In this document: positions 1 to 27,862 of the stretch, piece after piece | Position numbering within the stretch: the first letter of the stretch is position 1 | How the letters are laid out: each line of letters opens with the position of its first letter | IMG/VR virus record: IMGVR_UViG_3300025131_010687 | Coordinates: 1 to 27,862 of that record | Direction: 5' to 3' (one strand) | DNA length: 27,862 nt | From: a virus | Made by a program: the position numbers and the translations under genes | Notes under the pieces: generated by a model | Database searches by the model: none | What the model was told of the DNA's origin: nothing | Seen by the model: the letters and a program-made list of their open reading frames with translations, nothing else

Positions 1-2
1 CC

Positions 3-209
3 GCGGGTGAAGAATCGGATTGGGACTATTTGGTAGTCGGCGATGGGTTCGACGCTGTAGAAGAGGAAAAGATAGCAAGAGCAGAAGAGGGGCGACCATT
101 TTCCGGCTTAGATATCGACGTTGCAGTGAGCGAAAGATCTAAACATCTGGATATAATATTCAGCGAAAATCCTCCGCGGGCAGACCAGAAGTATATAAAA
201 GTCTATTAG
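3..209 (+). CDS. C-terminal fragment of a possible nucleotidyltransferase (5' end outside window)
   Basis: This is an open frame from the window edge to a TAG at 207-209, giving 68 residues that end in KYIKVY. It contains SDWDYLVVGDG near its start and KHLDIIF near the middle. The spacing of acidic residues in SDxDxxV recalls the metal-binding strand of pol-beta-type (MNT) nucleotidyltransferases, with LDIIF as a possible third-Asp strand. The Gly-Ser part of that motif would lie upstream of the window, so the family call is weak. The next gene's Shine-Dalgarno sequence (AGGA) overlaps this stop codon, which suggests one transcript. It could equally be an unrelated conserved phage protein. 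Confidence 0.45.
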   Translation, partial: AGEESDWDYLVVGDGFDAVEEEKIARAEEGRPFSGLDIDVAVSERSKHLDIIFSENPPRADQKYIKVY

Positions 210-216
210 GAACAAG

Positions 217-609
217 ATGAAACTATTAATTGAAAATTGGCGACAATATTTAAGTGAACGAATAGATTCTTTGCCTCCTCGCAAAGATGAGCCGTGGGAT
301 ATTGGGGAAACCTTCGTTCCTATTACAAAATTAGACATTATTGAAAAGCCTGCAGTGATGCCCCAAGAAAAAAATACACTTTTAAATCAATTTGATGCCC
401 TGCAGGCCACAGATAATACCGATCCCTTCAAAGGAATCACTATACAAAACGTTTTAGATTCCATTTATAGCTTAAGTGGCAATTCCGATGATTTTAAATA
501 CGAGACCAAAGAGGACGCATGGAAAGATTATATTGATCCCTATCGATATGAGAGAAAATCGTTGAGGGATTATCACCGTAAAATTAAAAAAATCCTGCGC
601 AATCGTTAA
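217..609 (+). CDS. Small phage protein with capsid-targeting-like N-terminus
   Basis: This is a 130-residue protein of unknown function. The AGGA at 208-211 supports the ATG at 217. The N-terminus MKLLIENWRQYLSE is a short amphipathic helix ending in L-S-E. T4 internal head proteins begin similarly (MKTYQEFIAE), and the T4 prohead protease gp21 cuts after (L/I)-x-E, so this could be a capsid-targeting peptide removed during head maturation. That is inference from a short motif. The rest is hydrophilic, ends in a basic run (RKIKKILRNR) and shows no known domain. A 66-base gap with nothing recognisable follows. Confidence 0.75.
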   Translation: MKLLIENWRQYLSERIDSLPPRKDEPWDIGETFVPITKLDIIEKPAVMPQEKNTLLNQFDALQATDNTDPFKGITIQNVLDSIYSLSGNSDDFKYETKEDAWKDYIDPYRYERKSLRDYHRKIKKILRNR

Positions 610-675
610 CAAATGTAAAACCGGTTTATTAATATCACCATTACTATTTATTAAAGAAATTGGAGTGCCATTTAA

Positions 676-1458
676 ATGCCTTGTGATATTACTAATAATT
701 CTCCCTACGACACATCTTCTATAGAAAAAATGGCGCATAGCTTATATCCCTTTGCTCAAAAACGCATGGGATTCCATAAGCCCCCCCAAATGGTCTTTGA
801 TTCAGACCCAGAGAATGCTAAAAATATTTTAGGCAAAACGGCCCAATATGAGCCTGGGACGATGACCATTACAATTTTTGTTAATGATCGTCACCCTAAA
901 GACATTTTGAGATCTCTCGCCCATGAGTTAGTTCACCATGCGCAAAATTGCAGAGGCGAATTTGAAAACGGCGGTGCCACCGACGTGGGCTACGCACAGA
1001 CAGATGATCACATGCGCGAAATGGAACGAGAAGCCTACGAAGTTGGCAACATGTGCTTTAGAGACTGGGAAGACGGTATAAAATCGCAAATGCCATTACA
1101 CGAAACTATTTATAAACAGCTACTGAAAAAAGGAGATAGCTACATGTCTACGAAAAATTGGAAAAATGCCGAGCTTAATACCCTCCTCATGGAGAAATGG
1201 GGCTTTAAAGCTAAAGAGGAAAAAGAAGTTCTCAAAGAAGAAGTCGAAGCCTTCATGAATATGAAGTCGGACTATAATACAGGACAAAAAGAAATTCCCA
1301 AAGACGCTCTGGAAGAGGAGGACGAGGAAGAATTTAAAGTTGATTCGGACCACCCTCATGGCTCGGAAAGCCGTCAAGAAGTATTAGACCAGCTGGATGA
1401 AAAAGTATTACGCAGCGTTATTCGCCGAGCTTTGCAAAAATCATTGCAGGCACAATAA
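676..1458 (+). CDS. HExxH zincin-like metalloprotein
   Basis: This 260-residue protein starts at the ATG at 676, with GGAG at 662-665 as ribosome binding site. Residues 83-88 (HELVHH) are a zinc-metallopeptidase HExxH motif. The following EMEREAYEVGN (residues 115-125) offers a glutamate, probably E119, as third zinc ligand, in the arrangement of gluzincin-like enzymes. The C-terminal third is charged and acidic (about residues 205-225). It ends in a helix with L245-R246, I249-R250 and L253, which matches a motif repeated three times in the protein encoded at 3800-4642. It may be a phage peptidase that processes virion or host protein, or an inactive zinc-binding structural protein. No prohead-protease signature is visible. 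Confidence 0.8.
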   Translation: MPCDITNNSPYDTSSIEKMAHSLYPFAQKRMGFHKPPQMVFDSDPENAKNILGKTAQYEPGTMTITIFVNDRHPKDILRSLAHELVHHAQNCRGEFENGGATDVGYAQTDDHMREMEREAYEVGNMCFRDWEDGIKSQMPLHETIYKQLLKKGDSYMSTKNWKNAELNTLLMEKWGFKAKEEKEVLKEEVEAFMNMKSDYNTGQKEIPKDALEEEDEEEFKVDSDHPHGSESRQEVLDQLDEKVLRSVIRRALQKSLQAQ

Positions 1459-1461
1459 ATC

Positions 1462-1713
1462 ATGAAAATCGATTTAAATAAAATGACCAGGCGGTTTTTA
1501 TTTGGTGAATCGAAAGCAAGACCTTCAGTGCGAGCTTATGCCGAATCTATTCTAAATATTTTAGAAACCTTTGCGCCTCGCTCTCAAAGAGAAAGTAGAC
1601 AAGTATCTATTGCCAAACAGCACCTCAATGAAATTAAAAAGTTAAATCGTAGATTAGAAGAAAAACTCAATTTGCTTGAAGAGCAAATTAAAGTATTAGA
1701 AGAAGGAAAGTAA
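1462..1713 (+). CDS. Small coiled-coil protein, unknown function
   Basis: An 83-residue protein encoded three bases after the stop of the zincin-like gene and ending one base before the next ATG, so it is clearly in the same operon. The first half is basic (MTRRFLFGESKARPSVRAY). The second half, about residues 50-83, is a heptad-like run rich in Leu, Glu and Lys (LNRRLEEKLNLLEEQIKVL), predicted by eye to be a coiled coil. I recognise no family. It could be a small oligomerising head or scaffold component given its neighbours, but nothing in the sequence proves this. Confidence 0.65.
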   Translation: MKIDLNKMTRRFLFGESKARPSVRAYAESILNILETFAPRSQRESRQVSIAKQHLNEIKKLNRRLEEKLNLLEEQIKVLEEGK

Positions 1714-1714
1714 T

Positions 1715-3799
1715 ATGGGAGGCGTTGCAGGCCATTTAGCTCATCTCTATGACAATAGGGATTTATCTTACAACAATATCAAAAATATTCTCTCTCAAGC
1801 TGCAGCGGGCGAACTAGTCGGCACAGAAAAAACTGATGGCTATAATATTTATTTGGGTTATGTAAACGGACTTCCTCGTGCTGCCCGCAATAAAGGCGAT
1901 ATGGCCAAAGGCGGTATGACTTTTGAAGATTTGGTTAATCGTGAATTTCAAGGTGGCACAAAGGCCAAAAACGCCTATTTAAAAGCCTTCCAATCCTATA
2001 AAAAAGCGGTTGATTCTCTGTCCGATAGCGAAAAAGCCACTATCTTTGGACCCGATGGAGAGGTATTTTATAATGCCGAGATTCAAGGGCCTTCCGCTCA
2101 AAATGTAGTCAATTATGATGACGATATTATCAGCATTCATCGCATGGGGCATAAATTATATAATGCCGAAACTAATACTGTAGATCAAGTAGATACTCCC
2201 GAAGGATCCGTGTTGTTGGATAACCTTGTGGAGCGCTTCGAAGAGGCGACAGCAGATGAGCCATTCTCTGTGCGCCGCACTGCTTTTTTAGAATTAAATA
2301 AATTAGACGATGGCCATGATTTGAATATTGCCCTTGAAAGAATCCAAAAAGCTGGTTTAACAGGGAACATGACCATTGGCGAATATTTAGAAAATCGCCT
2401 TAAGGAAGCATCTTCCGAAGAATTAGGCTTTTTAAGCGAAGATATCCAACAACAAGTTATTGATCGCATTCTCAAAAAAGAAGGTTTCTTGGGCCTCAAC
2501 AAAATTTACAAAGGGTTTCCGGATGACGTAAAAAGGCGCATCAAAGAATTTGTTGAGCAATCTCCCCTTCTAATCAAAACGGCCATCTGGCCCATTGAAA
2601 TGGCCATCCACGATTTTGCAGTTGAACTTTTAAAAGGAGTTCAGAGCGCTTATATTTTAGATAATGATGCCCAAGTTGACAATCTTAAGTCCCAAGTTGA
2701 ACAAGCGATTCGTGCTATTCAAACACATCGGGGTCCATATCAAGAAGACATGTTCGCTATATTAGAGCAACAACTAGAAAAACTCAAACACCATGACAAG
2801 ATTGATACGGTTGTAGAAGGATTTGTTTTTCAAGTCGGAGATCAGATGTATAAGTTTACTGGTAATTTTGCGCCAGTAAATCAACTATTAGGTCTTTTTA
2901 AATATGGAAGAGGAAACATCCCCCCTCTTAATTTGGATGCCAACGAACTAGAAGCCGGAGAAGAAAAAGAAAAGAGAATCATTGCTATTTATCCAGGTCG
3001 CTTCCAACCCATGGGCCAACATCACGCAGAGACATTTAAACGCATTCAAGAAGAGTTTGGCCCCGAAAACACATTTATTGCCACGTCAAATGTTGTTAAT
3101 GCGCCTAAATCTCCTCTTAATTTCGCTGAAAAGCAATTAGTCATGATGGAACACGGAATATCGCCTGACAACGTTGTGGAGGTCAAAAATCCTTACAATG
3201 CGGCCGAAATCCTAGAGAAGTTTGATCCTAATACAACAGCGGTTACATATGTGGTTGGAGAAAAGGATATGCAAGAAGACGCCCGTTTTGGGAAATTAGG
3301 CGGCACAACTAAAGATGGAACGCCACGATATTTTCGTAATTATGCCGAAGAAGAGGGCGAACTCAAGGGTCACGATAAACATGGTTACATCAAAGTGGCG
3401 CCACATGTTTCAATTGATATTCCCGAAGTAGGCGAGATGTCTGGTACTAATTTGCGCAAAGTTTTGCGAGATGCTGACGAAGAAACGTTTAAAAGAGTTA
3501 TGGGATGGTATGATCCTGAAATTCATGAATTGTTAAAAAGCAAATTTGGAGCCATGGCCCTAGAGGAGACCCAGTTTAATCTGGGAATATTTCGTGGGTT
3601 AGTTGACGAAATTCTTGCTGAAGAAGATGAAGACTTAGAAGAGATTTCTTCGGCTGGGGGTGGTTCAAATGTGGGGTTTGCTGGTGGCTTAAGTGTTTTG
3701 CCGCGGAAAAGAAACCGCAAACGTAAGAAAAAGAAAAAAATAGACGAAATGGTTAATGAATTTTATGACTATTTATTACACACGCTTAAGGGGAATTAA
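1715..3799 (+). CDS. Fusion of ligase-like nucleotidyltransferase and NMNAT-like adenylyltransferase domains
   Basis: This is a 694-residue multidomain protein. In the N-terminal half, EKTDGYN (38-44) matches the KxDG motif I of the covalent DNA/RNA ligase superfamily. ARNKGD (57-62), YNAEIQG (119-125), EGFVFQ (368-373) and YKFTG (379-383) sit in order like motifs Ia, III, IV and V. The central helical part separates III from IV by an unusually long insertion. The domain at about residues 420-610 is a HxGH-type nucleotidyltransferase. GRFQPMGQHH (428-437) and SGTNLRKVL (576-584) match the NadM/NMNAT-type GRFxPxHxGH and SxTxxR motifs. The tail is acidic, then strongly basic (residues 665-677). 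Related proteins occur in T4-like marine phages. The activity is inferred: possible RNA/DNA end joining combined with NAD or nucleotide adenylylation. Confidence 0.85.
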   Translation: MGGVAGHLAHLYDNRDLSYNNIKNILSQAAAGELVGTEKTDGYNIYLGYVNGLPRAARNKGDMAKGGMTFEDLVNREFQGGTKAKNAYLKAFQSYKKAVDSLSDSEKATIFGPDGEVFYNAEIQGPSAQNVVNYDDDIISIHRMGHKLYNAETNTVDQVDTPEGSVLLDNLVERFEEATADEPFSVRRTAFLELNKLDDGHDLNIALERIQKAGLTGNMTIGEYLENRLKEASSEELGFLSEDIQQQVIDRILKKEGFLGLNKIYKGFPDDVKRRIKEFVEQSPLLIKTAIWPIEMAIHDFAVELLKGVQSAYILDNDAQVDNLKSQVEQAIRAIQTHRGPYQEDMFAILEQQLEKLKHHDKIDTVVEGFVFQVGDQMYKFTGNFAPVNQLLGLFKYGRGNIPPLNLDANELEAGEEKEKRIIAIYPGRFQPMGQHHAETFKRIQEEFGPENTFIATSNVVNAPKSPLNFAEKQLVMMEHGISPDNVVEVKNPYNAAEILEKFDPNTTAVTYVVGEKDMQEDARFGKLGGTTKDGTPRYFRNYAEEEGELKGHDKHGYIKVAPHVSIDIPEVGEMSGTNLRKVLRDADEETFKRVMGWYDPEIHELLKSKFGAMALEETQFNLGIFRGLVDEILAEEDEDLEEISSAGGGSNVGFAGGLSVLPRKRNRKRKKKKKIDEMVNEFYDYLLHTLKGN

Positions 3800-4642
3800 A
3801 TGATTGACCGTCACAAAGCATTAAATGAATTAAAAGAGGAACAGCGTCTACGTGAATTTGTTCGCAAAGGATTGAAGCTTTATTTTGAGCAGAAAAAAAT
3901 TCAACGACCACAACAAATAAACGAAGAGCAACGATTGCGCCAAAATATTCAAAAATTAGTGAGCGAAGTCAAAGAAGAAGAAAGATTAAGAAGCGTTGTG
4001 CGAGACCTTATTCGCGAAGTATCGAAAACAGACGTTCCCGTTGAACAGCCCCATGTTAACACTGGAATTAACGTGCTGGAAGATCTTTTAAGAAATATTA
4101 TCCCTCAAGTTGAAAGTGGTTATAAAGCTTTAACAAGCGCAAAAGAACAACGGGTGTCTTTTAGAGCGCACATGCTTAACGCTGTAGAAAATACTCTTCT
4201 GCCTGCTGAAGTAGTTGCTGGAGTTCCACATGATGAAGAAGAAGTAGACGTTGTAGAGCTTGACGAACAAGACATCACAATGGATATTGGCGATGACGAA
4301 GACAAATTCATTCCCGTAAGAGATGTAGATCTAGAACCTGAAGAAGAAGTAGAAGTAGAAGAAGACGAGTTTAGTATTGAAGGTGAAGATTTAACAGGAA
4401 GAAACTTCGCTGCTAATACCTGGAATAAAGTGGAAAAACAAACTCTTGATGCTTTCGAAAGCCTAGGCGATGAAGAAGACAGAGAGCTTTTTAAAGATTA
4501 TCTTTTAACCAATCTTAAACTTTATTTTGATAAATTTGAAGAAGAACTTCAAGCTAACCTATCAGAACCTGAATCTCCAGATTACGAAATGGCCGCTACC
4601 ACTGCTGTAGAAGAGCCTGTAGAAGACATCCCTGCCTTATAG
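3800..4642 (+). CDS. Acidic protein with triple LRxx(V/I)R repeat, unknown function
   Basis: This 280-residue protein starts directly after the previous stop, with AAGGGGAA as ribosome binding site. The N-terminal 75 residues hold three copies of a helix beginning EE(Q/E)RLR: L17-R18..V21-R22, L46-R47..I50-Q51 and L63-R64..V67-R68, each followed by a hydrophobic residue. Residues 143-200 are very rich in Asp and Glu. The C-terminal part has a helix (KDYLLTNLKLYFDKFEEEL), again containing LKLYFD, close to the GLKLYFEQ of repeat 1. There is no enzymatic motif. Repeated protein-binding helices plus an acidic region suit a scaffold or head-assembly role, but this is inference. Confidence 0.7.
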   Translation: MIDRHKALNELKEEQRLREFVRKGLKLYFEQKKIQRPQQINEEQRLRQNIQKLVSEVKEEERLRSVVRDLIREVSKTDVPVEQPHVNTGINVLEDLLRNIIPQVESGYKALTSAKEQRVSFRAHMLNAVENTLLPAEVVAGVPHDEEEVDVVELDEQDITMDIGDDEDKFIPVRDVDLEPEEEVEVEEDEFSIEGEDLTGRNFAANTWNKVEKQTLDAFESLGDEEDRELFKDYLLTNLKLYFDKFEEELQANLSEPESPDYEMAATTAVEEPVEDIPAL

Positions 4643-4665
4643 TTTAATTTTCAAAGAACTTATGT

Positions 4666-4671
4666 TATAAT
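4666..4671 (+). promoter_or_regulatory. Possible sigma70-type -10 box
   Basis: A perfect TATAAT lies in the 82-base gap between the acidic protein gene and the AT-rich HTH gene. The hexamer at the right distance upstream (around 4642-4648) is a poor -35, so this is only a candidate. If real, it would drive the HTH gene and read into the tmRNA. Confidence 0.25.
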
Positions 4672-4724
4672 CATTTTAAGAAAGAAGACATATGCACTTT
4701 AGCATATCAATTTTGATTTTTTAA

Positions 4725-5117
4725 ATGGTTTGGAAAAAACGAAAAAAGTACTATGGTTTATATGAAAAGTATAGTATAATAAATAAATATAAGAAAGAAG
4801 ATAAGCTTAATAATAGTATATTAAATTATATTAACAATATTTCTTTAGAAGACCTTATAGCTATTAAGTTAGAATTATCAACAAGAATCTTAAGTGGTAA
4901 ATATTATGGTTTACCCTTATGGCATTCAATTCGTCATTTAACTGCTGATGCAATCCTAAAAACAGCAGTGAGTGTTTGTAGAACGAAGAGTGAAGCTTCT
5001 AGGTTTTTAGGAATGGATTATACAGATTTCCGAAAACTAATTAAAAAATATAAAACAGAATCATTTTTTGAAGATGAAAGGAATGGGGGCGAAACGGTTT
5101 CGACGGAGGACGAATAA
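4725..5117 (+). CDS. Fis-like helix-turn-helix protein overlapping the tmRNA
   Basis: This 130-residue basic protein has an AT-rich N-terminal coding part unlike its neighbours (for example 4741-4800 is about 18% GC). The N-terminus is Lys/Tyr rich. Residues about 80-110 (CRTKSEASRFLGMDYTDFRK) fit the C-terminal helix-turn-helix of Fis/HTH_8 proteins: a helix with Ala spacing, LGM turn and a recognition helix ending in Lys. Similar small proteins occur in marine T4-like phages. No Shine-Dalgarno sequence is obvious before the ATG at 4725, so the start is uncertain. The last 33 bases (11 codons) lie inside the tmRNA, which starts at 5085, so transcript processing would cut the message. A role in DNA binding or transcription is inferred. 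Confidence 0.65.
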   Translation: MVWKKRKKYYGLYEKYSIINKYKKEDKLNNSILNYINNISLEDLIAIKLELSTRILSGKYYGLPLWHSIRHLTADAILKTAVSVCRTKSEASRFLGMDYTDFRKLIKKYKTESFFEDERNGGETVSTEDE

Positions 5118-5464
5118 AATAGCGTGCAAAACTGTGTGGGTAACACAGTAAAAATACTCAAACTTTATAAATGCCAACGATAACGTTGAATTTGATTTTG
5201 CCTTAGCGGCTTAATCGGAAGTTGTTAATAGCTTTCTTAAAAAATATTAACCGTTTTCAATTTTCAGAAAAATTGGTGGTGCGCGCAGTAGGTATTTGGT
5301 CATTTTTATGACTATATATTTTCGGCAGCCAGCGCCATGAGCTGGTGAATGGATTCCCTGACCTTGGTCGGGTGGTTGGTGCTTAGGCGGTTCATGCACC
5401 TACTTTTGTGAATGACGGTATTTCTGCAGTTTTTCGGACCCGGGTTCGACTCCCGGCGCCTCCA
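5085..5464 (+). ncRNA. ssrA: Transfer-messenger RNA (tmRNA), one-piece
   Basis: The 5' end GGGGGCG pairs with the 3' CGCCTCC (one G-U), forming the acceptor stem. GGTTTCGACGG follows it, as in bacterial tmRNA. The 3' end has a T-arm CCGGG-TTCGACT-CCCGG preceded by TTTTTCGGA, very close to the E. coli tmRNA end. A is the discriminator at 5464. CCA is not encoded (CTT follows). The tag reading frame runs from GCC at 5173 to TAA at 5212-5214 and encodes ANDNVEFDFALAA, ending in the ALAA recognised by ClpXP-type proteases. The stem ACTGTGT/ACACAGT lies upstream of the tag. The length is about 380 bases, close to the usual 350-400. Its function is rescue of stalled ribosomes together with host SmpB. 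No smpB is visible here. Confidence 0.96.
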
Positions 5465-5511
5465 CTTAATTAACTTTCTACTAATTATATTATATTCCAA
5501 GGAGATTTGTT

Positions 5512-6636
5512 ATGACAGATGACATTGAAAATGTAGAGGAAGGTGCACAGCCAGAAGAGACGCCAACAGCGGAAAGTTGGGATCTTCCGGACGATGCTCC
5601 ATTTGGCCTAGACGATTTTGATTTCGTAGAGGCTTATGACGACGAGCCGTCCGAGGACGACCGCATGCTAGGAGAAAACACCGCGCCCAGCGCAATTAAT
5701 TGTGCATTTATCGGCGTCGGTGGCGGCGGCGGAAAGATGGCCAAAGCCTTTTTGGATTTAGGCTTTAATAAAACTCTTTTAATCAACACGACTGCAAAGG
5801 ATCAGCCTACGGGTGTACCTGCAGAAAATTTTCTTTTAATCCCCGGCGCCGATGGCGTAGCTAAAGACATTAAGCTCGGTAAAGAAGTTTTAGGCGATAA
5901 TAGCACTTTTGTGGAAGATGCTTTACGCACACGAATTGGTAAAGTAGATTGGATTTTTGTATTAGCTGGTGGAGGCGGCGGCACCGGAAGTGCGAGTTCC
6001 GTGTTGCATGATTGTATTACACGTTATTTAACCTCAATTGAGGCCGAAGGTAAAGTTATTTATATTACGAGTAAGCCCAGCGCGCAAGAACTTTTGAACC
6101 CTACTATTAAAAATAATTGCCAGTCGCTTTTCAAAGACATCCATAATCATCCGCACATTGTCATTGACAATGAAAAACAACTCCAATTATTACGCGGTAA
6201 AGTGGGAATGTTGAATATGTATCCAGCCGCTAATAGAAATTTTGCAAAGTTATTAGCCCAAGTTTTAAAGCTGGCTAACGAGCCCTCTCCTATTCAGGCG
6301 TTTGATTCCAAGGATTTGGAAAGATGTTTGCGCACTGGTGGAAGAATGTTGTTAGGCAGTACAGTTGCACGAGATGTTTCTGCTCATGATTTAGGGGCAA
6401 ATGTGTTTCAAGGGTGCCTCCGTTCTTCTCCGTGCCCTCCCCCTACGCGCAACCCAAAAACGGGAGTATTGCTTTTAATTGTGACACCTGAAATGGGAGA
6501 TGATCCGCGAGTGAGTAATCGCTTAGAAGCGGCTTTTTCTTATGTGGGTGGTCGCACCGAAACATTATTTTCCGGGGTGTATGTTGCACCCCGTCTTCCT
6601 GGTTTAATTGCCTTAACGCTTTTAGGCGGAATGTAG
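5512..6636 (+). CDS. FtsZ/tubulin-like GTPase
   Basis: This 374-residue protein has a strong ribosome binding site (AAGGAG at 5499-5504) 47 bases after the tmRNA. Residues 1-60 are an acidic extension. The tubulin-superfamily nucleotide fold follows: GVGGGGGKM (68-76, first glycine loop), NTTAKD (92-97) and the signature LAGGGGGTGSAS (151-162), preceded by VDWIFV as in FtsZ. A T7-loop-like segment, IQAFDSKDLERCLRTGG (261-277), precedes MLLGS, aligning with the FtsZ stretch that ends in GMAMMGSG. The family forms GTP-dependent filaments. Phage members (PhuZ, TubZ) position DNA or the phage nucleus, and host-like FtsZ copies could interfere with division. The sequence looks closer to FtsZ than to PhuZ by eye. 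The precise role is unknown. Confidence 0.88.
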   Translation: MTDDIENVEEGAQPEETPTAESWDLPDDAPFGLDDFDFVEAYDDEPSEDDRMLGENTAPSAINCAFIGVGGGGGKMAKAFLDLGFNKTLLINTTAKDQPTGVPAENFLLIPGADGVAKDIKLGKEVLGDNSTFVEDALRTRIGKVDWIFVLAGGGGGTGSASSVLHDCITRYLTSIEAEGKVIYITSKPSAQELLNPTIKNNCQSLFKDIHNHPHIVIDNEKQLQLLRGKVGMLNMYPAANRNFAKLLAQVLKLANEPSPIQAFDSKDLERCLRTGGRMLLGSTVARDVSAHDLGANVFQGCLRSSPCPPPTRNPKTGVLLLIVTPEMGDDPRVSNRLEAAFSYVGGRTETLFSGVYVAPRLPGLIALTLLGGM

Positions 6637-6662
6637 GCTAAAAATAATATTTAAAATAGTAT

Positions 6663-6691
6663 TTGATTGTTGATAAAATTAGGTATATTTT
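6663..6691 (+). promoter_or_regulatory. Possible sigma70-type promoter
   Basis: TTGATT (6663-6668) and TATTTT (6686-6691) are separated by 17 bases in the 72-base gap between the FtsZ-like gene and the next small gene. Each hexamer matches consensus at four of six positions, so this is a weak candidate. It would drive the small genes and the GAPDH homologue. Confidence 0.2.
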
Positions 6692-6708
6692 ATTAATGAG
6701 AGGGTCTT

Positions 6709-6957
6709 ATGGATACTAAGAACTGGCAGTCGGCGGGCGTTTTTAAGACATTTGAGGAAGCTGATCAAAAACGCGATGAATTAAAAGAAAAATTTGATTT
6801 AGTCAAGGTAAAGCGATGTGGTCGCGCCGGAAACCTTTTTCGGGTTAAAACATGGACACAACCCCTTCCGCCTAAAAAAGAAAAAACTACTGTTAAGTCC
6901 AAATATAAAAAAGGTAAAAAAAATGCCCACCTTCGCTCTGGACCGCAAGGGGAATAA
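6709..6957 (+). CDS. Small basic protein, unknown function
   Basis: This 82-residue protein is preceded by GAGAGGGT. It starts with a SPOR-like or YegP-like pattern: WQSAGVFKTFEEADQKRDEL, then KVKRCGRAGNLFRVKTW. That is an alternation of strand, helix and strand that reads like a small alpha-beta fold. The C-terminus is a run of lysines (residues 56-71). Such small proteins are common in T4-like phages. I cannot assign a function. The end overlaps the start of the next gene by 35 bases in another frame. Confidence 0.65.
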   Translation: MDTKNWQSAGVFKTFEEADQKRDELKEKFDLVKVKRCGRAGNLFRVKTWTQPLPPKKEKTTVKSKYKKGKKNAHLRSGPQGE

Positions 6958-7141
6958 AATATATACTGGCACATGCGTTCTTTATAAGAATAGATCCTTT
7001 ATTATAGAAAGCATGCACGACCCTTTGTATTGGAATCGTGAACAGTATATCACCCTTGTAGATAAAAAGAACAAAAATAAAAAGATCGAATTCGTCTTAC
7101 CTCAAGATGTCGTTAAGATAAGAACCCAAAGGAATGCATGA
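6923..7141 (+). CDS. Small protein, unknown function
   Basis: This is a 72-residue protein. I chose the ATG at 6923 (MPTFALDRKG) because AAGG lies about 10 bases upstream and the longer in-frame start at 6818 would only read the Lys-rich coding region of the previous gene. The protein looks like a small beta-rich (KOW or SH3-like) fold by eye: GNKIYTGTCVLYKNRSFIIE, then EQYITLVDKK and a VVKI end. Its stop overlaps the next start as ATGA, so the two are translationally coupled. Confidence 0.65.
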   Translation: MPTFALDRKGNKIYTGTCVLYKNRSFIIESMHDPLYWNREQYITLVDKKNKNKKIEFVLPQDVVKIRTQRNA

Positions 7142-8190
7142 GCAAAAGCGTTTTAATTGTTGGCACAGGAACTATTGGGGAGCCCCTCATCGGCTTATTG
7201 GCAGATTTCAAAGAGAAACTCGGCTTAAATGAAATCATATTTCACAAACGAACGCCGCTTATTGAAGAAGTAGCCAAAGTCAATAGTTTAACCAAAAGAG
7301 GCGCAAAGCTGGCGTCTGACGAAGAGAAGATGCACTTTTTTCGAAAATTAGGGCACAAAGTTTCTTATAATTTTACGGAAGCGTTGGAACGAGCTAGCGT
7401 GATCATCGACTGTACTCCTGCCGGCAACGAGCATAAATACAAACACTACCAACATTATCCCGAGAAGCTCTATATTGCCCAAGGGAGCGAAAAAGATTTT
7501 GGGGTACCTTATGCGTATGGAATTAATGATACCATATTCAAGGAAAGCCCTAGTTTTATTCAAGTGGTCAGCTGTAACACTCACAATATTGCTGCTATAT
7601 TGCATTCTATTGATCCAAGTCTAAATCGTATTGAAAAAGCCGACTTTGTTTGCATTCGGCGCGCCAACGATATCAGCCAAGAAGGAAACTTTATTGCCTC
7701 CCCACAGGTTGGGAGCCATAAATATACCAACTTTGGGACCCATCATGCAAAAGATGCCTATGATTTGTTTAAAACCAAAAATAAGCACATCAACATTTTT
7801 TCCAGTGCTCTTAAAATCAATTCTCAATATATGCACCTTCTGCGTTTTGATCTTATTGTGTATCAATTCTTATCTACGGCTTCTTTAATTGATAAGTTTA
7901 AAGAAAACAAATTTGTGTCTTTAACTCATAAGACTTTGGCTAATAAGATTTTTTCTTTTGGCCGCGACCATGGGTATTATGGGAGAACTTTTAATCAAAC
8001 TGTAATTTCTATTCCATCGTTACTCGCGGCTCAAAGAGGGGGAAAAACTCAAGTGACCGGCTTTTGCTTCACTCCTCAAGATGGCAATTCCCTTTTGAGT
8101 AGCGTAGCCGCCTGTTTATGGGGTATCTATAAAGAAGACTATTTAAAATATATGAAAACTTTTGATGAATTTTTATTTGATGAAATCTAG
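7138..8190 (+). CDS. Archaeal-type (type II) glyceraldehyde-3-phosphate dehydrogenase homologue
   Basis: This 350-residue protein is about the length of archaeal type II GAPDH. The N-terminal Rossmann motif is VGTGTIGEPL (8-17). DCTPAG (91-96) and QGSEKD (115-120) match the archaeal DCTPxG and QGGEKH segments. SCNTHNI (145-151) carries the expected catalytic cysteine C146. RRANDISQ (174-181) and YMHLLRFDL (231-239) follow the archaeal RRAADP and LMHxH blocks. The family oxidises glyceraldehyde-3-phosphate with NAD(P) to 1,3-bisphosphoglycerate. The usual second histidine block is only partly conserved (MHLLRFD), so the substrate may differ. It overlaps the previous gene by ATGA. A metabolic gene of this type in a phage suggests rerouting of host carbon or NADPH supply. 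Confidence 0.85.
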   Translation: MSKSVLIVGTGTIGEPLIGLLADFKEKLGLNEIIFHKRTPLIEEVAKVNSLTKRGAKLASDEEKMHFFRKLGHKVSYNFTEALERASVIIDCTPAGNEHKYKHYQHYPEKLYIAQGSEKDFGVPYAYGINDTIFKESPSFIQVVSCNTHNIAAILHSIDPSLNRIEKADFVCIRRANDISQEGNFIASPQVGSHKYTNFGTHHAKDAYDLFKTKNKHINIFSSALKINSQYMHLLRFDLIVYQFLSTASLIDKFKENKFVSLTHKTLANKIFSFGRDHGYYGRTFNQTVISIPSLLAAQRGGKTQVTGFCFTPQDGNSLLSSVAACLWGIYKEDYLKYMKTFDEFLFDEI

Positions 8191-8193
8191 CTC

Positions 8194-8550
8194 ATGAGCC
8201 CTAAATACACAAAACGCCGCCATTCTGCTACTCGGAGCAATTTTGATTATGTGTGCGAGCCCAACAATATGAGAATCCTAGTAGAAATAGCCCCCAGCGC
8301 TCACGGTAAAATTAATGTCACCCTCTTCATCGATGAAAAAGAAGCGCTTTTTGGCACCTATCGGGTTAAAAACCTAGATAAAGACACTTTAAATGAGAGA
8401 GTCGCCACCTTTTGCAAAGGAATAGCCATGTTTTCAGAAGACGATATACGTTCTTATGTTGCTGAAGATCGATCTATATTGGCGCGTAACGCCAAGCGTT
8501 ATTTAAAAGAGGTAAGAAATAAATTAGGAAGTCTTATCTGGCGTAAGTGA
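8194..8550 (+). CDS. Small protein, unknown function
   Basis: This 118-residue protein is encoded three bases after the GAPDH-like gene. The basic N-terminus (MSPKYTKRRHSATR) leads into a beta-rich middle (MRILVEIAPSAHGKINVTLF) and a helical basic end (RYLKEVRNKLGSLIWRK). I recognise no family. The last 27 bases overlap the 3' end of the oppositely oriented protease gene, so the two transcripts converge here, yet no terminator hairpin is visible. Confidence 0.6.
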   Translation: MSPKYTKRRHSATRSNFDYVCEPNNMRILVEIAPSAHGKINVTLFIDEKEALFGTYRVKNLDKDTLNERVATFCKGIAMFSEDDIRSYVAEDRSILARNAKRYLKEVRNKLGSLIWRK

Positions 8551-9318
8551 ATCTGGTTCGAAGATATTATCTAGCCCCAGCCGGTTCATCACTCTTTTAT
8601 ACACGATGTATTTATCAAGATTTGTTCTAATAAAGGAGATAAGATGATCATATCTTGTGCTCAAAGTAATCACCGGAAACCTAACAAAAACAGAATGAAC
8701 GAGTCCCACCAATTCCCCGTCTTCATTAACAATCATCGATCCCGAGCTACCGGGCGCCGCCGGCAAGAAGTACCATGCCAAGCCTTCGGTTTCTCCACTA
8801 TAACGCCCCTCCAAAATGGGCACCATATGGGGCCTAAAAATGGCTATTGGCGCCGCAATATTATAGACACGATCTCCCGGCTCGGGTTTTGTGGGAGAGA
8901 TTTTAACGGCTTCTACCCCTTCAGTAAGATCCTTGACGAATACGAGGCACACATCAATTTCTCTATCATAAGTCAAAACCGCAGCCTTATAACTTTCTCC
9001 ATCCAGCCGTCGCATTACATAAGTCGCGACCGTTTTAGTCGTTGGGGATTCTAACGCAGGGGGAACATTATCTTCGCATACATGCGCTGCTGTAATGGCA
9101 TACGCGCCATCTTTGGCTACTTTCACTATAAAGCCGCTAGCAGCCGAATTAAAATTATGGGTGGCACAGTCGTTGTCTATACATTGAATAACGGTGAGGG
9201 TTTTACGAATGTGTAAAAATGAGGTACGGGGGAGAATATCTTTAGGTTTTTTTTCTATATGCCCACATGACAAGAGGGAAAGAGCAAGCAAAACTATTAA
9301 AATATTCCTAAAGTTCAT
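8524..9318 (-). CDS. Lipoprotein trypsin-like serine protease
   Basis: This 264-residue protein is the only minus-strand gene. I chose the ATG at 9318 because it gives a compact signal peptide. MNFRNILIVLLALSLLSC is a short basic N-region, a hydrophobic core and a lipobox LLSC at 15-18, so the protein should be lipidated and exported. An upstream ATG at 9348 would add ten residues. The S1/HtrA-like catalytic triad is visible: H79 in ITAAHVC, D122 in IDVCLVF and S192 in PGSSGS. The normal GDSGG is changed to GSSGS. Two more cysteine pairs (C46/C51 and C81/C124) may form disulfides in the periplasm. It may degrade host envelope proteins or help block superinfection. No PDZ domain is seen. Confidence 0.87.
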   Translation of the reverse strand: MNFRNILIVLLALSLLSCGHIEKKPKDILPRTSFLHIRKTLTVIQCIDNDCATHNFNSAASGFIVKVAKDGAYAITAAHVCEDNVPPALESPTTKTVATYVMRRLDGESYKAAVLTYDREIDVCLVFVKDLTEGVEAVKISPTKPEPGDRVYNIAAPIAIFRPHMVPILEGRYSGETEGLAWYFLPAAPGSSGSMIVNEDGELVGLVHSVFVRFPVITLSTRYDHLISFIRTNLDKYIVYKRVMNRLGLDNIFEPDSLTPDKTS

Positions 9319-9406
9319 CCTAAAGTAAATATGACTGGAAAAAAACAATCGTTATTTTTATACAAAAAAAACACAAACTAATTATTTTAGAGGATTCACA
9401 CACTGC

Positions 9407-10714
9407 ATGGCCAAAAAAGTTTATGTTTTAGATACTAGCGTTTATTTAACAGATGCAAATTCTATAATCTCCTTTGGAAATAATGATATTGTTATACCTT
9501 TTAAAGTATTAGAAGAGGTAGACAATCACAAGAAACGCCAAGATAGCGTAGGCACCAATGCGCGCAAACTTATACGAATGCTGGATTCGCTCCGCGAAAA
9601 GGGGACTTTGCACAAAGGAGTGCGCCTAGGTAAAGGCAAAGGAATTGTTTTTGTTAAAAATTGTAACGAGCATGATAAAAATCTAGATTTGTCTATTGCC
9701 GACAATGAGATTATTTCGGTGGCCCTAAGTGAAAAAGAAAAAAATCTTAATAGAAAAGTAATTGTGGTTTCCCGCGATATCAACATGCGCGTTAAATGCG
9801 ATGCATTGGGATTGGTAACAGAAGATTATCAAGTTAATCAAATAGTAAAAGACACGAGCCATATATACACAGGCTTTGTTGAACATTTGGTCGATGAACC
9901 ACTCATTGATAGATTTTATGCTGGCGAAGACATTTATCTGGAAAAAGATGAAATCGTTTTAATGCCTAATCAATTTGTACTTTTAGTTTCTAATCAAAAT
10001 CAAAAGAAAACTGCCCTGGCCCGATTTCTTAACGCCCACACTCCGCTTAAGCGTATTAATGGCGAACACAAGAAGGGAATGTGGGGAGTTAAGCCTCGCA
10101 ATAAAGACCAGATATTTGCACTGGACCTCCTTCAAGATCCTTCGGTTCATATCGTCACTTTGGTGGGGAAAGCGGGCTCTGGCAAAACACTATTGGCAAT
10201 TGCGGCCGGGTTATACCAAACTATGGAAACACAAGAATATAAAAGACTTGTCATCTCCCGGCCCATCCAGCCCATGGGAAGGGATATCGGCTTTCTCCCA
10301 GGTACGATGGCAGAAAAAATGGCCCCATGGGTTGCGCCCATCCAAGATAATTTACAATTTTTGATGGGAAACGACAAAGAAACTTTGCGTATGTACATTG
10401 AAGATGGTACAATTGAAGTTGAAGCTCTAACATATATAAGAGGCCGTTCCATTTCCAACGCATTTATTATTGTGGATGAAGCCCAGAATCTGACTGCACA
10501 TGAATTGAAAACAATCATCACTCGTGTAGGAGAAAATACTAAATTGGTTTTAACTGGCGACGTAGAACAAATAGACAATGTATATATCGATGAAACATCC
10601 AATGGCCTCACCCACGCCGTGGAAAGGTTTAAATCATACGATATATCAGGACACGTCACTCTTGTCAAAGGTGAACGATCAAAAATTGCTACACTCGCAG
10701 CAAAAATTCTTTAA
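9407..10714 (+). CDS. phoH: PIN-PhoH ATPase/nuclease (PhoH2-type)
   Basis: This 435-residue protein combines an N-terminal PIN nuclease domain and a C-terminal PhoH ATPase. PIN: YVLDTSVYL with D9, VLEEVDNHK with E36/E37, and IADNEII with D99, plus VSRDINMRVKCDALGL. PhoH: Walker A GKAGSGKT (254-261), SRPIQPMGRDIGFLPG (284-299) and Walker B FIIVDEAQNLT (353-363) followed by TGDVEQID. PhoH2 proteins act as RNA helicase/RNases in bacteria. PhoH is a common marker of marine phages. The AGAGGA ribosome binding site is rather far (12 bases) from the ATG. The gene sits divergently from the protease gene across about 90 AT-rich bases that must hold both promoters. Confidence 0.95.
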   Translation: MAKKVYVLDTSVYLTDANSIISFGNNDIVIPFKVLEEVDNHKKRQDSVGTNARKLIRMLDSLREKGTLHKGVRLGKGKGIVFVKNCNEHDKNLDLSIADNEIISVALSEKEKNLNRKVIVVSRDINMRVKCDALGLVTEDYQVNQIVKDTSHIYTGFVEHLVDEPLIDRFYAGEDIYLEKDEIVLMPNQFVLLVSNQNQKKTALARFLNAHTPLKRINGEHKKGMWGVKPRNKDQIFALDLLQDPSVHIVTLVGKAGSGKTLLAIAAGLYQTMETQEYKRLVISRPIQPMGRDIGFLPGTMAEKMAPWVAPIQDNLQFLMGNDKETLRMYIEDGTIEVEALTYIRGRSISNAFIIVDEAQNLTAHELKTIITRVGENTKLVLTGDVEQIDNVYIDETSNGLTHAVERFKSYDISGHVTLVKGERSKIATLAAKIL

Positions 10715-10755
10715 AAATATATATATGTAATGTTATTATTGACATGGAGGCTATT

Positions 10756-11043
10756 ATGAGCTATAATGAAAATGAGAATCCTGACTTGCAAAAAGTCGTT
10801 GAGAAAGAGAACCCAATGAAAGGGTGGCTTGTTAGCTATGTTGGCGACAAGCTTAAACCTGAGAATGATGAAGTAACGGTAGAATTGATTATCGAAGCCA
10901 TGGCAGATGAATTTCCTGAATTTATATTAGCCGTCGCCGAAGAAAACTTTATAAGAGGATACCGACAAGCTTTAGTGGATGTAGATGAAGAAGAAGCGCC
11001 TGCCGAAGAAACACAGAATGAAAAACTATATAATCAAAAATAG
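10756..11043 (+). CDS. Conserved small phage protein, unknown function
   Basis: This 95-residue acidic protein starts at ATG 10756 because GGAGG at 10746-10750 is ideally placed. An in-frame ATG at 10744 overlaps that site. The core PMKGWLVSYVGDKLKPEN, then MADEFPEFILAVAEENF and RGYRQALVDV, resembles a small protein common in T4-like marine phages. The acidic tail overlaps the next gene by 26 bases. There are no catalytic motifs, and the function is not known to me. Confidence 0.75.
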   Translation: MSYNENENPDLQKVVEKENPMKGWLVSYVGDKLKPENDEVTVELIIEAMADEFPEFILAVAEENFIRGYRQALVDVDEEEAPAEETQNEKLYNQK

Positions 11044-11695
11044 CGAAATAATTCAAGAAAAACTGGCGTCTTCTTTTTATGATAAGCCAATTAACATTGT
11101 AAATCCCTTTATTAACCCTATTAACTTTAAAAGTGTTTTATCCCAATTAGAGTCTTATATTCCTCTCCACTTGACCCATAATTTGGATGGGATTTATATT
11201 GGGGATTTCAAAGATTTTAAAAAGAACAACCGCGATGTAAATGCATCTTATAAAGACGGCGGCATTTTTGTTTCCAACGAGCAAGATGATGAAGCTGATT
11301 TAATAGACGATATCATCCATGAGATTGGTCATTCTTTAGAAGGGCAATACAAAGATCATTTATATGGAGACGAAGTTTTAGAAGGGGAGTTTTTAAGCAA
11401 AAGACGGACCCTTTATCATCTTCTTGATGATAATAAAGAGAAAAGTCTGATGGACTTTTTGGATCCTGAATATAGTTTGGACTTTGATATGTTTTTGTAC
11501 CAAACACTGGGCTATGACTATTTACGCCTTGCGTCTGCTAATCTGTTTTATTCTCCCTATGGAATCACTTCTCTGCGCGAATATTGGGCAGACGGATTTG
11601 AAAATTATTTCTTGGGCGACAGAAGAAAGTTAAAAGAATTAAGCCCCATACTGTATAATAAAATAAAAGCCTTAGTTGATAACGAAATAGAATAA
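11018..11695 (+). CDS. HEIGH metalloprotease
   Basis: This 225-residue protein starts at ATG 11018, inside the end of the previous gene. A longer in-frame start at 10985 would add only lysine-rich sequence from the overlap. IIHEIGHSLEG (99-109) is a classic zinc-peptidase HExxH motif. REYWADGFENYF (187-198) gives E188 as likely third ligand, so it fits gluzincins. SLREYWADGFE is also seen in anthrax lethal-factor-like (ATLF) peptidases. There is no signal peptide, so it acts in the cytoplasm or within the virion. The target is unknown. The stop TAA overlaps the next ATG by one base. Confidence 0.82.
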   Translation: MKNYIIKNSEIIQEKLASSFYDKPINIVNPFINPINFKSVLSQLESYIPLHLTHNLDGIYIGDFKDFKKNNRDVNASYKDGGIFVSNEQDDEADLIDDIIHEIGHSLEGQYKDHLYGDEVLEGEFLSKRRTLYHLLDDNKEKSLMDFLDPEYSLDFDMFLYQTLGYDYLRLASANLFYSPYGITSLREYWADGFENYFLGDRRKLKELSPILYNKIKALVDNEIE

Positions 11696-12478
11696 ATGAC
11701 CCACATCTCATATTCCGAATTAAAAGAGTGGACCGTGTGTCCATGGAAGCACAAATTAAATTACATTGATAGGATCAATGAATTTAAAGGAAACGAACAT
11801 ACAGCATTTGGCACCAGCATGCATACTGTATGTGAACATTTAGTTTCAGATGGCAAATTAGAGTCGACTGATTTTTTTGATAAAGAGTTTGTGAAAAATC
11901 TTTCCACTATTAAAGAAAAAGACCCCAATATCGTTTTTAAGAAAGATTTAGTGGAACAGATGAGAGTACAAGGAGTGGCGCTCATCAAACATGTGCTCCC
12001 TGCTCTTCGCTCGTATTTTAGAAAGTTTGAGTTAATTTCAATAGAAGAAAAATTATACACCCCGATTGCAGATCAAGAGTTTAATTTTAAGGGCTTTGTA
12101 GATCTAGTTGTAAAAACCTCAGACGGTAAATACCACGTGGTCGATTGGAAAACATGCTCTTGGGGGTGGGATAGTAGAAAAAAGAACGACAAGATGATAA
12201 CCTATCAGCTTACCCTCTATAAGCATTTTTGGAGTAAAAAACACAACGTTGACCCTAAAGACGTAATTACGCATTTTGCGTTGCTAAAGCGCACAGCGAA
12301 ACACCATCAAGTAGAATTATTTAAAGTTACTAGCGGCCAGAAAAAAACACAAAACGCTCTTAAACTCTTAAATAAAGCCATATATAATATTCAAAAAGCC
12401 AATTTCATTAAAAATAAATTAGCGTGTTATGGAAGATATGGCACGTGCGAATACTATAAAACAACCCATTGCCCTTAA
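11696..12478 (+). CDS. Cas4/RecB-like PD-(D/E)XK nuclease with four-cysteine cluster
   Basis: This 260-residue protein has the RecB-family nuclease order. ISYSELKEWTVCPWK gives C15, GTSMHTVCEHL (39-49) gives the conserved H43, KGFVDLVVK gives D136, VVDWKT gives D150 and K152, and QLTLY (171-175) is the QxxxY motif. C15 together with C244, C251 and C259 near the C-terminus forms the arrangement that binds an iron-sulfur cluster in Cas4 and AddB exonucleases. Cas4-like nucleases of this length occur in T4-like marine phages and act in DNA recombination or processing. The C-terminus overlaps the ribosome binding site of the first glycosyltransferase gene. There is no CRISPR array in the window. 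Confidence 0.88.
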   Translation: MTHISYSELKEWTVCPWKHKLNYIDRINEFKGNEHTAFGTSMHTVCEHLVSDGKLESTDFFDKEFVKNLSTIKEKDPNIVFKKDLVEQMRVQGVALIKHVLPALRSYFRKFELISIEEKLYTPIADQEFNFKGFVDLVVKTSDGKYHVVDWKTCSWGWDSRKKNDKMITYQLTLYKHFWSKKHNVDPKDVITHFALLKRTAKHHQVELFKVTSGQKKTQNALKLLNKAIYNIQKANFIKNKLACYGRYGTCEYYKTTHCP

Positions 12479-12486
12479 AGGTGACT

Positions 12487-13758
12487 ATGAATAAAAAAAT
12501 CAAACTCCTAACTTTAGGAGATATGCCGCTTTCTCCGAGCGGCGTGGGTACCCAAACCAAATACATTATTGAATCACTGTTGAGAACAGGCAAATATCAA
12601 GTAGTGAGTTTGGGCGGCGCTATTAAACACCCCAATCACAATCCTATTAAAACCGAAGAGTTTAAAGAAGATTGGGTGATTTATCCTGTGGATGGATATG
12701 GAAATCCTGACTTGGTAAGATCACTAATACGCAATGAAAGGCCCGACATTTTGTGGTTTATGACCGACCCTAGATTTTGGGCATGGCTATGGCAAATGGA
12801 AAACGAGATTAGACCCTTAATACCGATGCTCTATTATCATGTATGGGATAATTACCCCTATCCACACTATAATAAAGTGTTTTATGACTCTAATGACATG
12901 ATTGTGAGTATTTCCAAGCTCACCCAAGACATTGTAGAAACGGTGGCTCCTAGTGTCAAATCAGTGTATTTGCCTCATGCCGTTAATACGGAAGTATTCA
13001 CCCCGCGCGACCCTCATAGCGACGAGATAGAAACAGCCAAAAGAACTCTCTTTGGAGAAAGTTATGATCCGGACAAATTTACTTTTTTTTGGAACAATAG
13101 AAATGCTCGCCGCAAGCAAAGTGGATCTTTGATTTTTTGGTTCAAGGCTTTTTTAGACAAAGTAGGCCACGACAAAGCTTGCTTAGTGATGCACACTGAA
13201 ACAAGAGACCCACATGGCCAGGACCTTCAGGCTATAATTCAAGAGTTGGGACTAACGAACGGCGAAATATATTTTAGCCAGCACAAAGTGGATGCCGCAC
13301 AATTGGCCTTGATCTACAATATGATGGATTGTACCATCAATATATCCGATGCGGAAGGTTTTGGTTTAGCCACGTTGGAATCTCTAGCATCGGGAGTGCC
13401 TATTATTGTTAATATGACAGGGGGCCTTCAAGAACAAGTGACTGACGGTGAAAAATGGTTTGGTATTGGACTCTCCCCAACATCTAAAGCTATAATTGGT
13501 TCCCAAGAGATTCCTTATATATATGAAGATAGACTTTCGGAAGAAATAGTTGTACAAGCCTTATATGATATGTACACTAAATCGCCGGAAGAAAGAAAAA
13601 AACTAGGGGAGCAAGGCCGCCAGCACGTGCTTAAAAATTATAATTTCGAAAATTATGGGAAAGAGTGGGATAATATCTTAACTACGCTCTATGAGGAAGA
13701 GGGGTCATGGAATACTCGCAAACCTCACCAACGTTGGATATTTAAGGAGATAGTATGA
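12487..13758 (+). CDS. GT4-family glycosyltransferase
   Basis: This 423-residue protein starts at ATG 12487, with AAAGGTGA upstream. The N-terminal Rossmann domain begins KIKLLTLGDMPLSPSGVGTQ, with the glycine-rich acceptor loop of GT-B enzymes. The C-terminal domain carries the donor-binding block DAEGFGLATLESLASGVP, with the E-x7-E pair of GT4 retaining enzymes. The downstream TGGLQEQV fits the same family. It is the first of the sugar genes, directly after the nuclease, and its stop overlaps the next start (ATGA). Donor and acceptor cannot be read from sequence. Confidence 0.88.
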   Translation: MNKKIKLLTLGDMPLSPSGVGTQTKYIIESLLRTGKYQVVSLGGAIKHPNHNPIKTEEFKEDWVIYPVDGYGNPDLVRSLIRNERPDILWFMTDPRFWAWLWQMENEIRPLIPMLYYHVWDNYPYPHYNKVFYDSNDMIVSISKLTQDIVETVAPSVKSVYLPHAVNTEVFTPRDPHSDEIETAKRTLFGESYDPDKFTFFWNNRNARRKQSGSLIFWFKAFLDKVGHDKACLVMHTETRDPHGQDLQAIIQELGLTNGEIYFSQHKVDAAQLALIYNMMDCTINISDAEGFGLATLESLASGVPIIVNMTGGLQEQVTDGEKWFGIGLSPTSKAIIGSQEIPYIYEDRLSEEIVVQALYDMYTKSPEERKKLGEQGRQHVLKNYNFENYGKEWDNILTTLYEEEGSWNTRKPHQRWIFKEIV

Positions 13759-15776
13759 AAACTAAAGTAATAGTAAGGGCACCCGCCCTGACTCGTACCG
13801 GGTATGGAGAGCACGGCCGTTTTGTATTAAGAGCATTGCGCACAATGCAAGATGTTTTGGATATACATTTATTACCAGTTAATTGGGGAGCCTCTAATTG
13901 GATGTGGGAAGACACTGAGGAGCGCCGTTGGCTAGATGAGATCACGCATAAGACGGCCATTTATCACCAACAGGCTCAGCAAGCTGGCGTTCCCGTACAT
14001 TACGACATGAGTGTTCAAGTGACTATCCCCAATGAATGGCAGAAGATGGCTGCGATTAATATAGGCGTAACTGCCGGTATTGAGAGTACTAAAGTTGCCC
14101 CTGTGTGGCTAGAAAAAGCCAATGAAATGGATAAAATAGTTACCGTATCCCAACATTCCAAAAATGTTTTTTTAAATACAGCTTATGATGGAACCCACAA
14201 GCACACTGGCGAACCTTTGCGGCTCAAATGTACTACCCCTGTAGAAGTGGTACATTACCCCATTAAAGACTGCGACGCAACTCCTTTAAATTTCCAATGC
14301 TCTACTTCATTTAATTTTTTGACGATTGCACAATGGGGCCCTCGTAAAAATATAGATAACACGATTTGTTGGTTTGTAGAAGAATTTATCGATAATCCCG
14401 ATGTAGGACTGGTAGTGAAAGTGTTTGGAAAAGGAGGGTCTCTCATAGACCGGCAGACTTCCCAACGCCAATTAGAAGCACTCTTGGCACCGTATAAAAA
14501 TAGACAGTGTAAGGTTTATTTTTTACATGGTGATTTAAGCGAAGAAGAAATGCATGGTCTTTATAAACACCCGAGCATCAAGGCGTTTTTCTCGTTAAGC
14601 CATGGCGAAGGATTTGGGCTCCCGCATTTTGAAGCAGCATATTCTGGATTGCCTGTAATCGCTCCTGAGTGGAGTGGATATTTAGATTTCTTGTGCATGC
14701 CCAAAACGGATAAAAAAGGAAGAAGTCGCATTAAGCCACATTTTATTTCCGTTGATTATGAATTGTTACCCATTAACCAAGAGGCCCACTGGGAAGGAGT
14801 ACTAGAAAAGGATGCGATGTGGTGTTTTCCCACACAGGGATCATGTAAAATGAAATTGCGAGAAGTGGTCAAAGATTACGGCCGCTTTAAGAAACAAGCC
14901 AAAACCTTACAGAAATGGATCTTGCAAAATTTTCAGCCTAATGTTCAATATGAAAAACTCGTTTCGAGCGTAGTGGGAAATTTAAAGGCTACGCCGGAGC
15001 CATGGCTTCCTCCTCAAAGTATTGGGGGGGTGAGTTTTTGTATTCCAACAAATGGAAAAAGATCCGAAAAAACCGATTTAACTATTAAAAGTATTCAGAA
15101 CCAACCATGGGGCGAATTGCCTTATGAAATTATAGTATGCGGGGATGTGGAAAATTTTCAAAACTCTTCGGGTGCCAATATCGTTCTGGTGGAGAAGAAA
15201 GACGCATCCACCACCGGCCATGTGGCCACTTTGCGAAATGGCGCAGTCGACCATGCTCAATATGATACCATTGTATTTTGCGATGATGACATTTTGTTAG
15301 ATGCGGATTGGCTGGACGGCACAAGAGCCTATAACGAGAATAATGGCTGGCAGGTCTTAGGAAACGCTTTGCTCAACCCAGATGGTACTCGTCACTGGGA
15401 CCGTGCTTTATTGTCTCCGCATGTGTTGGTTAATTATAACCATCCAAGCACGGATAAAAATCTTATCCAAACATCAGGCTTTTTTATGATTCGACGTTCC
15501 CTCCACGAAATAGTGCAGTGGAACGAAGAGTGCTTTGTTTATGCTGATCGAGAGAATAAGGGCGTACCCGAAGATGTGCAGTATAGTTTAGATTTACACG
15601 CCCATAACATTCCTTTATCTTTTAATGATACAGTATGTGTGTGGCACAATGATGAGCGCTACACCCAGTTTAACAATCAAACATTATATAAAAATGTTAT
15701 TCCTGATCATCAAGAGCGAGGATTCTCTCCACTATTTGAACGGGCGACGATGGCGGCCACTTTCCAAAAGATATGA
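13755..15776 (+). CDS. Bifunctional GT4-GT2 glycosyltransferase
   Basis: This 673-residue protein is about twice the usual size, because two transferases are fused. The N-terminal GT-B part (1 to about 415) has AQWGPRKNIDN and the donor block HGEGFGLPHFEAAYSGLP (283-300). The C-terminal GT-A part starts near residue 425 with SFCIPTNGKRSEKTDLTIKS and has CDDDILLDADW around 505-515 as its DxD site. It then has SGFFMIRRSLHEIV and EDVQYSLDLHAHNIP, a GT2-type acceptor region. Such a fusion can add two successive sugars in one pass. AAGGAG lies before the ATG. The stop overlaps the next ATG. Confidence 0.87.
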   Translation: MKTKVIVRAPALTRTGYGEHGRFVLRALRTMQDVLDIHLLPVNWGASNWMWEDTEERRWLDEITHKTAIYHQQAQQAGVPVHYDMSVQVTIPNEWQKMAAINIGVTAGIESTKVAPVWLEKANEMDKIVTVSQHSKNVFLNTAYDGTHKHTGEPLRLKCTTPVEVVHYPIKDCDATPLNFQCSTSFNFLTIAQWGPRKNIDNTICWFVEEFIDNPDVGLVVKVFGKGGSLIDRQTSQRQLEALLAPYKNRQCKVYFLHGDLSEEEMHGLYKHPSIKAFFSLSHGEGFGLPHFEAAYSGLPVIAPEWSGYLDFLCMPKTDKKGRSRIKPHFISVDYELLPINQEAHWEGVLEKDAMWCFPTQGSCKMKLREVVKDYGRFKKQAKTLQKWILQNFQPNVQYEKLVSSVVGNLKATPEPWLPPQSIGGVSFCIPTNGKRSEKTDLTIKSIQNQPWGELPYEIIVCGDVENFQNSSGANIVLVEKKDASTTGHVATLRNGAVDHAQYDTIVFCDDDILLDADWLDGTRAYNENNGWQVLGNALLNPDGTRHWDRALLSPHVLVNYNHPSTDKNLIQTSGFFMIRRSLHEIVQWNEECFVYADRENKGVPEDVQYSLDLHAHNIPLSFNDTVCVWHNDERYTQFNNQTLYKNVIPDHQERGFSPLFERATMAATFQKI

Positions 15777-16549
15777 AATTATCTATTATAACCGCTGTTG
15801 GGCCCCTAAAGCACTATGAAAAATTTATTCCTCGATATATCGATAATGTAATGGCTCAAACTGTTTTTAGTGAATGCGAAATTATTGTAGTTTACATGGA
15901 ATGGGATGAGAAATTTACACAGTTAAATAAACTAAATAATGTTAAGTATATTCTTGACGACCAAGAAAAAGGCGCCTATAATGCTTGGAATATGGGAATC
16001 CAAGCTAGCAATGCACCCTATGTAACAAATTGGAATATTGACGACATTAGGCACCCCACTAGTTTGGAACGCCAAGCTACCATATTGGATAATAATTCTG
16101 ATATTGATTTAATCTACAATTATCACATGATAACTAATGATTGGGAAGAAACGTTTAAGAATCTTAATCCACACACAGAGCGGCATGTTAAATTTTATCC
16201 CGATGATGGACATGCAGTGGTCCATCAATGCTGCATGTGTGGACCAGATCCATTATGGAGGCGCGCCCTACACGATAAGGTAGGCTATTTTGATTATGAG
16301 AACTACCCTTCTATCGCGGATTGGGATATGTGGATTCGGATGGCCGACGCAGGGTGCAAGTTTAAACTTATTCCCTTACCACTGTGTCTTTTTTATGATG
16401 GTGATTCCAGCATTAGCCAACGTTTTCAATCTTCGCGAGAAGAAATAGAAAATAAAAAATTATACCAGCAGCACAAAGAGGGGTTTGATAACGTCTCTCC
16501 GGTTAAGTGGTCGATAGGACGCGTGTATATTAATGAAAAAAGTTATTAG
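15773..16549 (+). CDS. GT2-family glycosyltransferase
   Basis: This 258-residue protein begins MKLSIITAVGPLKHYEKFI, the first strand of GT-A fold GT2 enzymes. QEKGAYNAWNMGI precedes WNIDDIRHP (87-95), with D90-D91 in the nucleotide-sugar/metal site. ADWDMWIRMADAG (about 183-195) matches the GT2 acceptor/catalytic block, usually E/D-D-x-D. It overlaps the previous gene by ATGA and the next by 17 bases. No transmembrane segment is present, so it is soluble or loosely membrane associated. The sugar specificity is unknown. Confidence 0.87.
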   Translation: MKLSIITAVGPLKHYEKFIPRYIDNVMAQTVFSECEIIVVYMEWDEKFTQLNKLNNVKYILDDQEKGAYNAWNMGIQASNAPYVTNWNIDDIRHPTSLERQATILDNNSDIDLIYNYHMITNDWEETFKNLNPHTERHVKFYPDDGHAVVHQCCMCGPDPLWRRALHDKVGYFDYENYPSIADWDMWIRMADAGCKFKLIPLPLCLFYDGDSSISQRFQSSREEIENKKLYQQHKEGFDNVSPVKWSIGRVYINEKSY

Positions 16550-17186
16550 TTTTAGTTTGTGGGGCGACGATGAGAAATATACCATCGGCGCTATTCGCAA
16601 TGCACAATTGGCCTCCCAAGTATATCCTGAATGGGAAGCGCGCTTTTATTGTGGGACGTCAGTCCCCGTTTCTATCATAGATCAATTGCGCGAATTACAG
16701 GCCCATGTGATCATGATGGAAGAAGCAGGGGATTGGACTGGAATGTTCTGGCGCTTCCTCGCAATTGCCGACTCAGATGTAGAAATCATGATTTCGAGGG
16801 ACACTGATTCACGATTAAACACCAGAGAAAAAGCCGCAGTGGATGAATGGCTTGAAGGCCCCCAACTTTTTCATATTATGAGAGACCATCCATGGCATAA
16901 TGCCCCCATTTTAGGCGGAATGTGGGGCGCCCGCAAACCCTTGCTTCAGGACATGGCTCAGTTAATAGCCGAATATCAAAAAGGAGATTTTTGGCAAGTA
17001 GATCAAAATTTTCTAAGAGAAGTGGTAGCTCCTCGGGTCGAACATACTTTACATATTCATGATGAATTTTTTTCACGGAGTCCTTTTCCTACGGCTCGCA
17101 ATGGTGATGAATTTGTAGGACAGGTATTTGACGAAAGTGAACAAACCATCCAAGAACATATCGAGATTTTAAGGAGATATTTATGA
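16533..17186 (+). CDS. GT-A-like glycosyltransferase with RDTDSR motif
   Basis: This 217-residue protein starts KKVISFSLWGDDEKYTIGAI. It has GMFWRF (70-75), ISRDTDSRLNTRE (87-99, a DxD-type metal site) and ILGGMWGAR (about 126-134). The set is characteristic of a small family seen in capsule and phage sugar clusters. I have no enzyme characterisation in mind for it. It is annotated as glycosyltransferase-like from the DxD site and the genomic context. Its start lies within the last 17 bases of the GT2 gene. Confidence 0.75.
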   Translation: MKKVISFSLWGDDEKYTIGAIRNAQLASQVYPEWEARFYCGTSVPVSIIDQLRELQAHVIMMEEAGDWTGMFWRFLAIADSDVEIMISRDTDSRLNTREKAAVDEWLEGPQLFHIMRDHPWHNAPILGGMWGARKPLLQDMAQLIAEYQKGDFWQVDQNFLREVVAPRVEHTLHIHDEFFSRSPFPTARNGDEFVGQVFDESEQTIQEHIEILRRYL

Positions 17187-17842
17187 AACATGAACCCTAT
17201 GAATTATGGTGGGAAAATAATTTGGGAAAATCCTATGACCATGCAGGCACCCAACACGAAGCTCCCGATGAAGATGGGTTTATAACGTGGATGGGAGATC
17301 CTTTTGCTATGGATCGCCAACAGGTAAGGAGACTCCTAGATCCCAATATTAAAACATTTTTGGATGTGGGTTGCGGTGCGGCCCCCGAGTATATCGGACT
17401 GCAGCAGAGCCACCCCGACATTGAATACCATGGCGTCGATATTACTCCACGTTTAGTTTCGTATTGCACCAATAAGGGAATTGATGTGGTTTTTGGCACG
17501 GCGCGAAATCTGCCCTTTGATGATGCATCGATGGATGCTGTACATGCGCGCCATGTTCTAGAGCACATGGCAGATTTTAAAGAACCCTTAGCAGAATTCA
17601 TTAGAGTGGCCCGCCAAAAGGTTTATATAGCTTTTTTCATTTCTCCCATTTTAAGCCCCACCAGTCGCATTACTGATATATCACAATTGGACATTCCTTG
17701 TTATAATAATGCATATAGTTTGTCGGAAATAAAAGATTTTTTAGCGAGTAGCACTAAAGTAAAAAGCTATGAATGGTATAGTTTGGGAGGGCATAGTAAA
17801 TGTTTGCTATCCATAGATATAATAGATATAAAGAAAGCGTAA
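17183..17842 (+). CDS. Class I SAM-dependent methyltransferase
   Basis: This 219-residue protein overlaps the previous gene by ATGA and has AAGGAG before its start. Motif I is FLDVGCG (59-65), GVDIT (84-88) holds the acidic ribose-binding residue, NLPFDDASMD (109-118) is motif II/III and HVLEHM (124-129) is typical of Methyltransf_11 enzymes. Within the sugar cluster it probably methylates a sugar hydroxyl or a lipid-linked glycan, but this is inferred from location. A 60-base gap follows, containing only the next gene's ribosome binding site. Confidence 0.88.
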   Translation: MKHEPYELWWENNLGKSYDHAGTQHEAPDEDGFITWMGDPFAMDRQQVRRLLDPNIKTFLDVGCGAAPEYIGLQQSHPDIEYHGVDITPRLVSYCTNKGIDVVFGTARNLPFDDASMDAVHARHVLEHMADFKEPLAEFIRVARQKVYIAFFISPILSPTSRITDISQLDIPCYNNAYSLSEIKDFLASSTKVKSYEWYSLGGHSKCLLSIDIIDIKKA

Positions 17843-17902
17843 GCTGAATATTCAATACCCTCGCACTGTGTGAACAGCAACGAAAGAGAAGGAGTTATTA
17901 AA

Positions 17903-18445
17903 ATGATAAATGGACAAACGAGATTCGTGTTAGACGAACTGGCACAAGAAGGTATCAAATCCGTCTTAAATATAGGATTCAGATATGATTCAGATAAAAC
18001 TGTTAGAGATTCGGTTCACTCTAGGGGAGGAACTTTTTCTGTTTTAGAAGCGTATGGGCCTAATTGCGCAGATATGCGTATAAAAAATACTGCGGATACT
18101 GTGTATGAAAAAGATGTGCGAAACATTGCGGAGTTAGATGCGGAGTGGGATGCTATTATTTGGCTTCATGGTCCCGAACATGTTTATTGGAATGAATTTG
18201 TGGAGATACGAGAAGAGATTGAGAAAAAAGCTAAAAAACTTGTGCTCTATCAAGCTCCCATTGGAGAATATCCTCAAGACGCTCTTTATGGCAACCCATA
18301 TGAAAAACATGTGGAGGCCCTAACCCCAGAAATGTTCTGGCACCTTGGATATGAAATAGTAGTCCACAATGGTAAAAAAACCCATGCGTATGATTTTGTT
18401 GAAGGAGAGTTGACGTTTTCCGCGGTACACAGAGTGGAGGGTTAA
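17903..18445 (+). CDS. Methyltransferase-like protein
   Basis: This 180-residue protein starts at ATG 17903, with AAGGAG at 17889-17894. A GTG at 17870 in frame would put that site inside the coding region. It reads as a degenerate class I methyltransferase. SVLNIGFRYD occupies the place of motif I, EAYGPNCADM the acidic second strand, and DAIIWLHGPEHVYW the place of the usual HxxEH block. NIGFRYD lacks the classical GxG glycines, so SAM binding may be altered. A small class of such proteins occurs next to phage glycosyltransferases. A sugar-modifying role is inferred. Confidence 0.7.
   Translation: MINGQTRFVLDELAQEGIKSVLNIGFRYDSDKTVRDSVHSRGGTFSVLEAYGPNCADMRIKNTADTVYEKDVRNIAELDAEWDAIIWLHGPEHVYWNEFVEIREEIEKKAKKLVLYQAPIGEYPQDALYGNPYEKHVEALTPEMFWHLGYEIVVHNGKKTHAYDFVEGELTFSAVHRVEG
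18436..18440 (+). promoter_or_regulatory. Strong ribosome binding site for a TTG start
   Basis: GGAGG lies five bases before TTG 18446, inside the end of the previous coding region. It decides the start of the following glycosyltransferase gene, which has no ATG at this position. Confidence 0.7.
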
Positions 18446-19300
18446 TTGTCAAAACTTTTAATAATTCAAGAAAATGGTCGTCATGACGCCAATCGTCATA
18501 TGCGAGAGTGTTTTTCACTTCAACATGGGCTCGCTTCGCATGGTATCGAATCGATTATTTGGGGTCTCGGCCACGACAATTTCTCTATTCCTTTTGAAGA
18601 TATAGTTGCAGATTGTGATGCCATCTTATCAATTGAGAATTATGATACCGGGTGGATGCCAAGCTTGGCCGACATAAAAAAAACCAAGTTGTTTTGGAGC
18701 ATCGACTCTCATTGTGCGCTTCGACAACATCAACATTTTTGCCACCATGCTAAAATTGATATTCTTTTGAACTCTACGCCTCATTATAATCAATTTTATT
18801 CTAATTTAGTTAAAAAACGAGTGTGGTTTCCCAATGCAGTGGATTTAAGATGGTTTAGCCCGTTGGAGTGCGAAAAAAAGCACGATGTAGGGTTTTGCGG
18901 AAGCTTGATTCACGATAGAAAACAGTGGCTTAACACCATTCACCAGCAACTACCAGTACGCGTGGGTACGGGAATATTAGGCCGCGCAATGATTGAAGAG
19001 GTTAATTCTTATCGGGTGTCACTTAATAAGTCAATTGATATAGACATACCATATAGAGTTTTTGAGATGACGGCATGCCGCTTACCTTTGGTGACAAATT
19101 ATGTTCCCAACTTGGAGAGACTCTATGAACTGGGAAAAGAAATCGAAGTATATCAAACAGTTGAGGAATTGATTGCGACGACGACACGATTATTAGAAAA
19201 CGAGGAAGAGCGCCACGCATTGGCGCAAGCGGGATATGCTCGCACATTAAGAGACCATAACTATGAAATACGAGCGCGTCAATTAGTGGGACTTTTTTAA
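18446..19300 (+). CDS. CgeB-like GT-B glycosyltransferase (TTG start)
   Basis: This 284-residue protein starts with TTG directly after the previous stop, supported by GGAGG. The fold is GT-B with an N-terminal strand KLLIIQENGRHD and the C-terminal block PYRVFEMTACRLPLVTNYV (202-220), then YARTLRDHNYEIRARQLV (264-281). That pair is the signature of CgeB/Glyco_trans_1_2 glycosyltransferases. DVGFCGSL (147-154) starts the second domain. At 284 residues it is shorter than usual GT-B enzymes, so the N-terminal domain is reduced. Its stop TAA overlaps the next ATG by one base. Confidence 0.83.
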   Translation: MSKLLIIQENGRHDANRHMRECFSLQHGLASHGIESIIWGLGHDNFSIPFEDIVADCDAILSIENYDTGWMPSLADIKKTKLFWSIDSHCALRQHQHFCHHAKIDILLNSTPHYNQFYSNLVKKRVWFPNAVDLRWFSPLECEKKHDVGFCGSLIHDRKQWLNTIHQQLPVRVGTGILGRAMIEEVNSYRVSLNKSIDIDIPYRVFEMTACRLPLVTNYVPNLERLYELGKEIEVYQTVEELIATTTRLLENEEERHALAQAGYARTLRDHNYEIRARQLVGLF

Positions 19301-20103
19301 TGCCAGACTTTCATATTCAAGAAATATCTCATTTCGCCGAGGATGCACATTATTCATCCTCTTTGTTAGCCGTTCAACATCATATGGGCCTAGGCGATCA
19401 TATACATTTATCCGGGCTCGTGCGCTATACAGTGGTGGAATTGGGTTTCGAGGAAGTGCTTTTGTTTTGCAAAGAAGTTTATTATCAAACAATGACTAGG
19501 CTTTATGCGGACGACGAACGGATAACAGTAGTATCAGTGGGAGACATTTATGGAGGCTTGTCGGAAACTGGTTTAGTAAGAAAACACCTTGAAAGTCTTG
19601 GCAGATCGTGTGTTTATCTGCGCTTAGGCTTTGAGCGCTATCCCGGGCAACTAGCTAACAAATTTGGCTATCCGAGTTTCATTTTTTATGATTTGGCTTG
19701 TATTTCTCGCGACGTACGATGGGAATATTTTAAATTTTCACGCAACCGTCGCGAAGAAAGCCGCCTTTATAAAAAATTGAATCCAAAGGACGTCCCTTAT
19801 ATTTTTGTACATGATGACCCATCTCGCGGCTTTAATATCCCCCTTGAAAGAGTGCTAAAAGCCTCCCCTTTTGCGGACGACAAGCTAGTAATTCGAAATG
19901 ACATGTCCGAAAATATATTAGATTTTGGCGCTATTTTAGAGAATTCCGCGGAGATTCATTGTATGGGGAGCGCTCTATTTTGTTTGGCGGATATGTTATC
20001 TCTAGAGCATCCAAGTTGTTTTTATCACAATATCCGGCCCGTATTCTCTGAATCAGAAATATTACACCAGGACACTCGAAACGAATGGAGTTGGGTACCG
20101 TAA
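19300..20103 (+). CDS. Putative GT-B-like glycosyltransferase
   Basis: This 267-residue protein has HHMGLGDHIHLSGLVR (27-42). The MGLGDxIxxxGLVR loop is the acceptor-side glycine loop seen in small GT-B-like proteins of viral and bacterial sugar clusters, related in style to heptosyltransferase/GT9 enzymes. Near the end, EIHCMGSALFCLADML resembles the donor-side ExxxxSxxxxxAxxL segment. The middle part has basic residues (KFSRNRREES). The family is recognised mainly by these two blocks, so the exact class is uncertain. Confidence 0.6.
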   Translation: MPDFHIQEISHFAEDAHYSSSLLAVQHHMGLGDHIHLSGLVRYTVVELGFEEVLLFCKEVYYQTMTRLYADDERITVVSVGDIYGGLSETGLVRKHLESLGRSCVYLRLGFERYPGQLANKFGYPSFIFYDLACISRDVRWEYFKFSRNRREESRLYKKLNPKDVPYIFVHDDPSRGFNIPLERVLKASPFADDKLVIRNDMSENILDFGAILENSAEIHCMGSALFCLADMLSLEHPSCFYHNIRPVFSESEILHQDTRNEWSWVP

Positions 20104-20540
20104 TGGAGAAGCTACTTCAAATAGACGAAGGAAACAAGTCGTTGATCGAAGAGTTTCAGCGGACAGCCGGTTCCTCGTTAAAAACATTTAGATATTTTGA
20201 ATCTCGGCCGGTGGACATCATCCAACAGCACTTGATAACATATATTATGACAGGTGAAAGTGGCGAAATCATCGGCTATGGCCATTTAGACCTGGAAGAC
20301 AACGTTGTCTGGCTTGGAATATGTATAGTAGAAACTCAGTTGCGTTCCGGTTACGGGAAAAAAATGATGAAGGCTTTAATCGCTTTTGCTGATAACAACT
20401 CTGTTCAGACGATCACTTTGTCGGTTGACAAAAAAAACGAAGCAGCGTACGCGCTATATAAAAGCTTAGGCTTCCAGAGAACCGGTCATGATAAAACAGT
20501 GTACTTTATGAAATTAGAATTAGGAGAAACAGATGGCTGA
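20103..20540 (+). CDS. GNAT-family N-acetyltransferase
   Basis: This 145-residue protein starts at ATG 20103, overlapping the previous TAA. An ATG at 20085 in frame lies inside the previous gene. Motif A, LRSGYGKKMM (80-89), is the acetyl-CoA pyrophosphate loop (R/Q-xx-G-x-G/A). NEAAYALYKSLGF (112-124) is motif B of GNAT enzymes. In this cluster the obvious amine substrate would be an amino sugar such as perosamine, giving an N-acyl derivative, but the acceptor is inferred. It overlaps the next gene by eight bases. Confidence 0.85.
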   Translation: MEKLLQIDEGNKSLIEEFQRTAGSSLKTFRYFESRPVDIIQQHLITYIMTGESGEIIGYGHLDLEDNVVWLGICIVETQLRSGYGKKMMKALIAFADNNSVQTITLSVDKKNEAAYALYKSLGFQRTGHDKTVYFMKLELGETDG

Positions 20541-20841
20541 TACATTGGGCGGTTTAATTGATAAACTAATCACGGTTGATATGAAGATGTGGAATAATCA
20601 GGAATTTCTTTATGAGGTAAGGAAAATGAGCTTTAAAGAATTTGAAAAAAAGTTTACCACCACGGAAAATGCACGAAATGAACTGTTTGAGTCTATAAAA
20701 AAATGCTGCGATCTAAACGCACAAAGAAATCAACTCATTGATGAGGTAGATGAAAAAATTGTAGAAATGATGGGAGCTTATATCGCGGGGAAAGACTTAG
20801 ATGACGGAAAATACATTCAACGCAAACACAAGACCTATTAG
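20533..20841 (+). CDS. Small helical protein, unknown function
   Basis: This 102-residue protein starts within the end of the acetyltransferase gene, after TTAGGAGAA. The N-terminus TLGGLIDKLITVDMKMWNNQ resembles small all-helical proteins, sometimes named DUF4254-like, that often lie in glycosyltransferase clusters. The rest is charged and helical (KEFEKKFTTTENARNELFES, NQLIDEVDEKI). I cannot state a reaction. It may be a partner or regulator of a neighbouring sugar enzyme. Confidence 0.65.
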   Translation: MADTLGGLIDKLITVDMKMWNNQEFLYEVRKMSFKEFEKKFTTTENARNELFESIKKCCDLNAQRNQLIDEVDEKIVEMMGAYIAGKDLDDGKYIQRKHKTY

Positions 20842-20856
20842 GACAAAACACACGAA

Positions 20857-21531
20857 ATGAAAAAATGTTTTTATATACGTATAACTAAAAATGCCTGTCA
20901 AACGGTTTTTCATTTGTTTAAGAATGAAAGGGGCTTCATAAATCCCCATGCAGGCCCTACCCCGTATTATCGTAGTCCGATTGATGAATCTTTGGCACGC
21001 GAGAAAGATCGCAATTTATATCCTTTTGATTTTGAGCGGAGTGATGTGATTACGTTTAGTTTTGTGCGCAATCCTTATGATCGTGCCGTTTCTTCTTGGA
21101 AACATAGTCTTCGGGAAAACTGGACCACGTTGAAGTTTTTGGATTATTTAAAAAGGCTCCCGGCGTTAATTCCAGCCCAATCGGATTCTTTGAATGACAA
21201 TGATTATGCAATTAGACGCCATACAATGCCTCAATACCAATGGCTCAGTAATCAAGGGGGAGAGTATATTGTAGATTTTATTGGGCGGGTGGAGCACTTA
21301 ACTGAACATGTACGCTTTTTTGGAAAAAAAATGGGGATGGAAACTTTTCCTTCTTCGCTGGGGCGACTTAACTCTTCGCGCCCTGTCAATGATGGGTATG
21401 TTAAATATTATTCCTCTGAAGAAAAAAAATATGTAGAAGAAATTTATGGAAGGGATATCCATCAATTTGGATATGAGTTTGGCGCCCCCGAGCCGTCAAG
21501 TGTTTGTTACTCGCGCCTAGGAGGAGAATAA
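20857..21531 (+). CDS. PAPS-dependent sulfotransferase (Sulfotransfer_2-like)
   Basis: This 224-residue protein has FYIRITKNACQTV at its start, in the place of the 5'-phosphosulfate-binding loop (usual form IPKxGxTS, here ITKNACQT with K11). FSFVRNPYDRAVSSW (68-81) is the 3'-phosphate-binding block with R71 and S79. DFIGRVEHL follows in the usual position. These are the marks of Golgi-type carbohydrate sulfotransferase-like enzymes. They move sulfate from PAPS to a sugar hydroxyl. The APS kinase at 25199-25933 would supply PAPS. The upstream ribosome binding site is weak (AGGA, 14 bases away). Confidence 0.83.
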   Translation: MKKCFYIRITKNACQTVFHLFKNERGFINPHAGPTPYYRSPIDESLAREKDRNLYPFDFERSDVITFSFVRNPYDRAVSSWKHSLRENWTTLKFLDYLKRLPALIPAQSDSLNDNDYAIRRHTMPQYQWLSNQGGEYIVDFIGRVEHLTEHVRFFGKKMGMETFPSSLGRLNSSRPVNDGYVKYYSSEEKKYVEEIYGRDIHQFGYEFGAPEPSSVCYSRLGGE

Positions 21532-21538
21532 GAGAAAT

Positions 21539-22774
21539 ATGACTATGCGAATTCCCGCTGCTTGTGTCGTACATGAGCTAGGATATGTGGTGTTAGACGA
21601 TGAAACGAGAAAAGCCTATCGTGTGGTCACACACCCAGTGTTCGAGTTTATAACTTCAGAGGCTTATAAGAAGAAAGAAAATGAATATTGGCCAGCAACG
21701 CGACCCGTTTCTGTGACTCATGAATTATTTAAAGATGATGCCACTTACAAAACTGTTGAAGTGGACTACGTGGATCATATGGTATATTGGCCCGAAATGT
21801 CCGCGCGGGATATTAAAATGTGTCTTTTGTTTTTGTGTGATGTTTCAAAATATTTGGCGCAAAACAATTTGTGTTTGGGATCCCACATGTGGAATATTAC
21901 ATTGACCGGTGGACGCCCCCTTCTTATAGATTTAGGTGATTTTTTTCATGGCGTAAACAAACAATATGTTTATCGCACCATCGTTAGTCATCTAGTTCCT
22001 CCTTTCACGGATAATCATACCCCTTTGCGTCCCGAAAAATGGATGACAAACTATGATGAAATATTGGTTCAAATAAAGAACATTGAGGGTCTGGTTCGAA
22101 CACCGTCAGCCAGCGGCGTTCAAATTGCCGAAGAATTAAAACGTTGCTTGTCCAATATTATCCCTCGCGAAGCTTCCCATATTTGGGATAGTTATCCGGC
22201 ACAAAAAAAGATGCCCACTGACATTGAAACTTTAGAAAGTTACGCCCAGAACATGCGTCCCAATTTGTGCGCTAGGATTAAGCAAAAAGCCCCCCAGACC
22301 CTTTTGGATTTGGGCTGCGCGCGAGGATTGTATTCTCTTTTCGCTGCAATTCAGGGCGCTTCGGTAGTAGGTCTTGATTATAGCCATGAAATGATAGGGG
22401 ACGCCAATCAGAAAAGTGCCGCTTTAAAATTAAAATGCCACTTTGCTTTCATAGATTTGCTTGACATTAAAAAATGGGGGTTAGGAGGCGGTTATGGAGA
22501 TTGTCTATCACGCTTTAAAAGCGATGCGGTTATCGCCCCCGCGTTGATTCACCACGTGCATGGGAAAAATAAACCTCTCGAAATATTGATCACGGAGTGG
22601 GCAAACGCCGCCACGCAATGGATTATGGTAGAGTATATTCCTCTCGATGTTAATAATCAACCAATCGACTTAAACACGATAACGGACACTTTACATGACC
22701 TAGGATTTAAAAATATAGATATATTGAATTCTCATCCTGCCCCTAGGAAGTGGATTTTTGCAGAAAAGACTTAA
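21539..22774 (+). CDS. Kinase-like domain fused to SAM methyltransferase (NoeA-like)
   Basis: This 411-residue protein has two parts. The N-terminal 190 residues carry GSHMWNITLTGGRPLLIDLG (114-133), which matches the HxxN...D-x-G pattern of kinase-like folds. H116, W118, N119 and D131 are visible, and this form (HxWN...VxxD.G) is found next to methyltransferases such as the nodulation protein NoeA. The C-terminal domain has motif I LLDLGCARG (255-263), VVGLDYS (276-282) and a motif IV-like AVIAPALIHHVHG. AGGAGGAG lies 12 bases before the ATG. A second in-frame ATG is at 21545. It probably methylates a glycan. The role of the kinase-like part is unknown. Confidence 0.82.
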   Translation: MTMRIPAACVVHELGYVVLDDETRKAYRVVTHPVFEFITSEAYKKKENEYWPATRPVSVTHELFKDDATYKTVEVDYVDHMVYWPEMSARDIKMCLLFLCDVSKYLAQNNLCLGSHMWNITLTGGRPLLIDLGDFFHGVNKQYVYRTIVSHLVPPFTDNHTPLRPEKWMTNYDEILVQIKNIEGLVRTPSASGVQIAEELKRCLSNIIPREASHIWDSYPAQKKMPTDIETLESYAQNMRPNLCARIKQKAPQTLLDLGCARGLYSLFAAIQGASVVGLDYSHEMIGDANQKSAALKLKCHFAFIDLLDIKKWGLGGGYGDCLSRFKSDAVIAPALIHHVHGKNKPLEILITEWANAATQWIMVEYIPLDVNNQPIDLNTITDTLHDLGFKNIDILNSHPAPRKWIFAEKT

Positions 22775-22787
22775 AGATATTTGACTT

Positions 22788-23888
22788 ATGATTCCTATTT
22801 ATAAACCTTATTTGCCTTCTCACTCGCTGAGACATGCGCATGCCGCGATTGACTCTACGTGGATCTCTTTTAACGGCCCATACGTGGAGCGCGCAACAGA
22901 GAAGTTGCGCGAATTATTAGGAGTGAAATATGTCCAGCTTGTCAACAATGGCACCGCAGCTACTCATTTAGTAGCGAAAGGGCTTTTTTATAAGCATCCC
23001 AATATCACTAAAGTTATTGTACCTAATAATGTGTATGTCGCTGCATGGAATGCTTTTGTTTATGATAAAAACTTTGATCTTGTGCCCATCGATGCTGATG
23101 TGGCAACCTGGAATATGAACATCGAGGCCGCAAGTCATTTATTAGATGACAATAATACAGCGCTGTACGCGGTACATAATTTAGGCAATACAATTAACAT
23201 TCCGGCACTTAAGCGTAGATTTGGGAAGTGCGTCTTTGTAGAAGATAATTGCGAAGGGTTTATGGGAACCTACGAAGGAAAGTATTCTGGTACCGAATCT
23301 TTGGCCTCTTCAGTGTCTTTTTTTGGCAATAAAACAATCACTTCAGGAGAGGGCGGCGCCGTTATTACCAACGATGAAGACGTTTTTAAACATGTCAAAT
23401 CCGTTCACGGCCAAGGACAGGCACCAACTAAAAAATACATTCATGATAGACTTGGCCATAACTATAGAATGACAAATGTGCAAGCTGCGATTTTATTAGG
23501 CCAGTTAGAAATCTTACCAGAAATTTTAGAAAAGAAGAAGAATATATTTGATTTTTACAAAAAAGAATTTGCTCTGATGAGAAATGTTGAAGTTCAACAA
23601 GTCGAAGAGGGGTGCACTCCTTCCAACTGGATGATGGGAGTGCGCCTACGATCTAGGGGAGGTTACGCCTCTTTGCAGAATTTTCTCGCTGATAAGGGCA
23701 TTGACTCACGACCGATGTTTTATCCCATGTCTTCGCACTCTCATTTGAAACATGTTGCTTCCCCCACCAGGGAAAAGGGGGCTAAAATACTTCACAAAGA
23801 GGGTGCAATTCTCCCCTCCTTCCCTGAATTAACGCATAATGAACTTGTCCACATTGTGGCTTCTATTGAGGAATACGCCAACAAATGA
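22788..23888 (+). CDS. DegT/DnrJ/EryC1/StrS aminotransferase, GDP-perosamine synthase-like
   Basis: This 366-residue PLP enzyme of normal length has VNNGTAATHL (52-61) as phosphate-binding region, VEDNCEG (151-157) with D153 and SFFGNKTITSGEGGAV (177-192) with K182 as the internal aldimine lysine. SFFGNKTIT(T/S)GEGG is the typical sequence of GDP-4-keto-6-deoxymannose 4-aminotransferase (Per/RfbE). GDP-mannose 4,6-dehydratase, which makes its substrate, is encoded by the next gene, with ATGA overlap. The combination points to GDP-perosamine. The family also includes other sugar aminotransferases, so the exact product needs a test. HNYRMTNVQAAILLGQLE is the usual downstream conserved block. 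Confidence 0.87.
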   Translation: MIPIYKPYLPSHSLRHAHAAIDSTWISFNGPYVERATEKLRELLGVKYVQLVNNGTAATHLVAKGLFYKHPNITKVIVPNNVYVAAWNAFVYDKNFDLVPIDADVATWNMNIEAASHLLDDNNTALYAVHNLGNTINIPALKRRFGKCVFVEDNCEGFMGTYEGKYSGTESLASSVSFFGNKTITSGEGGAVITNDEDVFKHVKSVHGQGQAPTKKYIHDRLGHNYRMTNVQAAILLGQLEILPEILEKKKNIFDFYKKEFALMRNVEVQQVEEGCTPSNWMMGVRLRSRGGYASLQNFLADKGIDSRPMFYPMSSHSHLKHVASPTREKGAKILHKEGAILPSFPELTHNELVHIVASIEEYANK

Positions 23889-24856
23889 AAGCGATAATAA
23901 CCGGAGTAACAGGACAAGATGGGTCATATTTGGCGGAATTGTTATTAAAAAAAGGCTATGAGGTGATCGGATTAAAAAGGCGCTCTTCCACTATTTGTAC
24001 CGAGCGTATCGATCCCATTTACGAGCATCCTAACTTCTATTTGCGTTATTTTAATTTAAACGATAGTGGGTGTTTTTGGAGACTTTTGCTGGAATATCAA
24101 CCGGATGAAGTGTACAATTTGGGGGCCCAATCTCATGTGAAAGTCTCTTTCGAAACTCCCGAAGAAACCGTGAAGAGCATCGCTTTGGGAACTTTGCGCC
24201 AACTAGAAGCTATTCGTACGATCAATCCGGCCATTCGCTTCTATCAAGCCTCTTCCTCTGAGATGTTTGGAATTAATGTAAATTATCCTTATAACGAGGA
24301 ATCGGTTTCGATCCCAGCTTCCCCCTATGCATGTGCTAAAGTATTTGCGCACAATTTAGTTAAAAATTATAGAGCTAGTTATGGGCTTTATGCGTGTAGT
24401 GGTATTCTTTTCAACCATGAATCGCCCCGTCGAGGCGAAACCTTCGTCACTCGGAAAATTTCCTTAGCTGCAGCTAAAATTAAATTAGGACTACAGGATA
24501 AATTATATTTGGGGAACTTAGAAGGAAAGCGAGATTGGGGATTTGCAGGAGATTATGTAGAAGCAATGTGGCTCATGATGCAGCAACAACATCCCGAAGA
24601 TTTTGTTATTGCCACGGGCATAATGAAGTCTGTACAAGATTTTGTAGAATGCGTTTTTGATTATGCTAAACTGGACTATAAAAAATATGTGGCAGTTGAT
24701 GATCAGCTGAAACGTCCCCAAGAGGTACCGGCTCTACAAGGTGATTATTCTAAGGCCCAAAAAATATTGAAATGGGGCCCTCGCGTTACTTTTGAGGAAT
24801 TAGCAGTGATGATGTATGAATCGGACTTACAAAAGCTACAAAGGAAGACGAGATGA
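23885..24856 (+). CDS. gmd: GDP-mannose 4,6-dehydratase
   Basis: This 323-residue SDR enzyme is slightly shorter than bacterial Gmd (about 345-370). TGVTGQDGSYL (6-16) is the Gxx(G)xxG NAD(P)-binding loop. KRRSSTICTERID (31-43) is the Gmd-type NADP phosphate block. QASSSEMFG (121-129) carries S125 and E126, and SPYACAK (146-152) is the YxxxK pair Y148/K152. NHESPRRGETFVTRKI (177-192) is a diagnostic Gmd block. It converts GDP-mannose to GDP-4-keto-6-deoxy-mannose, which the neighbouring aminotransferase can aminate. Its start overlaps the aminotransferase stop (ATGA), supporting one pathway. Confidence 0.93.
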   Translation: MKAIITGVTGQDGSYLAELLLKKGYEVIGLKRRSSTICTERIDPIYEHPNFYLRYFNLNDSGCFWRLLLEYQPDEVYNLGAQSHVKVSFETPEETVKSIALGTLRQLEAIRTINPAIRFYQASSSEMFGINVNYPYNEESVSIPASPYACAKVFAHNLVKNYRASYGLYACSGILFNHESPRRGETFVTRKISLAAAKIKLGLQDKLYLGNLEGKRDWGFAGDYVEAMWLMMQQQHPEDFVIATGIMKSVQDFVECVFDYAKLDYKKYVAVDDQLKRPQEVPALQGDYSKAQKILKWGPRVTFEELAVMMYESDLQKLQRKTR

Positions 24857-25206
24857 GTGTTGAAATGAAAGAAATTTCCTATGAAATTAAAAAGAATACA
24901 ATTGCTATTGATTTTGATGGCGTTTTACATCAATATTCTAAAGGGTGGCAAGGGCTGTACAATGCTTATGACCCGCCTATGAAAGGGGCCGTTGCGGCCA
25001 TTAAAAAACTGAAAGCCTCTGGCTATCGTCTGGTGATTTTTTCTAGTCGGGCAGTCCCGGTGATCCAAGAGTGGCTTCACAAATATGATTTAGATGATTG
25101 TTTCGAAGAGGTCACAAACACTAAAATCCCAGCCCGTGTTTATATAGATGATCGTGCTTATCATTTCGACACATGGGAAAAAACGATGGAGGACTTGTTT
25201 GATTGA
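24853..25206 (+). CDS. HAD-like phosphatase
   Basis: This 117-residue small HAD protein is without a cap domain. IAIDFDGVLHQ (17-27) is motif I with D20 and D22, VIFSSRAVPV (61-70) is motif II, K91 is in the KIPARVYIDDRAYHFD stretch, and D99/D100 are motif IV. Such small HAD proteins are frequent in T4-like phages. It overlaps the gmd stop (ATGA). Its end contains the ribosome binding site for the APS kinase gene. A sugar-phosphate or nucleotide substrate is possible. None can be read from the sequence. Confidence 0.85.
   Translation: MSVEMKEISYEIKKNTIAIDFDGVLHQYSKGWQGLYNAYDPPMKGAVAAIKKLKASGYRLVIFSSRAVPVIQEWLHKYDLDDCFEEVTNTKIPARVYIDDRAYHFDTWEKTMEDLFD
25188..25193 (+). promoter_or_regulatory. 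Strong ribosome binding site for a TTG start
   Basis: GGAGGA lies five bases before TTG 25199 within the end of the HAD gene. It favours TTG over the in-frame ATG at 25148 as start of the APS kinase gene, because the longer reading would make only out-of-frame HAD sequence. Confidence 0.7.
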
Positions 25207-25933
25207 TTCGAGCAAAAGAAGCTGGAGCAAAGCCGGAAGTTGGAAAGTATTGGGGTTTCTCGTTCTTTCCTCTCTTGCTTATGCCGCCACAGGCTCTTTA
25301 AAGCAAACTTCTGTAGTGGCCATCGTTTATCAGTTGGTAATGCTAGCCCTATTTGTGATTCATGAAAAGGTATGGAATAAGATCCAGTGGGGAAAAACAA
25401 GTGGTTTATTTATCCAAATGACAGGTATGAGCGGCGCCGGTAAGACCACTTTGGCCAAAAGCGTAGGGCAAAATTTACAGAAACAAGGGATCAAAGTGGA
25501 GGTAATCGATGGCGATGAATATAGAACAAATTTATGTCAAGATTTGGGATTTACACGGCAAGATAGAGAGGAAAATATACGAAGGCTATCGTTTGTGGGG
25601 AAAGTACTTGGCCGCAATAATGTAGTATGCATTATGTCGGCTATTAATCCCTATAATACAACGCGTAGCCATATTAAACAAGCCTCTCCTAATTCTAAAT
25701 TAGTATATATTAAATGCGATTTGGAAGAATTAAAAAAACGAGACACCAAAGGTCTTTACGAGAGAGCGCTCCTTCCCGATGGAGACCCAAATAAGGTTTA
25801 TAATTTTACCGGGATTTCCGATCCCTTTGATGTCCCAGCCGACCCAGATTTAATTATTGAAACCGACAAAGAATCTTTAACTAATTCCATAATCAAATTG
25901 GAAAAATTAATTTTAAAAAGTATTGGAGGATAA
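25199..25933 (+). CDS. cysC: DUF2061 membrane domain fused to APS kinase (TTG start)
   Basis: This 244-residue protein has RSWSKAGSWKVLGFLVLSSL and ALFVIHEKVWNKIQWG at its start. Residues 1-65 thus form a DUF2061 domain with two membrane helices (about 18-34 and 38-57). APS kinase follows: P-loop GMSGAGKT (76-83), IDGDEYR (103-109) in place of the DGDxxR block, LGFTRQDREENIRR (116-129) and KGLYERA (184-190), all typical of CysC. The reaction phosphorylates adenylylsulfate to PAPS, the donor used by the sulfotransferase at 20857. No ATP sulfurylase is in the window, so APS must come from the host or elsewhere in the genome. The membrane domain should hold the enzyme at the inner membrane. Confidence 0.88.
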   Translation: MIDSSKRSWSKAGSWKVLGFLVLSSLAYAATGSLKQTSVVAIVYQLVMLALFVIHEKVWNKIQWGKTSGLFIQMTGMSGAGKTTLAKSVGQNLQKQGIKVEVIDGDEYRTNLCQDLGFTRQDREENIRRLSFVGKVLGRNNVVCIMSAINPYNTTRSHIKQASPNSKLVYIKCDLEELKKRDTKGLYERALLPDGDPNKVYNFTGISDPFDVPADPDLIIETDKESLTNSIIKLEKLILKSIGG

Positions 25934-25934
25934 T

Positions 25935-26225
25935 ATGAGAGATATTACGATGACAGATCAAGCTGTAGGCGCTGTAATGATGGCGTTGCAGAAAAGTTTA
26001 ATGGAACAAAGCGACATTGTTCCGGTACTCAAGGGCTTCAAATTTGCCGCTACACAAGAAGGGTTGACGGTGATTAACCCGCCTTTGGTTAAGTTTAATG
26101 AGGAGACAACGGAGATTTTCCGCGAGGCCCAGCGCAATGAGTTGAGTGAAGTGTCCACTAGCGAAAGGGCGTCCGATCCCGGGGGCTTTGATGTTGTGAC
26201 GACACAGCCTACTACTTCGGATTAA
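25935..26225 (+). CDS. Conserved small phage protein, unknown function
   Basis: This 96-residue protein starts at ATG 25935, with GGAGGA at 25925-25930. It begins MRDITMTDQAVGAVMMALQ and has SDIVPVLKGFKFAATQEGL in the middle, the pattern of a small protein conserved in T4-like marine phages. The C-terminal third is Ser/Thr/Asp rich and probably disordered. No catalytic motif is visible. It returns the gene order to phage core genes after the sugar region. Confidence 0.72.
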   Translation: MRDITMTDQAVGAVMMALQKSLMEQSDIVPVLKGFKFAATQEGLTVINPPLVKFNEETTEIFREAQRNELSEVSTSERASDPGGFDVVTTQPTTSD

Positions 26226-26226
26226 G

Positions 26227-26475
26227 ATGCCCATATATTTATATGACTGTCGTGGGTGTAAAATTAGTTTTACAATAAGACATGGAATGGACGAGACATG
26301 CGCAGAATGCTTAACGTGCGGTTCTGATAATGTCGTACGCCTTCCTGCTGATTTTACCAATCGTTCTAAATCCATTGTGCGTTCTAAAAAAGTGGGAGAT
26401 ACAACTAAAGATTTTATAGAAAGTGCGAGACAAGATTTAAAAACACAAAAAGAGGAACTAGAGGAACAAAGATGA
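26227..26475 (+). CDS. FmdB-like zinc-ribbon protein
   Basis: This 82-residue protein begins MPIYLYDCRGC, the FmdB-family start. It has the CxxC pairs C8/C11 and C28/C31, with an extra C25. ETCAECLTCGSDNVVRLP follows the family pattern. The rest is a charged helix. Such zinc ribbons are common in T4-like phages near late-gene regulators. A transcription-related role is guessed from neighbours only. The next gene overlaps by ATGA. Confidence 0.83.
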   Translation: MPIYLYDCRGCKISFTIRHGMDETCAECLTCGSDNVVRLPADFTNRSKSIVRSKKVGDTTKDFIESARQDLKTQKEELEEQR

Positions 26476-26792
26476 ATTGGGCTATTTTTTATTTAAGCTT
26501 ATCATTGATTTTTAATGTACTGTTTATTTGGTATATTATTAAAATGATCAAACGCGTTTTAGCCTTTCAAGATCGATTAGATGATTTTGTAGAGAGCTTA
26601 GAGACCTATGAAGGCCATGTGGATGTCATCTATAATCTGGAAACATATTATGGCGATGAAACATTGGGCAATCTTTTAAGGCACTCTAAAGCTGTTGTTG
26701 AAGAATGCCAAGAGTTCAGAGCGCTATATTATGGCGAAGAATCAGTCAAGTTTGATGATTATAATGAACTGGAGATCGTTGATGGCCCGTAA
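26472..26792 (+). CDS. Small membrane-anchored phage protein
   Basis: This 106-residue protein has a single N-terminal membrane helix (IFYLSLSLIFNVLFIWYIIK) followed by KMIKR, so the soluble part probably stays in the cytoplasm. That part is acidic and helical (DRLDDFVESLETYEGHVDVI, then LLRHSKAVVEECQEF). Proteins of this layout are conserved in T4-like marine phages. I know no function. Its last 11 bases overlap the sigma factor gene. Confidence 0.72.
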   Translation: MNWAIFYLSLSLIFNVLFIWYIIKMIKRVLAFQDRLDDFVESLETYEGHVDVIYNLETYYGDETLGNLLRHSKAVVEECQEFRALYYGEESVKFDDYNELEIVDGP

Positions 26793-27468
26793 ACGAAAAA
26801 ATTATTATTTCACTTTAGAGCACGAACAGGCAATTATAGATTACTGTTCTACGGAGGATTCTAAAAGCAGAAATGAATTGTACAAAGTTTGGATTGGTCC
26901 CGTTTTTGATGAAATGGTGGACAAAATCGTTTATACCTATCGATTCACCACCCTTCCGAATATCGATGCCTTGCGTGACGACTGTAAAAATTGGTTAATT
27001 ACTATATTAGATAAATACGACCCCTCGAAAGGCTCTAAAGCCTTCACCTATTTCAGCGTGGTTACAAAAAATTGGTTTATTCATCAAGTTAAAAAAACGA
27101 GCAAAAAAGCCAAAAGAGAAGTTCTTTTGGAAGATTATTTTATTGATAGTACTACTATGCACCAGGCTCACGCTTTAATCGAACGCAATACTATTATTGA
27201 GGATCGGATTAAGGTTGAATTTTTTACTCATTTAAAAGAAGAAGTGGATTCATGGCATGAGTTACCTTTAAAGCCCAATGAAAAGAAAACCGTTCAAGCT
27301 ATTCAAGTGCTATTTGATGAGTCCGAGAAAATAGATATTTTTAATAAAAAAGCTATTTACTTATATATAAGGGAAATTACTGGACTAAATACAAAACAAG
27401 TAGTAAGCTCCCTCAACAGAATTAGACGAAGATACAGAGAGTTTAAAAAAGAATGGGACGAAAAATAA
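26782..27468 (+). CDS. T4 gp55-like late sigma factor
   Basis: This is a 228-residue protein. I chose the ATG at 26782 (MARKRKNYYF). The longer in-frame start at 26695 reads through the previous gene. The middle, CKNWLITILDKYDPSKGSKAFTYFSVVTKNWFIHQVK, matches sigma region 2 (F/Y-DP-xxG-x-A-FTYF-xxxxNxFI), as in T4 gp55 and its cyanophage relatives. The C-terminal helices (NRIRRRYREFKKEW) may mediate polymerase or sliding-clamp contact. In T4, gp55 directs host RNA polymerase to late promoters. I saw no perfect TATAAATA element between genes here, though I did not score every position. Confidence 0.75.
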   Translation: MARKRKNYYFTLEHEQAIIDYCSTEDSKSRNELYKVWIGPVFDEMVDKIVYTYRFTTLPNIDALRDDCKNWLITILDKYDPSKGSKAFTYFSVVTKNWFIHQVKKTSKKAKREVLLEDYFIDSTTMHQAHALIERNTIIEDRIKVEFFTHLKEEVDSWHELPLKPNEKKTVQAIQVLFDESEKIDIFNKKAIYLYIREITGLNTKQVVSSLNRIRRRYREFKKEWDEK

Positions 27469-27755
27469 ACGATCTTGAGGCTTATATTGATGAAGCCATC
27501 ACTAATATTCGGGATGATAGAGCCATCACCTCGGCGCTTTTAACAGATATTTTTAATGAGCTACAACAAACTAAAGACATAGATATTCATCGTAATTTAG
27601 GCGCAATTGCGTCTAAATATGTGGAAACGCTTCAACGTTCTAACGAACAGTTGGTAAAAATTACCGCCATATTAAATAAAAGACAGGATGTTTCAGATTC
27701 TTTAGACGAAGACGACAAAAAAGAACTGTTTGATCTAATCCAAGGTAGCAATTAA
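27453..27755 (+). CDS. Small phage protein, unknown function
   Basis: This 100-residue protein starts inside the last 16 bases of the sigma gene. It is helical and charged (NDLEAYIDEAITNIRDDRAI, LNKRQDVSDSLDEDDKKELF). It may be a coiled-coil or adaptor protein. Similar small proteins follow gp55-like genes in marine T4-like phages as far as I recall, but no function is known to me. Confidence 0.68.
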   Translation: MGRKINDLEAYIDEAITNIRDDRAITSALLTDIFNELQQTKDIDIHRNLGAIASKYVETLQRSNEQLVKITAILNKRQDVSDSLDEDDKKELFDLIQGSN

Positions 27756-27862
27756 TGGCCGACTGGAAGGAAACTTATAACGACGCAGTGAATCAAACGT
27801 TATATGATTATAATGAAACTCGTCGCTTGATCGATCCAGATACGACTGAATGCCTCAAGCAA
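27755..27862 (+). CDS. N-terminal fragment of a protein cut by the window edge
   Basis: ATG 27755 overlaps the previous TAA by one base and an open frame of 36 codons runs to the window end. It begins MADWKETYNDAVNQTLYDYN and continues ETRRLIDPDTTECLKQ. No family is recognisable from so few residues. The tight overlap and + strand fit the same operon. Confidence 0.55.
   Translation, partial: MADWKETYNDAVNQTLYDYNETRRLIDPDTTECLKQ

Follow-up and report, generated by a model that had tools for sequence, protein, structure and literature searches.

A stretch of phage DNA that carries a tmRNA, with the preceding gene ending inside the RNA, raises the question whether this tmRNA is functional and what its arrangement means for the phage. 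We analyzed the locus in the window, i.e. the whole stretch of 27,862 nucleotides, a virus record of 27.9 kb that has an identical stretch of 16.5 kb in common with the 73.9-kb contig of locus L002. Relatives were gathered via the downstream tubulin gene, the tag and the upstream gene; they are uncultured contigs, possibly fragments, the largest of which has 284 kb. The reading at which we arrive, with a probability of roughly 85%, is that of a functional one-piece tmRNA which a clade of large tailed marine phages would have carried for a long time. Conservation at the sequence level extends to its fold, its alanine identity elements, the frame of the tag and the position of the gene.

Identity and structure of the tmRNA

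The following features were assigned to the RNA:

5085..5464, plus strand: one-piece tmRNA (ssrA), mature RNA without encoded CCA (ARAGORN, Rfam RF00023)
5085..5091, plus strand: acceptor stem, 5' strand GGGGGCG, third pair G.U (sequence; 38/38 relatives)
5132..5159, plus strand: pseudoknot PK1, 5132-5137/5143-5148 and 5138-5142/5155-5159 (covariation, 27 sequences)
5173..5214, plus strand: tag reading frame ANDNVEFDFALAA and stop (ARAGORN; conserved tag end)
5218..5251, plus strand: pseudoknot PK2, 5218-5222/5231-5235 and 5224-5230/5245-5251 (geometric search, covariation)
5440..5456, plus strand: T-arm CCGGG-TTCGACT-CCCGG (5/5 pairs, 38/38 relatives)
5457..5464, plus strand: acceptor stem, 3' strand CGCCUCC, and discriminator A5464, followed by CTT (sequence)

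ARAGORN called a one-piece tmRNA at 5085-5465 on the plus strand with the tag ANDNVEFDFALAA. The Rfam model RF00023 matched 5085-5467 over its full length (model positions 1-374) with 105 bits (E=2.5e-40; gathering score 47). Folded as a single sequence, the RNA had a minimum free energy 3.1 sd below dinucleotide shuffles and beat all 100 of them. The gene order was standard, not circularly permuted, in the window tmRNA and in all relatives.

Within the tRNA-like domain the acceptor stem (5085-5091/5457-5463) consisted of seven pairs, and the pair G5087.U5461 corresponds to G3.U70. A G.U at the third acceptor pair is the identity element recognised by alanyl-tRNA synthetase (AlaRS). The T-stem (5440-5444/5452-5456) was completely paired. 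All 38 distinct related viral tmRNAs shared the seven acceptor pairs, G3.U70, the discriminator A and the five T-stem pairs, and compensated stem changes such as GGGGACG/CGTCTCC and TTGGG/CCCAA were found among them.

Both pseudoknots are supported by compensatory changes among the relatives. In PK1, located 5' of the tag, the second (knot) helix was paired in 100% of cells across 27 sequences, with two-sided changes at four of its five pairs; with the partner strand offset by one to three columns, the total pairing fell from 95% to 20-55%. PK2 was detected between tag and T-arm in 48 of 49 tmRNAs by a geometric search. In 12 sequences of equal length 98.6% of its cells were paired, and 8 of 12 pairs showed two-sided changes. 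The region of PK3 and PK4 was about 70 nt shorter in some relatives (L006, L007).

An earlier note, made from the letters of this DNA, had described a complete one-piece tmRNA at 5085-5464 with acceptor stem, T-arm and tag frame intact. ARAGORN, the fold, the covariation of PK1 and PK2, the stems of the 38 relatives and the Rfam search, which the note had suggested and which scored well over the gathering threshold, bear out this description. As counter-evidence it had named a low covariance score or the lack of pseudoknots between tag and T-arm; since PK2 is present with compensatory pairing and the score reached 105 bits, neither was encountered. Judged by these elements, the window tmRNA is neither a chance match nor a degenerate copy.

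The earlier note was also right that the CCA end is not encoded, because A5464 is followed by CTT; CCA thus has to be added to the window tmRNA. Yet 30 of the 57 related tmRNAs, a set consisting of one-piece forms throughout, do encode CCA, so that the dependence on CCA addition would be a local loss. No member of the phage CCA/poly(A) polymerase family was found in the window.

Tag peptide

The tag ended in A-L/I/M/V-A-A or RLAA in nearly all relatives and mostly in ALAA (59 distinct tmRNAs), while the remaining sequence drifted inside the clade (ANDNVEF/Y/V.., ANNNN..LAA, ANTDTYSEYALAA). A conserved hydrophobic end is what would be expected of a proteolysis signal.

A separate observation concerns the tmRNA at L024:9521-9923, which scored highest with Rfam among the tubulin-linked tmRNAs (134.5). 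Its tag frame contains an insert of about 65-70 nt, from which an apparent 36-aa tag, ANDVSLATPWFSLKDRTGYVPVQLLDEASEAVAYVN, without the LAA end results. This insert tag was found in only one viral contig.

Phage clade and origin

The tmRNA was present in all seven related contigs of more than 160 kb, and six of the seven, relatives of 166-284 kb, carried a terminase. Together with the virus record itself and the fixed gene neighbourhood in the near-identical contig and the relatives, this agrees with the earlier claim that the RNA is phage-encoded. By these genomic contexts, the tmRNA belongs to a group of large tailed, apparently marine, uncultured phages.

The look-up of smpB which the earlier note had proposed was carried out in 50 related viral records, possibly fragments, and yielded no smpB; the control was positive in 10 bacteria. 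The window is a fragment, so that a missing smpB there proves nothing. As no phage smpB was found, the tmRNA would depend on host SmpB. A rescue factor of the RF-1/ArfB type was found in none of 33 records. ClpP-family genes, such as that at G052:C1:171960-172460, were seen in seven of seven related contigs above 160 kb, with two in some of them. Such a phage gene may encode a capsid protease and is thus not claimed here as the protease of the tag.

A recent capture of a bacterial ssrA, left behind for example by imprecise prophage excision, has to be considered, since ssrA commonly serves as prophage attachment site and such an origin has been proposed for the tmRNA of phage Melnitz (PMC9004378). 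For the window tmRNA we regard it as extremely unlikely. The RNA is spread over a diverse clade in a fixed context. A degenerate tag pattern matched 44 viral contigs but nothing in the collected bacterial and archaeal genomes, in a scan run without positive control; a pattern for the 5' domain, likewise scanned without positive control, had no match in the bacterial genome collection. The comparison with bacterial tags by which the earlier note had hoped to find the donor lineage thus consisted of this pattern scan (no positive control) and pointed to no donor. Its view that simple capture of a permuted alphaproteobacterial ssrA is not the origin fits the relatives, which are all one-piece, and the lack of bacterial matches to tag and 5' domain in these scans without positive control. 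With moderate confidence, these patterns argue against a recent copy of any sampled bacterial ssrA. Because the context is fixed across a diverse clade and these scans without positive control gave no bacterial match, the tmRNA seems to have long been part of the phages rather than to be a recent capture.

The upstream gene and its neighbourhood

The tmRNA is flanked by two genes, the first of which runs into it:

4725..5117, plus strand: upstream gene for a Fis-like HTH protein of 130 aa; its stop falls 33 nt into the tmRNA
5085..5117, plus strand: overlap of the CDS (GGETVSTEDE*) with the tmRNA 5' end
5512..6636, plus strand: downstream tubulin/FtsZ-superfamily protein

Thirty homologues of the upstream protein could be aligned at 34-75% identity, and 14 of them matched the HTH_8 (Fis-type) model weakly. 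Fis chains were at the top of the PDB profile and fold searches, each match being weak alone. The AlphaFold model comprises six helices and is confident from 18 to 119, with a tail from 120 that is predicted to be disordered. A match to phrog_4374 ('carboxypeptidase') reached 20 bits in 2 of the 30 members, and HTH_8 (14/30) was preferred.

Considering the 80 nearest homologues of the upstream gene in viral contigs, ARAGORN located a same-strand tmRNA up to about 400 nt further downstream at no fewer than 51 loci, to which Rfam added those at L168 and L180. The pairing of gene and tmRNA persisted where the upstream protein was only 40-47% identical. The 25 loci without tmRNA formed a single subclade in the upstream-gene tree, in which L168, L180 and L198 are wrongly labelled 'no tmRNA'. 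In nine contigs of this subclade, of up to 138 kb, the tmRNA was absent throughout. This absence is a secondary loss, and the tmRNA is thus dispensable in some phages. L137-L157 and their relatives keep the Fis-HTH-like gene without the tmRNA, and the tail of the protein again ends at a normal stop.

The tubulin gene is probably co-transcribed with the tmRNA. Its product carries the motif GGGGGTGS and was found at 70 IMG/VR loci; the model fold matched FtsZ, CetZ and TubZ (E ~1e-19). No similarity to the upstream gene or, by tblastn, to the tubulin was detectable in 50,697 phage records. The gene product represents a divergent phage tubulin family of uncultured large phages. Further downstream, at 12469-25933, the window contains a run of glycosyltransferase, methyltransferase, acetyltransferase, sulfotransferase, aminotransferase and nucleotide-sugar epimerase genes, which suggests the synthesis of a surface glycan or virion glycan.

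A coding sequence that ends inside the tmRNA

The reading frame of the upstream gene stays open up to the tmRNA and past its 5' end; the stop codon lies at 5115-5117, 33 nt inside the RNA. Whereas the earlier note was right about the tmRNA itself, it had missed this frame. The overlap was common to 20 of the 80 loci (15 distinct tmRNAs), all in one subclade that includes the window. In each of these loci G1 of the tmRNA fell on codon position 1 and the stop was 33 or 39 nt inside the tmRNA. The spacer from the conserved FFE to G1 measured one, two, three or four codons and was always in frame. According to the tree, the overlap of this gene has one main origin, in a clade that also holds the tmRNA-less subclade; at L164 a gap between gene and tmRNA was regained inside the overlap clade.

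In the loci without overlap the upstream gene ended 35-400 nt before the tmRNA, and in seven of them a near-consensus sigma70 promoter (TTGACA-17-TATACT type) preceded the RNA. Such a promoter was found in none of 12 overlap loci, and in the subclade of the window no recognisable promoter was present in the 85 nt preceding the tmRNA. As the stop is inside the tmRNA and a recognisable promoter is missing, upstream gene and tmRNA probably share one transcript. In four loci (L012, L013, L107 and L110) upstream gene and tmRNA are separated by a conserved leader that contains an inverted repeat (GTTGGTGTGAAGAACCAACAC type); this leader occurs in loci without the sigma70-type promoter.

The same layout was found with two unrelated genes in lineages with ANNNN tags. 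In L181, L188 and L194 a DUF2061 membrane protein takes the upstream position (31.5 bits for L188, cut-off 23.1), and in L115, L182 and L187 a small 'IWLEDE' protein. A CDS ran into 21 of 59 tmRNAs, whereas the control, 32 tRNA genes of the same loci, showed one genuine CDS and two tRNA-cluster artefacts. The loci are related, so that the overlaps count as three independent events and not as 21. In a search of the open-access literature we came across no description of a CDS whose end lies within a tmRNA. Phage tmRNAs themselves are already known, and it is the CDS-into-tmRNA arrangement that is new here.

The leading alternative to a regulatory role of the overlap itself, and one that we consider rather probable, is genome compaction only: a deletion would have taken spacer and stop, and the resulting tail was tolerated. 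In agreement with this, the tail encoded by the tmRNA follows the constraint on the RNA, with the acceptor pair deciding whether its second residue is G or D, and the tail is predicted to be disordered (pLDDT <50 at 120-130). The single main origin of the upstream-gene overlap and the one true CDS that runs into a tRNA (in L223, where a ClpP-family gene ends inside a tRNA-Ile gene) point in the same direction. Against compaction alone stand the retention of the overlap across 15 distinct tmRNAs, with spacers of four lengths that all preserve the frame, and the fact that the same architecture arose with the DUF2061 and the 'IWLEDE' protein genes.

Proposed function

Ordinary trans-translation run by the phage is the best-supported working mode on the elements conserved. 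PMC3985003 describes tmRNA 5' ends as made by RNase P and tmRNA as charged with alanine. In the window RNase P would accordingly trim the 5' end, the host CCA enzyme would complete the 3' end and host AlaRS would charge the RNA. Together with host SmpB and EF-Tu, the tmRNA would then release, in the course of infection, ribosomes that have stalled on broken messages, and the resulting fragments would receive the degradation tag for a ClpXP-type protease. Both roles put forward in the earlier note, the freeing of ribosomes and the targeting to ClpXP, are plausible.

A different role would be that of a decoy or competitor which binds host SmpB or enters ribosomes and so inhibits or redirects host trans-translation. 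Phages that carry tRNA-like fragments of tmRNA are known (DS6A), and inhibition of tmRNA by a similar molecule has been described (PMC4131195); moreover, with no phage smpB found, the RNA must compete for host SmpB. However, a decoy needs the tRNA-like domain only, whereas here the tag frame and both PK1 and PK2 have been preserved as well, through compensatory changes, and we regard this role as very unlikely.

Beyond trans-translation, the overlap may have a consequence for the upstream gene. On a shared transcript the cut at 5085 would take away the stop codon and leave a nonstop upstream message that keeps the whole folded domain and would be a substrate of the same tmRNA. The layout, with the stop of the upstream ORF 3' of the predicted RNase P cut, is in accordance with the nonstop type known from arfA. 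Tentatively, the tmRNA could thus act as a built-in switch in which RNase P maturation cuts the message of the upstream DNA-binding protein, a regulator, within the ORF and the nonstop protein is tagged and destroyed, though we think this improbable on balance. If it were true, a given transcript would serve as source of the regulator or of the tmRNA but not of both, and the regulator would remain once the rescue capacity is overwhelmed, so that the phage could sense ribosome stalling. While the overlap itself is observed directly, its selection for the nonstop consequence is hypothetical, with similarly low odds.

Comparison with known systems

The window tmRNA shares acceptor stem, G3.U70, T-arm, PK1, tag frame, PK2 and domain order with the bacterial one-piece tmRNA (RF00023). 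It differs in being phage-borne, without linked smpB and with a 5' end that overlaps a CDS, and its tag type ANDNVEF/Y.ALAA was not found in bacterial genomes by a pattern search run without positive control.

Phage tmRNAs have been known from mycobacteriophages (Bxz1 group) and Bacillus phage G (PMC4131195) and from huge phages, in some together with SmpB (PMC7162821). A survey detected tmRNA in 402 of 18,146 phage genomes (~2%), and only 2.5% of the one-piece phage tmRNAs in it were marine (PMC9004378); a whole, apparently marine, one-piece clade thus adds to this picture. A complete one-piece tmRNA in a phage genome is common to the window, the Bxz1 group, phage G, Streptomyces phage StarPlatinum and the huge phages. 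Unlike some huge phages, the relatives of the window had no SmpB (50 records). In StarPlatinum the tmRNA begins 21 nt after the preceding CDS without overlap, whereas the two overlap in the window. The ssrA of Melnitz and the pelagimyophages is likewise a marine phage tmRNA and is thought to act early in infection, but it is two-piece (permuted) and has a glutamine riboswitch, in contrast to the one-piece window tmRNA (PMC9004378). Phage tmRNAs are usually treated as curiosities of unclear use. Here a diverse clade has retained the RNA, complete in its functional elements, together with a single partner gene, which argues for a selected phage tool.

The closest parallel to the overlap is arfA of E. 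coli, where a cut by RNase III inside the ORF results in a nonstop message that is repressed by trans-translation (PMC10107115). As predicted from the sequence layout, the upstream message of the window would likewise become nonstop through RNA cleavage. In contrast to arfA, the predicted cut is the tmRNA's own 5' maturation by RNase P, and the upstream gene is not a rescue factor. The recurrent overlap of CDS and tmRNA may represent a new kind of regulation, with a rescue RNA that produces a substrate for itself as it matures.

Follow-up and report, generated by a model that had tools for sequence, protein, structure and literature searches.

A fixed-position, cargo-swapping glycan locus in T4-like marine phages, possibly directed at a virion protein

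Sugar gene clusters have been described in several groups of large marine phages. The LPS clusters of T4-like cyanophages (P-SSM2, S-SSM7, S-SM2) hold many epimerases, aminotransferases and glycosyltransferases (GTs) and are polymorphic among relatives, and in P-SSM2 one of them lies near phoH (available text of PMC3037559 and PMC7824862). Pelagimyophages, also marine and T4-like, carry a hypervariable host recognition cluster (HRC) with LPS-type GTs at a fixed site between VrlC and gp14, built around tail fibres (PMC7029224). Such clusters have so far been read as LPS modification or as stuffer DNA, and we found no direct test in the literature; the accessible parts of PMC7029224 and PMC7824862 favor remodeling of the host surface. 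Mycobacteriophages encode GTs without an export apparatus that glycosylate capsid or tail proteins (Freeman et al., 2023, as cited in the available text of PMC12619734). Bacterial O-antigen and capsule loci (cps, rfb) combine conserved flanks with exchangeable sugar genes, GDP-perosamine genes, and acyl, methyl and sulfate decorations.

The locus described here shares features with each of these. It lies in a window of 27,862 nt (positions 1 to 27,862 of IMG/VR record IMGVR_UViG_3300025131_010687), on a 73.9-kb contig that also carries a baseplate wedge gene and SbcCD, which places the virus among the T4-like myoviruses. Ten of 17 relatives, among them all four of 185-190 kb, yielded a gp23 capsid protein. 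With 16 genes, 12 of which have family matches, the stretch is comparable to a cyanophage LPS cluster of at least 15 sugar-nucleotide or GT genes, and like one cluster of P-SSM2 it is close to phoH. It differs from the cyanophage clusters in its group-wide fixed site, with an invariant nuclease-GT4a-GT4b anchor and a late-sigma region, in its late-type promoter motif, and in that membrane parts were looked for, and found absent, in relatives as well. It also has a sulfotransferase and an APS kinase, a pair that the available text on the cyanophage clusters does not mention; the word 'sulfotransferase' does not occur in that of PMC7824862. Unlike the HRC, the island sits between the nuclease and the late sigma gene, and none of its 16 genes encodes a tail fibre. 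A virion target is proposed here as for the mycobacteriophages, but here the genes predict a whole pathway with donor synthesis and sulfation. In contrast to cps and rfb loci, machinery for initiation by a phosphoglycosyltransferase, for flipping, for polymerization or for ABC export was not detected.

The initial annotation had described the stretch as genes in one direction for donor synthesis, glycosyl transfer, methylation, acylation and sulfation, flanked by nuclease, sigma and zinc-ribbon genes. Pfam, PHROGs and PDB searches agree with this (Table 1): the matches include five GT domains, a GDP-mannose dehydratase, a perosamine-synthase-type aminotransferase, a GNAT, two methyltransferases, a sulfotransferase and an APS kinase. 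Genes 16533, 17870, 19300 and 20533 matched no Pfam or PHROG family at or above the cut-off. Base composition was rejected as a mark of the island because GC content is even along the window.

Table 1. Features of the glycan locus and its surroundings (window coordinates).
Feature	Position	Strand	Evidence and remarks
Candidate late promoter element CTAATTA	9378..9384	+	22 nt before phoH; G001 position 9262 = window 9378
PhoH-like ATPase, core	9407..10714	+	phrog_2765 E 4e-114; heads the gene string
PD-(D/E)XK (Cas4-like) nuclease	11696..12478	+	PF12705 E 2e-18; conserved left neighbour; homologues in immuto and Mel-JY01
Sugar-gene stretch	12487-25933	+	16 genes, near-zero intergenic gaps; source virus a T4-like marine phage
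GT4a, GT4-family glycosyltransferase	12487..13758	+	PF00534 E 7e-11, phrog_2170 E 6e-27; conserved anchor, 17/17 relatives
GT4b fused to GT2 domain	13755..15776	+	GT4b, residues 1 to ~420, conserved anchor; GT2, ~425-673, variable
GT2-family glycosyltransferase	15773..16549	+	PF00535 E 5e-9
217-aa protein	16533..17186	+	no Pfam or PHROG match; SRDTDSR motif by eye
SAM-dependent methyltransferase	17183..17842	+	Methyltransf_11, PF08241 E 1.5e-14
191-aa protein	17870..18445	+	no Pfam or PHROG match
GT-B glycosyltransferase	18446..19300	+	Glyco_trans_1_2, PF13524 E 5e-24
267-aa protein	19300..20103	+	no Pfam, PHROG or PDB match; beside 16533 homologue in relatives
GNAT acyltransferase	20085..20540	+	PF00583 E 3e-13
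102-aa all-helical protein	20533..20841	+	linked to perosamine aminotransferase (phages) and GNAT (bacteria)
Carbohydrate sulfotransferase	20857..21531	+	Sulfotransfer_2, PF03567 E 4e-12, phrog_3347; private to this phage among 17
Two-part 411-aa protein	21539..22774	+	C-terminal half methyltransferase; N-terminal half with kinase-like motifs by eye only
DegT aminotransferase, perosamine-synthase type	22788..23888	+	E 1e-63; motif FFGNKTITSGEGG including PLP lysine
GDP-mannose 4,6-dehydratase	23885..24856	+	PF16363 E 5e-118; PDB 1n7g E 1e-105
Small HAD-superfamily phosphatase-like protein	24853..25206	+	adjoins APS kinase in 3/4 kinase-carrying phages of the set
DUF2061 plus APS kinase (PAPS supply)	25148..25933	+	PF01583 E 3e-43, PF09834; PDB APS kinases
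Conserved small gene, right island boundary	25923..26225	+	homologues of 13/16 relatives form one cluster; swap junction at its start
Zinc-ribbon protein, core	26227..26475	+	PF09723 E 9e-8, slightly below cut-off
Late sigma (gp55-like) factor, core	26695..27468	+	phrog_234 E 2.5e-5; 17/17 relatives

Comparison with related phages showed that the left side of the locus is constant. The nuclease adjoins GT4a in 53 of the 54 relatives' loci, and GT4a adjoins GT4b in all 44 loci (44/44). Two isolated phages, Flavobacterium immuto (NC_055915), which infects Flavobacterium sp. LMO8, and Microcystis Mel-JY01 (PP395634), have the same nuclease-GT-GT order followed by sugar genes. Their shared genes are 28-39% identical to those found here and their cargo is different, with aminotransferases, an epimerase and further GTs in immuto; we found no paper discussing the glycan loci of either phage, and none on perosamine in phages. 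A 484-kb phage likewise has the nuclease and GT4a. Rhodothermus phage RM378 has ribonucleotide reductase directly after GT4a and a second GT of weak similarity, an arrangement that would represent a minimal, cargo-free form of the locus.

In all 17 large contigs the variable cargo is bounded by GT4b and the gp55-like sigma region; the distance from GT4a to sigma ranges from 8.8 to 24.6 kb, and gene content is nearly private. Sugar-nucleotide enzymes, NeuB and CMP-sugar synthetases among them, are abundant in the cargo of the relatives. The exchange is best seen in relatives G015 and G016, which have sigma factors that are 96.5% identical yet share only 3 of 24 cargo genes; their nucleotide similarity stops at the end of GT4b and returns at the small gene to the right of the island. 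In several relatives GT4b is a stand-alone gene without the fused GT2 domain. The initial annotation had likened the stretch 12487-25933 to an inserted accessory module and suggested the same-locus comparison as a check. Exchange affects the later genes only; the GT pair equals the nuclease and sigma genes in conservation, which rules out a single insertion of the whole stretch and moves the left end from 12487 to near 15,020. The swappable part is only about 15,020-25,930. On the right, the late sigma factor may start near 26770, since homologues align from about residue 27.

The cargo of this phage indicates what kind of sugar could be made. The dehydratase adjoins the perosamine-synthase-type aminotransferase, for which perosamine synthetases 3bn1 and 3dr7 are the top PDB chains (E about 3e-47), and the two together form the Gmd plus PerA set of the GDP-perosamine pathway. 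The sulfotransferase had no PDB match; each of the three genomes in which a sulfotransferase was detected also has an APS kinase. Translation of the APS kinase gene probably starts near 25199 instead of 25148, because homologues begin at query residue 10-18, and its DUF2061 domain has one predicted membrane segment. Among the proteins without family assignment, the 217-aa protein is a probable GT-A transferase and the 267-aa protein, by eye, a possible GT-B/GT9-like transferase; homologues of these two are fused in relative G009. A fold search with the 102-aa protein found nothing significant; the protein's gene travels as a pair with the DegT gene in phages. Our best reading of the product is a sulfated, methylated, perosamine-containing oligosaccharide, with sugar identities and the order of steps deduced from gene content.

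The initial annotation had seen no Wzx or Wzy gene and left export unexplained. Extending the search to relatives gave the same picture: Wzx (PF01943), Wzy (Wzy_C, PF04932) and initiating transferases of the PF02397 (Bac_transf) type were missing throughout the 17 contigs, of which four are 185-190 kb long. None of the 237 cargo proteins in 16 relatives has three or more predicted membrane helices, a count that is also the sole coverage of WecA-type initiating transferases; the same method gives six helices in wzy and nine in wzx of E. coli. Membrane segments were not predicted in any of the GTs. Thus, neither the polytopic flippase, polymerase or exporter nor the initiating phosphoglycosyltransferase of a Wzx/Wzy- or ABC-dependent polysaccharide locus was found. 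We also considered a flagellin-type protein GT on the basis of PF01973 (MptE-like) matches in two relatives and set these matches aside, as scores were weak and only one exceeded the cut-off.

These absences bear on the published view of similar clusters, according to which the phage would add or alter LPS O-antigen or capsule sugars and so block adsorption of competitors or siblings. They are compatible with it as well, because initiation on a lipid carrier, flipping, polymerization and ligation could all be provided by the host. Two cargo genes have counterparts that point in this direction. Bacterial homologues of the 102-aa protein, missed in a first genome scan and recovered only by a profile scan, occur with a GNAT in an O-antigen-type-looking cluster of Bacteroidales bins, flanked by what we read by eye from translated sequences as a phosphoglycosyltransferase and an ABC exporter; these are the very parts missing from the phages, which speaks for assembly in the cytosol. 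WbdD, which has kinase and methyltransferase domains, is the terminator of polymannose O-antigen. The methyltransferase half of the 411-aa protein is weakly similar to the WbdD methyltransferase (E 1e-4), while its N-terminal half had no match and gave an AlphaFold model too poor for structure search (pLDDT 58). A superinfection race would also fit the hypervariability. On the other hand, none of the 16 relatives carries a membrane component in its cargo, and two soluble GTs stay constant amid all this exchange, a pattern that fits an acceptor encoded by the phage better than host surfaces that vary. Together with the expression signals discussed below, this makes host-surface remodeling a possible but rather unlikely explanation.

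Exclusion of competitors would be expected to need early expression, and the promoter motifs point to late timing. Of 58 relatives, 46 have a late-type motif before phoH, where 2.7 would be expected, and gaps from phoH to sigma nowhere exceed about 30 nt in the window. The motif CTA[AT]TTA precedes tail sheath, tail tube, baseplate wedge and head-tail adaptor genes, and TTGACA was found before DnaB, SSB and HNH genes, which suggests late and early promoter classes as defined by motif. The T4 late promoter TATAAATA was discarded as a marker of late genes: it showed no enrichment upstream of genes, where CTA[AT]TTA was enriched instead. Some relatives may transcribe the island early, since 7 of 55 have a sigma-70-like promoter before the nuclease.

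The replication and recombination neighborhood implied by the PD-(D/E)XK nuclease could also fit glycans on modified bases of phage DNA, made by the T4 route or by that of phages with TET-like dioxygenases as protection against restriction, and DNA-glycosylating phage GTs are known (cited in the available text of PMC12619734). However, the thymidylate-synthase/hydroxymethylase family PF00303 is absent from the 17 relatives, including the four of 185-190 kb. The TET/JBP dioxygenase family PF12851 had zero matches in a search whose positive control gave no signal. The late-type motif, and the poor fit of sulfation and long chains with packed DNA, further make DNA hypermodification improbable.

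High cargo turnover could mean that the genes are stuffer or decaying host-derived DNA with no selected function, kept for headful packaging, as raised for cyanophage LPS clusters in the available text of PMC3037559. Reading frames are nevertheless intact, and by eye the PLP lysine of the DegT protein, the P-loop of the APS kinase and the YxxxK of the dehydratase are kept. The GT pair and its position are conserved across lineages, and functional pairs co-travel (the 102-aa protein with DegT, and sulfotransferase with APS kinase). We consider this explanation very improbable, even more so than DNA hypermodification.

The initial annotation had left virion proteins, host LPS or capsule, and a superinfection-blocking surface polymer as equal targets. 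The lack of polytopic cargo proteins, PF02397, Wzx and Wzy, together with the late-type motif before phoH, now favors a cytosolic target late in infection, short of proof. We therefore describe a fixed-position, allele-swapping glycan locus whose sugar, assembled in the cytosol, most likely ends up on a virion protein, a reading to which we give about an even chance. GT4a and GT4b, soluble GT4-family enzymes, probably begin the chain by adding sugar to an acceptor that is itself conserved. The dehydratase and the DegT aminotransferase would convert GDP-mannose to GDP-perosamine, which the GNAT would N-acylate; further glycosyl transfers and methylations would follow, and then sulfation with PAPS from the phage-encoded APS kinase. 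Expression would be at least partly as a late-type unit running from the phoH promoter through the island to the late sigma gene, presumably on a single transcript. Glycosylation, most likely of a virion protein, would take place in the cytosol ahead of lysis and give each phage lineage its own surface sugar type. Several large proteins of relatives contain Ser/Thr-rich stretches, which single out no acceptor.

Somewhat more tentatively, the locus may be viewed as the phage counterpart of a bacterial serotype locus, in which the anchor serves to link an oligosaccharide, specific to the lineage and in some cases sulfated, to a virion protein late in infection. Phages of Bacteroidota, cyanobacteria and unknown marine hosts would then share this anchor because it spread among them or persisted in them. 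The fixed anchor, swapped cargo, absent membrane parts and late-type motif make the question experimentally answerable in the cultured phage immuto. The sulfotransferase and APS kinase would mean that a phage is able to sulfate its own glycan. Should the virion carry the sugar, phages would have types of surface sugar, which would affect adsorption, particle binding and loss, and grazing; and if the comparison with serotype loci is true, related marine phages show different surface sugars.

In the window, which at 27,862 bases makes up an entire IMG/VR virus record, gene calling placed 16 plus-strand genes at 12487-25933, overlapping or at most ~30 nt apart, in agreement with the one-directional run of some sixteen sugar genes described in the initial annotation. 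Their gene string reaches upstream to phoH (9407) and downstream across the sigma factor gene. Family searches also returned matches for the donor synthesis, glycosyl transfer, methylation, acylation and sulfation proposed there: three GT-B/GT4-type and two GT2 domains, two methyltransferase domains, one GNAT, a PF03567 sulfotransferase, an APS kinase with an attached N-terminal DUF2061, a GDP-mannose 4,6-dehydratase and a small HAD protein. Four of the 16 genes were assigned no family by these searches. In the structure database, the best solved relatives of the DegT aminotransferase were perosamine synthetases. GDP-mannose is converted to GDP-perosamine by a dehydratase and perosamine synthase, and PAPS, the donor for sulfotransferases, is the product of APS kinase. 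Because no gene making GDP-mannose or APS was recognised in the window, the host would have to supply both.

Features of the window, with supporting observations
Feature	Position	Strand	Remarks
HExxH-type metallopeptidase motif protein	676-1458		by eye
tmRNA gene, complete	5085-5465		tag ANDNVEFDFALAA; Rfam RF00023 match
Tubulin/FtsZ-like protein	5512-6636		PF00091 E 2.7e-5, below curated cut-off; no tblastn match in 50,697 phage records
Trypsin-like protease	8524-9348	minus	predicted N-terminal membrane segment; adjoins phoH in most relatives
phoH	9407-10714		head of gene string
HExxH-type metallopeptidase motif protein	10985-11695		by eye; weak sub-threshold PF07737 match; conserved neighbour of nuclease
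PD-(D/E)XK nuclease	11696-12478		
GT4a	12487-13758	plus	GT4-family glycosyltransferase
GT4b	13755-15776	plus	coordinates of the whole gene; GT4b is its GT4 part, fused to a GT2 domain
102-aa protein	20533-20841	plus	
gp55-like late sigma factor	26695-27468		

Searching viral contigs with PhoH and DegT yielded 119 loci. A 73.9-kb contig (G001) equals the window from position 117 onward with one mismatch and adds 46 kb beyond it. Since this extension carries a baseplate wedge and an SbcCD-like protein among large genes, the phage is T4-like. Ten of 17 contigs, among them all four of 185-190 kb, have capsid genes of the gp23 type. Each of the 17 contigs examined carries GT4a, GT4b, the sigma factor and the gene after it, always in the same order, and the nuclease is clustered in 14. 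The span from GT4a to the sigma factor varies from 8.8 to 24.6 kb, and the 448 ORFs of these intervals fell into 212 clusters, mostly single-member. Sharing of cargo, i.e., the sugar genes behind GT4b, did not track core similarity (Spearman -0.10 over all pairs, which are not independent). Whereas the sigma factors of G015 and G016 are 96.5% identical, these contigs have 3 of 24 cargo genes in common; their nucleotide similarity ends at the end of GT4b and returns with the small gene on the island's right side, with two short matches between. In a further close relative, L041, nucleotide identity drops from ~99% in phoH to 68-83% from 10.8 kb on. Both patterns are signs of recombined flanks and a replaced middle. 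Together with the conserved GT4a/GT4b order, the similarity breaks place the swappable part at ~15,020-25,930. One accessory module inserted between phage core genes, as first suggested, is not supported in that form. A middle is exchanged at a fixed place, and GT4a and GT4b do not belong to it: comparison across relatives upheld the right end and moved the left end from 12487 to ~15,020.

The nuclease-GT4a-GT4b anchor is older than this group. Few annotated phage isolates carry GT4a relatives. In Flavobacterium phage immuto and in Microcystis phage Mel-JY01, a PD-(D/E)XK nuclease is followed by GT4a, GT4b and then sugar genes; the nucleases are homologous (28-29% identity). An uncultured 484-kb phage (L186, LR756508) has the nuclease and GT4a, with a sulfotransferase relative (15562-16008, 32% identity) ~6 kb downstream. 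In Rhodothermus phage RM378 (L185, 6001-8735), ribonucleotide reductase comes immediately after GT4a and a second, weakly similar glycosyltransferase (E 2e-6); this may be a cargo-free form of the locus. The exception is a subgroup (L084, L098, L099, L100) with the pair inverted and relocated left of phoH.

T4-like marine phages are known to carry sugar clusters, which have been interpreted as LPS modification (PMC3037559, PMC7824862, PMC7029224), and four glycosyltransferases are core genes of moraphages (PMC12619734). In the open-access literature we found no description of the nuclease-GT4a-GT4b anchor as common to several phage lineages with everything behind it exchanged, a late-type promoter at such a locus, a tested absence of membrane parts or a phage sulfation pair, although earlier reports may exist.

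Among the 17, the PF03567 sulfotransferase occurs only in the window's phage; PF13469 sulfotransferases occur in 2 of 22 records. Each of the three that carry a sulfotransferase also has an APS kinase, which is present in 9 of the 22 records. Because the hypergeometric chance of this is ~0.055, the pairing is no more than suggestive. Neither sulfotransferase family occurs in several of the APS kinase carriers.

Two words were enriched upstream of genes in two near-complete relatives: CTA[AT]TTA, before tail sheath, tail tube, baseplate wedge, head-tail adaptor and scaffold-like genes, and CTTGACA, before DnaB, SSB, an ATPase and an HNH endonuclease. The first, late-type motif lies upstream of phoH in 46 of 58 distinct loci (2.7 in shuffles), of the nuclease in 1 of 55 and of GT4a in none of 51. 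As the window has no sizeable gap between phoH and the sigma gene, a single late transcript is the simplest reading. Of 55 relatives, 7 have a sigma-70-like promoter before the nuclease (0.2 expected), so some may express the genes early.

Among 237 cargo proteins taken from 16 relatives, a Pfam census returned mostly sugar-nucleotide dehydratases and epimerases, DegT aminotransferases, NeuB, CMP-sugar synthetases, UDP-sugar dehydrogenases and methyltransferases. None of the 237 has at least three hydropathy-predicted membrane helices; the same method gave six for E. coli wzy and nine for wzx. None of the 17 contigs, four of which measure 185-190 kb (completeness not established), has a member of the Wzx, Wzy_C or Bac_transf families; the reported lack of Wzx/Wzy holds, also beyond the window. 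Homologues of the 102-aa protein in Bacteroidales bins adjoin a GNAT, with flanking genes that, inspected by eye, look like those for an initiating phosphoglycosyltransferase and an ABC exporter. Given this bacterial counterpart, the phages have the sugar genes but not the membrane parts. The 102-aa protein is small, all-helical and 57-75% identical in most phages (L003-L038, L165-L170, L187); its usual neighbour is the perosamine aminotransferase, and a shorter paralogue occurs in other sugar clusters (L016, L037, L137). No PDB fold match was found for it.

Remodelling of the host surface by the sugar genes is possible but a weaker candidate; lipid carrier and exporter can be borrowed from the host, which also leaves a virion acceptor unproven. 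A glycan on phage DNA is improbable and stuffer DNA slightly more so, the small remainder going to other options. The soluble enzymes, the late-type promoter and the invariant leading transferase pair would be expected with a phage-encoded cytosolic acceptor. The glycan would be assembled in the cytosol on this acceptor, in the simplest case a virion protein, to which we give an even chance.
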